This document shows, piece after piece, positions 1-64,000 of a DNA stretch of 64,000 bases. The notes beneath the pieces are model-generated. The model did no database searches. It had not been told where the DNA came from and was given only the letters and a program-made list of their open reading frames with translations. The stretch lies in the NCBI GenBank assembly GCA_002238645.1, contig MPMT01000016.1, forward strand, positions 1-64,000, written 5' to 3'. The translations under genes and the position numbers were made by a program. The DNA is from Alphaproteobacteria bacterium bin52. GTDB taxonomy: Bacteria; Pseudomonadota; Alphaproteobacteria; Thalassobaculales; Thalassobaculaceae. How positions within the stretch are numbered: position 1 is the stretch's first letter; the number at the start of each line of letters is the position of its first letter.

Positions 1-115
1 CCGTCGCGGACGATATATCCTCCCTCATGGAAACCCCTCCGATCGTCAGCAATGAACCAGAGGACTCTCCCGCGCCGAACCGGAGCCGATCAACGACAAT
101 AAGCACCGTCGTCCT

Positions 116-247
116 TTAACCGCTTACCCCGTCTTGCACGGCGAACGCGACGAATCGCTTCAACAGCCGACCGGGCAGCACCAGCCGGTTCCCGAGCGCG
201 CGGCGCGTGGCGAGGTACTCCTCGAGCAGCAGCGCGAGTTCGCTCAT
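116..247 (-). pseudogene. Truncated second tyrosine recombinase of a RIT-like set
   Basis: This frame begins with ATG four bases inside the end of the upstream recombinase (ATGA overlap at 244-247) and encodes only 43 residues, starting MSELALLLEEYLATRRALGN, before a stop. The start resembles the N-terminal SAM-like DNA-binding domain of tyrosine recombinases. The overlap is what RIT elements (three recombinases in a row) show between their first two genes. The catalytic domain is missing, so this is a 5' remnant. What lies in 1-115 is not recognisable as coding. Confidence 0.6.
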
Positions 248-1485
248 GACGCACCTCCAGGCCACGCCGGCGCAAGCGCACGGAGCGCTTCGAGGTTCAC
301 CTTGGCGTAGATCCACGTGGTGTCGGGTGAGGCATGACGCAGGATCTGGCCGATCTCTTCCAGCGAGGCGCCGTGGCGCAGCATCGCGGTAGCCAGGGAA
401 TGACGCAGCAGATGCGCGCCCCTGAACGGCGGGTCGATGTCGGCTCGCGCCAACGCCCGTTGCACGACATTGATGATCGCCACCGGTCCGGCAAAGCCCA
501 CATGCGGTGCGTGAACACGAACGAACACGTGCCGGGTGGGGCACTGCGGGCGCCCGTCACGAAGATAGGCAACCAGGGCCTCGCTGACCTCACAGGGCAG
601 CGGCAGCGGCTCGCGCCGCGGACCCTTGCCGGACACGGTCACAACACCTGCGTCCCAATCGAGATCGTCGAGCGTCATCGCGGCCACTTCACCGGCGCGC
701 AACCCCAGCCGCGCAAGTAGCAGCACGATGGCACGGTCGCGCCGTCCGGCGGAGGTGCGCGGGTCGCAGCTGCGGATCACCGCTTCCACCTGCTCGCCCG
801 CGAGCGACTTCGGTATGCCTGAGAGCCGCCAGCTCACCACGGGGACGAGCGCGCCGGCGAGGTCGACGGGGATGTCCCCACGCTGATGGAGGTGACGCAG
901 GAAGCTGCGCAGCGCGGTGACAAACAGCTTGACGCTCGACCGGGACAAGCGTCGGGACTGGCGTGTGATGAACTGATTGACATCGCGTACGGTGATCGTC
1001 TCAAGCGCCACGTCCCGCGCGGCGAAGCATTCGGAGAGAAAGGCGCGAATGATGGGCAGGTAGTTCTTCACCGTCGCCCGGCTCACACCCCGCTCATTGA
1101 CGAGAAAGCGCTCATAGCGGTGCTCGACTGGCGCGAACGGATCCGGGTTCTGCGGAGACGGTGCGGCGAGAGGGGTCCGTCCAACCGCGCGCAGATGGCT
1201 CAGCAACTGCCGGGTGGTCACTGCATCGCCGCGCTGTACGCATCGCGGTCCGCGGGTCAGCAGGAACGCTTCGATGCGCGGCTCGTCAAGTGCTTCGATC
1301 CCCAGGCCCTGGTGCTCGAGCCACCGACTGAGATTGCGCACGAGCCGCAGCTTGCTCACCGCCGATTGGCGGGCATATCCCTGTGCCTCGAGCCGCGTGG
1401 CGAACCGGTCGAGATCACCGGCCAGTAGACCGACACGCAACCACCGCTGGCTGGTTCGGCTGGGGAAATAGAACTCTGTCGACAT
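244..1485 (-). CDS. Site-specific tyrosine recombinase (RIT-A-like integrase)
   Basis: The protein has about 413 residues and should cut and rejoin DNA through a 3'-phosphotyrosine. The N-terminal half is a SAM-like core-binding domain and the C-terminal half a phage-integrase catalytic domain. The catalytic set is visible: Arg in LGLRAGEV, Lys in SGKGPRREP, His and Arg in HLLRHSLAT, His in LRHAS and the Tyr in TTWIYAKVN. I chose the ATG at 1485 because GGAGAAG sits eight bases upstream. It overlaps the truncated next recombinase by ATGA. The gene looks intact, but the trio it belongs to is broken. Its role is probably movement of the RIT-like element that ends near 1665. Confidence 0.85.
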   Translation of the reverse strand: MSTEFYFPSRTSQRWLRVGLLAGDLDRFATRLEAQGYARQSAVSKLRLVRNLSRWLEHQGLGIEALDEPRIEAFLLTRGPRCVQRGDAVTTRQLLSHLRAVGRTPLAAPSPQNPDPFAPVEHRYERFLVNERGVSRATVKNYLPIIRAFLSECFAARDVALETITVRDVNQFITRQSRRLSRSSVKLFVTALRSFLRHLHQRGDIPVDLAGALVPVVSWRLSGIPKSLAGEQVEAVIRSCDPRTSAGRRDRAIVLLLARLGLRAGEVAAMTLDDLDWDAGVVTVSGKGPRREPLPLPCEVSEALVAYLRDGRPQCPTRHVFVRVHAPHVGFAGPVAIINVVQRALARADIDPPFRGAHLLRHSLATAMLRHGASLEEIGQILRHASPDTTWIYAKVNLEALRALAPAWPGGAS

Positions 1486-1502
1486 CGGTCTTCTCCGTTG
1501 CA

Positions 1503-1665
1503 CTGGCAGTATTGCCAGCAGGAGAAGACCACCGGATTATTCCGGAACATCAACTACCGTGATCCTGCGCAACATGCTGAAGTGACGCCAATCTCAGGTG
1601 TCCTTGCCGGCCGACCTGGAATAAGCCGAAACCGGAAATGACGCTTACTCCGGTTTCGGAGTAAG
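1503..1665. repeat. Cluster of inverted repeats at the end of the recombinase element
   Basis: Several perfect palindromes lie just upstream of the recombinase gene: CTGGCA/TGCCAG at 1503-1518, CCGGA/TCCGG at 1532-1545, an 11-bp arm pair at 1626-1636 and 1649-1659 (CCGAAACCGGA and its complement), and CTTACTCC/GGAGTAAG at 1644-1665. The last two share bases, so only one hairpin can form at a time. Recognisable integrase coding sequence starts immediately after 1665, so this is probably the terminus or recombination site of the element. Confidence 0.55.
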
Positions 1666-1938
1666 AGACATAGCTGGGCCTCCACCGCCGCCATGAACGG
1701 CGTGGACATGGTGACCATCGCCAAGCTGCTTGGTCATGCACTGGTCGAGACCACGGAACGCTACGTCCATCTGTCCGACCGCTCCGTTGCCGACGCCGCC
1801 GACCGGGTATCGAACCGCATCCATGCGGCCCTGGCCGGAAGGGAGGAAGGCGGCGGGCGGACGTCCCGCGCCGTGCGCCCGGCCCAGGCCGGACCCGAGA
1901 CCCAGCCCAGGGGAGCCATTGGTTATGTCCACATTTGA
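1666..1938 (+). pseudogene. C-terminal fragment of an integrase
   Basis: Reading from 1666 gives RHSWASTAAMNGVDMVTIAK, then a GHALVETTERYVHLSD box with the last catalytic His and the Tyr. This is the end of a tyrosine recombinase beginning at the Arg of the HxLRH motif. Everything upstream of that Arg is absent and is replaced by the inverted-repeat end of the neighbouring element. The fragment overlaps the start of the next integrase by a few codons. It is not expected to be functional. Confidence 0.7.
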
Positions 1939-3115
1939 CCTCACCCCGCGCCTTGCCCGCGAGAGCACGTCCAACGGCAAGGACACCATACTGTTCGACA
2001 AGGCAGTCACCGGCTTCGGTCTTCGCATCCACCCGTCGGGCCGCAAGGTCTGGATCGTGCAGGCCCGCATCGAGGGACGGAGCCGCCGCATCGTCATCGC
2101 CCGCCACGGGGAAATGGAGTTGGCGCAGGCCCGCCGCCGCGCCCGCGACATGCTCGCGCGCATCCGCGCGGGCGGGAACCCCGCCGACGACATCCGGCGC
2201 GAGAAGGAGACCCCGACGCTGCGGGAGTTCGCAGACGAGTATCTGCGCCGCTCGGAACCGCACTGGAAGCCCTCGGGGCGCAAGACGGTGCGCATCTATC
2301 TCAAGGCGCGCATCCTGCCCGCCTTCGGCAGGACGCCGCTCGACCGCATCGGCCCCGAGGACGTGGCCGCGTGGTTCGATGCAGCCAGCAGGGACAAGCC
2401 CGGCGCGGCCAACCGCGCCTTCGAGATACTGCGCGCGATGATGAACCGGGCCGAGGAGTGGGGATTGCGCGAACGCGGCTCCAACCCCTGCCTCGGTATC
2501 GCGAAGAACCCGAGGAAGCAGGTTGCCCGCTTCCTCGACATGGACGAGCTGGCCCGGCTCGGGCGCGCGCTCGACACGCACGAGGACCGATGGCCCGAGG
2601 CCGTCGCCGCGATCCGGCTGCTGGCGCTCACCGGATGCCGCCGCAGCGAGGTGCTCGATCTACGCTGGCGCGACATCGGCGAGGACGTCATCGCGCTCGA
2701 AGACTCGAAGACCTGCCCGCGCAGCGTTCCGCTCGGCGAGGCCGCGCGGGCGCTCATCGAGGCGCTGCCCGGCGCGCGCGACCCGGACGCGTTCCTGTTT
2801 CCGCGCTACGCCGAGGCGCGGGGGCAATCCAGCCTCATCGCGTGCTGGCGCGCGGTCTGCGCGGATGCGAAACTCGGCAGCCTGCGCCTGCACGACCTGT
2901 GCCATACCGCCGCCAGTCAGGCCGTCATGGCGGGCGAGAACCTGCCCCTGGTGGGCAAGCTGCTCGGCCACCGACGCCATCGGACGACGGCGGGCTACGC
3001 CCACCTTGCCGATGAGCACCTTGTCGAAGCAGCAGAAAGAATAGGTAATCACATCGCCGTTGCGATGAACTACGCGGATGCCACTACGCATTGCGCTTTT
3101 TCCAACGATCAATAA
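1925..3115 (+). CDS. Island integrase of the P4/DUF4102 type with an altered active site
   Basis: The protein has 396 residues. The N-terminal arm-binding region (LFDKAVTGFGLRI...GRKVWIVQA) is typical of integrases that insert islands at tRNA 3' ends, followed by a SAM-like domain and the catalytic domain. Arg in TGCRRSEV, Lys in LEDSKTCP, the GHRRHRTTAGY box and the nucleophilic Tyr are present. The Arg of the HxxR motif is Cys326 (HDLC, codon TGC at 2900-2902), a one-base change from CGC. That Arg contacts the scissile phosphate, so the enzyme is probably inactive or impaired. The start at 1925 has AGGGGAG nine to ten bases upstream. Confidence 0.85.
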   Translation: MSTFDLTPRLARESTSNGKDTILFDKAVTGFGLRIHPSGRKVWIVQARIEGRSRRIVIARHGEMELAQARRRARDMLARIRAGGNPADDIRREKETPTLREFADEYLRRSEPHWKPSGRKTVRIYLKARILPAFGRTPLDRIGPEDVAAWFDAASRDKPGAANRAFEILRAMMNRAEEWGLRERGSNPCLGIAKNPRKQVARFLDMDELARLGRALDTHEDRWPEAVAAIRLLALTGCRRSEVLDLRWRDIGEDVIALEDSKTCPRSVPLGEAARALIEALPGARDPDAFLFPRYAEARGQSSLIACWRAVCADAKLGSLRLHDLCHTAASQAVMAGENLPLVGKLLGHRRHRTTAGYAHLADEHLVEAAERIGNHIAVAMNYADATTHCAFSNDQ

Positions 3116-3683
3116 CAAGCCTCTCCACCATGTCCAGAAATACCAACAGGGCGTCCAATTCGCGAATGAAGTGAATGTATCCACGTTTTTCAACGCTTTC
3201 ATATGCATACCTTCCAATATGGAACTTGGCTTCACTATCGCAGTAATTGCAGAAATCATGGAAGTTATTGATCAAGACAGATGCTTGGAATTCCGGCATC
3301 GTTCCTGTTTGAAATGCTCGCCCCATGACTAGATCCGAACCTACATGCGTGGAGAAAAGTTCTTCCAATACATTTTTTTCTTCTTTGCGGAGGGACTTGT
3401 ATAAGCGTGCCAGTGTATGTGTGGATTTCGTTGGTCCCACCGTTACGACCAAAAGGACCTTCAGTGACAACTCAAGAGAAATTACGAAGTTAAACTGACT
3501 AACGATCTTGGCTGACATCCAAATCTCTTGCCCACTCCAGTTTCCATTACCGTAGTTATTTGGCTCCTGGTCTTCCGGTAACCATCCGGCATCTCGTATC
3601 ATATTGTCAATATTTCTAGTCACGTTGCTGAACCCTTTTGCAAGGCTCAGGCGCATCCGATAACTTTCTGAACTTAGATTCAT
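3084..3683 (-). CDS. Hypothetical protein in an AT-rich patch
   Basis: The protein has about 199 residues and I do not recognise its family. It looks like a soluble alpha/beta protein and has no signal peptide or membrane segment. Base composition here is clearly more AT-rich than the rest of the window and codon use is different, which suggests recent transfer from another host. I prefer ATG at 3683, preceded by GGAGTAGGG, over the GTG at 3713 that overlaps the upstream pseudogene stop. It converges on and overlaps the integrase by 32 bases. Its position as last gene behind a restriction-modification set suggests, but does not show, a defence-related role. Confidence 0.6.
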   Translation of the reverse strand: MNLSSESYRMRLSLAKGFSNVTRNIDNMIRDAGWLPEDQEPNNYGNGNWSGQEIWMSAKIVSQFNFVISLELSLKVLLVVTVGPTKSTHTLARLYKSLRKEEKNVLEELFSTHVGSDLVMGRAFQTGTMPEFQASVLINNFHDFCNYCDSEAKFHIGRYAYESVEKRGYIHFIRELDALLVFLDMVERLVIDRWKKRNA

Positions 3684-3709
3684 TTTCCCTACTCCCGTTT
3701 GGCGAATTG

Positions 3710-6531
3710 TCACCGCGTCGTCAGCGGGCGACGCGCAACACCCGAACGGCTCACTCGTACTCTCACCTTCGCCTTAGCTTGGAGCGGGGTATACATCTTC
3801 TCATACAAGGCAAACAGGTGCTCGACGCGCTCGCGCTCGGAGGAGAACCCCGAGCGCCGGTAGAGCCTGTCCACGGCGCGGTCGAGCGCCCGGTGCGCCC
3901 GGCGGAGGTCTGGCGGCATCAGGTCGGGATCGTAGAGGTTGGCCAGCGTCGCGCCCGGATGCGCGGCGCGGGCATCGAGCACCGCTTGCGCGAGCGGCTC
4001 CAGCTTCGACAGGTCCGCGTCCTTGGGCGGCATCGGGAAGGTGTTGTAAACAAGGCCGATGGAGTATCGGTAATCGCTCTTCAGTCGTCCGCCGATATGG
4101 CGCAGCCATGCCATGTGCATGGCCGACGTGAGCAGCGCGAAATCGGCCAAGCTCGCGTTTTGAAGCACGAACACAAGATCGCTCGGGATAGTCGGCGGCT
4201 CCAGCTATCCAGCCGGTACATACTCCCGCCGTTCTGAACTCACTTTGGGCACGACCAGAAATGGCGCGGTGGGGATCACCTCGACATTGTACCGTGTCGG
4301 ATAGTCGGCAATCGCCAAAGTACTCTTGCGCTTGCTCTTGCTCCAAAAGCGGCGGACGGCCGCCATGCGTTCGCGGACGCGAGGAAGGACTTTCAAAACC
4401 GTCGGGGACGCGTCCTGCAAGGCCAGAATCCAACGCTCACCACCTTGCAAATACTCACGCGCGCCCACGTAGGGGCGGAGAAATTGTGCGGCAACCGGCT
4501 CTGCTTCCAGCAGTTCGGCGCGATCCTCTGCGTTGAAGATGTACTCGCCGTCATCAATGGGCTGGCTTCCGCTTATCAGCCGCCCCATCCCATTGATCGG
4601 CGCGCTTTCCTCCCGCACCACCAGATGCAGGTCCGACAGCCCGCCCGCATCGAACAGGTAGGGCGACAGCGCCGTGTGGCGGCTTTCCTCAGGGTCGCCG
4701 TTGATGTCGGGATAGCTGAACAGGCGTTTCTCCGCCCGCGCGCCCTTGCGCCGGTCGAGGCCGAGTATGACGACATGCACATGCGCCTTGCCGCGCGCGT
4801 CCGATCCCCATGCGAACGTCCGATGCGCGAAAGCGATTTCCAGCTTGCAGCGCCCGAACAGCACCGGCCATAGCTGCGCGACCTGCTCGCCCTGCGTGAT
4901 CGAATTGGTCGCGACGAAGCCGATCCGGGCATCGCCGCCGTTCACGTACTCCCCGGCCTTGATGAACCACGCGGCGACGTAATCGAGCGTGCCGCCGCTC
5001 TTGCCGAGCGCGGCGATCCCCCGCACCTGTTCGCGCTGCTCCGGCGTCTGGTACTTCGCGCCCACGAACGGCGGATTGCCCAGCACGAAGGAGCAATCGC
5101 CCGGGGGCAGCAGTTCGGACCAGTCCGTTTCGAGCGCATCGCCGTGGAAGATATGCGGCGACTTCTCAATCGGAATACGAACGAAAGTTTGGCCGAACTC
5201 AAGGCTCAGCCGGTTGTTCATGATGTGGTCCATCATCCACAGGGCAGTCTCGCGATACGGGCCGGGAATTCGCCAAGCTCGATCCCGTAGAACTGGTCCA
5301 CGTCCACCACCGACTGCCACGCCGCAACGAGCACCGCCTGACCGGTCGCGGCGGTTGCGTCCCGAATGTCGCGGATAACCTCGATTTCGAGTATCCGCAA
5401 TTCCCGGTACGCGATGATGAGGAAGTTGCCGCAGCCGCACGCCGGGTCGAAGAACGTCAGGGTGCCGAGCTTCGCCTGGAACTGGCGGAGCGCCGCGAGG
5501 CGGCCCCGTCCCCGGCGCTTGCGCACCCGCTCGAACTCGGTGCGCAGGTCGTCCATGAACAGCGGCTCGATCACCTTGAGGATGTTCTTCTCGGTCGTGT
5601 AGTGCGCCCCCTGCGCCCGGCGCTCCGCCGGGTCCATCACCGACTGGAAGAGCGCGCCGAAGATGGCGGAAGAAATGTTCGACCAGTCGAAGCGGCAGGC
5701 GTCGAGCAGCGCCCCGCGCAACGCCGTGTCGAACGAGAACGTCCGCAGGTGCCCCTCGAACAGGTCGCCGTTGACGTAGGGGAACCGCGCCAAGTCCTCG
5801 TCGAGCGTCGCGGCGCGTCCGTCCTCCGGCGTGTCGAGCACCTCGAACAATTGCGCGAGCCAGGGCCCGAGATCGGCGCCGTCCCCGCTGGTGCGCGTCT
5901 CGATGAAGTCGAGGAAGATGTCGCGCGGCTCGAAAATGCCGGTGTCGTCGGCGAACATGCAGAACACCATCCGCACAAGGAAGCGTTCCAGATCGTGGCC
6001 CTCGTGTCCGGCATCGGCGAGCGCATCGTGCAGTCGCCCGACCAGCTCGGCAGCTTCGATGTTCGCCGGGTCCTGGTCGCGGAACGTCCGGCGCTGCACC
6101 CCGAGGATGAAGCCGAAGGACTCCACATGCGCGGGAAGGTCCGCAAGCGGGAAGGCCACAACCTCCCGCTCGTCGAGATCGTGAAGCTCGAAGGTCTGGA
6201 AGTCGCTCACCAGGATGAACCGCGGGCGCTCGCGTTCCGGCAGCGCGTCGAAATACTCCCCGGCCTGCTCATACGCCTTGCGGAGATCGCGCCCGGCGCT
6301 TTTCTACTCGACGAGTAGCACGCCCAGCCAGAACAGGTCGATGAAGCCTGAGCGGTTGTCCAGCTTCGCGACATGCTGCTCGTAGCGCGCGACGTTCCGC
6401 CGCCGCACCCCGAACACGTCGAAAAAGGCGTTGTAGAAGCTCTGCGTCTCGCCCTTCTCGTAGGCCGCGTCCTTCCAGTCCCCGGCGAAGGTGGCGGCGC
6501 GGGCGCGGGCCTCGTTCCACGACAGGCGCAC
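3710..6531 (-). pseudogene. Large DNA methyltransferase/type IIG-like gene with three lesions
   Basis: About 940 codons encode a class I SAM-dependent DNA methyltransferase of the YeeA/MmeI-like kind. The N-terminal nuclease-like part starts at a GTG at 6531. The methylase core has motif I (DPACGCGNF) and motif IV (LGNPPFVGAKY), and the C-terminal target-recognition region includes HIGGRLKSDYRYSIG. Three lesions break the frame: an in-frame TAG at 6304-6306 (probably from CAG), a one-base loss near 5250 where the frame jumps between EFPARIA and ETALWMMDH, and an in-frame TAG at 4205-4207. Reading through both ambers restores continuous family-like sequence. It follows mrr by three bases. The three lesions argue for a dead gene rather than one sequencing error. 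Confidence 0.85.
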
Positions 6532-6534
6532 GGC

Positions 6535-7464
6535 CTACAACGCTTCCTGGTCGAAGTAGTCTTCGTCGATCCGCTTGACCTCGTAACGGTCGCGCGTGCG
6601 TGCGCCGACGTTGTGACGAACCATGAGCCGCGCCAGTTCTTCGCCGTCGATCAGAACGATCCGCTTCGGACTTCGCGCCACGTAGTCTTTTGCGGCGCGC
6701 GTGAAGCCGGAGGTGGTGACGAACACGCCCTTGGTCGTGCCGGCGGCGTCGATCGCGCCGGCGAAGTTGCGCAAGTCGCCTTCGCCCACGGCGTTGCCTT
6801 CAGCGTATTTCTTCGCCTGTACATAAACCTCGTCCAAACCGAGTGCGTCCTCGCGGATCGTGCCGTCGATTCCGCCGTCGCCCGAGCGCCCCGTTACGCG
6901 GCCCATCGTGGCATCGCCGCCGCCGTAACCCATCGCGATGAGCAAATCGACGACCACGCGTTCGAGAAACGCAGGCGCGGCATCGCGAACCCGATGCAGC
7001 ACATCGGCTTCCAGAGCGCCGCTCAACTGTCGGGCGGCCCGGTCCAGTGCTTCTTCCGGCGTGTCCGAGATTTCTTCGCTCTGCTTGGACGCCACTTCCT
7101 TGCCGGAAGGAGGGGCGTTCGCCCGTTGCGACCATTCGGCGAAATCGGGATATTCTCCAAGCAGGTTCAAATCAATGCGAGAAGGCTTGCGCGACAGCAG
7201 GTGTTCACCCTCCTGCGTCAACCGATACACGCCGCGACGGACCCGCTCCAGTAGCCCGGCGCGCTCCATGTAGATCACGGCCCAACTCACACGGTTGACG
7301 AACACTGCCTGCCGACCGCTCGGGAGCATTTCCCGGACATCTTCCGCCGAGAGTCCCTCGGCGGCGGCGATACGTTCGCGGACTTCTGAAAGTGACGGCT
7401 CCCCACCGCCGGCGAACGCCTTGAGGGCAGGGAGCATCAGCGACTGAAAATCGGGAACTGGCAT
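6535..7464 (-). CDS. mrr: Mrr-type restriction endonuclease
   Basis: The protein has 309 residues. An N-terminal winged-helix domain (Mrr_N) is followed by a C-terminal Mrr catalytic domain of the PD-(D/E)XK fold. The active site is visible as GDGGIDG followed by VYVQAKKY, the D-(n)-QxK variant of this family. Such type IV enzymes cut foreign methylated DNA. A strong site (GGGGAGG) precedes the ATG at 7464. It lies nine bases after higA and three bases before the broken methyltransferase, so these genes were probably one operon. The reading frame is intact. Confidence 0.9.
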   Translation of the reverse strand: MPVPDFQSLMLPALKAFAGGGEPSLSEVRERIAAAEGLSAEDVREMLPSGRQAVFVNRVSWAVIYMERAGLLERVRRGVYRLTQEGEHLLSRKPSRIDLNLLGEYPDFAEWSQRANAPPSGKEVASKQSEEISDTPEEALDRAARQLSGALEADVLHRVRDAAPAFLERVVVDLLIAMGYGGGDATMGRVTGRSGDGGIDGTIREDALGLDEVYVQAKKYAEGNAVGEGDLRNFAGAIDAAGTTKGVFVTTSGFTRAAKDYVARSPKRIVLIDGEELARLMVRHNVGARTRDRYEVKRIDEDYFDQEAL

Positions 7465-7473
7465 GGCCTCCCC

Positions 7474-7779
7474 TCACGCCGCCGATTGCCGGGGCGTAAC
7501 GCGTTTCGCGATCTCGCGGCCCGCCGCGATCTCCGCCCGACGAAGCTCCCACGTCTTCTGAAGGTTCAGCCAGAGTTGCGGCGTCGTCCCGAAATAGCGC
7601 GCCAGCCTGAGCGCCGTGTCCGCGCTCACCCCCCGCTGGCCGTTCAGGATCATCGTTACCCGGTTCACCGGCACGCCCAGCGCCTTCGACAGCGCGTTGG
7701 CCGACAGCCCGAGCTCGTCGAGCTCGCCGCGCAGGATTTCGCCCGGATGCACCGGCCTCATCCCGTTCCTTGCGTTCAT
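7474..7779 (-). CDS. higA: HigA-family antitoxin
   Basis: The protein has 101 residues and begins with the family signature RPVHPGEILRGELDELGLS. It is a Cro/C1-type helix-turn-helix protein (helices around LSANALSKALGVPVNRVTMILNG). It should bind the HigB toxin and repress its own promoter upstream of higB. It follows higB by 12 bases, the usual toxin-first order of higBA modules. The frame is complete. Confidence 0.93.
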   Translation of the reverse strand: MNARNGMRPVHPGEILRGELDELGLSANALSKALGVPVNRVTMILNGQRGVSADTALRLARYFGTTPQLWLNLQKTWELRRAEIAAGREIAKRVTPRQSAA

Positions 7780-7791
7780 GTCAAATCTCCC

Positions 7792-8070
7792 TCAGTGGTA
7801 ATCCACGATCTCCACATCTTCCGGCCCGTCGTCTGTCCAACGAAAACAGACGCGCCATTGCGCGTTGATCCGAATGCTGTGCTGACCGGCGCGGCCGCCC
7901 CGCAGCGCTTCCAGCCGGTTGCTCGGCAGTGCGGCAAGGTCTCCGAGTGTCTCCGCGCTGTCCAGCAGAACCAGCCGGCGCGCGGCCTGAGCTGCGAAGC
8001 CCTGAAATGCCGCGACGCGCCGCCCCTCGAAGAAGCGGCGCGTATCCCGATCCTTGAAGCTTCGAATCAT
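7792..8070 (-). CDS. higB: HigB-family ribosome-dependent mRNA interferase toxin
   Basis: The protein has 92 residues of the RelE/HigB fold: MIRSFKDRDTRRFFEGRRV at the start, then a region rich in Leu and Arg (LPSNRLEALRGGRAGQHSIR) and the ending INAQWRVCFRWTDDGPEDVEIVDYH. Such toxins cleave mRNA on the ribosome. The first gene of the higB-higA-mrr run, it probably carries the promoter for all. It could help keep the island in the chromosome. Confidence 0.93.
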   Translation of the reverse strand: MIRSFKDRDTRRFFEGRRVAAFQGFAAQAARRLVLLDSAETLGDLAALPSNRLEALRGGRAGQHSIRINAQWRVCFRWTDDGPEDVEIVDYH

Positions 8071-9062
8071 GTGCGCCGACCATAGCTTATGTTACGTCTT
8101 CCGTAAAGGATGCTGGTGCTCCGTATCTTGCTTGCGCTCCGCCGGCGAGTTGCCACGCGAGGACTCGCGTAATGTTCAGCATCGTGTTCGCCGCTCGGTT
8201 CAGCAGCGAACACGCATGTGCCACCGCTGCCGCCGCCGATGGCGACGGCCCAACCCGCACCGCCGCCAGCAGTGCGGGCCGAGTGAACGACGCTGCCGTC
8301 GAGCACGACACCATGCATTGATCTGTTACCTCGTGCTTCCTATAGTGCCGCCCGGAACCCGCGCGGTGGTTCGGGGACTGTCTCCGCAGGTGCGCGGCGG
8401 GCGCTGCCGCTCAAGCGCCGCTCGGGCTAAATGCCGAAGGCCAAACGGCTTTCATCGCCCGACAGCTTGAGCGGTCAGGAAGCGCGATCTGGACGCCCTT
8501 CGGCGCGTGGTTCTCACACCCGACGCATCGCTGATGCAGGTGTCCCAGGCGGCCTCTTGAGCTGCCTTTTCGGGGACTCTCGGGCTCAATAGGGGTCCCG
8601 GGGTTGTTGGAGCGAGCGCCATGCGTTCGCCATGCGCGGATGGTCATCGCCCCGGGGTCGGGTGTCCCCGCCTGCCTCCGGCGCCGTGCGCGCGCATTGC
8701 GCGATCCACCTTGCTGCATTGCGATCGCCACGCGCCGCAATCCGCCAATTTCTCTCTGCATCGGGTCGAGTTGCAGCTGGTTGAGGCGCTGCGGCGTGGT
8801 CCCGGGTTTGCTGAAGCCGCAAAACAACGCCGAGTACACCGACGACGACCGTCACCGCTCGCTTGAATTGAGCACGGAACTTCCGTAGGTGTGCAGTGAA
8901 GCGAAGCTTGACCCGAACGGTGGTCGACACCGTGCTCGGTCTTGCCATAGCTGCGTGTGTTCCTCTCCTACCGGAGCTCACGATCTTTCAGATCGACGTT
9001 TCGATGGAGGTGGCCAAGCGCACCAAAGGTGTTTGGGAGCTCGTGGCCTGGCGGGCCTGGTT
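8071..9062. other. Non-coding or decayed stretch in the island
   Basis: Nearly one kilobase holds no open frame that I recognise in any of the six frames. Short frames exist in all directions, as expected for GC-rich DNA. It may contain decayed gene ends, but I cannot name any. Confidence 0.4.
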
Positions 9063-9158
9063 GGGGGAGCGAACATACGCGGCAATGGGAGGCCAGTGCT
9101 CGTCGGTCGCCAATGGTCAGGCAGGCCACAGAGGGGGTTCAAATCCCCGCTCCCCACA
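9063..9158 (+). other. tRNA-3'-end-like sequence, possible attachment-site remnant
   Basis: At 9133-9148 a T-arm-like stem-loop appears (GGGG-G-TTCAAAT-CCCC). It is followed by GCTCCCC at 9149-9155, which can pair with GGGGAGC at 9064-9070, giving an acceptor-like helix. Short frames crossing it read GGSNPRSP and GVQIPAP, the kind of peptide produced when a tRNA gene is translated. No convincing D-arm or anticodon arm lies between, and no CCA follows, so this is not a working tRNA. Islands with P4-type integrases leave tRNA 3' ends as attachment sites. Confidence 0.35.
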
Positions 9159-9329
9159 CTCGTTGCCTTTTCGCGACATGCCGGAACAGCCATAGGCATC
9201 GGCGTATGCGGTTAATTTTCACTCAAGCGCCGAATTTATCACTTCATGTTGGTGCGGCCTCTCGGGTATGGAGCCAACGTGCGGACACGAAAGCAGGCTA
9301 CCTGTCCACCAAGCGGAAAGGAACATCGA

Positions 9330-18005: not shown

Positions 18006-20887
18006 CGCTCCTGTCCTCCCTGGACCACGGTGCGTAGCACCGCGTCGCCCCGCGGCACGGTCCAGATCGGATCAAGCCGGTGGAACTGCGGTTCGGTGGT
18101 CTCCCCGGGCCGGTCCTCGCCCACCCGCTCGATCCTGACCCTGAGGTCGAACCAGGCCGCCTGGCCGGTCACCGGATCGGTGTTTGCGTACCGGTAGCCG
18201 GTTTCACGCTCGGGCAGCAGGTCGCTGATGACATGGTTGAGCAGGAAGCCGCGGGAGGCCTCGGGCGCCCGGGGCGACAGGTTCCAGGCGCCCTTGCGCT
18301 TGCCGATGGCGTTCCAGGTCCAGACCGTGTCGGAGTTGACGCCCTCCATCAACCGCACCTGGACCTTGATCGACCCGTGGTGCGAGGTCACCCGAACCCA
18401 GTCGTCATCGGCAATCCCGAGTTCCCCGGCGCGTGATCGGTTCATGTACAGCCGGTTCTGGCCGTGGATCTGGCGCAGCCACGCGTTCTGCGATCCCCAG
18501 GAATGGTACATCGCCATTGGCCGCTGGGTGATCGCGTGCATCGGAAACTCTGCCGTATCCAGGGCATCTTCCTCGAACGGCGTGTACCAGAAAGGAAGCG
18601 GGTCGAAATACGTCCTCACCCGGTCACGGTGAATGTCGGGAGGCTGGACGGGACCGTGGCCATCCGCGGCAAGGCGGAACCGCTGCAGCGCCTCGACGTA
18701 GATCTGCAGCGTGATCGGTTCGGGCGAACCGATCAGCCCGAGCGAGACTGCCTTCTCGAGATAGGCCCGGTTGGCGTGCTTGAAGTAACGTTCCTCCGGC
18801 GCAAGCTCGTGGCGCCAGAAGCACCCGTTCTCGATGTAGCGCTCAAGCTGGTCGGGGTTGACCGCGCCCTTGCCTTCCCCGGTGCCGTCGGGTCCCCGGA
18901 ACCCGGCAAGCGGACCGACACCCGGGGTGCGTTCGTGGTTGACCAGGTAGTCGGCGTAGCCACCCGGATAGCGCGGTCCGCCCTCCTCATCCACGAACGC
19001 GGGCAGGCCGAGCCTTGCTCCGAGGTCGATCAGGACGTCCTGGAACGGGCGAACGTCCCGGCGGGGGCTGACCACGGGCTGGCGGATCGAATCCGCGACC
19101 CCGTTGGCGTCACAGATCGGCCGGTCGAGAAGGGAGATGCAGTCCCATCGTTCCAGGTAGGTGGTGTCCGGCAGGATCAGGTCGGCATAGGGCACCATTT
19201 CCGAGAAGTAGGCGTCGGAATAGATGATGCGCGGAATCCTGTATTCCCCGGCCTCGTCGTCCCATGCAGTGAGCTGTTCGATGGTGCCGGGCACGTTCAT
19301 CGACGAGTTCCAGCTCATGTTGGCCATGTACATGAACAGGGTGTCGATCGGGTAGGGATCGCCACGTGCCGCGTTTCCGATCACGAGGTGCATGAGCCCG
19401 TGTGCAGACATGGGTGCTTCCCACGAATAGGCCCGGTCGATCCGGCGCGGCGATCCGTCATCGTTGACCAGCAGGTCTTCGGGTCCGACCGGGAAGCCGA
19501 GCGGCGGACCCGGCATTGGCCGGCCGGCTTCGACCTCGCCAGTCTTCCCGGCGGGTTTGAGCGGCGGCGGAGCCGGCTTGGGGAAGGGGGGCTTGTAGCG
19601 AAAGCCGCCAGGGGTATCGATGGTGCCGAGCAGCATCTGCAGCAGGTGGAGAGCACGACAGGTCTGGAACCCGTTCGAATGCGCCGAGATACCCCTCATG
19701 GCGTGCATGGAGACCGGGCGTCCGGTCATGGTCTCGTGGCGCCGGCCGGCCCAGTCGGTCCAGGGCACGTCGAGGGTGACCGGGTGTTCGAAGGCGTGGT
19801 GGGCGAGTTCGGAGGCCAGGGCGCGTATACGTGCTGCCGGAACCCCGCAGACGCTCTCTGCGGCGTCCGGACCGTGGCATTCGTCAAGGTAGCGCGAGGC
19901 CATGAGGTGGAACACCGGAGCCGCCTCCCTGCCATCGGGCAGGGTTTGCAGGCCGACAAGCGCCGGCCTGAACCCGGTTCCGGACGCCGGGACCGTGGCG
20001 CGGGCATCGCTGTCCCAGGCCAGCGGACGCCCCTCGTCATCGCGGGCGAACAGCCCGTGGTCCGGCGCACCCGGGTCCTGGATTACCAGCCAGGGCGCGT
20101 TGGTGTAGCTGACCAGGTAGGCGAGGTCGATCCGGTCCGCCCGCAGCAGCTCGTGGATGAGAGCACCGATCAGGACGCCGTCTGTGCCCGGTCGGATGCC
20201 GATCCACTCGTCCGCGATGGCCGAGTAGCCGGTCTTGACCGGGTTGATCGAGATGAACCGCGCACCCCGGGTCTTCAGCGTCCCCAGCCCGGCCTTGATC
20301 GGGTTGGAATCATGGTCCTCCGCAACCCCGAACATGACGAAGCAGCGGGTGTTTTCCCAGTCGGGTTCGCCGAATTCCCAGAACGAGCCTCCGATGGTGT
20401 AGAGGCCCGCGGCAGCCATGTTGACGGAACAGAATCCGCCGTGAGCGGCGTGGTTCGGTGTCCCGAACTGGCTTGCCCAGAATCCGGTCAGCGCCTGGCT
20501 CTGGTCCCGGCCGGTGAAGAATGCCAGGCGGCGCGGATCGGTCTTGCGCACATCGGACAGCCATGCGGTCGCCATCTTGAGCGCCTGGTCCCAGCTGATC
20601 GGCCGGAACTCGCCGGAACCCCGCGGCCCGGTGCGCATCAGCGGGCGGGTCAGCCGGGCCGGCGAGTAGTGCTGCATGATGCCCGCCGAGCCCTTGGCGC
20701 ACAGCACACCCTTGTTGACCGGATGGTCGGGGTTGCCCTCGATGTAGCGGACATCACCGTCCTTCAGGTGAACCCTGATGCCGCAACGACAGGCGCACAT
20801 GTAGCAGGTGGTGGTCTTGACCTCGTCCGAAACCGACGGGGAGGTATTGACGGTCTCTCGTACCGTCGCGAACGGGTTGACGCTCAT
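18002..20887 (-). CDS. soeA: Sulfite dehydrogenase molybdopterin subunit
   Basis: The protein has about 961 residues, a large DMSO-reductase-family enzyme. It binds an N-terminal 4Fe-4S cluster (CYMCACRCGIRVHL ... GVLCAKGS) and bis-molybdopterin guanine dinucleotide. Typical blocks follow, including FFTGRDQSQALTGFWASQFG and GGFCSVNMAAAGLYTIG, and the C-terminal dinucleotide-binding domain. It lacks a twin-arginine signal, so like SoeA of purple sulfur bacteria it would oxidise sulfite to sulfate in the cytoplasm. The ATG at 20887 has GGAAG upstream; 20917 is an alternative. It could be a relative with another substrate such as polysulfide or thiosulfate. Confidence 0.8.
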   Translation of the reverse strand: MSVNPFATVRETVNTSPSVSDEVKTTTCYMCACRCGIRVHLKDGDVRYIEGNPDHPVNKGVLCAKGSAGIMQHYSPARLTRPLMRTGPRGSGEFRPISWDQALKMATAWLSDVRKTDPRRLAFFTGRDQSQALTGFWASQFGTPNHAAHGGFCSVNMAAAGLYTIGGSFWEFGEPDWENTRCFVMFGVAEDHDSNPIKAGLGTLKTRGARFISINPVKTGYSAIADEWIGIRPGTDGVLIGALIHELLRADRIDLAYLVSYTNAPWLVIQDPGAPDHGLFARDDEGRPLAWDSDARATVPASGTGFRPALVGLQTLPDGREAAPVFHLMASRYLDECHGPDAAESVCGVPAARIRALASELAHHAFEHPVTLDVPWTDWAGRRHETMTGRPVSMHAMRGISAHSNGFQTCRALHLLQMLLGTIDTPGGFRYKPPFPKPAPPPLKPAGKTGEVEAGRPMPGPPLGFPVGPEDLLVNDDGSPRRIDRAYSWEAPMSAHGLMHLVIGNAARGDPYPIDTLFMYMANMSWNSSMNVPGTIEQLTAWDDEAGEYRIPRIIYSDAYFSEMVPYADLILPDTTYLERWDCISLLDRPICDANGVADSIRQPVVSPRRDVRPFQDVLIDLGARLGLPAFVDEEGGPRYPGGYADYLVNHERTPGVGPLAGFRGPDGTGEGKGAVNPDQLERYIENGCFWRHELAPEERYFKHANRAYLEKAVSLGLIGSPEPITLQIYVEALQRFRLAADGHGPVQPPDIHRDRVRTYFDPLPFWYTPFEEDALDTAEFPMHAITQRPMAMYHSWGSQNAWLRQIHGQNRLYMNRSRAGELGIADDDWVRVTSHHGSIKVQVRLMEGVNSDTVWTWNAIGKRKGAWNLSPRAPEASRGFLLNHVISDLLPERETGYRYANTDPVTGQAAWFDLRVRIERVGEDRPGETTEPQFHRLDPIWTVPRGDAVLRTVVQGGQER

Positions 20888-20999
20888 GCAACTTCCGATG
20901 ATCGGTGGTTCCAGCAACCTCCGACTGTGACCCGGCCCATGGTACGGGTCAAGCGGACCCGGACGATGCCGCCCACTGCGTGCAGAGCCGGAATGACCG

Positions 21000-21494
21000 T
21001 CAGGTGAGGGCGTCGATCTGCGCGTCGGTCAGAGAGCCCGGCACGACCGTGTAGGGTATGCGTAGAGTGTTGGCGCCCTTTCCTCCCAGGTAGCTTACCA
21101 GCGGTCCGGGCCCATCGGCGCCGGTTCCGGCTGCGAGGATCAGCACCGATATGGTCGGATCCTCGCTGACGAGCGACGTAAGCTCACGCACGATTGGTCC
21201 GACCCGGATGTAGACCACCGCCATCTGCTCGGACATTTCGTAGGCGAGATCCACGAGTTCCACCAGCCGGTGTTCGGCCTCGAGCCGTGCCTCGTCCTCC
21301 ATCAACGCGCTGACGCCGGCCCAGTGATGGAAGTTGGCCGGCTCCAGCGCCAGGAACAGCGCGATCCGCCCGCCGGTGTTCCGTGCCCTCAGCGCGGCGA
21401 ATCGCAGGGCGACCCGCATTTCCTCGGTATCGTCGACGACGACCAGGAATATCCGGTGATGGTGGTGGTCCACCAGTGCTGTTTCACCCATCAC
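21000..21494 (-). CDS. Universal stress protein (UspA family)
   Basis: The protein has 164 residues in a single Usp domain (RIFLVVVDDTEEMRVALRFAALRARNTGGRIALF ... VLILAAGTGADGPGPLVSYL). The glycine-rich ATP motif is not well conserved. Usp proteins of this length often sit beside soe or TauE genes. It is 112 bases upstream of the next soe gene region in the order of transcription and shares its strand. The precise role is unknown. Confidence 0.8.
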   Translation of the reverse strand: MMGETALVDHHHHRIFLVVVDDTEEMRVALRFAALRARNTGGRIALFLALEPANFHHWAGVSALMEDEARLEAEHRLVELVDLAYEMSEQMAVVYIRVGPIVRELTSLVSEDPTISVLILAAGTGADGPGPLVSYLGGKGANTLRIPYTVVPGSLTDAQIDALT

Positions 21495-21635
21495 GTCCTC
21501 CCATCCCTCGGGGGGCCATATCGACAGTGTGACAGCGGATCATACCGCGAGCCTTCGATCGATTTCACGGTTCGCCGGGTACCCGGCGGCAACGCCTTCC
21601 CGTGCATCTGCGACGGGCTGCGGCGCTGGAAGTCA

Positions 21636-22397
21636 CTACACATTGCGGAAGATAACCCCGGCGAGCCAGCCCGCCGCAATGGCGACGACGATTGCCGCGG
21701 CGCCGTAGAGCGGTGCGCGGTCGTGTGCCCAGGTGTAGACCTCGGCTCCGAACCCGGATTTCTGGACCACGATCGGCTTTTCGATCAACTGAACCGCCGC
21801 GCCGTCGCGAAACAGATAGATCGTGGCGGTGTAGTTTCCGGTGGCCATGTTGGCCGGAAAGTACACCGGTGTACGGAACAGCCGTTCGGATATGATCGAA
21901 ACCGGTGCCGGCTCGGTGTCATAGAGACCGTCCGTTCGCTTGTTGCGGACCAGGGCCTTGCGGAATTCCGCGATTTCGAGCGATGAGCGGTGCCGGTCTC
22001 TCGGCGCCGGGGTGAACTCGAGGTTGTCGGCACCGATGTTGAGCTGCCGCAGCGTGGCGGGATCGGCGATTTCCTCCAGCGGCCTGCTGGTGGCGAGCTG
22101 GTGGAAGTTGGGGGCGTCCTGGAACACGACGCTGTCGGCATTGGCCCAGACACCCGCAAACCGTTGCTTGCGCCGAACCACTATCGTTTCCGCGGGTCCC
22201 CTGATGACCACCACGATGTCGCCGGCACCCTCGACGGCTCCGAAAAGCAGGACGTCGGTTCCGGTAAACCCGGTGGTGATCGCGACGTGCCTGCGCGAAG
22301 TGTCGGCGACCAGGACCTCGGCCGTGGCAGGGGTGGCGCTCATGACCAGGAGAACCAGCATTCGGGTGAGCAAGGGGGCCTGGGACACCGGGTGCAC
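21636..22397 (-). CDS. TIGR02186-family membrane-anchored periplasmic protein
   Basis: The protein has 253 residues. A signal peptide ends near residue 26 (LVLLVMSATPATA-E). A beta-rich periplasmic part follows, and a C-terminal membrane helix (GAAAIVVAIAAGWLAGVIF) ends in the cytoplasm. Families of this size and layout accompany TauE/SafE exporters in sulfur-oxidation loci. It is two bases downstream of the TauE gene, probably in the same transcript. Its biochemical role is not established. Confidence 0.75.
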   Translation of the reverse strand: MHPVSQAPLLTRMLVLLVMSATPATAEVLVADTSRRHVAITTGFTGTDVLLFGAVEGAGDIVVVIRGPAETIVVRRKQRFAGVWANADSVVFQDAPNFHQLATSRPLEEIADPATLRQLNIGADNLEFTPAPRDRHRSSLEIAEFRKALVRNKRTDGLYDTEPAPVSIISERLFRTPVYFPANMATGNYTATIYLFRDGAAVQLIEKPIVVQKSGFGAEVYTWAHDRAPLYGAAAIVVAIAAGWLAGVIFRNV

Positions 22398-22399
22398 CC

Positions 22400-23320
22400 T
22401 CAGTGGCCCACGATCGGTGCGATCGAGTAGAGGTCGTCAGGGCGTGCCACAAGGTCAAACGCGAGCTTGATGCACACTGCCAGGACCATGAGCGAGAGCA
22501 GGCCGCGGAGTTGTTCCCCTTTCATCTGGACCGAGTACTTGCTGCCGAACTGTGCACCGACCACCGCACCCGCCAGCAGCAACAGGGCGAGCACGACGTC
22601 GACGGTCTGGGTCGATACCGCCTGCAGGAAGGTCACGTTGGCGGTCACGAAGATGATCTGGAACAGGGAGGTGCCGACCACGACCGAGGTCGGCATTCCC
22701 AGCAGGTAGATCATGGCCGGGATCATGATGAAACCGCCGCCCACGCCCATCAGTGCCGACAGAACGCCGACACCGGCACCGATGGCGAACGGGAGAATGG
22801 CGCTGATGTAGAGCTTGGAGCGTCGAAACCTGACCTTGAGCGGCAGACCGTGCAGCCAGTTGTGCTGGTGCAGCTTGCCGCGCCGGGCTCCGATCAACCG
22901 CGAGCGCCGGATCGCACGGATGCTCTCGTACAGCATCAGGCCGCCAATGGCGCCGAGGAACACCACGTAGCACATGCGGATGACCAGATCGATCTGGCCC
23001 ACGGTCTGCAGGTGCTTGAACAGGAAAACGCCCAGGGATGAGCCGGCAAAACCGCCCGCGACCAGGACAGCGCCCATCTTGAAGTCGACGTTCCCTCGGC
23101 GCCAGTGGGCAAGCACGCCGGAGACCGAGCTCGCGACGATCTGGTTGGCCTCGGTACCCACCGCGACCGGCGCCGGGACCCCGATGAAGATGAGCAGCGG
23201 TGTCATGAGGAAGCCGCCGCCGACGCCGAACAGGCCGGACAGGAATCCGATCATCCCCCCCATCCCGCAGATGAGGAAGATGTTGACGGACATCTCCGCG
23301 ATCGGGAGATAGATGTGCAT
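22400..23320 (-). CDS. TauE/SafE-family sulfite exporter
   Basis: The protein has 306 residues with about eight membrane segments. The duplicated TauE fold is visible from two related glycine-rich blocks: GLFGVGGGFLMTPLLIFIGVP near residue 30 and ALMGVGGGFIMIPAMIYLLGMP near residue 190. It probably exports sulfite or a related anion produced by sulfonate or sulfur oxidation. The start at 23320 (MHIYLPIAEMSVNIF) fits relatives. It is the first of the pair with the TIGR02186 gene. Confidence 0.88.
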   Translation of the reverse strand: MHIYLPIAEMSVNIFLICGMGGMIGFLSGLFGVGGGFLMTPLLIFIGVPAPVAVGTEANQIVASSVSGVLAHWRRGNVDFKMGAVLVAGGFAGSSLGVFLFKHLQTVGQIDLVIRMCYVVFLGAIGGLMLYESIRAIRRSRLIGARRGKLHQHNWLHGLPLKVRFRRSKLYISAILPFAIGAGVGVLSALMGVGGGFIMIPAMIYLLGMPTSVVVGTSLFQIIFVTANVTFLQAVSTQTVDVVLALLLLAGAVVGAQFGSKYSVQMKGEQLRGLLSLMVLAVCIKLAFDLVARPDDLYSIAPIVGH

Positions 23321-23462
23321 GGGCCGAGGTTCGCCGTCCGGATGGAGTATGCTGCCTGTCAGATCTCCGGAACGCAGGCCTGATGGTCGACGGTACCGGT
23401 GTCGGGCCCGGATAATACAGAATTTCCGGACCCTTGTCTTGCCCGCGTCGGCGATGCAGGCG

Positions 23463-23795
23463 TCAACCGGGGCAGGTGGGGCCGCCCTGCTGCTTCCAGG
23501 AGTCGATCCCGCCCGCTAGCCGCAGGATGGTCCCGCGGTAGCCTGCCCGAAGCAAGAGTTCTGCCGCCAGCCCGCAGCGCACGCCGCTCTTGCAGTGCAG
23601 GACCAGGCTCGACTCCGGATCGACGCGAATCTCCGAAGGATCGAACACCGAGAGTGGAAGCAGGTGCGAACCCGGTATTCGCTCGGCCTGAAACTCGTGC
23701 GGCTCGCGCACGTCGAACAGCGTGGCTGCGCCAGTGTCCATCAATGTGCGCAGGGTCGCGCTGTCGATCATCCGGATCCCGGGCCACTCGGCCAT
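23463..23795 (-). CDS. Rhodanese-like sulfurtransferase
   Basis: The protein has 110 residues forming one rhodanese domain (LFDVREPHEFQAERIPGS). The active-site loop is CKSGVR, with the catalytic Cys near residue 69. It would transfer sulfane sulfur between carriers in the cytoplasm. It follows the ABC ATPase gene by 93 bases on the same strand, upstream of the sulfite exporter. It links sulfur handling to the sulfite module. Confidence 0.88.
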   Translation of the reverse strand: MAEWPGIRMIDSATLRTLMDTGAATLFDVREPHEFQAERIPGSHLLPLSVFDPSEIRVDPESSLVLHCKSGVRCGLAAELLLRAGYRGTILRLAGGIDSWKQQGGPTCPG

Positions 23796-23888
23796 GGCGA
23801 GAACCTCCGTGGGGTGCTGGAGCCATGTGCATATCGGCCGCGCCGGCTTGCGGCAACCCGCCGGGCGCCGGCAACGAATCGTGATCGG

Positions 23889-24665
23889 TCAGGCGCTGGC
23901 AAGAACCTCGCGGCGCAGTTCGGCCGACACCTGCCCCTTGAGTGAAGTGAATGCGGGGTCCGACTTGAGTTCCGGCAGGCGCGGACGTTCGAACGGACAG
24001 GCGTACTCGCCGAGAACCCGGCCCGGGCGCGCCGACATCAGTACCACACGATCGGCGAGGAACAGTGCTTCCTCGACGTCATGGGTGACCAGCAGCACCG
24101 TGCGCCGCTTCTCCCGCCACAGGGTCTCGAGCATCTCCTGCATCAGCCCGCGCGTCTGCTGGTCCAGTGCGCCGAACGGTTCGTCGAGCAACAGCAGTTC
24201 GGGCTCGGTTGCAAGGGCGCGGGCGAGTGCGCCTCGCTGCTTCATGCCGCCGGACAGGCTGTTCGGATAGTGCTCGGCGAACTCGCCGAGCCCCACGGCC
24301 GCAAGCAGGCCGTCGGCCCGCGCGAGACGGTCCGTCTTCGACCTGATCCGTCGGCTGAGCCCGAAGGCCACATTGCCCCGCAACGTCAGCCACGGGAACA
24401 GGGAGAAGGCCTGGAACACCATGCCGCAGGAGGAGGCCGGCCCGCTCACGGGTTCGCCGCCCAGCCGGATGGTGCCGGCGTCGGGGATGTCGAGGCCGGC
24501 GACCAGGCGCAGTAACGATGACTTGCCGCAGCCGGACGGGCCGACAAGCGCCACGAATCCGCCGACGTCGATACTGAGATCGAACGGGCCGAGTGCGTGG
24601 AGGGATCCGGCCTGCCGGCGTACCGGGAACCGGCGGGTGACGCCGGCGAGTTCGACGCTGCTCAC
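23889..24665 (-). CDS. NitT/TauT-type ABC transporter ATPase, without permease nearby
   Basis: The protein has 258 residues with Walker A GPSGCGKSS, Q-loop FQAFSLFPWLTL, signature NSLSGGMKQRGALARAL, Walker B LLLLDEPFGALD and switch His in LVTHDVEEALFLADRV. The family supplies energy for uptake of nitrate, sulfonates or thiamine precursors. I choose the GTG start at 24665 because it overlaps the stop of the dioxygenase gene (GTGA). No permease or binding protein is seen in this window, so its partners are elsewhere. A sulfonate link is possible given the neighbours. Confidence 0.85.
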   Translation of the reverse strand: MSSVELAGVTRRFPVRRQAGSLHALGPFDLSIDVGGFVALVGPSGCGKSSLLRLVAGLDIPDAGTIRLGGEPVSGPASSCGMVFQAFSLFPWLTLRGNVAFGLSRRIRSKTDRLARADGLLAAVGLGEFAEHYPNSLSGGMKQRGALARALATEPELLLLDEPFGALDQQTRGLMQEMLETLWREKRRTVLLVTHDVEEALFLADRVVLMSARPGRVLGEYACPFERPRLPELKSDPAFTSLKGQVSAELRREVLASA

Positions 24666-25555
24666 GCCGGACCGGGTGACCGACCCGCCGAATCCTGGCC
24701 CTGCACGGTGAAGAACGACGCCGAGATCGGTTGCCTGGGCAGTTCCACCTCGAAATCGATCATGCGCGCCGTCACGCTCGGCTGGCCGCGCACCACCAGA
24801 CCCTCGTTCGGGCTCGGCATGGGATTGCGTGCGAGTGGCACGGCGTCGCAGGCGGTGTAGACGCAGATGTACAGGCCCCGCGGGGTGTCGGCCAGGTTGG
24901 GTGCCGAACCGTGGGCGAGCCGGGTGTGCATCAGGCACACCGAGCCTGCCGGGCCGGTGATCGGCACCTGCTGTTCCATCAGCCGTTCCTCGGTGGCGGC
25001 ATCGACCCGCCCGGTGAAGGTCCCGTCCTGGAACAGCGAGTACATGGGGCCGGTGTGACTGCCCGGTACCACCAGCAGGCAGCCGTTCTCCTCGGTCACC
25101 TCGTCGAGCATCAGCAGCGCGGTCACGACATCGTCGTTGGAATGCGGCGTAAACGCAAAGTCCTGGTGATAGTGGACGGTGGTCCGGCTGCCCGGGCACT
25201 TCTGGTTGATCTTGCAGTGATGGAACTTCACGTCCGGCCCGACCAGGTCGCAGACCATGTCGACCATGCGTGAGGAGGACATCACCTCGTAGAAGGTCTC
25301 GGAAACATCGGACGGGTTGTTAACGCGGCGCAGCGCCGGTTGTTCGGCGGTGTGTTCCTCGCCCATGTCGAACCGCGGCCGACCGTCCAGCGTCGGCGGT
25401 CCGTAGGGGGTGTCGTGACTGCGACTTTCCTCGACCCACGTCCCGAGTTCGGCGTGCAGCCGTGCGAGTTGCCCGCGCGAGACAGCATCCTCGACAACCA
25501 GGCACCCGTCGCGGCGGTAACGCCGAATCTGGTCGGCTGAAAGGACTGACGACAT
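24662..25555 (-). CDS. Phytanoyl-CoA dioxygenase-family Fe(II)/2-oxoglutarate oxygenase
   Basis: The protein has about 297 residues. It has a PhyH double-stranded beta-helix with a metal-binding His-x-Asp in VHYHQDFAF, a distal His in MHTRLAHGSAP and an Arg in TPRGLYICVY. It should hydroxylate a small organic substrate using 2-oxoglutarate, but the substrate cannot be read from sequence. The ATG at 25555 has GAGG nearby; 25594 is an alternative. It is divergent from the plus-strand genes at 25637, separated by 81 bases that must hold both promoters. It is translationally coupled to the ABC ATPase. Confidence 0.85.
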   Translation of the reverse strand: MSSVLSADQIRRYRRDGCLVVEDAVSRGQLARLHAELGTWVEESRSHDTPYGPPTLDGRPRFDMGEEHTAEQPALRRVNNPSDVSETFYEVMSSSRMVDMVCDLVGPDVKFHHCKINQKCPGSRTTVHYHQDFAFTPHSNDDVVTALLMLDEVTEENGCLLVVPGSHTGPMYSLFQDGTFTGRVDAATEERLMEQQVPITGPAGSVCLMHTRLAHGSAPNLADTPRGLYICVYTACDAVPLARNPMPSPNEGLVVRGQPSVTARMIDFEVELPRQPISASFFTVQGQDSAGRSPGPA

Positions 25556-25636
25556 GCGACCTCTTCCCGGGGCAGGTGGAGATGACAGGATCACGTGGGC
25601 ACACTATCATGAAACCGTGCCAGGACGGAGCATCCC

Positions 25637-25963
25637 ATGACGCCTGTGGACCCGCTTGACCGCCGCGCCCTCGAGATTCTCTCGGAAGCGGTTGCGGAGA
25701 AGCTCGGACACACGGACCAGATCGTTCTCCACGTGCTGCGTGCGTCGTCCACCGGCGAGCCCGACGATCGCGCCAGGGCGCGATCCGCCTTCGATGCGCT
25801 GCCGGACTGGCAGCGGGTGGCGATCGGCTATGCCGCCCGAAGTCGGGCAAGGGCCTCGGTCGAGGCGCCGTATGGCGGACTTGACGTGGACCCGGATGTT
25901 CCGGGTGACCGGTCGTTGCCGCGGTTCCTGCTCGGACGGGAATCCGGAGCGGACGGCGCCTGA
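25637..25963 (+). CDS. Small hypothetical protein upstream of a LarA-like gene
   Basis: The protein has 108 residues and is soluble, with a likely helical body (RRALEILSEAVAEKLGHTDQIVLHVLRAS) and a disordered tail. I do not recognise a family. The start is supported by GGAG seven bases upstream. It precedes the LarA-like gene by 18 bases and is probably co-transcribed. Confidence 0.65.
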   Translation: MTPVDPLDRRALEILSEAVAEKLGHTDQIVLHVLRASSTGEPDDRARARSAFDALPDWQRVAIGYAARSRARASVEAPYGGLDVDPDVPGDRSLPRFLLGRESGADGA

Positions 25964-25981
25964 AGGAAGGGAGACTGGGCC

Positions 25982-27397
25982 ATGTCCAGACGGATCACGG
26001 TCGAGATCCCGTATGAATCCCTGGACCCGCTGACCATCGGGTCCTGCGACGATCCATCGATGATCTACAGGGAAACCATCTCGGCCGAGGTACCGTGGCG
26101 CAACCTGTGGGCGTGGATCCGGCCCAACGAACCGGCCGCGCTCGGCGACGTGACGGCGGCAACGGCCGCGGCCCTGGAACGGCCGTTCGATGGTCCTCGG
26201 TTCTCCGAACTGCTCGGACCCGACACGTCGCTCGCGATCATCATCGACAATCAGTTCCGGCCGACGCCGGCCTCGCGGATCCTGCCCGCACTTCTTGACG
26301 CGGTCGAACGCCATGGCGTGCGCGACGCCCGGGTGGTCTGCGCCAACGGAAAGATCTTTCCGATGTCGGAGCGTGACACCGAGCAGAAGGTCGGTGTCGA
26401 GACCCTTGCGCGCATGCAGGCGATGGGGATCCCGTTCTACCAGAACGACGACCCGACAAATCCGCAGATGTACAGGTTCGTCGGCATCTCCTCGCGCGGG
26501 ACCCCGGTCTGGCTGCACCGCGAGGTTGCCGACTGCTCCGTGAAGATCACGATCGGCCAGGCCCAGTCCAACCACTGGGGGTACGGCGGTGGTGGCAAGC
26601 TGATCCTGCCCGGCGTTGTCTCCGACGAAACCATCGAGTCCAACCACGGCGCCTTCGTGATGTCGCCCCAGACCCGCTACGGGTCGATGGCCGGCCCGAT
26701 GCGCTCGGACATCGACGAGGTCGCCACCATGTGCGGACTGACCTGCACGCTCAACGTGGTGCTGGACACCGGCGGATCGGTGTGTTTCCTGAACTTCGGC
26801 ACGCACCCTGACGCGCACCGCGAGGCGATCCGGGTCTTCAACTCGATCTACGCCTACCGACGCCCGATGGGCGGTCCGGCCGACATCGCGATCTGTGGTG
26901 TGTTTGCACCCACCGACCACCTGTTCTTCCACACCGGGTGGGGATGCATGTCGGCCGACATGGTTCTGCGCGACGGTGGGGACATGATCTACTGTTCGCC
27001 GAGCCCCGGGGTCGAGACGAGCATCGGCAGCTTTCCGGGGTTTGCGCTGTTCGACGAGATGAAACCATACATGCCGCCGTCGCCGGAGAACATCGAGCGG
27101 CTGGCCCGCGACATCTATAACCGCAGGGTGGGCATGTGGGCCGGATGCATCTGGGCTCCGATCTACGAGGTGATGTCGCGCAAGCACCTGACGGTGGTCA
27201 CCCGCGAGGAAAACCTCGAGCTCGGCCGCGAGATTGGCTTCGAGACCACGACGTCGCTGCAGGGCGCCGTCGATCGGGCGCTGGACCGGCACGGGCCTGA
27301 CGCGAAGATCGTCGTCCTGCCCTATGCGCGCTACCAGATGCCGAACGACGTGATCCGCATGCCGTCAGCCAGGTTCGGTCGCATGGCGGCCGAGTAG
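25982..27397 (+). CDS. LarA-superfamily protein (lactate racemase-like)
   Basis: The protein has 471 residues. The N-terminal DUF2088/LarA domain has the block IDNQFRPTP in place of the usual DHTRPTP. Lys and His of the racemase core align: His198 (NHWG), Lys206 (GGGGKLILPG) and His222 (ESNHGAF). The first catalytic His (AxGLHR) is replaced by ANGKIF, and the His198-Lys206 spacing is two residues shorter than in LarA. LarA uses a nickel-pincer cofactor attached to the Lys. The three lar maturation genes are absent here. It may act on another 2-hydroxy acid or be a non-racemase relative. Confidence 0.8.
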   Translation: MSRRITVEIPYESLDPLTIGSCDDPSMIYRETISAEVPWRNLWAWIRPNEPAALGDVTAATAAALERPFDGPRFSELLGPDTSLAIIIDNQFRPTPASRILPALLDAVERHGVRDARVVCANGKIFPMSERDTEQKVGVETLARMQAMGIPFYQNDDPTNPQMYRFVGISSRGTPVWLHREVADCSVKITIGQAQSNHWGYGGGGKLILPGVVSDETIESNHGAFVMSPQTRYGSMAGPMRSDIDEVATMCGLTCTLNVVLDTGGSVCFLNFGTHPDAHREAIRVFNSIYAYRRPMGGPADIAICGVFAPTDHLFFHTGWGCMSADMVLRDGGDMIYCSPSPGVETSIGSFPGFALFDEMKPYMPPSPENIERLARDIYNRRVGMWAGCIWAPIYEVMSRKHLTVVTREENLELGREIGFETTTSLQGAVDRALDRHGPDAKIVVLPYARYQMPNDVIRMPSARFGRMAAE

Positions 27398-27409
27398 GGG
27401 GCGGCCCCG

Positions 27410-28987
27410 CTACGCGACCAGTGCGTTGATCGCCGCGTCGGTCCGGACCACGTCGGCCACGTTCTGCATCGCGTAGTTGATCGAGGCGGCGTGCCAGTCG
27501 GCGTTCATGGTCGAGCAGCTGTCCTCGACCACGACCATCCGGTATCCCTTGTCGGCTCCGGTCCGCGCGGTGTGCTCGATCGACATGTTGGTCCAGGCTC
27601 CGGTTTCGATGATTGTGTCGCGCCCGGTGGCTTTCAGGATGGTCTCGAGCGTGGTGCCTTCCCAGGCGCTCATCCGGTTCTTGGTCACGACGTGATCGCC
27701 TGGCTTCGGCTCCAGGCCGGCAACCGGGGCGACCCCCCAGGTTCCGCGGACCAGCGCGTTTGCAGAGACCAGGTCGTTGAACAGCGGCGCGTTCCGTGTA
27801 ACGCCCGGTGCTCCGGGCTCGACGATGAACCAGACGTGGATCACCGGGATCGCGGCCTGGCGGCAGGCGTCGGCCAGGCGGCGGATATTGGCGACGCAGT
27901 CCTGCTGCCTGCAATGGTCGGGCGCGCCCGACGCGGCGAAGGCGCCGCCGTCCATCACGACATCGTTCTGCATGTCCTGGATCACCAGGACCGCGCGGCG
28001 CGGGTCGAGCCACGCCGCGCCGGTGCCGCCGATGGGTGCCGCACCGAGTGTCCGCCCGCCCGGGCGTGATACCGCGCCGGGACGCGGTCGCATGAAGGGT
28101 TCATCGCGCGGGCCAACCCTGGTGGTGACCGCGTAGAGCGACGTGCTGGCACACATGAACAGGGTGCGCCAGTCCTCGCCTCCCCAGTGCAGGTTGGCGA
28201 CCTGTTCCGGGACCTCGACGGTGCCGATCAGCGTGCCCGCGGGATTGTAGACCCACACCCCGCCGGGCGCGGTAACCCAGATGCTGCCGTTGGCGTCGCA
28301 CTTCATCCCGTCGGGAACGCCGGGCCGCGATCCGTCCCAGATCCCCGAGGCGAAGATGCGTCCGCCGTCCAGAGTGCCGTCGGCTCCGACCTCGTAGACC
28401 CGGATATTGGTCTGGTCGGTGTCGTTGACATAGAGAAGCCGTTCGTTGGGGGAGAAGCACAGGCCGTTCGGCTGGCTGAAGGTATAGCGGTCGACCATGA
28501 GCGACAGCCCTCCGGCAGGGTCGATGCGGTAGATGCCCTGGAAACCGAGTTCCACCGCACGTTCGACGCCGAAGCCGGGCATGCGCCCGTAGGTCGGGTC
28601 GGAGAACCAGATCGATCCGTCGGACTGGACGCAGATGTCGTTCGGACTGTTCAGCTCCTTGCCCTCGAAGTGGCTGGCAAGCACGTCGCGGGTTCCGTCG
28701 GGACGGAACCGGGCCACCGACGAGGTCGCGTGCTCGCAGACCAGCAGGTTGAGATCGACGTCGTAGGTCATCCCGTTGCCCTTGTTCGACGGGCTGGCCA
28801 CCACCTCGACACCCCGGCTGTCCCAGCGCCGGCGGGTATCCGCCGGCATGTCGGAGAACAGCAGGTGGTGCTCCGTCGGATGCCAGATCGGACCCTCGGT
28901 GAAGGTGAAGCCGGTCCCGAGGCGGCTGACCGGCTGAGCGGTATCAAGGATCTCGTGGAAGGACCGGTCGATCGCTTCATGTCCCAT
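27410..28987 (-). CDS. SMP-30/gluconolactonase-isochorismatase-like fusion
   Basis: The protein has 525 residues in two domains. Residues 1-300 form an SMP-30/gluconolactonase beta-propeller (FTEGPIWHP, NSPNDICV, FSDPTYG, QPNGLCFSP, PDGMKCD). Residues 325-525 form an isochorismatase-type fold (AVLVIQDMQND with Asp338, VVTKNRMSAW with Lys436). The usual nucleophilic Cys in TNxCV is Ser469 (TNMSIEHTAR), so it is not a Cys hydrolase; isochorismatases such as PhzD also lack this Cys. Its ATG at 28987 follows AGGGGG and overlaps the amidohydrolase by 11 bases. It could open a lactone and hydrolyse a second bond in the same pathway. Confidence 0.85.
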   Translation of the reverse strand: MGHEAIDRSFHEILDTAQPVSRLGTGFTFTEGPIWHPTEHHLLFSDMPADTRRRWDSRGVEVVASPSNKGNGMTYDVDLNLLVCEHATSSVARFRPDGTRDVLASHFEGKELNSPNDICVQSDGSIWFSDPTYGRMPGFGVERAVELGFQGIYRIDPAGGLSLMVDRYTFSQPNGLCFSPNERLLYVNDTDQTNIRVYEVGADGTLDGGRIFASGIWDGSRPGVPDGMKCDANGSIWVTAPGGVWVYNPAGTLIGTVEVPEQVANLHWGGEDWRTLFMCASTSLYAVTTRVGPRDEPFMRPRPGAVSRPGGRTLGAAPIGGTGAAWLDPRRAVLVIQDMQNDVVMDGGAFAASGAPDHCRQQDCVANIRRLADACRQAAIPVIHVWFIVEPGAPGVTRNAPLFNDLVSANALVRGTWGVAPVAGLEPKPGDHVVTKNRMSAWEGTTLETILKATGRDTIIETGAWTNMSIEHTARTGADKGYRMVVVEDSCSTMNADWHAASINYAMQNVADVVRTDAAINALVA

Positions 28988-29891
28988 TGTCATTCCCCCT
29001 GCTGCGGTTGGGTGCCGGCCGGTACACCCGAGCGGCCGTGTCGTGGAAGATCGCCCGGCGCGCGGCGGCCGACAGGCCGGACGTCGCGGCGCGGTAGGCG
29101 TCGAGCAGCGGGCCGTAGCCGGTCCACAGCTTCTCGATCGGGAAGTTGGAGCCGAACATGGCGCGCCCGGCGCCGAAGATGTCGAGTGTCTGGCCGACGA
29201 CCTCGGCCACATGCTGCGGATCGTTGCGGTGGATGAAGGTGCCGAGACCGGACAGCTTGCAGACCATGTTCGGAAACTCGCCAAGCCGGCGCATGCCATC
29301 GAGCCATTCCGCACGGCCGGCGGCGGACCGGTCCTCGGGCATGCCGGCGTGCTGAAGGATGAAGGTGACACCGGGGCACGAGCGCACCAGTTCGGCGGCG
29401 TGGTGCATCTGTCCGGGGAACACCTGGAGGTCGAAACACCAGCCGTACTCCTCCAGCCGGGCCACGCTGCGCCGGACGACGGGGTCGCAGACGAGGTCGG
29501 CCCGCGCCGCAAACCGGTAGGACGGGTTCTCGTGCCAGTGCATCTGCTGGCGAATTCCGCGCATGAGCGGAATGCGCCCAAGCGCGCGCAGCCGGTCCGC
29601 GGCGTCGGGTGCCGTCAGATCGGTACACGCGACGATGGCGTGCGGCCAGCCGTGCGCATCCGCCACCGACTGTACCCACGCGGCTTCGGCGCGTTCCCTG
29701 CCCGGCGCCCAGTTGGCCTGGACGTAGACCGAACCGGTCACGCCGCAGCCGGAACAGTCCTGCAGGTATTCGGTGACCGGGTAGTCTCTCCTGATGGCCT
29801 CGTACGGCCCGAAGATCCGCGGCTGCATCGGCCCGAGCAGCCACGGCAGATCGTCGCGGCGCCAGATGTGGTGGTGTGCGTCGATGATCAC
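28977..29891 (-). CDS. Amidohydrolase family 2 (lactonase-like) enzyme
   Basis: The protein has 304 residues of the TIM-barrel amidohydrolase-2 family. The metal-binding HxH is in IIDAHHHIW at the start, with further barrel residues such as ILQHAGMPED and MFGSNFPIEKLW. Members are lactonases (for example L-fuconolactonase), decarboxylases or hydrolases of small rings. The GTG start at 29891 overlaps coxE by GTGA, and its 3' end overlaps the next gene. Its place in the operon suggests work on the product of the molybdenum enzyme. Confidence 0.88.
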   Translation of the reverse strand: MIIDAHHHIWRRDDLPWLLGPMQPRIFGPYEAIRRDYPVTEYLQDCSGCGVTGSVYVQANWAPGRERAEAAWVQSVADAHGWPHAIVACTDLTAPDAADRLRALGRIPLMRGIRQQMHWHENPSYRFAARADLVCDPVVRRSVARLEEYGWCFDLQVFPGQMHHAAELVRSCPGVTFILQHAGMPEDRSAAGRAEWLDGMRRLGEFPNMVCKLSGLGTFIHRNDPQHVAEVVGQTLDIFGAGRAMFGSNFPIEKLWTGYGPLLDAYRAATSGLSAAARRAIFHDTAARVYRPAPNRSRGNDNGT

Positions 29892-30991
29892 CGTTCGTAC
29901 CGGGCGTGCCCGATCACCCCGCGGCAGAGTGCGGCCGCGCTGTCGGCCTGACCGAGGTGATCGATGAAGGGAGCCACCGATTGCAGGGCCCGTGTCTCGG
30001 GGCGCCAGTCATCGCCGGTCGCAAGCGGCGTCAGCCACACCAGGCGCCAGGCCAGCTGTGACAGCGAGCGCACCGCGGTTGTCATCGCCGTGTGGTCGCC
30101 CCGTTCAAGGCCGTCGGAGATAATGACCACCAGGGCGCCGCGGGCGAACCCGGCGAACCTCGGAATGGACAGGAACGCTGCGAGCGAGTCGCCGAGCCGG
30201 GTTCCCCCGTCCCAGTCGACCACCCGGCTGGAAACCCGGGAGAGTGCGGCGTCGCGGTGACGATGGCGCAAGGGTCGGCTGACGCGGGTGAGCCGGGTGC
30301 CGACGGTGAAGATCTCGACGTGGCGGGCCACCTGCGCCAGGCTATGGGCGAAGCCGAGGCAGCTGTCGGTTCGCGCCTTCATCGATCCGGATATGTCGAT
30401 GAGCAGCAGGATTCGGCGCTGGACCGGCTTGCGCCTGCGGTGGGCCAGCACCAGTGCCTCGCCGTCGAAGCGGACCGCGTGGCGCAGGGTGCGGCGCAGG
30501 TCGGGAAACCTGCCGCGGTGATGCGCCACCCGACGGTGCGAACGCCGCCTCGGCAGCATGTCGGGTGCCCGGCGCCGGAAAACGGCCAGCGCTTCTTCCT
30601 CGCCCGCCCGGCCAAGCCGGCGCCTTGCCAGCAACTCGAGTCCGGTGGCGTCGGTTCCGGACTCGGAGGGCTCGTCGGGCTGCTCCCCGGGCCCGCCGTC
30701 GACATCCTCGCCGACGGGTATCTCGTCATCCTGACCGGACGGACCCGGACCCTCGAGTGCGTGGCCGAAGAAGTGGGCGCGAAACAGGGCGTCGAAGTCC
30801 CCGTGCCGCTCCGGCGACGGCGCCAGGGTCGCACGGGCGGCCCGGTGGATCGCCGTCATCCCGCTCGGGCCCAGAAGCCCGACGGCGCGAATGAAATCCA
30901 GACCCTGTTCGGGTGCCACCGCAAACCGGTTTCGGCGCAGAAGATCGACGAATGCAAGCAGCGGCCGGATCGGGCCGGGCAGGGCGGTCAT
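29888..30991 (-). CDS. coxE: CoxE-like VWA domain protein
   Basis: The protein has 367 residues. The C-terminal VWA domain carries the MIDAS motif DISGSMKAR with Thr and Asp in the later loops (SDGLERGD). CoxE works with the MoxR-type ATPase CoxD to mature the active site of CO dehydrogenase-type molybdenum hydroxylases. I chose ATG at 30991, since the upstream 52 codons are Arg-rich non-coding-like. It lies five bases after coxD. Confidence 0.85.
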   Translation of the reverse strand: MTALPGPIRPLLAFVDLLRRNRFAVAPEQGLDFIRAVGLLGPSGMTAIHRAARATLAPSPERHGDFDALFRAHFFGHALEGPGPSGQDDEIPVGEDVDGGPGEQPDEPSESGTDATGLELLARRRLGRAGEEEALAVFRRRAPDMLPRRRSHRRVAHHRGRFPDLRRTLRHAVRFDGEALVLAHRRRKPVQRRILLLIDISGSMKARTDSCLGFAHSLAQVARHVEIFTVGTRLTRVSRPLRHRHRDAALSRVSSRVVDWDGGTRLGDSLAAFLSIPRFAGFARGALVVIISDGLERGDHTAMTTAVRSLSQLAWRLVWLTPLATGDDWRPETRALQSVAPFIDHLGQADSAAALCRGVIGHARYER

Positions 30992-30996
30992 GCCGG

Positions 30997-31878
30997 TCAC
31001 GCCGCGACCCCGGTCACGATCTGCCCGAGCCTGGGGCGCACGAACTCGAGGTCGTCCTGGTCCTTGAGCGCGACGCCAATCGCACGCACGAACGCATCCG
31101 GCCACGCAAGCCCGTGCTGTCCGAGCAGGGTCGCGGCCTCGGCCCATTCCACGGTCTCGGCGACTCCGGGAGGCTTGGCCAGCGGTTCGGTGCGGAGCCG
31201 GCCGATCGCGGCCACGATGCGGTCCGCGGTCTCACGGGCGACGGAACTGGCCCGGACCATCACGATTGCCGCTTCCCGGGCCGGATCGGGATAGTCGATC
31301 CAGTGGTAGACGCAGCGCCGGCGCAGCGCCTCGTGCAGTTCGCGCGTGCGGTTCGAGGTCAGGACCACCACCGGGCGGTGGGCGGCGCGCACCGTGCCGC
31401 GCTCGGGAATGGAGATCTGGAAATCCGACAGGAACTCGAGGAGGAACGCCTCGAACTCGTGGTCGGAGCGATCAATCTCGTCGATGAGCAGGAAGCCGTT
31501 GGCGCCGGCCTGCAGGGCATCGAGCATCGGCCGGGCGATCAGGAACTCGTCCCGGTAGATGTTGACATAGGCGTCGCCGGCCTGCCGTATCGCCAGCATC
31601 TGCCGAGGGTAGTTCCACTCGTAGAGCGCGGCTGCGGAGTCGATGCCCTCGTAGCACTGGAGCCTGATCAGCCGGCGGCCGAGCACCGATGCCAGCGCCT
31701 TGGCGGCCTCCGTTTTCCCCACTCCCGGGGAGCCCTCGAGCAGCAGCGGCTTGCCCAGTGCAAGCGCGAGGTAGGCTGCGGTCGACAGGCCGCTGTCGGA
31801 GAGATACTGCGCCGCACCAAAGGCCGCATCGAGCTCCTCGGGCGAGCCGATTCCGTCAATCCTGGGCGTGACCGGCAT
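30997..31878 (-). CDS. coxD: CoxD-like MoxR-family AAA ATPase
   Basis: The protein has 293 residues. Walker A is GSPGVGKTE, Walker B FLLIDEIDRSD, with sensor and arginine-finger regions (LTSNRTRELHEALRRRC). MoxR/CoxD ATPases insert the sulfur and copper or otherwise activate Cox-type enzymes. The gene starts the coxDE-amidohydrolase-fusion run. The large subunits it should serve are 5 kb away, beyond an exporter and a TnpB remnant. Confidence 0.88.
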   Translation of the reverse strand: MPVTPRIDGIGSPEELDAAFGAAQYLSDSGLSTAAYLALALGKPLLLEGSPGVGKTEAAKALASVLGRRLIRLQCYEGIDSAAALYEWNYPRQMLAIRQAGDAYVNIYRDEFLIARPMLDALQAGANGFLLIDEIDRSDHEFEAFLLEFLSDFQISIPERGTVRAAHRPVVVLTSNRTRELHEALRRRCVYHWIDYPDPAREAAIVMVRASSVARETADRIVAAIGRLRTEPLAKPPGVAETVEWAEAATLLGQHGLAWPDAFVRAIGVALKDQDDLEFVRPRLGQIVTGVAA

Positions 31879-31951
31879 TGGCTGGCATCCCTGTCGAACC
31901 TGCGTCCAGTCCCCGATCCTACGCCCAAACCGACGAAGATTATGGGAATTA

Positions 31952-32010
31952 TATCGAACAGTGCCAACATCCCACCGCCAGCATCAGATGGTTTCGCGTC
32001 TCTCGAACCG
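31952..32010 (+). repeat. Direct repeat, left copy (TnpB-element end)
   Basis: This segment (TATCGAACAGTGCCAACATC ... TTTCGCGTCTC) aligns base for base with 50047-50105, with roughly 75-80 percent identity by eye and the same orientation. Both copies sit beside TnpB remnants, so they are probably end sequences of one IS605-like element. Confidence 0.65.
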
Positions 32011-32093
32011 GATGCTCACTGCGGGAGTGGGCTGACAGCACCGACTTCATGCTCTTGTGCCTGATATTATCATGTATTGTATCTGTACTGTGC

Positions 32094-32540
32094 ATGCACG
32101 CCTCCAGGCCCGATCCCGTCACCTGCCGCCAGGTCACATACCGGCTTCTGCCACGCAAGACGTCGACATGGCGGTGGCTGGAACGGGTGCTCGAGGAACA
32201 GCGCCAGCTCTATGATGCCGCACTGCAGGAACGGGTCGACTGCTGGCACCAGGAAGGAAAGAGCCTCACCTGGCGCGACCAGTTCAAGTCGCTCACCAGG
32301 TGCCGGCGGGAAATCCCCGGCATGGAGGATGTCGCGGTCGCGATCCAGCGCGGGACGCTGAAACGTCTCGACGATGCGATGCAGGGCTTCTTCAGGCACA
32401 CGAAGGCGGGGCTCGGCGGTTTCCCCCGTTTCAAGGGGCGCCGGCACTGGAACAGCATCTCGATCATCGCCGGCGTCAGGTTGAGCGGCAACGCCCTGCA
32501 GATCCCGCGCTACGGGCAGATGACGGTCCGCCGGCGCGAT
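32094..32540 (+). mobile_element. TnpB (IS605/IS607-type) N-terminal remnant
   Basis: About 148 codons from ATG at 32094 (TYRLLPRKTSTWRWLERVLEEQ ... FKGRRHWNSISII ... YGQMTVRRR) match the N-terminal half of TnpB. Sequence after about 32540 is unrelated, and the RuvC and zinc-finger parts are missing. No TnpA is nearby. This remnant is not expected to be active. Confidence 0.8.
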
Positions 32541-32764
32541 AGAACCCGCGCCCGGCTGGCGAAGACAACGCGCCGGTGCGCCGCGACCGGGCCGCATGAC
32601 GCACAGTGCGCAGGAGGTCCGCCAGGGAACCCGGCCGGAATGCCGGCGCCCGGCCAAGCCGGGAAATCCCCGCCATCGGCCGCGCAGCCCTGCGCCGCAT
32701 GCCCCGGGGGCACACGGTGCTGCGCGGTGCCTGCCGCCTGCCCGGTGTTCGGGTCGTGTGCCGG

Positions 32765-34615
32765 TCAGGTCCCGGAGGCGAGGTCGTCGAACGAGGCGTG
32801 GTTCATGCGGTTGAGCATGCTGTAGAGCCCATCGCCCGCGGCTAGCTCGCCGTGGGTGCCGGATTCCACGATCCGGCCTTCGCGCAGCACGATGATACGG
32901 TCGGCGTGCCGGATCGTCGCCAGCCTGTGGGCGATGATCAGCGCGGTGCGTCCCTCGAGCAGCCGGGACAGCGCGCGCTGGATCTCCAGCTCGGTGTAGC
33001 TGTCAACGTTCGCTGTCGCCTCGTCGAGAATCAGGATCGGCGAATCGGCCACCAGAGCGCGGGCAAAGCTCAGCATCTGGCGCTGGCCCATCGACAGGTT
33101 GATGCCGCGCTGGTCGAGTATGGTCTCGTAGCCGTCGGCGAACCGGGCGATGAAGTCATGGGCTCCCACCGCGCGGGCGGCCGCGACCACTTCACTGTCC
33201 TCGGCGCCGCTCGCGTAGCGGATGTTCTCGAGAATGCTGCCGGAGAACAGGTACGGTTCCTGGAGGACCACCGAGATGTGCCGACCGAGCGAGTTCTGGG
33301 TGACGTCGCGCACGTCCATGCCGCCGACCAGCACCTGGCCGCTCCATACATCGTAGAACCGGTGGGCGAGCGAGAGGATGCTGGTCTTGCCCGACCCGGT
33401 GGGGCCAACCAGCGCCACGGTTTCTCCCTGTCGGGCCTCGAAACTGATGTCGGTGAGGACCGGTTCGCCCGCGCGGTAGCCGAAGGTGACGTGGCGGAAC
33501 TCGATCGAGCCCGGCGTGCCCAGCAGCGACCGGGCATTCGGTCGGTCCCTGACGTCGATCGGGACATCGAGGACCTCGAAGATGCGCTGGCCCGCGGCCA
33601 TGGCGCGTTGCATGATGCTGTACTGGATGGTGAGCGAGCGGATCGGGTCGAAGAACCGCTGCACGTAGAAGAGGAACGCGACCATCACGCCCACGTCCAG
33701 CGATCCGTCGAGGACCAGACTGCCCCCGTACACCACGATGACAGCCATCGCCAGCCCGGTCAGGCCGTCGACGAGGGGAATCAGGACGTTGACGAACCTC
33801 GACGCGACACAGTGGGCCCGGACGTTTTCGCGCGCCAGTTCACGGAACAATCCATAGTTCAGGTCCTCGCGCCCGAGTTCCTGGACTGCCCGGACCCCGT
33901 GCACGCTTTCCGCCAGTGCGCTGTTGGTGGTGCTGCTGGTCTCGCGCGCGTGGATGAAGGCCTTCCGGGCCCGGGGCAGCCAGATGATGCGGACCGCAAA
34001 CAGAACCGGCATCACCATGAGGGTGAGCGCGCCGAGCCGCGGGTCCAGCACCAGCAGCACCACGACGATGCCCAGCAGCAGCACCAGGTCGCCGATGGCA
34101 AAGATCGAGGATTCGAGGAATTCCTGCAGGGCCTGGACATCGCCCTGGAGCCTCGACATCAGCCGCCCGATTTCGGTCTGGTCCATGAAGGCCATGGAAA
34201 CGAACTGCAGGTGCCGGTACATGGCGCGGCGAAGGTCGAACATGAGATGGCCCGCGACGCGGCCGACCAGCTGTTCCTGGACCAGGTTGGCCACGAAGTT
34301 GACGATGACCACGGCGAGGAAACCCAGCACGATGATGAGCAGCAGGTCCTCGCCTGCCGCGCCGAGCACCAGGGCCTTGTCGATCGCGGTGCGGATCAGC
34401 AGCGGGATCGCAAGCTGCGTGCCGGTAAACGCCAGCACGCCGAATACTCCGAACAGGAGCTGTCGGCGGTACGGCGCCAGGTAACCCGCGATCCGCCCGA
34501 GTACCCAGCGGTCGAATGCCTTTCCGAACAGCACCTCCTCGACCGAGATCTGCGATCCGACCACGGCAAGCGGCCTGGTCCGGCGGGGTTCCGCCGCATT
34601 TTCGCCGGCCGTCAT
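32765..34615 (-). CDS. ABC exporter half-transporter, catalytic-Walker-B partner
   Basis: The protein has 616 residues: a six-helix membrane domain (residues 50-330) and an ATPase domain. Walker A is GPTGSGKTS and Walker B ILILDEATANVD with the catalytic Glu, but the signature reads LSMGQRQ rather than LSGGQ. It overlaps the preceding half-transporter by ATGA. Together they have the layout of heterodimeric exporters with one degenerate ATP site. The gene ends beside the TnpB remnant. Confidence 0.88.
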   Translation of the reverse strand: MTAGENAAEPRRTRPLAVVGSQISVEEVLFGKAFDRWVLGRIAGYLAPYRRQLLFGVFGVLAFTGTQLAIPLLIRTAIDKALVLGAAGEDLLLIIVLGFLAVVIVNFVANLVQEQLVGRVAGHLMFDLRRAMYRHLQFVSMAFMDQTEIGRLMSRLQGDVQALQEFLESSIFAIGDLVLLLGIVVVLLVLDPRLGALTLMVMPVLFAVRIIWLPRARKAFIHARETSSTTNSALAESVHGVRAVQELGREDLNYGLFRELARENVRAHCVASRFVNVLIPLVDGLTGLAMAVIVVYGGSLVLDGSLDVGVMVAFLFYVQRFFDPIRSLTIQYSIMQRAMAAGQRIFEVLDVPIDVRDRPNARSLLGTPGSIEFRHVTFGYRAGEPVLTDISFEARQGETVALVGPTGSGKTSILSLAHRFYDVWSGQVLVGGMDVRDVTQNSLGRHISVVLQEPYLFSGSILENIRYASGAEDSEVVAAARAVGAHDFIARFADGYETILDQRGINLSMGQRQMLSFARALVADSPILILDEATANVDSYTELEIQRALSRLLEGRTALIIAHRLATIRHADRIIVLREGRIVESGTHGELAAGDGLYSMLNRMNHASFDDLASGT

Positions 34616-36471
34616 GGCGAGGTGTCCGGTGACGCGGTCTGCAGCCGGTGCAGTTCGGCGAACCGGCCGCCGAGTGCGACAAGCTCCTGGCGGCTGCCGC
34701 GCTCGACGATCCGGCCATGTTCGAGGAACAGGATCATGTCGGCGTGGCGCAGGGAGCTCAGCCGGTGGGCAATGATGATCACCGCGCGGGTCCGTGAGAT
34801 GTCGGCGATGGCATCCTGCAGCCGCGCTTCGGTGGCGGCGTCGACGGCGGCGGTCGAGTCATCGAGTACCAGCACTGCGCTGTCAGGCAGGATGCTGCGC
34901 GCGATCGACATGCGCTGGCGCTGGCCTCCGGACAGCGAAAGGCCGCGTTCGCCCACCAGGGTGTCGTAGCCGGTCGACAGGCTCATGATGTGGTCGTGCA
35001 GCTGGGCGACGGCCGCCGAACGTTCGATCTTGGTGCTCTCGGCCCACGGATTACCGTAGGCCACGTTGTGGCTGATGCTGGCGGTAAACAGGAACGCGTC
35101 CTGCTGGATGATGCTGACCGCACGGCGCAGGGACGTAAGCGAGATCGTGCGAATGTCCTGTCCGTCGATGGTGATCCGACCGCCGGTCACGTCGTAGTAG
35201 CGGCCTACGAGCTGGGCTATGGTGCTCTTGCCGCTTCCCGGCGGGCCAACGATGCCGACGATCTGTCCCGGCCGGGCCTCGAAGCTGACGTCCGACAGGG
35301 TGCGGGCGTCCGCCGCGACGGCCGGATAGGAAAAGTCGACGTCTTCGTACCTGAGCACGCCTTTTGAGACCTCAAGGTCCCGCGCCTCGGGCGCATCGGA
35401 GATCGAGGGTGCCACGTCGAGCACGCTGAACAGCCGGCCACCGCAGGTCGATGCCCGGGCCACCGAGTTCGACATCCATCCGATCTGGCGAATCGGCATC
35501 TGCAGGATCGCCATGAAGGCAAGAAACTGGGTGAGCTGACCCAGCGTCAGCGTTCCCTCGATGGTCTTGACCCCTCCGATCCACAGCACCGCCCCCATGG
35601 TGAGGAAGAAGGCGAAGTTCATCTGCGCGGTGTTGCGCACGAACAGCTCGACGCGCCGGTGCGAAATTCGCAGGGCTCTCCTGGAGATCCGGTCGAACCG
35701 GGCGAGTTCGTGGGCCTGGGCGGCAAAGGCGCGCACCACCCGGATACCACCGAGGTTTTCCTCCATCGCCCGGGTGAGCACCGACAGCTCGTTCTGCAGC
35801 TGCAGCCAGATGTCGCGCAGCCGGATGCGCGAGATCGATGCCGAGACCCCGACGAACGGCACGAAGCCGAACGCGACCAGCGCAAGGACCTGGTCTATCC
35901 GGAACAGGATGACGAACCCGCCCCCGATCAAGATGCCGAGCAGGATCACGCGGAGCATGCCGGTCGTCACGAACATGCGGACACCCTCGATGTCGAGTAT
36001 GCCGCGGGTCATCAGGTCTCCGGTATGGACCTGGTCGTGCCAGGACAGGCTCAGAGTCTGCAGCTTGCGGTAATAGGCGAGCCGTAGATGATGGGCGATG
36101 AAGTGGCCGACCACCTCGCCCTGGTAGTTCTGCACCATGGTGAAGATGCCGCGCAGCAGGCTGACCGCGACCAGCAGCATCGCGGTCAGCAGCAACGCGT
36201 CCACGGCTTCGGTTCGAACACCGGTTGCCGCCGCACCGGCGAGCAGGCCCTGGGCCTGGTCGACCGCGCGTCCGAGGAACTGCGGCACGAACAGCTGGAA
36301 GCCGGCTCCGAGTGCCGTTGCCACCATGGCAAGCGCCATGCGGTACGGGTGGCGGAAGGCGAGTTCCGAAATTCGCCACAGCACCCGTCCGTCAAGCCGC
36401 GAGACGTGCGGGAGGGTGTGCGCCGTCGGGTCGGTGTCAACCCGCCCGTTGCTCGAGACCGTGCTGCTCAT
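34612..36471 (-). CDS. ABC exporter half-transporter, degenerate-Walker-B partner
   Basis: The protein has about 619 residues. Its membrane domain is followed by an ATPase with Walker A GPPGSGKST and a canonical LSGGQRQRMSIAR signature. Walker B reads AVLVLDDSTAAVD, with Asp in place of the catalytic Glu. It pairs with the partner whose Walker B is intact and whose signature is altered, the TM287/288 or BmrCD pattern. I chose ATG at 36471. It starts 58 bases after the last molybdenum-hydroxylase gene and is probably part of that operon, perhaps exporting product or substrate. Confidence 0.88.
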   Translation of the reverse strand: MSSTVSSNGRVDTDPTAHTLPHVSRLDGRVLWRISELAFRHPYRMALAMVATALGAGFQLFVPQFLGRAVDQAQGLLAGAAATGVRTEAVDALLLTAMLLVAVSLLRGIFTMVQNYQGEVVGHFIAHHLRLAYYRKLQTLSLSWHDQVHTGDLMTRGILDIEGVRMFVTTGMLRVILLGILIGGGFVILFRIDQVLALVAFGFVPFVGVSASISRIRLRDIWLQLQNELSVLTRAMEENLGGIRVVRAFAAQAHELARFDRISRRALRISHRRVELFVRNTAQMNFAFFLTMGAVLWIGGVKTIEGTLTLGQLTQFLAFMAILQMPIRQIGWMSNSVARASTCGGRLFSVLDVAPSISDAPEARDLEVSKGVLRYEDVDFSYPAVAADARTLSDVSFEARPGQIVGIVGPPGSGKSTIAQLVGRYYDVTGGRITIDGQDIRTISLTSLRRAVSIIQQDAFLFTASISHNVAYGNPWAESTKIERSAAVAQLHDHIMSLSTGYDTLVGERGLSLSGGQRQRMSIARSILPDSAVLVLDDSTAAVDAATEARLQDAIADISRTRAVIIIAHRLSSLRHADMILFLEHGRIVERGSRQELVALGGRFAELHRLQTASPDTSP

Positions 36472-36529
36472 GATCGGCGCAGAATATAGGTGATGACGCC
36501 GTGATCGGAAACCGGCGTTGGCCGCCGGG

Positions 36530-37552
36530 TCAGCGCCGCGGACCCGGACGGGCACCTCCGTTCGCCTTCAGGCCCCGCAGTACCTTCTCTGGCGTGATCG
36601 GCAGTGCGGTAACCCGCACGCCCACGGCGTTGAACACCGCATTGGCGATTGCCGGCATGATCGGGTTCGCACACATCTCGCCCGGACCCTTGCCGCCAAA
36701 CGGACCATCCGGCGCCGGGCGCTCGAGAATCGCGATATCGTGCCGGGCAATGTCGCCCGGTCCCGGCATCGTGTATTGCGAGAAGTCGACCGGTCCGTGC
36801 GACCGGTCCGGGTAGCGCGGCTCGGTGGTTTCGTACAGCGCGTGGCTCAGCCCCATCCACGCTCCGCCGACCAGCTGCTGCTCAACCAGGCGCGGGTTGA
36901 TGGCGCGTCCGACCTCGTAGGCCGAGTTGACCTGCTCCACTGTGACCTCGCCGGTCTCGTCATCGACCATGACATCCGCCACCAGGGCGGCGTGGGCATA
37001 GCAGGAGACCGGCGTCATCTCGCCGGTTTCCGGTTCCACCTCGGAGAGCGGGATGAGGAAGATGCCGCGGCCGGCCACGGTCTTCCCGTGTCTGAACTGT
37101 GCCGCCTGGCATGCGTCCCCGGTGGTGATGCTGCGGTCGGGCGCGCCGCGCAAATGAATGTTGCCGCGCCCGTCGGTCTCCAGGTCGTCGGCATTGACCT
37201 CGAGTTCCTCGGCAGCCGCTTCCAGCATGATGGCGCGGGCTTCCTTTGCGGCAACGATGACCGCGTTCCCGACCCGGTGGGTGCCACGCGAGGCGAACGA
37301 GCCCATGCAGTGGGGACCGGTGTCGCTGTCCGCGGTGTCGACGTACACGTCCTCGACCGGGACCCCCAGGGTCTCGGCGGCGATCTGCCGGGTCACGGAC
37401 TTCATGCCCTGGCCGAGGTCGATCGACGACAGGGCGATCGCGAACTTGCCATCGGGGCTCGAATGCACCAGCGCCTGGCTGGGGTCTCCGCCCAGGTTCA
37501 TGCCGATCGGGTAGTTGATGGAGGCGAATCCGCGTCCCCTGTGGATCGTCAT
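36530..37552 (-). CDS. Molybdenum hydroxylase large subunit, C-terminal part
   Basis: The protein has 340 residues and is the second half of the xanthine-dehydrogenase/CoxL family. It covers the C-terminal molybdopterin-cytosine-dinucleotide binding domain (FASINYPIGMNLGGDPSQAL, GQGMKSVTRQIAAETLGV, ADSDTGPHCMGSFASRGTHRVGNA). The catalytic Glu is in GGKGPGEMCAN. It starts at ATG 37552 with GAGGAG nine bases upstream, two bases after the stop of the N-terminal part, in another frame. A properly placed ribosome site argues for a true two-gene subunit, as in nicotinate dehydrogenase. Confidence 0.85.
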   Translation of the reverse strand: MTIHRGRGFASINYPIGMNLGGDPSQALVHSSPDGKFAIALSSIDLGQGMKSVTRQIAAETLGVPVEDVYVDTADSDTGPHCMGSFASRGTHRVGNAVIVAAKEARAIMLEAAAEELEVNADDLETDGRGNIHLRGAPDRSITTGDACQAAQFRHGKTVAGRGIFLIPLSEVEPETGEMTPVSCYAHAALVADVMVDDETGEVTVEQVNSAYEVGRAINPRLVEQQLVGGAWMGLSHALYETTEPRYPDRSHGPVDFSQYTMPGPGDIARHDIAILERPAPDGPFGGKGPGEMCANPIMPAIANAVFNAVGVRVTALPITPEKVLRGLKANGGARPGPRR

Positions 37553-37554
37553 GA

Positions 37555-39261
37555 TCAGCGTCTCCTCAGCCCGGCGTTGGTGGCAAACCGGCTGTAGCGA
37601 GCCGGTGCCGGCGCGCGCGGCGCGTGCGGCGGCCCTTCGGTACGCGGCGGTGGCTGTTCGGTGCGCGGCGGCTGCGGAACCGTTCCCGGCTGCCAGGCGG
37701 GCGCGGCCGCCGGGTGGGCGTAGTTCGCCGCGCTCCCGGATCGGGCGGGAGTCCCGGTGGCGGCGGTGTCCTGTCCGGGTGTCGGCGCGATGGTCCGCCG
37801 CTCGCCGCGGCCGGTTCGCCCCGCGCGGCGCTCGCCGATGCGCCCGTCCCGGTCGGTGACCGTCGGCGGGATCGCGGCACGCTCGCCGCCGCCGTCGCGG
37901 GTCGATGCCATGGCGCCGAAGGCATCGCCGATCGGCCAGCCGGCCTTCTGCGCGGCGACCTGGGCACACTCGATCAGCGCGCAGTTCTTGGCGATCCGGC
38001 GGTGCGGTTTCATGTCGCCGTCCCGATAGGCGTTCAGGATCCGCAGCTCCACCGGGTCCATGCCGATCTCGTGCGCTACCACGTCCATGTGGCTCTCGAT
38101 CGCGAAGTCCACCCCGGTGATGCCAAAGCCGCGCATTGCGGTCGCCGGGGTCCGGTTGGTGAACACGCACAGGATGTCGGAGGAGACGTTGGGGATGGTG
38201 TAGGGACCGGGCAGGTGGCCCGTCGCCTTGATGATGGCGTAGCTCGACAACCGGGTGTAGGCACCGGCATCGAAATAGCCGGTGAACCTGCGCGCCACGA
38301 TCCGCCCGTCGTTCATCACCCCGTCGGTCAGATACCAGCGTTCGGCGCCGCGCGGAGCGCCGACCTGCATCTCCTCCGCCCTGTCCCATGCGAAGCGGAC
38401 GGGCCGTCCGGTCAGCATGCAGCCGAGCAGAGCCATCGGCTCGACGATGCTGTCCACCTTGCCCCCGAAGCCGCCCCCGACGGTGCCGCCGACGAAGTGC
38501 AGCCGGTTCGAGGGCAGGTCCAGGAGTTTTGATGCGGTCGCGAGAGAGAAGAACAGGGCCTGGGTGCTGGTGTAGCAGACGAAGCGCCCGTTGGTTTCAG
38601 GTGCCGCGATGGCGCCGTTGGTCTCGAGCGGCGCCTGTTCGATCGGCGACATCTCGTAGCAGCCCTCGATAACCCGGTCGGCCGAGGCGAGCGCCGACTC
38701 GACGTCGCCGAACCGCAGCTTCTGGTGATCGTAGGTGTCGTGGTAGTCGAAGCTGTTGTTGGGGTAGGTGTCATTGACAACCGGAGCCCCCGGCGCGAGC
38801 GCCTCCTCGACGTCGAACACGCAGGGCAGTTCCTCCCAGTTCACCCGGACCTCGGCAACCGCGTCGTTGGCGCGGGCCTCGCTGTCGGCGATCACCGCGG
38901 CCACGGGCTCGCCGCGATAGGCGACCTTGCGCGTCGACAGTAGCGGTTCGTCGTCGCGCCCGAAGTCCATCAGGCCGAGCAGGGTGTTGAGATTGTTGGG
39001 CACGTCGGCGCCGGTCAGCACCCGGACCACTCCGGGCATGCGTTCGGCCCGCGACGTGTCGATTGACCGGATCCGGGCGTGGTGATGCGGGCTGCGCACA
39101 CAACGCATGTGCAGCAGTCCCTCGAACAGGTGATCGTCGTAGAACGGCGACCGGCCGGTGACGTGGCCGAGAATGTCCTGGCGCCGGGTCGGCTTGCCGA
39201 CCTCGACCAGGTCATCGTCGCGTTCGTCGGCAAACAGGTCCTTGCGAAACTCGACCGTCAT
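37555..39261 (-). CDS. Molybdenum hydroxylase large subunit, N-terminal part
   Basis: The protein has 568 residues. Residues 1-448 match the first half of CoxL/XdhB-like subunits: aldehyde-oxidase a/b hammerhead domain, then VGGGFGGKVDS for the pterin site, and TAMRGFGITG where CO dehydrogenase has AYRCSFR, so it is not a form I CO dehydrogenase. Residues 449-568 are a Pro-, Arg- and Ala-rich disordered tail that ends at TGA. The tail sits where the linker to the C-terminal half would be. It overlaps coxS by ATGA. Substrate is probably a ring compound or aldehyde. Confidence 0.85.
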   Translation of the reverse strand: MTVEFRKDLFADERDDDLVEVGKPTRRQDILGHVTGRSPFYDDHLFEGLLHMRCVRSPHHHARIRSIDTSRAERMPGVVRVLTGADVPNNLNTLLGLMDFGRDDEPLLSTRKVAYRGEPVAAVIADSEARANDAVAEVRVNWEELPCVFDVEEALAPGAPVVNDTYPNNSFDYHDTYDHQKLRFGDVESALASADRVIEGCYEMSPIEQAPLETNGAIAAPETNGRFVCYTSTQALFFSLATASKLLDLPSNRLHFVGGTVGGGFGGKVDSIVEPMALLGCMLTGRPVRFAWDRAEEMQVGAPRGAERWYLTDGVMNDGRIVARRFTGYFDAGAYTRLSSYAIIKATGHLPGPYTIPNVSSDILCVFTNRTPATAMRGFGITGVDFAIESHMDVVAHEIGMDPVELRILNAYRDGDMKPHRRIAKNCALIECAQVAAQKAGWPIGDAFGAMASTRDGGGERAAIPPTVTDRDGRIGERRAGRTGRGERRTIAPTPGQDTAATGTPARSGSAANYAHPAAAPAWQPGTVPQPPRTEQPPPRTEGPPHAPRAPAPARYSRFATNAGLRRR

Positions 39262-39737
39262 GACCGGCCTCCTCCACCTTCGCCCGCAACTTCGAGCACC
39301 GCGGCAATGATCGGTTCGTAGCCGGTGCACCGGCAGATGTTACCCGAGAGCGCGTGCACGACCTGGTCCCGGTCGGGGTGCGGGGTACTCTCGAGCAGTG
39401 CGGTGGCCGCCATCAGCATGCCCGGGGTACAGAACCCGCACTGGGCCGCAAAGTGGGCCATGAAGGCCTCCTGCAGCGGGTGACTGCCGTCGCCCGGCAG
39501 ACCGCCGGCGGTCGCGACCGAGCGCCCCTCGACCGTCTCGGCAAGGGTCAGGCAGGACAGGCCCGGCACGCCGTCGATCAGCACGGTACAGGCGCCGCAG
39601 CCCCCCTGGGCGCACCCTCGCTTCGCGGTGAGATCCCCGACACTGCGACGCAGCACGTCCAGCAGGTTGGCGCCATCCTCGACGAAAACCGCCTTCTCGG
39701 CTCCGTTCAGCCGGAACTGCAGGGGCTTCTGCGCCAT
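39258..39737 (-). CDS. coxS: Molybdenum hydroxylase [2Fe-2S] subunit
   Basis: The protein has 159 residues and carries two 2Fe-2S clusters: the plant-type ferredoxin motif CAQGGCGACTVLIDG with the later Cys, and the helical domain with CGFCTPGM and CRCTGYE. It transfers electrons from the molybdenum site to the flavin subunit. It abuts coxM (TAG directly followed by ATG) and overlaps the large subunit. Confidence 0.92.
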   Translation of the reverse strand: MAQKPLQFRLNGAEKAVFVEDGANLLDVLRRSVGDLTAKRGCAQGGCGACTVLIDGVPGLSCLTLAETVEGRSVATAGGLPGDGSHPLQEAFMAHFAAQCGFCTPGMLMAATALLESTPHPDRDQVVHALSGNICRCTGYEPIIAAVLEVAGEGGGGRS

Positions 39738-40550
39738 CTAGTCCTCCCCGTCTTCCAGCAGCAACCGGCGCAGGTGCACCGGTGCAACCTCGGCGCGGTA
39801 CCAGCCTGACGCCAGTGCGTCATCCGGCGGGTCAAGCCCCCGGGCAGCCGCGGCGAGTGCGCCGGCAATCCCGGTCGCATCCGGCCGGCATCCCTCAAGC
39901 GCGCGTTCGGCCTCCGCAGCCCTGAGCGGCCGCGGCGCCATTGCGCTCCAGGCGATGCGCGCACCGGAGATCCGTCCCGAGACCACAGGGATGCTGGCGG
40001 CGACGGAGAGAACGGGTGCGCCGGTCGGCCGGACCCGGGTGACCTTGCGGAACCTGAAGGTTCCGGCAGCGGGGCGGGTGAAACTGACCGACCGGACGAC
40101 CTGGGAGCCGGCCGTGCCGGTGTCCCGGAGCAGGTCGGCGAGCGGGCGGGACGGTCCGCCGGCGCATGCGGCCTCCGCGTCGAGCGCGAGCAGGGCCGCC
40201 GCCATGTCGCCGTAGGGGTGCGGAGCAAACAGGTTGCCTCCGACCGTCGCCTGGGCCTGCAGCGCCGGCCCGCCGATGGTGCGAGCCACCGGGTGCAGGA
40301 AGGCGAGCGCCGGATCGGCAAGCACCGCGCGCATGGTCACGCCGGCGCCCAGGGTGATCGACGGGCCGGACGACGTGATCCGCTTCAGGTCGGGGTCGGT
40401 GGTGCGGACAAGTATGCCCACCTCGTCCGCACCCTCGTTGACCGCGCGCATCAGCAGGGTGCCGCCGCCGAAGTAGCGGGCCGAACGGTCGCGCGCCACG
40501 GCCTCGGCGGCCTCGGCAACGGTCGGAACACAGTGGACGGTCACGGTCAT
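39738..40550 (-). CDS. coxM: Molybdenum hydroxylase FAD subunit
   Basis: The protein has about 270 residues with the FAD-binding PCMH fold: RYFGGGTLLMRAVNEG for the FAD pyrophosphate, TVGGNLFAPHPYGDM for the isoalloxazine loop, and a C-terminal CO_deh_flav_C domain. It passes electrons to the respiratory chain or a soluble acceptor. The ATG at 40550 follows an unused frame to 40625. It lies ten bases after an SRPBCC gene and overlaps nothing else. Confidence 0.9.
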   Translation of the reverse strand: MTVTVHCVPTVAEAAEAVARDRSARYFGGGTLLMRAVNEGADEVGILVRTTDPDLKRITSSGPSITLGAGVTMRAVLADPALAFLHPVARTIGGPALQAQATVGGNLFAPHPYGDMAAALLALDAEAACAGGPSRPLADLLRDTGTAGSQVVRSVSFTRPAAGTFRFRKVTRVRPTGAPVLSVAASIPVVSGRISGARIAWSAMAPRPLRAAEAERALEGCRPDATGIAGALAAAARGLDPPDDALASGWYRAEVAPVHLRRLLLEDGED

Positions 40551-40560
40551 GGTACCGGCC

Positions 40561-41007
40561 TCATGCCCGGGCGCCGGCAAGATGGGAGCGGATTGCGTCG
40601 AACCCGGCCTGGTAGATCGCGTCACCCACCAGGGCGGCCAGCGCCGCAGCCTCGCCCGGTCTGGTGTCGAAACGGCCGCGCCAGTGCCAGTAGGTGCGAT
40701 CCCCGTCGGTCACCGGGAGCAGCCGCACGCGCGAGACATAGTTGAATATCGGGATCGGGGTATCAAGCAAGCAGTAACTGTACGCGGTCTCGATGTCGGA
40801 CAGTTCCAGCAGCTGTTCGCGCAGCACTGATCCGTCCTCGAGCCGGAACCGGCGCACGCAGCCCACCGTGTCCGCCGGCCTGCCCCGTTCGATCTGGCTT
40901 TCGGCGATGGCAGGGTGCCAGCGGTCGTGGCCGTTGAAGTCGCGCAGCACCGTCCACGCCTCGTCGATGGGGTGTTCGAGAATGGTGCTGCGTTCGACCG
41001 TAACCAT
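40561..41007 (-). CDS. SRPBCC-family protein B (CoxG-like)
   Basis: The protein has 148 residues of the START-like polyketide-cyclase fold (ILEHPIDEAWTVLRDFNGHDRWHPAIAES ... VRRFRLEDGSVLREQLLELSD). The fold binds hydrophobic ligands. It is a paralogue of the next upstream gene. In cox operons an SRPBCC protein, CoxG, anchors the enzyme to the membrane; this protein is similar in fold but shorter. It could bind the enzyme or its substrate. Confidence 0.85.
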   Translation of the reverse strand: MVTVERSTILEHPIDEAWTVLRDFNGHDRWHPAIAESQIERGRPADTVGCVRRFRLEDGSVLREQLLELSDIETAYSYCLLDTPIPIFNYVSRVRLLPVTDGDRTYWHWRGRFDTRPGEAAALAALVGDAIYQAGFDAIRSHLAGARA

Positions 41008-41013
41008 GATCGG

Positions 41014-41460
41014 TCATCCTGCGCCGAAATGCCGCTTCAGTGCGTCGAATCCGGTCTGGAACACGTCGCGGGAAATCCCGTTGACCAGATCCTCCTCGAC
41101 CTCCGGCTCGCAGGCGAACTCCGCCGACCATTCGACGAAACAGCGATCGCCGTCGCTCACCGGGGTGAGCCTGAGCGTGGCCACGTAGTCGGCAAGCGGC
41201 ATGGGGGAGTCGAGGATCGAGTAGGTGCACACCAGGTCGTAGTCGCTCAGGGCGAGCAGCTGTTCACGGATCTGGTCGCCGTTCTGCAGCCGGAAGTTGC
41301 GGATGCACCCCACCCGGTCCGCCGGTTCACCCTCCTCGATGTGGCTCTCCGCAATCCTCGGGTGCCAGCGCGGCAGGCCGTTGAAGTCGCGGACACGCTC
41401 CCATACCCGTTGCGCCGGCGCATCGACCACGCTGGAGACGTAGACCCGGGCCATGGTCAC
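41014..41460 (-). CDS. SRPBCC-family protein A (tandem paralogue)
   Basis: The protein has 148 residues of the same fold as its downstream neighbour (VDAPAQRVWERVRDFNGLPRWHPRIAESHIEEGEPADRVGC). The two share blocks such as DFNG, WHPxIAES and EQLLxLSD, so they arose by duplication. The GTG start at 41460 overlaps the flotillin stop; ATG at 41454 is an alternative. The pair may bind the same hydrophobic substrate or act as a heterodimer. Confidence 0.85.
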   Translation of the reverse strand: MTMARVYVSSVVDAPAQRVWERVRDFNGLPRWHPRIAESHIEEGEPADRVGCIRNFRLQNGDQIREQLLALSDYDLVCTYSILDSPMPLADYVATLRLTPVSDGDRCFVEWSAEFACEPEVEEDLVNGISRDVFQTGFDALKRHFGAG

Positions 41461-44003
41461 GATCCCCGCCGGTCGCCGTCGTCACCCGTCGCCGGGTTGG
41501 TGCCGCCACCGTCGGGTGCCTCGCCTGCGTTCTCTCTGCGCCCGGTCTCGCGCGCGATCCGCTGCATGTCCGCTGCCTCCCTGATCAACCCCGGCTGGCG
41601 CGAGAGGTTGGAGCCGTCGATGCCGATATCGCTGAGCAGGCTGTCGACGAGGGGCGCCTGGACCCGGTAGCGCAGGGCCGAGTTGATGACTTCGTCGGTG
41701 GCGTTGCCTCGACCTCCGCCCTGGTCGGTGCCAAGACCGTCGAGCTGCATGATGCGGATGTCCTGGATCTTCTCCAGCGGCTTGACCGAGGCCGAGATGA
41801 TCCCCTCGACATGTTCGAGCAGCTTGCGCCGGAACAGGTTGAGACGGGCGTCGTCGCTCAGCACGTTCTCGGCCTCGTTGAGCAGCCTGCTTGCTTCGGC
41901 CTCGACCTCCGCGCGCACACGCTCGGCCTCGGCCGCGATAAGCCGCTCGTCCGCCGCCTTGCGCGCGATGGCGAGGTCGACCTCGCGCCGGCGTCGCGCC
42001 TGCTCGATCTCCCTGGCGGTGACGACCTGTTCCGCCGCTTCGGCCGCCCGGGCGCGGGCGTTCTCGGCCTCGATCGCGGCTTCGGACTCGGCAAGCGATT
42101 CCCTGTAGAGCGCAACGGCCCGCTCGATCTCCGCCAGCCGCACCGCCTGGTCGCGCCGGATCTCCAGAGCCCGGCGGTCCCGGTCCTGGCCGATTCGGGC
42201 CTCGTCGAGACCGCGTTCGGCCGCAATCCGGGCGCGCTCGACCTCCTCGCGCGATGCGATCTCGGCCTCGCGCAACGCCTGCAGTCGCGAGACCTCGAGC
42301 TGCTCGACTGCCCGCTGGCGTTCCAGTCTCGCCTCCTCGATCGCCCGTTCCCGGGCGACATCTCTTGTTTCCACTGCCCGGCGGGCCTCGATCTCCTGTT
42401 CACGCAGGGTGCGCTCGAAGGCAACCCGTTCGGTCTCGACCTGCTGCTGCTGGACGATACGCGCGGTTTCGGTTGCCTGCCGGGCGGCGATCTCGGCGGT
42501 GGCGACGACAAGGGTGCGGCCGACATCGCGTTCCCTGGTCCGCTCCTCGTTCTCGATCCGCTCGAGTTCGAGATGGGCCTCGCGTGCAATCCGCGCTGTC
42601 TCCACCGCCCGTTCGGCCGCGACCGCGGCCTCCTCGATCGCCCGGTTGCGGGCAATCTCGCGGACCTGGATTTCCTCGTCGCTCGAGATCCGGTCGCCGG
42701 TGACGGTTCGCTCCTGGCGGATACGCGCCAGTTCCGTTTGCTCGGCGGCCGCGATCTCGGCGGCGTCAACCTGCTTGCGCCGTGCGATTTCCCGCTCCTG
42801 CACCTCCTGCTCGTTGCTGATCCGTGCCTCGTTGACCTCGCGCTCCTGCTGAATCCGCGCGCGCTCGGTCGCCTCGCGCGCGGCAATCTCCACCTCCTCG
42901 ATGGCGCGGCGGCGCGTGATCTCGCGGGCCTCGATTTCCTGTTCGTTGGTGATGCGGACCTCGTTTACCAGTCGTTCCTGCTCGATGCGCGCCCGTTCCG
43001 TCTTCTCGCGCGCGGCGATCTCCGCCTCCTCGATCAGGCGCTGGCGCTCGATCTCGCGCTGGCGCACCTCGCGCTCGGATTCGATTCTCGTTTCCGCGAC
43101 GACCTGTTCGTTGGCGATGCGTTGCTTCTCGACCTGCTCGCGGGCGAGGATCTGGGCCTGCTCCGCCTCGGTCTCGCGCTCGGCGCGCTCGCGCACCAGT
43201 TCCGTGCGCTGCTGGGCGCGCCGGAACTCGATGTCGCGTTCCTGGCGCAGCCGCGCCTCCTCGCTCTCGCGTTCGATGTCGAGGGTTTCCTTCTCGGCCT
43301 CCAGGTTCCGGGCCCGGATCCTGATGGTGGCGTCCTGCTCGATGTCGTTGCGCTGCTTGCGATTGGCCTCGATGTCCTCGATGAGCCGGGTGAGGCCCTC
43401 GGCGTCGAACCGGTTGGACGGGTTGAAGTACTCGAGCCCGGTCTGGTCGAGATCGCGAATTGCGACGGATTCGAGCTCGAGCCCGTTGAGATCGAGCCCC
43501 TGCTGCGCCAGCTCCTGCACCCGGCGCACGTACTGGGCGCGCTGCTCGTGCATCTCCTCCATCGACATCTCGGCGGCAACCGCCCTGAGTGCGGAGATGA
43601 ACTTGCCCGAGAGCAGGTCGTGCAGCCGTTCCTGTTCCATGCTGCGGTGGCCCAGCGTCGAGGCGGCGAGCGACACCCCCTCGCGGCTCGCCTTCGCCCG
43701 TACGTAGAATTCCGCCTCCACGTCCACCCGCATGCGATCGCGCGTGATCAGCGCGGTGTCGCGCTCGCGGACCACCTCGAGCTGCAGGGTGTTCATGTTG
43801 ACCAGGGTGATGTCGTGGATGATCGGCCATACGAAGGCGCCGCCGTCGATCACCACCTTTTCGCCGAGGAAGCCGGTGCGCACGAAGGCGACTTCCTTGG
43901 TCGAGCGACGGTACAGCCAGTACATCACCCAGTAGGTGATGGCGATGACGACGACCGCCAGGATGAACCAGAGAATGATCTGGCCGATGAGATGCCCGGT
44001 CAT
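41457..44003 (-). CDS. Giant flotillin/SPFH protein with seven 44-residue repeats
   Basis: The protein has 848 residues. A membrane hairpin (residues 8-32) precedes an SPFH/band-7 domain (residues 36-210). Residues 292-599 are seven tandem 44-residue units, each with an ExARI and a REI(A/T)R-like core. Forty-four is four 11-residue hendecads, the repeat of a right-handed coiled coil. A flotillin C-terminal region follows with oligomerisation blocks ([14 protein letters not shown]). Ordinary flotillins have about 500-560 residues. SD GGGGAGA precedes ATG 44003, which overlaps the TIM-barrel gene. It may organise a membrane domain for the transporter or enzyme. It is not a known Cox partner. 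Confidence 0.88.
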
Positions 44004-44836
44004 TGCGTGTCTCCCCGCCCGATGCACATGAATGCCCGGGTCTGCTCGGTCAGTGCCTGTTCCACCGGCAGGCGTTCCATCGATGACGCACCGTAGAAAC
44101 CGTGGCAGTGAGTGGTGTTTCGCATCATGTAGTCGGCGTCCTCCGGCGTTGCGATCGGACCGCCGTGAACCAGCACCAGGATGTCGGGCCTGACCGCGAG
44201 CGCCGCCTCGGCCCAGCTGTCAACCAGGACCGGGCAGTCGGAGCGGTCGAGCGCCGTGCGTGCGCCGATGTCACCGCCGGTGGTCAGTCCGAGATGGCAG
44301 ACGATGATGTCGGCGCCGGCCTCGGCCATCGCCCGCGCGTCGTCGCGCGAGAACACGTAGGGCGTGGTCAGCAGGTCCTTCGCGGCGGCGCGCGCGATCA
44401 TGTTGACCTCGAGGTCGTAGGACATCCCTGTTTCTTCGAGATTGGCCCGGAACGTCCCGTCGATCAGCCCCACCGTCGGGAAGTTCTGCACTCCCGCGAA
44501 GCCGGTCTGCTTCAGCCGGTCGAGCCACGGGTCCATCAGCCGGAACGGGTCGGTGCCGTTGACACCCGCAAGCACAGGGGTGCGGCGAACCACCGGAAGC
44601 ACTTCGGATGCCATCTCGAGCACGATCGCGTTCGCGTCTCCGTAAGCCAGCATGCCGGCGAGCGACCCGCGCCCTGCCATGCGGTAGCGGCCCGAATTGT
44701 AGATCACGATGAGATCGATTCCGCCGGCTTCCTGACAGCGCGCCGAAAGACCGGTCCCGGCACCGCCGCCGACGATCGCTTCCCCGCGCGCCGTCTTGGC
44801 ACGCAGACCGGCCATGATCACGTCCCGCCCGGTCAC
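44000..44836 (-). CDS. Phosphoenolpyruvate hydrolase-family TIM-barrel protein (Tm-1 C-terminal type)
   Basis: The protein has 278 residues of a TIM barrel found beside UPF0261/Tm-1-like proteins: [28 protein letters not shown] at the start and [22 protein letters not shown] later. In tomato Tm-1 this barrel is the C-terminal domain of the same polypeptide as the ATP-binding domain. Here it is separate but overlaps that domain's gene by ATGA. Its reaction is not established; the family name comes from annotation tradition. Confidence 0.85.
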
Positions 44837-47067
44837 GGTCGTCCGCCCAGGCGAACCGGACGCTCCGGGCCGCGAAGGGCACGAAAGCCGGTCACCACCT
44901 CGTCGCAGAATTCGCGGTCATTGATGTGCCACGGCACCCTCAGCAGCTGCCGGGCCGCCGTCTGGTGGACGGTCTGTTCCAGCGCGTCGAACAGTGCCGC
45001 GGTGGCGTCCGGGTCGTGGAACGGGCGGTCCGGCGCATCGAGGTCCGACACGCCGCCCTCGGGCAGGTAGAACCGGACCGGTCCTTCCATGCGGTTGAGC
45101 CGCTCGCCGATCCAGCGTCCCGTGCGCCGGTTTTCCTCCGGGCTGGTCCGCATCAGCGTCACCTGGGGATTGTGCCGGTGAAACCTGCGGTCCCGGTACT
45201 GTTCGGGAACCGTTTCCGGCGGGCCGAAGTTCACCATGTCGAGGGCGCCGCAGGAACCGATGTACGGGATCCGGGCGCGGATGACGGCGCCGAACCGATC
45301 CTCGGTTGCCGGGAACACGCCACCCATCAGCATGTCGCAGATCTCGGTGGTGGTGATGTCGACGACCCTGCCGATCTGGCCGCTTTCGACCAGTCGCTCC
45401 ATCGCCTGGCCGCCGGTCCCGGTGGCATGGAAGACCAGGCATTCGATTTCGGGGCCGAGCTGTTGCGCGATCTGCGTGACACAGGTGGTGGTGACACCGA
45501 ACATGGTGAGACCGACCGTGCCGGCCCGGTCCGGTTCAAGCGCCCGCCGCTTGCGGCCAGCGACCATTCCGGCGAGCGCGTGTGCGGCGTTGCCAAGGAT
45601 CTGGCGCGTGATCGAGTTCAGTCCCTGGATATCGGCCACCGCCGGCAGCAGCTGCAGGTCCGACGCGCCGATGTACCCGGCGACGTCACCGGCCGCGACG
45701 GTCGAGACAATCATCTTGGGCACGCCGACCGGCAGGCTGCGGAACGCCGGCGCCGCCAGCGCGGTTCCGCCGGAACCTCCGGCCGATATCGCACCGGCAA
45801 TGCCCCGCTGTTGTCCGAACCAGCGTTCGAAGGCCCGGGTCATTGCCGCGACCGAGGTGCCGCGGTCCCTGGTGAAGACGGCGGCGGCGCCACGCGGGTG
45901 CAGTGCCGCGACCTGGTGCGGCGGGACGTCGGCGCCCGATGGCCTGCCGGAGGTGGACAGGTCGACCAGTCGGGTCTCCAGCCCGTGCGAGACCAGGATG
46001 TCACGCATGAAGCGAAGCTCCGGCCCCTTGGTGTCGCAGGTGCCGGCGACAATGACGAAGCGCTCCTCACCGGGACTCGTGCGGGACGGTGGCGGCACCT
46101 GCAACGCGGCCTGCCGGTCGGGCAGCCCGGCGGTCTCGAACCTGGCCGCGGTTTCGATCACGCCAACCGGTACCGGGGCGGACCAGCGGGTCGGAGGACG
46201 CGGGTTCGAAACGTAGATCCGTCGCGGACCCGCATGGACCGGTTCCGGCGTCGCCGCTTCCTCCGGCTCGGGTTCCCCGGCCTGGCGGCCGACCCCGAGC
46301 AGGGCGTGCTGCAGGTCCCGGTCGCCGGCGAGCCGGTGTGCGTCCATCACCCGGGTGATCCTGCCGTTGACCATGATCGCGACCCGGTCGGAGACCTGGG
46401 TCGCGACCCCGATATTCTGCTCGATCACCAGGGCATTGACGCCTTCCTCGGCAACCAGCCGGATCAACATCTCGGTCACCTGCGCGACGATGACCGGCGC
46501 CAGTCCCTCGGTCGGCTCGTCCATCACCAGCAGGCGCGGATTGAGCAACAGGGCGCGCGAAATCGCGAGCATCTGCTGCTCGCCGCCCGACAGCTGGCCG
46601 CCGCCGTGCCGGCGGCGCTCGGCGAGCCGCGGAAAGGTGGTGTAGATGCGTTCGATCGACCATGGACCGCCGTCCCGGCCCGCGGTCATGCGCAGGTGTT
46701 CGTCGACACTGAGTGACGGCCACAGCCGCCGGCCCTGCGGCACGTAGCCGATCCCGAGACGTGAAATCGCCGCCGGCGACATGCCGGCAATCGACTGGCC
46801 CAGTGCCGTGATCTCGCCGCCGGTTACCGGCAGCAGCCCCATGATGGCATTGCACAGCGTGGACTTGCCCATGCCATTGCGCCCCACCACCGACAGGGCG
46901 CCGCGTTCGAGTGTGAGTTCCACACCCTGCAGGGCGAGCGAGGCGCCGTAGCGGACGTCAAGTGCGCGTACCTCGAGGACAGGACCTGATGGGGGCGGCG
47001 GACCCGGCCGCGGCGCAGGTCGCGCCGCCGGGGGCCGGGTGCGTCCCCTGACCGGACTTCTACCCAT
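44833..47067 (-). CDS. livF: LivF-type ABC ATPase fused to a Tm-1-like ATP-binding domain
   Basis: The protein has 744 residues. After a Pro/Arg-rich leader, residues 30-260 are a complete LivF ATPase (Walker A 62-70 GRNGMGKST, signature LSGGEQQ 159-165, Walker B LLVMDEP 179-185). A linker of about 75 residues follows, then residues 337-735 form a UPF0261/Tm-1-like domain ([41 protein letters not shown]). LivF normally ends near residue 240. The ATG at 47067 overlaps livG by 8 bases. The fusion ties a second nucleotide-binding domain to the uptake transporter. Its job is unknown. Confidence 0.88.
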
Positions 47068-47851
47068 GGTCCGGCCCCGTGCCGAGGTAGATTTCCTGCA
47101 CCATCGGATCGGATTCGATCTCGTCCGGGCTCCCTTCCCTGAATATCCGGCCATTATGCATCAGCGTCACCCGGTCGGATACCTGCAGGGCAACGTCCAT
47201 GTCGTGCTCGATGACGATGTAGCCGATGTGATCGGGCAGGGTGCGCAGGATGGCGATCAGGTCCCGGCGCTCGGTCGGTGACAGTCCCGCGGCCGGTTCA
47301 TCGAACAGGATCAGGCGCGGCGCGCCGGCGAGCGCGAGCGCGATCTCCAGCTGCCGCTGCTGACCATGCGACAGTTGCGAGACCGGGCTCTGTTCGACGT
47401 CGTCAAGGTGAACGGCATGAGCGAGGTCGAATGCCGCCTGCATCACCGCGTCGTCGCGACGCGGCCGGACCATGGAGTACCGCGCCCGGGCGACGCCGCG
47501 ACAGGCGAGATAGATGTTGTCGATGACCGAGAGCCCGCCGAACAGCAGCGAGATCTGGTAGGTCCGGCGCAGACCGCGCCGGATGCGCTCGTGCGGTGGA
47601 AAGTCAGTGATGTCCTCGCCGAACAGGCGGATGGTGCCCGAGGTGGGCGGGTAGTCGCCGGTGATGCAGTTGAACAGCGTGGTCTTGCCGGCACCGTTCG
47701 AGCCCAGCACGGCGCGGCGCTCTCCGGCGCCGACCGTAAGCGTGACATCCTCGATCGCGGACAGGGCGCCGAAGTACCGGCTCACTCCGTGCAGCTCCAG
47801 GGCGCTGGCGTTTCCGGTGGCGGACAGGCGCTGTGCGATCGCTCCCCTCAT
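47060..47851 (-). CDS. livG: Branched-chain-type ABC transporter ATPase LivG
   Basis: The protein has 263 residues with Walker A GSNGAGKTT, LivG-specific signature LSHGQQRQLEIALAL, Walker B LILFDEPAAGLSP and the switch His in VIEHDMD. It pairs with the LivF-type domain of the next gene to energise transport through LivHM. The ATG at 47851 overlaps livM (ATGA); the frame upstream to 47941 shows no homology. Confidence 0.92.
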   Translation of the reverse strand: MRGAIAQRLSATGNASALELHGVSRYFGALSAIEDVTLTVGAGERRAVLGSNGAGKTTLFNCITGDYPPTSGTIRLFGEDITDFPPHERIRRGLRRTYQISLLFGGLSVIDNIYLACRGVARARYSMVRPRRDDAVMQAAFDLAHAVHLDDVEQSPVSQLSHGQQRQLEIALALAGAPRLILFDEPAAGLSPTERRDLIAILRTLPDHIGYIVIEHDMDVALQVSDRVTLMHNGRIFREGSPDEIESDPMVQEIYLGTGPDHG

Positions 47852-48900
47852 GCCGGTCCTCCCGGCTGGCCACGGATCGCCCGGTAGAGTGGACTGCGCT
47901 GCCGCTCCCGGGCGGTAATCCGTTCGCGGGTGCGGTCCCACAGGCCCAGCACGCCGTCGGGCGACCAGAACACGATGACCAGGAACCCGGCGCCGATCAG
48001 CAGCTGGAACCGTTCACCCGACAGCCCGAGCGAGACCAGGAAGTCGAGTGCAAAGGTACGCAGCAGAACGTAGATGATGGCGCCGATGAAGGGGCCGATC
48101 GGCCGACCCAGTCCGCCGACCACGGCAATGATCAGGATGTCGATGACCGGACCGATCCCGGCAGTGCCCGGAGAGACCTGGGCGTTGAGCCACACCAGCA
48201 GCACACCGGCAACGGCGGCGATCGCGCTCGCAAAGGCATAGGCGGCGATGCGGTGCAAGAAGACGTTGAAACCGAGCGCTTCCATGCGCCGGGGATTGTC
48301 GCGGATGCCCTGGAGTGCCAGTCCGAACGGTGCGCGCGAGATGTACAGGACCAGGAAGTATGCGAGCGCCGCGAAGAAGAGGGCGAGGTAGTAGAACGGA
48401 ACCGGCTGACGCCAGTCGACGCCGAAAAGCGGTGGCGGAAGCACGCCGTTGAATCCGCTGAACCCGTTGAAGACCACGTAGTTCTGACGGGTGAAGTAGA
48501 AGAAGGCCGAGGCGATCGCGAGCGTGATCATGATGGTGTAGATGCCGTGGGTGCGCACGGCGAGGGCGCCGGCAAGCGTGCCGAACAGCGTGGCGATGGC
48601 GATTGCCAGCGGTACCGTGATCCACCATGGCCAGCCCAGCGAGATCTGGGTGATCGCGCTGTCGCCGAAGATTGCCACCATGTAGGCCGCACACCCGGCC
48701 ACCGACATCTGTACCAGGCTCACCATGCCGCCGTAGCCGGCCAGGAACATCAGGCTGAGCGCGATCATGCCGAGGATGAGCGCCCAGCCGAAGATCTGGA
48801 ACAGGACGAAGTCGCCCGCGAAAGCCGGCATCAGCAGCAGGATCAGGCCCAGGAGCCAGGCGGCGGCGGTGCGTGGTCCCCCCGGTTGCATTGTGCTCAC
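47848..48900 (-). CDS. livM: Branched-chain-type ABC transporter permease LivM
   Basis: The protein has 350 residues with about ten membrane segments. The LivM family loop is GLRAPFGLAL-like (SRAPFGLALQGIRDNPRRMEALG). It forms the transmembrane channel with LivH. It starts three bases after livH. Relatives carry branched-chain amino acids, urea, short amides or aromatic acids, so the substrate is open. Confidence 0.92.
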   Translation of the reverse strand: MSTMQPGGPRTAAAWLLGLILLLMPAFAGDFVLFQIFGWALILGMIALSLMFLAGYGGMVSLVQMSVAGCAAYMVAIFGDSAITQISLGWPWWITVPLAIAIATLFGTLAGALAVRTHGIYTIMITLAIASAFFYFTRQNYVVFNGFSGFNGVLPPPLFGVDWRQPVPFYYLALFFAALAYFLVLYISRAPFGLALQGIRDNPRRMEALGFNVFLHRIAAYAFASAIAAVAGVLLVWLNAQVSPGTAGIGPVIDILIIAVVGGLGRPIGPFIGAIIYVLLRTFALDFLVSLGLSGERFQLLIGAGFLVIVFWSPDGVLGLWDRTRERITARERQRSPLYRAIRGQPGGPA

Positions 48901-48903
48901 CGC

Positions 48904-49920
48904 CTAGGTCCTCCGCCCCATCAGTCCCTGCGGACGGAAGGCCAGCACCAGCACCATGATCAGGAAGGTCAGCACCACGGCGTAGGTCGGCATGTAGACC
49001 GAGCCGAACTGTTCCGCGAGCCCGATCAGCAGTGCTCCCAGCGCCGCGCCGACGATGGAACCCATGCCACCCACGATGACAACCACGAGCGAGGCGAGCA
49101 GAAAGCGGATGTCCTCGCCCGGGGCCAGGGACTGGAATGTGCCGCCGACCACGCCGGCGAGACCCGCGAGGCCGGCGCCGAACGCAAACACCAGCACGAA
49201 CACCCGCTGCACGCCGATCCCCGAGGCGGCAAGCATCTCCCGGTCGTCGACGCCGGCCCGGATCAGCATGCCGATCCGGGTCCGGTTCAGCGCCATCCAC
49301 ATGGCGAGCCCGATTGCCACCGATGCGAGGAAGATCACGATGCGGACCAGCGGATACTTGAGATAGACCACCGCACCGCTGCTCTTGATGGCCGAAATCA
49401 CTGGCAGGACCATCGGGCCCTGCAACCATTCCGGGATCGAGATCTGGTAGAAGTCCCCGCCCCAGATCCAGAGCATGAGATCGGCCACAACGATCGAGAT
49501 GCCGATGGTGACCAGGGTCTGGCGCAGGTCCTGGCCCTCGATGCGGCGGAACACCAGCGTCTGCAGGACGACGCCGATGGCCGCAACCAGCAGGAAGGCG
49601 ACGATGAAGCTGAGCAGCCACCATCCCGTGGCCTCGGCAATCTCGAATCCGATGTAGCCGCCGAACAGGTACAGGGATCCGTGCGCCAGGTTGACGTTCT
49701 TCATCAGGCCGAAGATCAGGGTAAAGCCGCTGGCGACCAGAAAGTACAAGCCACCGAGGGTGATGCCGTTCAGCAGGGCGTTCAGGAAGATCTTCTTGCG
49801 CCCCAGCACGGCGACAACACCGGGCGGCCAGTGCGCGAAAACCGCAACCAGCAGCAGGGCGAGCGCGATGGCGATCACGGCCGACCACGCCGGGTGTGCA
49901 CGGACAAACGCTGACATCAC
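48904..49920 (-). CDS. livH: Branched-chain-type ABC transporter permease LivH
   Basis: The protein has 338 residues with about nine membrane segments (LNGITLGGLYFLVASGFTLIFGLMKNVNLAHGS is the family start). The family loop RAGVDDREMLAASGI binds the ATPase. It opens the operon. Its GTG at 49920 is followed by an ATG two codons in. No periplasmic binding protein gene (livK) is seen upstream, where TnpB remnants lie; the binding protein must be elsewhere or lost. Confidence 0.92.
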   Translation of the reverse strand: MMSAFVRAHPAWSAVIAIALALLLVAVFAHWPPGVVAVLGRKKIFLNALLNGITLGGLYFLVASGFTLIFGLMKNVNLAHGSLYLFGGYIGFEIAEATGWWLLSFIVAFLLVAAIGVVLQTLVFRRIEGQDLRQTLVTIGISIVVADLMLWIWGGDFYQISIPEWLQGPMVLPVISAIKSSGAVVYLKYPLVRIVIFLASVAIGLAMWMALNRTRIGMLIRAGVDDREMLAASGIGVQRVFVLVFAFGAGLAGLAGVVGGTFQSLAPGEDIRFLLASLVVVIVGGMGSIVGAALGALLIGLAEQFGSVYMPTYAVVLTFLIMVLVLAFRPQGLMGRRT

Positions 49921-50046
49921 GGTGCGGACCCGGCCTCGTGGACCCGGCCGTGCCCTGGTCCGGCCTCCATATTGTTCCCTCCTGCGCGCGGGCTCGCACC
50001 GGAGCGATCATGGCGAAGAACAGGTCCGAGATCAAAGGGACTCTCT

Positions 50047-50105
50047 TATCGAACAATACCCGCATCACGCCGCCAGCATCCGATCGTTTTCGCGTCTCCC
50101 GGGCC
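50047..50105 (+). repeat. Direct repeat, right copy (TnpB-element end)
   Basis: Partner of 31952-32010 in the same orientation, beginning TATCGAACAATACCCGCATC. The two copies bracket the liv-cox-exporter operon at a distance of about 18.1 kb. Confidence 0.65.
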
Positions 50106-50501
50106 GGGCACCCCCGCCGCCTCCACGCGCAGCAGCCCCGGTCCCCGAGGCCAGGATGTTCGCCGCTGCATTCAGGTCGGCGTGATCGGCGTGACCGCAG
50201 CCCACGCGGTGAAACCGGTCCCGTGTCCTGCGCGATCGGGCGTCAACCTGCCCGCACGCTGCACAGGTCTGGCTGGTGTGCCGGGGATCTCGTGGCGGCA
50301 GCTGGTCAGGTTCCTGAACTGGTCCTTCCAGGTGAGAATTTCTCCCGTCTTTCGCCAGCAGTCGACCCGTTCCTGCAGTGCGGCATTGCATAGCTGGCGC
50401 TGTTCCTCGAGCACCCGCTCCAGCCCCCGCCATGCCGACGTCTTGCGTGGCTGAAGCCGGTATGTGACCTGGCGGTGGGATGTTTGCACTGTTGCATACA
50501 A
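50065..50501 (-). mobile_element. TnpB remnant with internal deletion
   Basis: The minus strand begins at 50501 with a TnpB N-terminus (QVTYRLQPRKTSAWRGLERVLEEQ ... CRHEIPG) and then jumps, with a change of frame near 50280, into the C-terminal zinc finger (TSQTCAACGQVD ... HADLNAAANIL). The middle with the RuvC active site is gone. One finger Cys is Arg (HRVGC). It is a deletion derivative of an IS605-type element, closely related to the 32-kb copy. Confidence 0.8.
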
Positions 50502-50611
50502 ATCCCGGAACCAACGCCCGCACCCGGTGATCCGCGCTCAGCGTATGCTGGAGGGGTGCCGGTGGCCGGGATATGGTGTTCGCGGCAATCGTAGGGAAAA
50601 AGGACGGGGTG

Positions 50612-50995
50612 ATGACGGGGTCGACTGTGATCGCGAGCATGCGCTACCGGGATGCGCCCGGCGTCATTGCTTGGCTGTGCGATGTACTCGGGTTCGAACG
50701 CCACCTGGTCGTCGAGGCCGATGACGGCAGCATCACCCACGCCCAGCTCACCCACGGGACCGGCATGATCATGCTCGGCTCCGAGCAGGGCGACGGTCCG
50801 GCGGTGTCGGCAACAGGCACCTACATCGTGGTCAGCGATGTCGACGCTGCCCACGAGCGGGCCCGGGCGCGTGGCGGCGAGATCGTCATGGAGCCGGAGG
50901 AACAGCACTACGGCGGTTCGCTGTTCTGTGTCCGCGACCCGGAGGGACGGGACTGGTATGTCGGCAGCTACGATCCGTGGGCCGGGGATCACTGA
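50612..50995 (+). CDS. VOC (glyoxalase-type) superfamily protein
   Basis: The protein has 127 residues with two beta-alpha-beta-beta-beta modules of the vicinal oxygen chelate fold (MRYRDAPGVIAWLCDVLGFE and FCVRDPEGRDWYVGSYDPW). Such proteins include glyoxalases, dioxygenases and resistance proteins; the specific role is not evident. ATG at 50612 has AAGGA upstream. It converges on rnhB with a six-base gap. Confidence 0.88.
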   Translation: MTGSTVIASMRYRDAPGVIAWLCDVLGFERHLVVEADDGSITHAQLTHGTGMIMLGSEQGDGPAVSATGTYIVVSDVDAAHERARARGGEIVMEPEEQHYGGSLFCVRDPEGRDWYVGSYDPWAGDH

Positions 50996-51001
50996 GCGCG
51001 C

Positions 51002-51640
51002 TTACTGGGACCCGTCAAACAGTCGGCGTACCGGGGCGAAACTGCGACGGTGCTCGCCCGTGGGACCGAGACGCTCGAGTGCGGCCCGGTGTTCCGCCGT
51101 CCCGTAGCCGGCGTTCCGCTCCCAGCCGTAGCCGGGGTGGATGCCGGCGAGGATCGCCATGTGATCGTCCCGCGCGACCTTGGCCACGATCGACGCCGCG
51201 GCAATCGTGATCGACCGGCCGTCGCCGCCAACCACTGCCCGTGCCGGACAGTCCAGAGGCGGGCAGCGCGGTCCGTCGACAAGCGCCATGTCGGGCACAC
51301 GCCCCGCACGGACCGAAAGCGCCGCGACGGCGCGTTGCATGGCGAGCATGGTTGCCTCAAGCACGTTGAGCCGGTCGATCTCCTCGCGGTCGGCCCGGCC
51401 TTCGCCGGCAAGTGCCACCGCGGCGAGCCGGGCCGCAATGGCGCGGCGTTCGTCGGCTCGCAGCAGCTTCGAGTCCCGGATCCGGCCGGCGAGATCCGGT
51501 TCGAGACGGTTGCGGTCGAGCAGGATCGCGACTGCGACCACGGGACCCGCCAACGCGCCACGACCGACCTCATCGACTCCGGCTATGACAGGAAGCCCGA
51601 GACAGTCCTCGATCATGAAGTCTGGACGCGGCACCGGCAC
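51002..51640 (-). CDS. rnhB: Ribonuclease HII
   Basis: The protein has 212 residues. RNase HII motifs are clear: [17 protein letters not shown] with the first catalytic Asp-Glu, the DSKLL block, DMALVDGPR, and the Asp in KVARDDHM. It removes ribonucleotides from DNA. It starts with GTG two bases after the radical SAM gene. Confidence 0.95.
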
Positions 51641-51642
51641 GT

Positions 51643-52773
51643 TCAGTTCTCAAGGCGGAGACACAGCTGCTCCCCGTCCCGTCCCGGCCGGCGAAAGAGC
51701 GTGGTGTCGAGATCGCGTCCCCTGGTCTCCCGCTCCAGTCCGAGGCGGCGGCGCGCGAGGGTGAAGCGGCGCGCAATCAGTTCGGCAAGCGCGCCGGTCC
51801 CGGTCTGCCGTTCGCCCCAGTTCGAGCGATAGAGCGCACCGCGACGGGTCTGGCGGATCGCCGAAAGCACCCGGTCGGCACGGTCCGGGTAGTGTTGCCG
51901 GAGCCATTCGTCGAACAGGCCCGCAACCTCACCGGTCAGGCGGATGAGCACGTAGCCCGCACCGTGCGCTCCGGCTTCCGCCGCGCGTTTCAGGATGATC
52001 TCGATTTCGTGGTCATTGATCGAGGGGATGACAGGGGCGACCAGGACATGAACCGGAATTCCCGAGTCGGCGAGGCCGCTGACCGCCTCGAGCCTGCGGT
52101 GCGGTGCGGGTGCGCGCGGTTCCATGCGCCGGCACAGGTCCCGGTCCAGTGTCGTGACGCTGATCGCGACCGAACAGAGGGACCGCTCGGCCATCTTCTC
52201 CAGGATGTCGCGGTCGCGCAACACGAGGTCCGACTTGGTGACGATGGTGACCGGATGACTGCACTCGGCCAGGGTCTCGAGGATCGACCGGGTGACCCGC
52301 ATGGTCCGCTCGACCGGCTGGTAGGGATCCGTGTTGGTTCCGAGCGCGATGGGGGCGACAGTGTAGCGGGGTGCAGCGAGCTCCTTGCGCAGCAGGGCGG
52401 CTGCGTCGGGCTTGGCGAACAGCCTGGTCTCGAAGTCGAGGCCCGGCGACAGGCCCAGCCATGCATGGGTCGGCCTGGCGAAGCAGTAGACGCATCCGTG
52501 TTCGCAGCCCCGGTAGGGGTTGATCGACCGGTCGAAACCGATGTCGGGCGAGTTGTTGCGGGCAATCACCGTGCGGCTGCTGTCCAGCGTGACCGTGGTT
52601 TGCGGCCGCGGCCCCGGTTCCTCATCGCGCCAGTCGTCGTACGTCCTGACTCTCTGCTCGGTCTCGAACCGGCCGCTGCGGTTGCTGATCGCGCCGCGTC
52701 CCTTGTGTGCCGTGTCCGGGCGCTCGGCAAGACCGGTGTGATCGGTTCGACGCATCATGCCCAACCGTGGCAT
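51643..52773 (-). CDS. PA0069-family radical SAM protein
   Basis: The protein has 376 residues. The iron-sulfur motif is [22 protein letters not shown], a Cx3Cx2C arrangement, with family blocks [10 protein letters not shown] and [20 protein letters not shown]. The family is related to spore photoproduct lyase and often sits beside DNA repair or RNase genes. ATG codons at 52758 and 52755 are alternative starts. The reaction is unknown. Confidence 0.88.
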
Positions 52774-52826
52774 GGTGTCAGGATCAAATCAAGAACAAAT
52801 ACTGGATCATCTCCTTTCCCTGTCAG

Positions 52827-54116
52827 TCATTCCGTGCCCGGACGCTGCGTTGCCGGCACCCGCACCAGCAGGATCAGCAGCAGTCCCGCCAGCCAGAAGA
52901 GCAGGATGGTCGCCATGCCGGCGCGCTGGCTTTCGAACAGCAACGTCGCCCAGCCGAACAGCATGGGTCCGAGAAAGCTGGTTGCCTTGCCCGAAAACGC
53001 GTACAGGCCGAACATCTCGGTACGCATGTCGGCCGGTGCAATCCTGGTCATCAGCGTGCGGCTTGACGCCTGGATCGGGCCGATGAATACGCACAGGCCG
53101 AGTCCGAAAATCCAGAACCACAGCGCGGTCTGTGCCAGCAGGGTCGCGATGCCGAAGGCGAGCAGTCCCGCCAGGCTGATCACGATCACGGCCCGCGAGC
53201 CCAGCCGGTCGTCGAACCACGCGAATGCGAAGGCTCCGAGCCCGGCAGTGACGTTCATCGCGATGCCGAACTGGATGATCTCGGCAAAGCTCATGCCGAA
53301 GGTTCCGGCAGCATACAGGCCGCCGAACTGGAACAGGGTCGCAAGCCCGTCGGCATAGAGCATCCTCGCCAGCAGGAACACGGCGGTGTCCCGGTGCTGA
53401 CGCAGGTTGCGAAGTGTCGTGTAAAGCGACACGAGACCGGAACGGATCGCATCGCCGACCCGCTTCGCCTCGCCCGGCGGATCCGGAACCCACAGGTAGT
53501 ACGGCCAGCCGAACAGGATCCACCAGGCAACGACCACCAGTGCCGTTACCCGGATATGTTCCGCGGCGTCGGTATCGAGTCCGAACGGGGGGGTGTCCGC
53601 CTGTACGAAGACCAGCAGGCACAGGACCAGACACAGGATTGCGGCGATGTATCCGCATCCCCAGCCCCAGCCGCTGATGCGTCCGACACGGTCCGGCGGG
53701 GCGACGGTTCCGAGGCTCGAATTGTAGAATACGGTGACCAGTTCGAAACACAGTGTCGCGATGGCAACTGCCACCATGGCGAGCGGGATCGACGATTCCT
53801 CGGGCGTGACCAGCCAGAGTGCGGCGGTTGCGGCCAGGCAGACGGCGGTCAACGACCCGTTCCAGACCCTGAACCGTCCGCCTTGATCGGCAATCGCGCC
53901 CACGATCGGACCGAGCAGGGCGACCAGGAGTCCTGCGGCCGTGATCGCCTGACTCCACAGGAACGATCCGAGGATCTCGTCGCCCACCACCGCCTGGGAG
54001 AAGTAGGCCGCGAACACGAAGGTCACGATGATGGTTGGATGAGGCGAATTGGCCCAGTCGAAGAGGCACCAGGAGACGATGGTCCGCAGGTTACCCCGTT
54101 GTGCCCGGTCCATCAT
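52827..54116 (-). CDS. MFS transporter of the Atg22-like (MFS_22) type
   Basis: The protein has 429 residues with 12 membrane segments. Its opening (SWCLFDWANSPHPTIIVTFVFAAYF) is the signature of the Atg22-like/UMF1 family, which exports amino acids. ATG at 54116 overlaps the stop of the glutamate dehydrogenase gene. The upstream frame to 54395 is noise. It might export amino acids linked to glutamate metabolism. Confidence 0.88.
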   Translation of the reverse strand: MMDRAQRGNLRTIVSWCLFDWANSPHPTIIVTFVFAAYFSQAVVGDEILGSFLWSQAITAAGLLVALLGPIVGAIADQGGRFRVWNGSLTAVCLAATAALWLVTPEESSIPLAMVAVAIATLCFELVTVFYNSSLGTVAPPDRVGRISGWGWGCGYIAAILCLVLCLLVFVQADTPPFGLDTDAAEHIRVTALVVVAWWILFGWPYYLWVPDPPGEAKRVGDAIRSGLVSLYTTLRNLRQHRDTAVFLLARMLYADGLATLFQFGGLYAAGTFGMSFAEIIQFGIAMNVTAGLGAFAFAWFDDRLGSRAVIVISLAGLLAFGIATLLAQTALWFWIFGLGLCVFIGPIQASSRTLMTRIAPADMRTEMFGLYAFSGKATSFLGPMLFGWATLLFESQRAGMATILLFWLAGLLLILLVRVPATQRPGTE

Positions 54117-57100
54117 GGCGATGTGGCTTCGGTCAGGGCCCTGAAGTGGCTGCTGGCAACTGACAGGACGGCGAGATCGATGTTGGGCATGGCCGCGAGG
54201 TCGTCGAGAAGACGCTGCGTGCGCTCGACTGCTCCCGGCAGGCGTGACAGCCACGCCTCGATCGAGGTCTCTTCTCCCGCGGCCAGGATGCCGCGGGTGA
54301 TCGCGTACTGGTGTGCGGTGATATCCTGCGTGATGTTTTCCGCGGCACGGGTGTCCCACTGGCTTGAAACCGGCAGGGACCGGGCGGCCGTGCACAACCG
54401 GTCGATGCCGAAATGATCGCCGACCGCGAAATACGTCCGCGCGACCGTACCGACCGGTATACCCGTCTCCGCGGCAAGCGCGACCACGTCGCAGCCCCGG
54501 GCAAGGGGAACTGCGGCCGCGACGTCGCGCGCAAGCTCACGCGGTACCCCCGCGGCCTCCCACTCGTCACTGCGCGCAGCGATCTGCCGGCGAACGAAAT
54601 CGCCGCTCACCTCGTCCAGCACGTCTCGCAGCTGCCTGATGCCGGCGGCGTGGTCGGCAACGCCCGAAGCGAGGTCAAGTGGTCGCGCCCGCTTGTCCAG
54701 CATCCAGGCAATCCCGTCATCGATCAGCTGGCGCAGCGCCAGCAACATTGCGGTCTGGACGGCTGCCGGTACCTGGCTGTCGAGTGCCTCGACGGCGCGC
54801 CACAGCCCACGGACATCGAACACGTCGCGCGTGATGATGTAGGCCCGGGTGATCTCGTCCGCCCCGTCCCCGGTTCGCTCGCGCACCGTGTTCACGAAGG
54901 TCGGGCCGACCCGGTTGATCATGCTGTTCGCGAGGTAGGTGGCGATGATCTCCCGGCGCAGCCGGTGCCGCCCCGGGGCGTCGGGAAACCGCTCGCCGAC
55001 CACCGTGGGAAAGTAGGCGACGAGGTCGTCTTCCAGGGTCGGATCGTCGGGCAGGTCGGAGTCGAGCAGTTCGTCGTACAGTTCCATCTTGGCGTAGGCC
55101 ATCAGAACCGCGATCTCAGGCCGGGTCAGCCCTGCGCCGGCGGCCGCGCGTTCGGCCAGCGCTTCCTCGTCGGGCAGGAACTCGATCCTGCGGTTGAGTT
55201 CCAGGTGGCCGCGCTCCAACCTGCGCATCAGCTGGACCTGCGCATCCAGCACTGCGGCGCCCTCGGCCTCGGCCATGGACAGCGCCTGCGACTGGTCGTA
55301 GTTGTCCTTGAGTACAAGGGCCGCGACATCGTCGGTCATCTCGGCAAGCAGCGTGTCCCGATCCTCGCGTGACAGCCCTCCCGCTTCCATCGCGGTGCGG
55401 AGCAGGATCTTGATGTTGACCTCGCGATCCGAACAGGCGACGCCGCCGGAATTGTCGATCGCGTCGGTGTTGATGCGTCCGCCGGACTGTGCGTACTCGA
55501 TCCGTCCAAGCTGGGTTACGCCGAGGTTGGCACCTTCGCCGAGGACCCGTGCGCGCACCTCTTCCCCATCGACGCGCAACTCGTCGTTGGCGCGGTCGCC
55601 GACCGCCTCGTGGGATTCCGAACGCCCCTTCACGTAGGTCCCGATGCCCCCGAACCACAACAGGTCCACATCGGCCTTCAGCATTGCCCTGATCAGTTCC
55701 GATGGCGTGACGGTGTCGGCCTCGATGTCGAACAGCGCGCGCATCTCCCGCGTAGTGGTGATCGACTTGGCCGACCGATCGAACACGCCGCCGCCCGGCG
55801 AGACAAGGGCGCTGTCATAGTCGCTCCATGATGATCGCGGCAGATCGAACAGGCGCCTGCGCTCGTGCCATGCGGCTTCCGGTTCGGGATCGGGATCGAT
55901 GAAGATGTGCAGGTGGTTGAACGCGCCGAGCAACCGGGTGTGGCGGGACAGCAGCATGCCGTTGCCGAACACGTCGCCACTCATGTCACCGCAGCCGACA
56001 GCTGTGAAGGCGGTGGTCTGGATGTCGGTTCCGACTTCCCGGAAATGTCTCTTGACCGACTCCCAGGCTCCCCGCGCCGTGATCCCCATGCCCTTGTGGT
56101 CGTAGCCGGCGGAACCGCCGGACGCAAAGGCGTCATCGAGCCAGAAGTCGTAGCCCTGCGCCACGGCGTTGGCGATGTCGGAGAAGGTGGCGGTTCCCTT
56201 GTCCGCAGCCACCACGAGGTAGGGATCGTCGCCGTCACGGCGCACCACGTCCGAGGGCGCGATCACCTCGGTGCCGCGGAAGTTGTCCGTGATATCCAGC
56301 ATGCTCCGCATCATTATCCGGTAGCAGCGCACGCCTTCGGCCAGGAACGCTTCACGACCGCCGCCGGCCGGCGGCTGTTTCACCACGAAACCGCCCTTCG
56401 ACCCCACCGGCACGATGACGGTATTCTTCGTCATTTGCGCCTTCATCAGCCCGAGCACCTCGGTGCGGAAGTCCTCGCGCCGGTCCGACCACCGGATGCC
56501 GCCGCGGGCGACCTCGCCGCCACGCAGGTGAACGGCTTCCAGCTGCGGAGAACAGATCCAGATCTCGACCATGGGCCGGGGGTCGGGCAGAGTGGAGATC
56601 CGGCGGCTGTCGAGCTTGAAACTGACCGCGCCCGGCGCGTCCTCGATTGCCGGGCGGAAGTACCCGGTCCGCAGCGTGTTCTGGACCAGGTCGAGGAACA
56701 GCCGCAGGATGCGGTCCTCGTCCAGGTTCTCGACCGCATTCAGTGTCTCTTCGATGCCGGTGACGAGCCCGGCGCATTCCTCGTCGCGGTCCCGGTCGAG
56801 TCGCGGGTCGAAGCGGCGCAGGAACAGGTCGATCAGCAGGCGGGCCGCCTGCGGGTTGTCTGCCAGGGTGTCCATCATGTAGGCGTGCGAGAACGCGGCG
56901 CCGATCTGGCGCAGGTAACGGGCGTAGGCCCGGATCACCGAGACCTCCCGCCAGTCGAACCCGGCGGCCAGGATCAGGCGGTTGAACCCGTCGTTCTCCA
57001 GCGTCCCGTCCATGACCCGGGCCAGCCCCTCGCGGAACCGGGCATCGCTCGCGCCAAGGTCCTGCACGCCGCCGTCGCTCCGTTCCATCCGGAAGTCGTG

Positions 57101-58882
57101 CAGCCAGGCCAGGGCGCCGGTTTCCTGGTTGGCGATCCGGTGCGGGGTCTCGGCAAGCACTCTCAGCCCCATGTTCTCGAGGATCGGCAGGATGTCGGAC
57201 AGCGGGAGCGGCGAGCGGGCGCGTACCAGGATCAGGTGGAAGATCGAGGAGTGGGCGCCCGAGGGACGATACAGCCGTGTCTGCGGAACCCCGGTTTGCT
57301 CGACCCGGTCGGCGAGCTGCATATCCAGCAGTGCTGCCTCGGTGCTCGCGGTTTCCTGGTAGGACAGCGGGAAACCGGTGGCGTAGCGCTCGAGCAGGTA
57401 CAGCGTTTTCTCTTCACCGAGGTCGCGCAGCCCGGTCTCGCGCAGCTGGTCCGACCAGGAACGGCAAAGCGCCTGCACCCGGTCCTCGAGGCGGCGGTGA
57501 TCGACGGCGGGGACCCGCCCGGGCGTGGTCTTCACGATGACGTGCAGCCTCGCGTGCGGCGAGTCGGTCATCTGGGTGTAGTAGGCCGCGACGGTACCGC
57601 CGAAACTGCCCGCGAGCAGGGTGCTGGTACGCTCGCGCAGCCGGGTGTCGTAGCGGTCGCGCGGTATCAGGACGATACAGGAGACGAAGCGTTCCAGCGC
57701 GTCGACCCTGGTGAACACCGCGGTGTCGCGCAGGCCCTGGATGTTGAGCATGCCGGTTGCGGTCGCAAACAGCTCGTCGGTGGTGCACTGGAACAGTTCG
57801 TCGCGCGGAAAGGTTTCGAGGATGTTGACCAGGGCCTTGAAATTGTGGCTGGCCCCTCGAAACCGCGCCCTGGCGATGACATCGCTCACCCGTCGCCTGA
57901 TCAGCGGGATGGTGCGTGCCGATTGCTGATAGGCGGTCGACGTGAACAGCCCGACCAGTCGGAAAACGCCGGCCGCGGTCCCGTCGGTCCCGTTCCTGCG
58001 GATGGTGATGGTATCGAGGTGCACCGGCCGGTGCACCGTGGACCTCCTGTTGGCTTTCGTCACCGACAACAGGGGAGGGTTGAGCACGAAGTCGCGTACT
58101 TCGCCTGCGGCCAACGCCGTTTCCTGCACATCGTCGAATGCCCGCAGTGTCGGGTCGCGCAGCAGACCGAGGCCTGGCTTGCGGATCAGGGACAGGGTCC
58201 CGTCGCCGCCGGTGCGAAAGTCGATTTCGCGCCAGCCGAGAAAGGTGAAGTTCTCATCGATGAGCCAGTCAAGGAATGCGACCGCTTCCTCGGTCTCGTC
58301 GGACCCTTCCGCGGCGTGGCGCAGTCTGTCGGTGGCGGCGGCGGCCCGCGCGAGCATCTCGCGCCAGTCGGCAACGGCGGTGCCCACGTCGCCGAGCACG
58401 CTCCGCATCGTGTCCTCGAGTAACGACAGGGCCGGTTCCGACTGCCGGCTGACCTGCAGGTGCATGCAGGACTCGAGCGTGACCCCGGGTGCCGGAGGAC
58501 CCAGGCCCGCGTCGTCGACGATGAGTTCGACGAGCGCGCCGGCCGGATCCCGCTTCACCCGGATGATCGGGTGAATGACCAGGTGCACGTCATGGTCGAG
58601 GCTGCTGATGCCCGCCGTTACCGAGTCAACCAGGAACGGCATGTCGTCGGTGATGATCTCGACCACCGTGTGCGGGGAAGACCAGCCGTCGACTTCCGGA
58701 TCGGGGTTGTAGGCCCTGATAAGCGGCGTACCCCGCGGTCTCATGGCGGCATGAGACCAGAACGCCCGCGCCGCTCCGGCCTGGGCGTCCTCGTCCATGT
58801 GTGCGACGTAGCGTGTCGGGACCAGGGCGTAGAACTTGGTCCGAAATGCCTCGAGTGTCTGGTCGATGGACATATCGCGCAT
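54113..58882 (-). CDS. gdhZ: NAD-specific glutamate dehydrogenase, large (L-180) type
   Basis: The protein has 1589 residues, the usual length of the 180-kDa class. It has long N-terminal ACT-like regulatory regions, a central catalytic part with the substrate-binding block FRTEVLGLMKAQMTKNTVIVPVGSKGGFV, a Rossmann part, and a C-terminal helical domain. It oxidises glutamate to 2-oxoglutarate and ammonia. SD GGGAGG precedes ATG 58882. It is the most informative taxonomic marker here: common in alphaproteobacteria, pseudomonads and actinobacteria. Confidence 0.95.
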   Translation of the reverse strand: MRDMSIDQTLEAFRTKFYALVPTRYVAHMDEDAQAGAARAFWSHAAMRPRGTPLIRAYNPDPEVDGWSSPHTVVEIITDDMPFLVDSVTAGISSLDHDVHLVIHPIIRVKRDPAGALVELIVDDAGLGPPAPGVTLESCMHLQVSRQSEPALSLLEDTMRSVLGDVGTAVADWREMLARAAAATDRLRHAAEGSDETEEAVAFLDWLIDENFTFLGWREIDFRTGGDGTLSLIRKPGLGLLRDPTLRAFDDVQETALAAGEVRDFVLNPPLLSVTKANRRSTVHRPVHLDTITIRRNGTDGTAAGVFRLVGLFTSTAYQQSARTIPLIRRRVSDVIARARFRGASHNFKALVNILETFPRDELFQCTTDELFATATGMLNIQGLRDTAVFTRVDALERFVSCIVLIPRDRYDTRLRERTSTLLAGSFGGTVAAYYTQMTDSPHARLHVIVKTTPGRVPAVDHRRLEDRVQALCRSWSDQLRETGLRDLGEEKTLYLLERYATGFPLSYQETASTEAALLDMQLADRVEQTGVPQTRLYRPSGAHSSIFHLILVRARSPLPLSDILPILENMGLRVLAETPHRIANQETGALAWLHDFRMERSDGGVQDLGASDARFREGLARVMDGTLENDGFNRLILAAGFDWREVSVIRAYARYLRQIGAAFSHAYMMDTLADNPQAARLLIDLFLRRFDPRLDRDRDEECAGLVTGIEETLNAVENLDEDRILRLFLDLVQNTLRTGYFRPAIEDAPGAVSFKLDSRRISTLPDPRPMVEIWICSPQLEAVHLRGGEVARGGIRWSDRREDFRTEVLGLMKAQMTKNTVIVPVGSKGGFVVKQPPAGGGREAFLAEGVRCYRIMMRSMLDITDNFRGTEVIAPSDVVRRDGDDPYLVVAADKGTATFSDIANAVAQGYDFWLDDAFASGGSAGYDHKGMGITARGAWESVKRHFREVGTDIQTTAFTAVGCGDMSGDVFGNGMLLSRHTRLLGAFNHLHIFIDPDPEPEAAWHERRRLFDLPRSSWSDYDSALVSPGGGVFDRSAKSITTTREMRALFDIEADTVTPSELIRAMLKADVDLLWFGGIGTYVKGRSESHEAVGDRANDELRVDGEEVRARVLGEGANLGVTQLGRIEYAQSGGRINTDAIDNSGGVACSDREVNIKILLRTAMEAGGLSREDRDTLLAEMTDDVAALVLKDNYDQSQALSMAEAEGAAVLDAQVQLMRRLERGHLELNRRIEFLPDEEALAERAAAGAGLTRPEIAVLMAYAKMELYDELLDSDLPDDPTLEDDLVAYFPTVVGERFPDAPGRHRLRREIIATYLANSMINRVGPTFVNTVRERTGDGADEITRAYIITRDVFDVRGLWRAVEALDSQVPAAVQTAMLLALRQLIDDGIAWMLDKRARPLDLASGVADHAAGIRQLRDVLDEVSGDFVRRQIAARSDEWEAAGVPRELARDVAAAVPLARGCDVVALAAETGIPVGTVARTYFAVGDHFGIDRLCTAARSLPVSSQWDTRAAENITQDITAHQYAITRGILAAGEETSIEAWLSRLPGAVERTQRLLDDLAAMPNIDLAVLSVASSHFRALTEATSP

Positions 58883-59172
58883 GGTACCGGCCTCCCTTCG
58901 CGATCACTGCCGCGCGCGATGGTCAGCGCGTTCAGACGATAGCGTAGTCAGCAGAGTTCGCCCAAGGACAGCAGGTTCGCAGGTCACTGTCGTTGCGGGC
59001 ACCTGGCCGGTTCCGCGATGGTGTCATCCCGGTCATGCAGCGGGATCGGCTGCGCGTCGGTTCCCGACACGGTGGTGTCGGCCTCGCCCGGATGCGGGAA
59101 AAGACCCCCGGCCTGTCAATGCTCCGAGGACCGGAGGTGCCATTCCGCCGCTGCGTCACACTTGGACCGTCA

Positions 59173-59192
59173 CCCTGACCGGACGGTCAGGG
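59173..59192. promoter_or_regulatory. 9-bp perfect palindrome between gdhZ and the methyltransferase
   Basis: CCCTGACCG at 59173-59181 and its complement CGGTCAGGG at 59184-59192 are separated by GA. No run of T follows on either strand, so a terminator is unlikely to be of the classical kind. The layout resembles operators of TetR/GntR regulators. The 397 bases between 58883 and 59279 hold no gene, and gdhZ must have its promoter here. Confidence 0.4.
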
Positions 59193-59782
59193 CCGTGATC
59201 ACATCGTCCAGGAGCGCGGCCCGTGTTCCATGATGTCGGAGCCGGTCGGGTTTCGCGGCGCGCCGTAGGGCCGTTCCCCCTATCCGTTCAGATCGCACCC
59301 GAGAAACGTGCGTCCGTGATTCTGCGCGGCCTGCAGGACCGAGAACGAACCGGCTGCCGGGTCGATCACGCAGTCGCCCTCGTTGCTGACGGCAGCCAGG
59401 AGCTGACCCTGAAGGTCGACCGGCTTGGCGTGCGGATGCTCGCGCTGCGAGACCTTTTCCATGACGACATCGGTGATGGTGTGAACCTTCCACACACCCT
59501 TGGCCTTGCGCGGCTTCTTCTGCAGGACAAGGCAGTACTCCGCCCTATGGCGCGTGCGGTAACCCATTCCGAACGTCCCCTTGTCCCAGGTCACGAGGTC
59601 CACGATTGCGAGATCAGTCTCTTTCAGCCATGGGCGGCCCCCTTCGCACAGATGGAACTTGTCCGCCCACAGGAACAGGTGCCCCGAAGGAATGAGAGTG
59701 CGGTTGATGCCGTGCAGGAATTGCCTGATCGTCGCCTCGGACATCTGTTCGAGAGCACTTCGTCGTCTGCCCCGGTTCCTGC

Positions 59783-59790
59783 CTTCATTG
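59783..59790. repeat. Target-site duplication, left copy
   Basis: CTTCATTG, identical to 62301-62308. Eight bases is the duplication length made by IS1595-family elements. Confidence 0.93.
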
Positions 59791-59814
59791 GGGACTTACA
59801 TACGATTCTAGCCA
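59791..59814 (+). repeat. Terminal inverted repeat, left end of the IS1595 element
   Basis: Twenty-four bases starting GGGACTTACATACG. They match the complement of 62277-62300 at 21 of 24 positions (consensus GGGACTTRYATACGATTYTA, then GCCA). The stop codon of the endonuclease gene lies inside it. Confidence 0.93.
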
Positions 59815-60476
59815 AGGATTTCCAGAATTCGACGGCGGATCAGCTCTATATTGAGCATTTCGGATAGTAGGAACTCAACGTTGTCGGGGCCATCGGCGCG
59901 GCGCGCCTCAACAATGGAGTCATAGTCGATTTCGAGAAGATCGCAGAACTCACGCCCCGTCATCGCCTCATCCAGCGCGATACGCCGCTTGAAGCCGTTC
60001 CATATCGCTTGTCGGTCATCTTGATTGAAGGCGCAGAAATGCGCCCGGAACCGATACTGAATGTGCTGGGCGTTGCGCTCTATGAACCTGTGCATGGCCT
60101 GCCGTTCGGCGCTGGCCTTCTTGGTGTCGAATACGTGACCGTCCTTCAACTCGACAATATGACACGTCTGCACGCTGCCACGGCGCTTGAAGACCATGAA
60201 GTCCGGCTCCGAACCGGCGAAGTCCAGAGTGGTGCTCCGCTTAATCTGTATCTTGGGGGCCAGCAAAACGCCTTCCTGCATGATCTCCTGTTCGAGGAAA
60301 GCATCGAGGTCCGGGATGTTCGGGACCGCAGCCACGATCATCGCTTCGAGTTCCGAGCCGGACGTAATCACGGCAGACTGAATCTTGCTGGCCAGTGCGC
60401 CTAGCTCGGCGTTGCCGAAAATGCGCTCGTACGAGCCGGATGTGTTCTTGGGCTTGGCGTCCCGCAGGCGGGCCAT
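59808..60476 (-). CDS. PD-(D/E)XK restriction endonuclease, transposon cargo
   Basis: The protein has 222 residues. A nuclease core is visible as Pro91-Asp92 (GSEPDFMVFKR) and Glu109-Leu-Lys111 (CHIVELKDGH). Helical segments flank it. It starts four bases after the methyltransferase stop, and its own stop is inside the left inverted repeat. I infer it cuts the sequence its partner methylates. It has no close named relative that I recognise. Confidence 0.75.
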   Translation of the reverse strand: MARLRDAKPKNTSGSYERIFGNAELGALASKIQSAVITSGSELEAMIVAAVPNIPDLDAFLEQEIMQEGVLLAPKIQIKRSTTLDFAGSEPDFMVFKRRGSVQTCHIVELKDGHVFDTKKASAERQAMHRFIERNAQHIQYRFRAHFCAFNQDDRQAIWNGFKRRIALDEAMTGREFCDLLEIDYDSIVEARRADGPDNVEFLLSEMLNIELIRRRILEILG

Positions 60477-60480
60477 GATG

Positions 60481-61236
60481 TTATCCGTTCAGATCGCAGC
60501 CAAGGAATGTGCGGCGGCGATTCTTGGCCGCTTGCAAGACCGAAAACGATCCGGCAGCCGGGTCAATCACGAAATCGCCTTCGTGGCTCACGGCAGCCAT
60601 AAGCTCACCTTGCAGGTCTATCGGCTTCGCGTGCGGGTGTTCCCGCTGAGATGCCGCCTCCTGAACGACATCGGGGATGTTGTGAGTCTTCCAAACCCCT
60701 TTCGCCTTGCGCGGCTGCTTTTGCAGCACGACACAATATTCACCCCGGCGTCGGGTGCGGTAGCCCATGCCGAAGGTGCCTTTGTCCCACGTCACCAGGT
60801 CAACAATGTCCAGGTTCGTTCCGTCGAGCCAAGGGTAGACGCCTTGGCATAGGTGGAACTTGTCAACCCACAGGAACAGATGGCCGGAAGGGATCAGGGC
60901 GCGATCGATCCCCCGCACGAATTTGGCGATCACATCATTCGGCATTTGCTCCAAGGCGGAGCGCCGCTTCCCGCGCACCTTGCCTTCATTCCCATAGGAT
61001 AGCTTTTCGAGAACGCCGCGATATTGCGGGTCAAGAAAGGCTACGGGGATCGCGTCGGCCGGAAGTAGAGACAGAAATTCAAGCCCGTCCATCTTGATCC
61101 GGGTATTGGGTTTCAGCGTGGGCGGCAACGCAAGGGGCGGCGCATGAACCGTGCGCTGGCCGGAGAACACCGTCGCGGTGAGAGTGTCCACCGTCGTATC
61201 GATGGGCTCGACAAGTTGTTGTGCTTTGCGAGGCAT
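60481..61236 (-). CDS. Beta-class DNA methyltransferase, transposon cargo
   Basis: The protein has 251 residues, the same length as the restored resident enzyme. The motif IV tetrad is DPQY at residues 69-72, followed by YGNEGKVRGKRRSALEQM, SGHLFLWVDKFHLCQG, DLVTWDKGTFGMGYRTRRR and a C-terminal motif I (VIDPAAGSFSVLQAAKNRRRTFLGCDLNG). It probably methylates adenine-N6 or cytosine-N4. By eye, about 70 percent of residues match the resident gene. It is nine bases after the transposase stop. Confidence 0.9.
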   Translation of the reverse strand: MPRKAQQLVEPIDTTVDTLTATVFSGQRTVHAPPLALPPTLKPNTRIKMDGLEFLSLLPADAIPVAFLDPQYRGVLEKLSYGNEGKVRGKRRSALEQMPNDVIAKFVRGIDRALIPSGHLFLWVDKFHLCQGVYPWLDGTNLDIVDLVTWDKGTFGMGYRTRRRGEYCVVLQKQPRKAKGVWKTHNIPDVVQEAASQREHPHAKPIDLQGELMAAVSHEGDFVIDPAAGSFSVLQAAKNRRRTFLGCDLNG

Positions 61237-61245
61237 GGCGTTTCC

Positions 61246-62181
61246 CTAGTTCGCTGTAAGGGCCTTGTATCCCAGCACACCATCAGCGCTGCGTAGGCTT
61301 TGTTCGATATGGGCCATCGTATCCCAGTGACGCCGATTATGGCGAGTCGCAAATTCGACTACATAGCGGGCCAAATACTTGGCACTGAAATGGCGAAACG
61401 TTCCGATGTAGCCGCGTTTCAGGAGCGCCCAGAGGGACTCGATGCCATTCGTGTGCGCCATGTCCCGGACATATTCGCCGACCGAATGTTCGACGGCTTC
61501 ATGCTGGTATTCACCCATCCCGCGATATGCTCTGTGGCCGTCCGTGTAGAGCGTCGATCCGGGCATGACCTCGGAACGAACTGCGCTTTGCAGATGGGTC
61601 GCATCGGTTCCAGCAACCGGGCGAGCCTTGACGCGACCGGATTTGCGCTCCCGCATTCCGACAACCGGAACCTTACCAACCGGCCCGCGTCCGGCCCGCA
61701 ACTTCTTGCTGGCGTGCTTGTTGCGCTCGCGCCCACCAACGTAAGTCTCGTCAACCTCGACCTCGCCAGCCATGGGATCGCCAACGCCGAATTTGTTGAG
61801 CCACGTTTCCCGGATACGCTGCGCCAGATACCACGCGGTTTTCTGTGTGCAACCCAATTCGCGTGCCATCTGACAGCTTGAAATGGACTTCTTGGCAACG
61901 ACCATGAGATAGATCGCGTACAAGCATTTGCGCGGCGACAGGTTGGCCGAATGAAACACTGTCCCGGTCGTGACCGAGAAGTGCTTCCGACAATCCTTAC
62001 AACGGTAGGGCTGCGGCTTCTCGTTCGCAACCCGGCTGATCCGGCGGCTCCCGCAGTGTGTGCAAATCGGCTCATCGCCCCAACGCATCCGCTCGATATG
62101 TTCCCGCGCATCCTTGTCCGTCGGGAAGCGCGCCATGAAATCCCACGCGCTCATAATTTCCAGTTTGCCATTCTTACTCAT
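61246..62181 (-). CDS. IS1595-family (ISXO2-like) DDE transposase
   Basis: The protein has 311 residues. The N-terminal zinc ribbon uses Cys40, Cys43, Cys61 and Cys64 (CTHCGS ... CKDCRKHFSVTTGTVFH). The catalytic domain starts with Asp144 in EVEVDETYVGGRERNKH, with the next Asp in TDGHRAYRGM and the final acid in NGIESLWALLKRGYIGTF. It lies inside the right inverted repeat by about 95 bases. SD AGGGG precedes ATG 62181; 62235 is less likely. Confidence 0.93.
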   Translation of the reverse strand: MSKNGKLEIMSAWDFMARFPTDKDAREHIERMRWGDEPICTHCGSRRISRVANEKPQPYRCKDCRKHFSVTTGTVFHSANLSPRKCLYAIYLMVVAKKSISSCQMARELGCTQKTAWYLAQRIRETWLNKFGVGDPMAGEVEVDETYVGGRERNKHASKKLRAGRGPVGKVPVVGMRERKSGRVKARPVAGTDATHLQSAVRSEVMPGSTLYTDGHRAYRGMGEYQHEAVEHSVGEYVRDMAHTNGIESLWALLKRGYIGTFRHFSAKYLARYVVEFATRHNRRHWDTMAHIEQSLRSADGVLGYKALTAN

Positions 62182-62276
62182 CGTGCATCCCCTTGCCATG
62201 GCTAGAAATATAGGCATTTGAGAGCAGTATTCCAATGGGCGATAAATCGTTATTTATCAACAAATTCGATCGGTTG

Positions 62277-62300
62277 TGGCTAAAATCGTATACAAGTCCC
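62277..62300 (-). repeat. Terminal inverted repeat, right end of the IS1595 element
   Basis: The complement of this segment starts GGGACTTGTATACG and matches the left repeat at 21 of 24 positions. Confidence 0.93.
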
Positions 62301-62308
62301 CTTCATTG
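62301..62308. repeat. Target-site duplication, right copy
   Basis: CTTCATTG, identical to 59783-59790. Confidence 0.93.
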
Positions 62309-62553
62309 CCGTAAGCCAGTTTCTGGAGGACGCCGCGGTACTGCGGATCGAGGAACGCAACCGGAATGGTGCCGGCCGGGAGCATGGACAGGAACGACAG
62401 TCCGTCCATCTTCAACCGGGTATTGGGGACGAGAGCCTCGGGCAGGGCCAACTCCGGGGCGCGGACGGTGCGGATTGCCGAGTAGACCATTCTGGAGCGG
62501 GCTCGCGCAGGTTCGTCGACAGGGTCGCGCACCGCTTCAACGTTGCTCGGCAT

Positions 62554-63194
62554 CGCATTTCTCCAGTCGGCACCGGACAGACCGGCGTCGCGGGTCCAGC
62601 CCGCGGGTGGCGATTGCAGGACACAGAGGTCCGGGGAACGCCAACGGCAGGGACCTGAGCTGTTCGTGGCTGTGGGTCATCACGGTACTGACCGTCGGAA
62701 ACCCGGTGCGGGGTGGTGACATGCTCCGGTGAGGTCCGGAGAACGGGACACCTGGCCGGGGCACTCCGCCGGGGCGTCAGTGGGACCGCCATCCCGGAGC
62801 TCGTTTCCACCGGTCCGGATGTGGCCACGCACGCCATCGACGCCGGGCTTGATCACGAGTGCACACCATGGCTCACGGTCCGCTCCCACGCCCCGGGCAG
62901 ACCCGACATGCAGCGCGTTGCTCGCATCAGCGGAACCTCCTCGACGTGATTGAGGCGCACGCAGGGCTCGATCGCAGCCTGAGCGCGCACGCCGTGGTCG
63001 TCAATCGGACACGGCGCAAACGGGTAACAGGGGACACCGTTTCGTCGATCTCGTGCATTCGTACGCAGTGAGCTTCGGTCCGGACGATCAGGAGTCCGGT
63101 CCCCGTGGCGTGCGAATCGCGGGACTGTCCTGCCGGCTTCAGGAATGCCATGACCCGGACGGATCGTGTGCCGGGCCCGGGGCCTCGACCGGTT
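62554..63194. other. Intergenic stretch with a small inverted repeat
   Basis: No gene is recognised. A short palindrome (GCGGG-TCCAG-CCCGC at 62590-62604) lies in a segment whose complement translates to IATRGLDPRR, a peptide pattern typical of dispersed intergenic repeats in alphaproteobacterial genomes. The resident methyltransferase promoter should be at the left edge. Confidence 0.35.
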
Positions 63195-64000
63195 TCACCC
63201 CCGTTGATCGACCGGAGTGCCGCGCATCCAACCGCCGAGGACCGCCCGGACCGCGGTGACGAAGGCCATGGGCTGATCAAGGGTGAGGTGATGGCGGGCT
63301 TCGGGGATGCCGATCACCGGTGCGTCTGCACCCATCAGTGTTCGCATGAAGGCGATGACCTGCGGGGTGACGAGCGCGCTGTCATCGCCGTGGACCAGCG
63401 CGACCGGGCAACCGGCGCCGGCGAGATAGGAGTCGTAGGGCTCGGCGAAACGGCGGTGATGCATGGCGCGCGGGTCAAACTTCCAGGTCCAGCCCTCGGG
63501 ACTGCGCACGAGCGAGGTCCGGCCGATGTGTTCGACCAGGAACTCGTTGTCGCACGGCTGTTCCGGCAGCAGCCGGAAGCGGGCGAGAGCGGTCGCGAAG
63601 TCCGGGTAGATGCGCCGGGTTCCCATGCGCCGGGGCCGGCGCCGTGCCCGTTCCTCCGCGGACCGGACCGGGGAGTCGGCAAGGATAAGGCCGCGAAGGG
63701 CGTCGGGATAGCGATGGACAAGCCGGGTGAGCGTAATCCCCCCGAAACTGTGACCCACCGCCCAGGCGCGGGGACCGAGGCCTGCATCCTCGATCACCGC
63801 AAGCAGTTCCGCCGCCCTGATGTCGGCGTCGTAGAACGGGCGGGTTCCGCTGTCTCCCATGCCCGACAGGTCCGGCGCCGCCACCCGGAAGCGATCGGCG
63901 AGGAAAGGGGCGAGGAAACTCCACCAGTGCGCGTGGCCGCCGCCACCGTGGACCAGCAGCAGCCCGTCCGCATCGTCGGGCCCGTCCCACAACAGGTAGT
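63195..64000 (-). CDS. Alpha/beta hydrolase, 5' end outside the window
   Basis: At least 268 residues of an alpha/beta hydrolase fold: LLLVHGGGGHAHWWSFLAPFL (oxyanion region), GHSFGGITLTRL with the nucleophilic Ser, LVHGDDSALVTPQ with the probable acid, and the catalytic His in ARHHLTLDQP. The frame stays open to the right edge (reading YLLWDG), so the start is beyond the window. It could be an esterase, haloalkane dehalogenase relative or lactonase. Confidence 0.88.
   Translation of the reverse strand, partial: YLLWDGPDDADGLLLVHGGGGHAHWWSFLAPFLADRFRVAAPDLSGMGDSGTRPFYDADIRAAELLAVIEDAGLGPRAWAVGHSFGGITLTRLVHRYPDALRGLILADSPVRSAEERARRRPRRMGTRRIYPDFATALARFRLLPEQPCDNEFLVEHIGRTSLVRSPEGWTWKFDPRAMHHRRFAEPYDSYLAGAGCPVALVHGDDSALVTPQVIAFMRTLMGADAPVIGIPEARHHLTLDQPMAFVTAVRAVLGGWMRGTPVDQRG

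Follow-up and report, generated by a model that had tools for sequence, protein, structure and literature searches.

The gene at positions 27410 to 28987 of the window, the 64,000-nucleotide stretch of DNA analyzed here, joins an SMP-30/gluconolactonase domain to an isochorismatase-fold domain that has Asp and Lys of the superfamily's triad and Ser at the position of the nucleophilic Cys. This Asp-Lys-Ser set is conserved whether the two domains are fused or split, and the gene lies in an operon with a molybdenum (Mo) hydroxylase. We interpret it, with about even confidence, as a conserved bifunctional enzyme that closes a Mo-hydroxylase catabolic operon and combines a putative metal lactonase with an Asp/Lys acid-base domain. 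A broader reading, which we advance a little more tentatively, is that it represents a class of Asp-Lys-Ser enzymes on the isochorismatase fold that work without Cys. Coupled to a lactonase, such an enzyme would act late in a catabolic pathway that has not been described and that begins with a Mo-hydroxylase whose catalytic subunit is divided.

Each of the two folds is already known, and so, separately, is the lack of the Cys. In the open-access literature searched, we found neither the Asp-Lys-Ser clade nor its SMP-30 fusion, the operon, or a named pathway for the operon, and no paper contained both "isochorismatase" and "SMP-30"; a clade with Ser fixed and Asp and Lys retained is not among the types in the literature surveyed. 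Here, nature retains, with Asp and Lys intact, the Cys-to-Ser exchange that enzymologists use to kill this class, and the mainly alphaproteobacterial Ser family is a direct test of isochorismatase-fold chemistry without cysteine. The strictly conserved operon is a concrete, knockout-ready set of genes with which to look for a new catabolic pathway.

Gene and domain architecture

The coordinates given by a first-pass annotation of this DNA, 27410 to 28987, were correct, and the gene is encoded by the minus strand, with its ATG at 28987 and its stop codon ending at 27410; on the plus strand, the frame set by these coordinates is broken by a stop. Translation gives a 525-amino-acid product in which two hydrolase folds are joined in one chain, as the annotation had proposed. 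They are an SGL (SMP-30) domain at residues 29 to 280 (28148 to 28903, minus strand; Pfam E value, 4.8e-49) and an isochorismatase-fold domain at residues 333 to 517 (27437 to 27991, minus strand; Pfam Isochorismatase E value, 9e-46), and both Pfam scores are far above the cutoffs. Asp338 (27974 to 27976), Lys436 (27680 to 27682), and Ser469 (27581 to 27583, codon TCG), all on the minus strand, are exactly where they had been described, with Ser469 at the Cys-nucleophile position in the alignment. A purine-rich stretch, gcaggggg, precedes the start of the fusion, which overlaps the upstream amidohydrolase gene by 11 nucleotides (nt); these features fit a translationally coupled operon gene.

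The full-chain AlphaFold model has a mean pLDDT of 87.1 and a pTM of 0.59, with residues 303 to 324 under 50, and a model of the C-terminal domain alone has a mean pLDDT of 89.0 and a pTM of 0.88. Residues 303 to 324 (28016 to 28081, minus strand) form a probably flexible linker, and the mutual placement of the two domains in the full-chain model is uncertain. The low-confidence linker suggests tethering of the two domains and not one rigid channel.

The nearest structure in the PDB to the N-terminal domain is Deinococcus 3e5z (Z score, 41.4; 1.9 Å over 287 residues). This protein belongs to the SMP-30/gluconolactonase/LRE family, together with Xanthomonas XC5397 (3dr2), RPA3624, and the Caulobacter xylonolactonase, and the likeness extends from the propeller fold to four residues (E31, N116, N174, and D226) that we take to be putative metal or active-site residues and that are invariant in all 82 rows of the N-domain alignment. 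In contrast to these family members, the protein analyzed here carries a second enzyme fold. A lactonase-type propeller is also naturally fused to a partner, but a different one, in Deinococcus radiodurans, where a Cu/Zn-SOD is reported to be joined to a beta-propeller lactonase (PMC12362111).

A conserved operon with a Mo-hydroxylase

The Mo-hydroxylase operon, which was absent from the first-pass annotation, is the stronger clue to function. Gene calls are based on open reading frames, made without a gene finder, and their starts are approximate. Upstream of the fusion, on the same (minus) strand, are genes for an amidohydrolase (28977 to 29891; Pfam Amidohydro_2, under the NCBIfam L-fuconolactonase cutoff), a CoxE-like VWA protein (29888 to 31147; Pfam; the listed frame probably starts too far upstream), and a MoxR-type AAA ATPase (30997 to 31878; Pfam, with the MoxR name taken from the annotation of a Yoonia plasmid). 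The catalytic subunit of the Mo-hydroxylase is divided between two minus-strand genes, one for the C-terminal half (36530 to 37552; MoCoBD_2) and one for the N-terminal half (37555 to 39330; Ald_Xan_dh_C and MoCoBD_1), which in the window ends in a proline- and arginine-rich tail. The [2Fe-2S] subunit (39258 to 39737) and the FAD subunit (39738 to 40625) follow, both assigned by Pfam and both on the minus strand. The scores of the Mo subunit with NCBIfam CO dehydrogenase models were far below the cutoffs, and those with xanthine dehydrogenase and 4-hydroxybenzoyl-CoA reductase models were higher and also under the cutoffs. The enzyme is a Mo-hydroxylase of the xanthine dehydrogenase type with a divided catalytic subunit.

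Farther upstream, again on the minus strand and assigned by Pfam unless noted, are an SRPBCC protein (40561 to 41007; Polyketide_cyc2, CoxG-like), a second SRPBCC-type protein placed in the same sequence cluster by clustering (41014 to 41460), a flotillin/SPFH protein (41457 to 44027), a PEP-hydrolase-like protein (44000 to 44836; PF09370), an ABC ATPase fused to UPF0261 (Tm-1-like) domains (44833 to 47154), a branched-chain-amino-acid-type ABC ATPase (47060 to 47941), and two BPD_transp_2 permeases (47848 to 48900 and 48904 to 49920).

Clustering of the open reading frames from 80 loci and the window gave a recurrent order of FAD subunit, [2Fe-2S] subunit, N-terminal half, and C-terminal half of the Mo subunit, and then MoxR, VWA, amidohydrolase, a metallo-beta-lactamase (MBL)-fold lactonase-like protein, and the fusion. 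The same gene order is seen in the Yoonia plasmid's own annotation, with two SDRs and a fumarylacetoacetate-hydrolase-family gene as downstream extras. For counts across the operon, we used the 53 of 81 loci, window included, that extend at least 7.9 kb upstream, leaving out the 28 shorter ones. In a protein search, VWA, MoxR, and both halves of the Mo subunit were on the same strand in 53 of 53 loci, and among these same loci, the [2Fe-2S] subunit was found in 51, the FAD subunit in 50, and the amidohydrolase and the MBL protein in 49 each. For 65 loci, the sequence extends at least 3.5 kb upstream; both the amidohydrolase and the MBL protein were present in 54 of these, the MBL protein alone in 6, the amidohydrolase alone in 4 (including the window), and neither in 1. 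The best MBL matches elsewhere in the genome of the window, whose locus has no MBL gene, are 34% and 29% identical. At least one SRPBCC gene and a flotillin-size gene are common, farther upstream, to the eight long loci examined (window included), and two SRPBCC matches, flotillin, the PEP-hydrolase-like protein, and ABC-UPF0261 were present in 6 of 6 fused loci tested besides the window (L141, L142, L122, L126, L089, and L090).

The presence of three lactonase-type hydrolases beside a Mo-hydroxylase suggests a pathway in which ring oxidation is followed by ring opening. Under this proposal, the metal-dependent SMP-30 domain would open a lactone that arises after the Mo-hydroxylase step, and the lactonase product or a nearby intermediate would be the substrate of the tethered isochorismatase-fold domain.

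Some features of the neighborhood are particular to the window. Unlike the other loci, it has two ABC exporter genes (32765 to 36555, minus strand) between the Mo subunit and MoxR, and a plus-strand frame beside them (31878 to 32825) looks transposon-like by eye and has no Pfam match. A LarA-like gene of the nickel-pincer cofactor racemase family (25982 to 27397, plus strand) converges on the fusion; we rejected it as a member of the conserved unit because it is present in 1 of 81 loci, the window itself. LarC is encoded elsewhere in the genome of the window, on contig C8, close to a motif that looks LarE-like by eye, and a larC-larE-larB-like group lies near one split pair (L137; LarC by Pfam, the others by eye).

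Fused and split forms of the enzyme

A scan of genomes returned 219 relatives, of which the best 80 were kept; these matched nearly the whole query at 62 to 73% identity. The recurrence of the full-length form in 80 of 80 kept loci indicates that the fusion is not due to chance. In a class sample of 385 genomes, drawn evenly yet related to one another, the SMP-30/isochorismatase pair was found in 10 at a match threshold of E 1e-100, as a fusion in 6 (including the genome of the window) and as split genes in 4. All four split genomes belong to one family (f157); the domains are parted by a stop codon in L133 and L134 and are adjoining pieces in L135 and L136. The Ser was kept in all four split forms, and the clade that carries it has support of 100/98 in the C-domain tree. 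In this tree, the fused rows form a clade that excludes the split pairs (95/98), in disagreement with the N-domain tree, in which the split rows are nested within the fused ones (97/94), so that the two trees point in different directions on whether the split form is ancestral or derived.

Four loci considered as further fusions of the C-terminal domain (L103, L104, L107, and L115) were rejected because, by eye, their frames run upstream of a plausible internal start. An SMP-30 protein that stands alone, encoded on a Paraburkholderia plasmid (L091), shares about 61% identity with the N-terminal domain; the stretch examined around it has no isochorismatase match, and intradiol dioxygenase and maleylacetate reductase genes lie nearby.

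A close homologue of the C-terminal half of the Mo subunit was found in 8 of the 385 class genomes, all 8 among the 10 with the SMP-30/isochorismatase pair (6 fused and 2 split); the Fisher P value of 4e-15 for this co-occurrence is overstated because the genomes share ancestry. In the two split genomes with a Mo-subunit homologue, it is located on other contigs. The other two split genomes (G467 and G726) have no close homologue at the threshold used, so that the association with the operon has exceptions, and in the stretches read beside split pairs, we found no match to Mo-operon genes save an amidohydrolase in L139.

We propose that the fusion holds two steps together. The adjacent split genes and the operon are compatible with the earlier suggestion that these steps follow one another on a single compound. 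Alternatively, the fusion could provide coexpression only, with the domains serving unrelated steps and joined because they were operon neighbors. The existence of split adjacent genes, the low-confidence linker, and the conflict between the domain trees all agree with this explanation, which we nevertheless consider somewhat unlikely, as the fusion is retained in every Mo-operon-type locus read across a broad, mainly alphaproteobacterial range.

Conservation of Ser469

Across the window and the best 80 of the 219 relatives, D338 and K436 never vary, and 80 of the 81 sequences have Ser at position 469. The sole exception, L045, has Ala469, which indicates that the Ser may not be essential; it sits among near relatives with Ser, and its Ala may be a recent change or an assembly error. 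The alignment also held L002, a stand-alone lactonase without the C-terminal domain and hence with a gap at position 469. Adding loci from other sources gave 91 rows, some of them from genomes present in two collections, and merging of identical sequences left 88 distinct C-domains. The first-pass annotation had named Cys at position 469 in close relatives, marking the Ser as a strain-specific mutation, as the finding that would count against it. We looked for such relatives and rejected that explanation, since position 469 is Ser in 87, Ala in 1, and Cys in 0 of the 88 distinct sequences. Among the residues present in the 91 rows, D338 and K436 have no exception, and 36 C-domain residues are invariant, including D338, Q340, K436, E471, and H472, as is the GAWTN stretch at positions 463 to 467. 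A domain in decay would not be expected to show such a pattern.

In a phylum sample of 398 genomes, 42 had C-domain matches at E 1e-15; 11 of these, including that of the window's own genome, are at least 68% identical with open frames of at least 522 amino acids, and at the next match, identity drops to about 35%. Among the matches returned as loci and two from the window's own genome, the next relatives outside the Ser family are 25 to 38% identical and have C, G, A, V, or, once, S at the site; the lone Ser, in L105, is accompanied by His in place of the Lys. Loss of the Cys is thus common across the superfamily. Two isochorismatase-fold proteins (L104 and L113) have His at the Asp and the Lys positions alike and Val at the Cys position, and they represent another cysteine-free lineage.

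Predicted chemistry of the isochorismatase-fold domain

Both the profile (E 9e-46) and the fold (Z 29.8) place the C-terminal domain in the PF00857 isochorismatase-like superfamily; of the Asp-Lys-Cys triad, Asp and Lys are present and the Cys nucleophile is absent. The best match in sequence and fold is 3kl2 (Z 29.8; 1.6 Å over 200 residues; E 2.5e-27), a putative isochorismatase from Streptomyces avermitilis that, unlike the C-terminal domain, stands alone and has Cys at the position of Ser469. Ser469 also aligns with the nucleophile Cys of RutB. The fold Z scores were 26.8 for RutB, 25.5 for BiuH, 25.0 for TrtA, 24.5 for YecD, 24.1 for NicF, 23.0 for PhzD, and 21.9 for EntB. The domain thus shares with RutB, BiuH, and TrtA the Asp and Lys of the triad, the nucleophile loop, and a fold match of Z 25 to 27, but has Ser where they have the Cys nucleophile, and its scores with the NCBIfam models for RutB (66.4 versus a cutoff of 377.95 bits) and BiuH (58.3 versus 370 bits) are far below the cutoffs.

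The statement of the first-pass annotation that PhzD-type isochorismatases also lack this Cys is correct. EntB, VibB, and PhzD retain Asp and Lys and likewise lack the Cys, but Gly, not Ser, is reported at its position (YecD Gly145 and EntB Gly156 [PMC12553813]; Gly156 in PhzD and VibB [PMC12210187]). By fold score, moreover, the domain lies somewhat nearer the Cys amidohydrolases RutB, BiuH, and TrtA (Z 25 to 27) than PhzD and EntB (Z 22 to 23), so isochorismatase-like chemistry is an analogy. EntB also has a Gln that stabilizes the substrate (Gln79). EntB, PhzD, and VibB are reported to use a catalytic Asp on vinyl-ether substrates (PMC12553813, PMC12210187), and a Gly145-to-Cys change in YecD gained some gamma-lactamase activity (PMC12553813), indicating that the residue at the Cys site decides which chemistry is open to the fold.

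Most likely, in our analysis, the C-terminal domain is still catalytic and works without the covalent thioester on which the Cys amidohydrolases rely. With Asp and Lys kept and Cys replaced by Ser, the simplest interpretation is acid-base chemistry in which no such thioester forms. Asp338, charge-paired with Lys436, would be the general acid/base, as in EntB/PhzD-type chemistry, and Ser469 would be a hydrogen-bonding or water-positioning group; a role for Ser469 as an alkoxide nucleophile on an activated ester is less likely.

In the strong form of that last idea, which we regard as improbable, the domain would be a serine hydrolase on a Cys-hydrolase fold, with D338 and K436 activating the Ser469 hydroxyl for attack on an activated ester, lactone, or carbamate. 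The conservation of Ser469, the retained Asp-Lys pair and loop aligned with the family nucleophile loop, and a fold close to that of the covalent amidohydrolases are all compatible with it. However, the BiuH Cys175Ser (PMC5806882) and TrtA Cys162Ser (PMC7948467) variants are reported to be inactive, possibly because of the higher pKa of Ser in the case of TrtA (PMC7948467), which argues against an ordinary Cys-type amidase in the C-terminal domain, and L045 has Ala469.

The same variants, described as binding substrate without turnover (PMC5806882, PMC7948467), could instead be taken as models of a pseudoenzyme, in which the C-terminal domain is a noncatalytic module that binds substrate or a partner, or oligomerizes, on behalf of the lactonase. 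The G, A, or V found instead of Cys in distant relatives would agree with such a role. Isochorismatase-fold proteins are often oligomers, another point in its favor. The first-pass annotation had left open whether the domain acts by a different mechanism or is structural; the structural option is disfavored by the invariance of Asp, Lys, and the active-site loop in 91 rows, and the domain also occurs as a gene of its own and hence is not a mere fused appendage. We consider a pseudoenzyme unlikely and prefer the acid-base reading.

It is very improbable that the domain is an ordinary Cys amidohydrolase with another cysteine, such as Cys491, as its nucleophile: C491 is present in every one of the 87 fused rows but is replaced by Thr in 4 of 4 split forms, and YecD has Cys at the EDAC site that matches C491. 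We rejected a compensating cysteine more generally because the split forms do not retain C491, C359, or C375, and among the 91 aligned rows no other cysteine is conserved throughout the clade. Where C359 and C375 would be, the split forms carry Ala or Gly, and some of the fused forms carry Ala.
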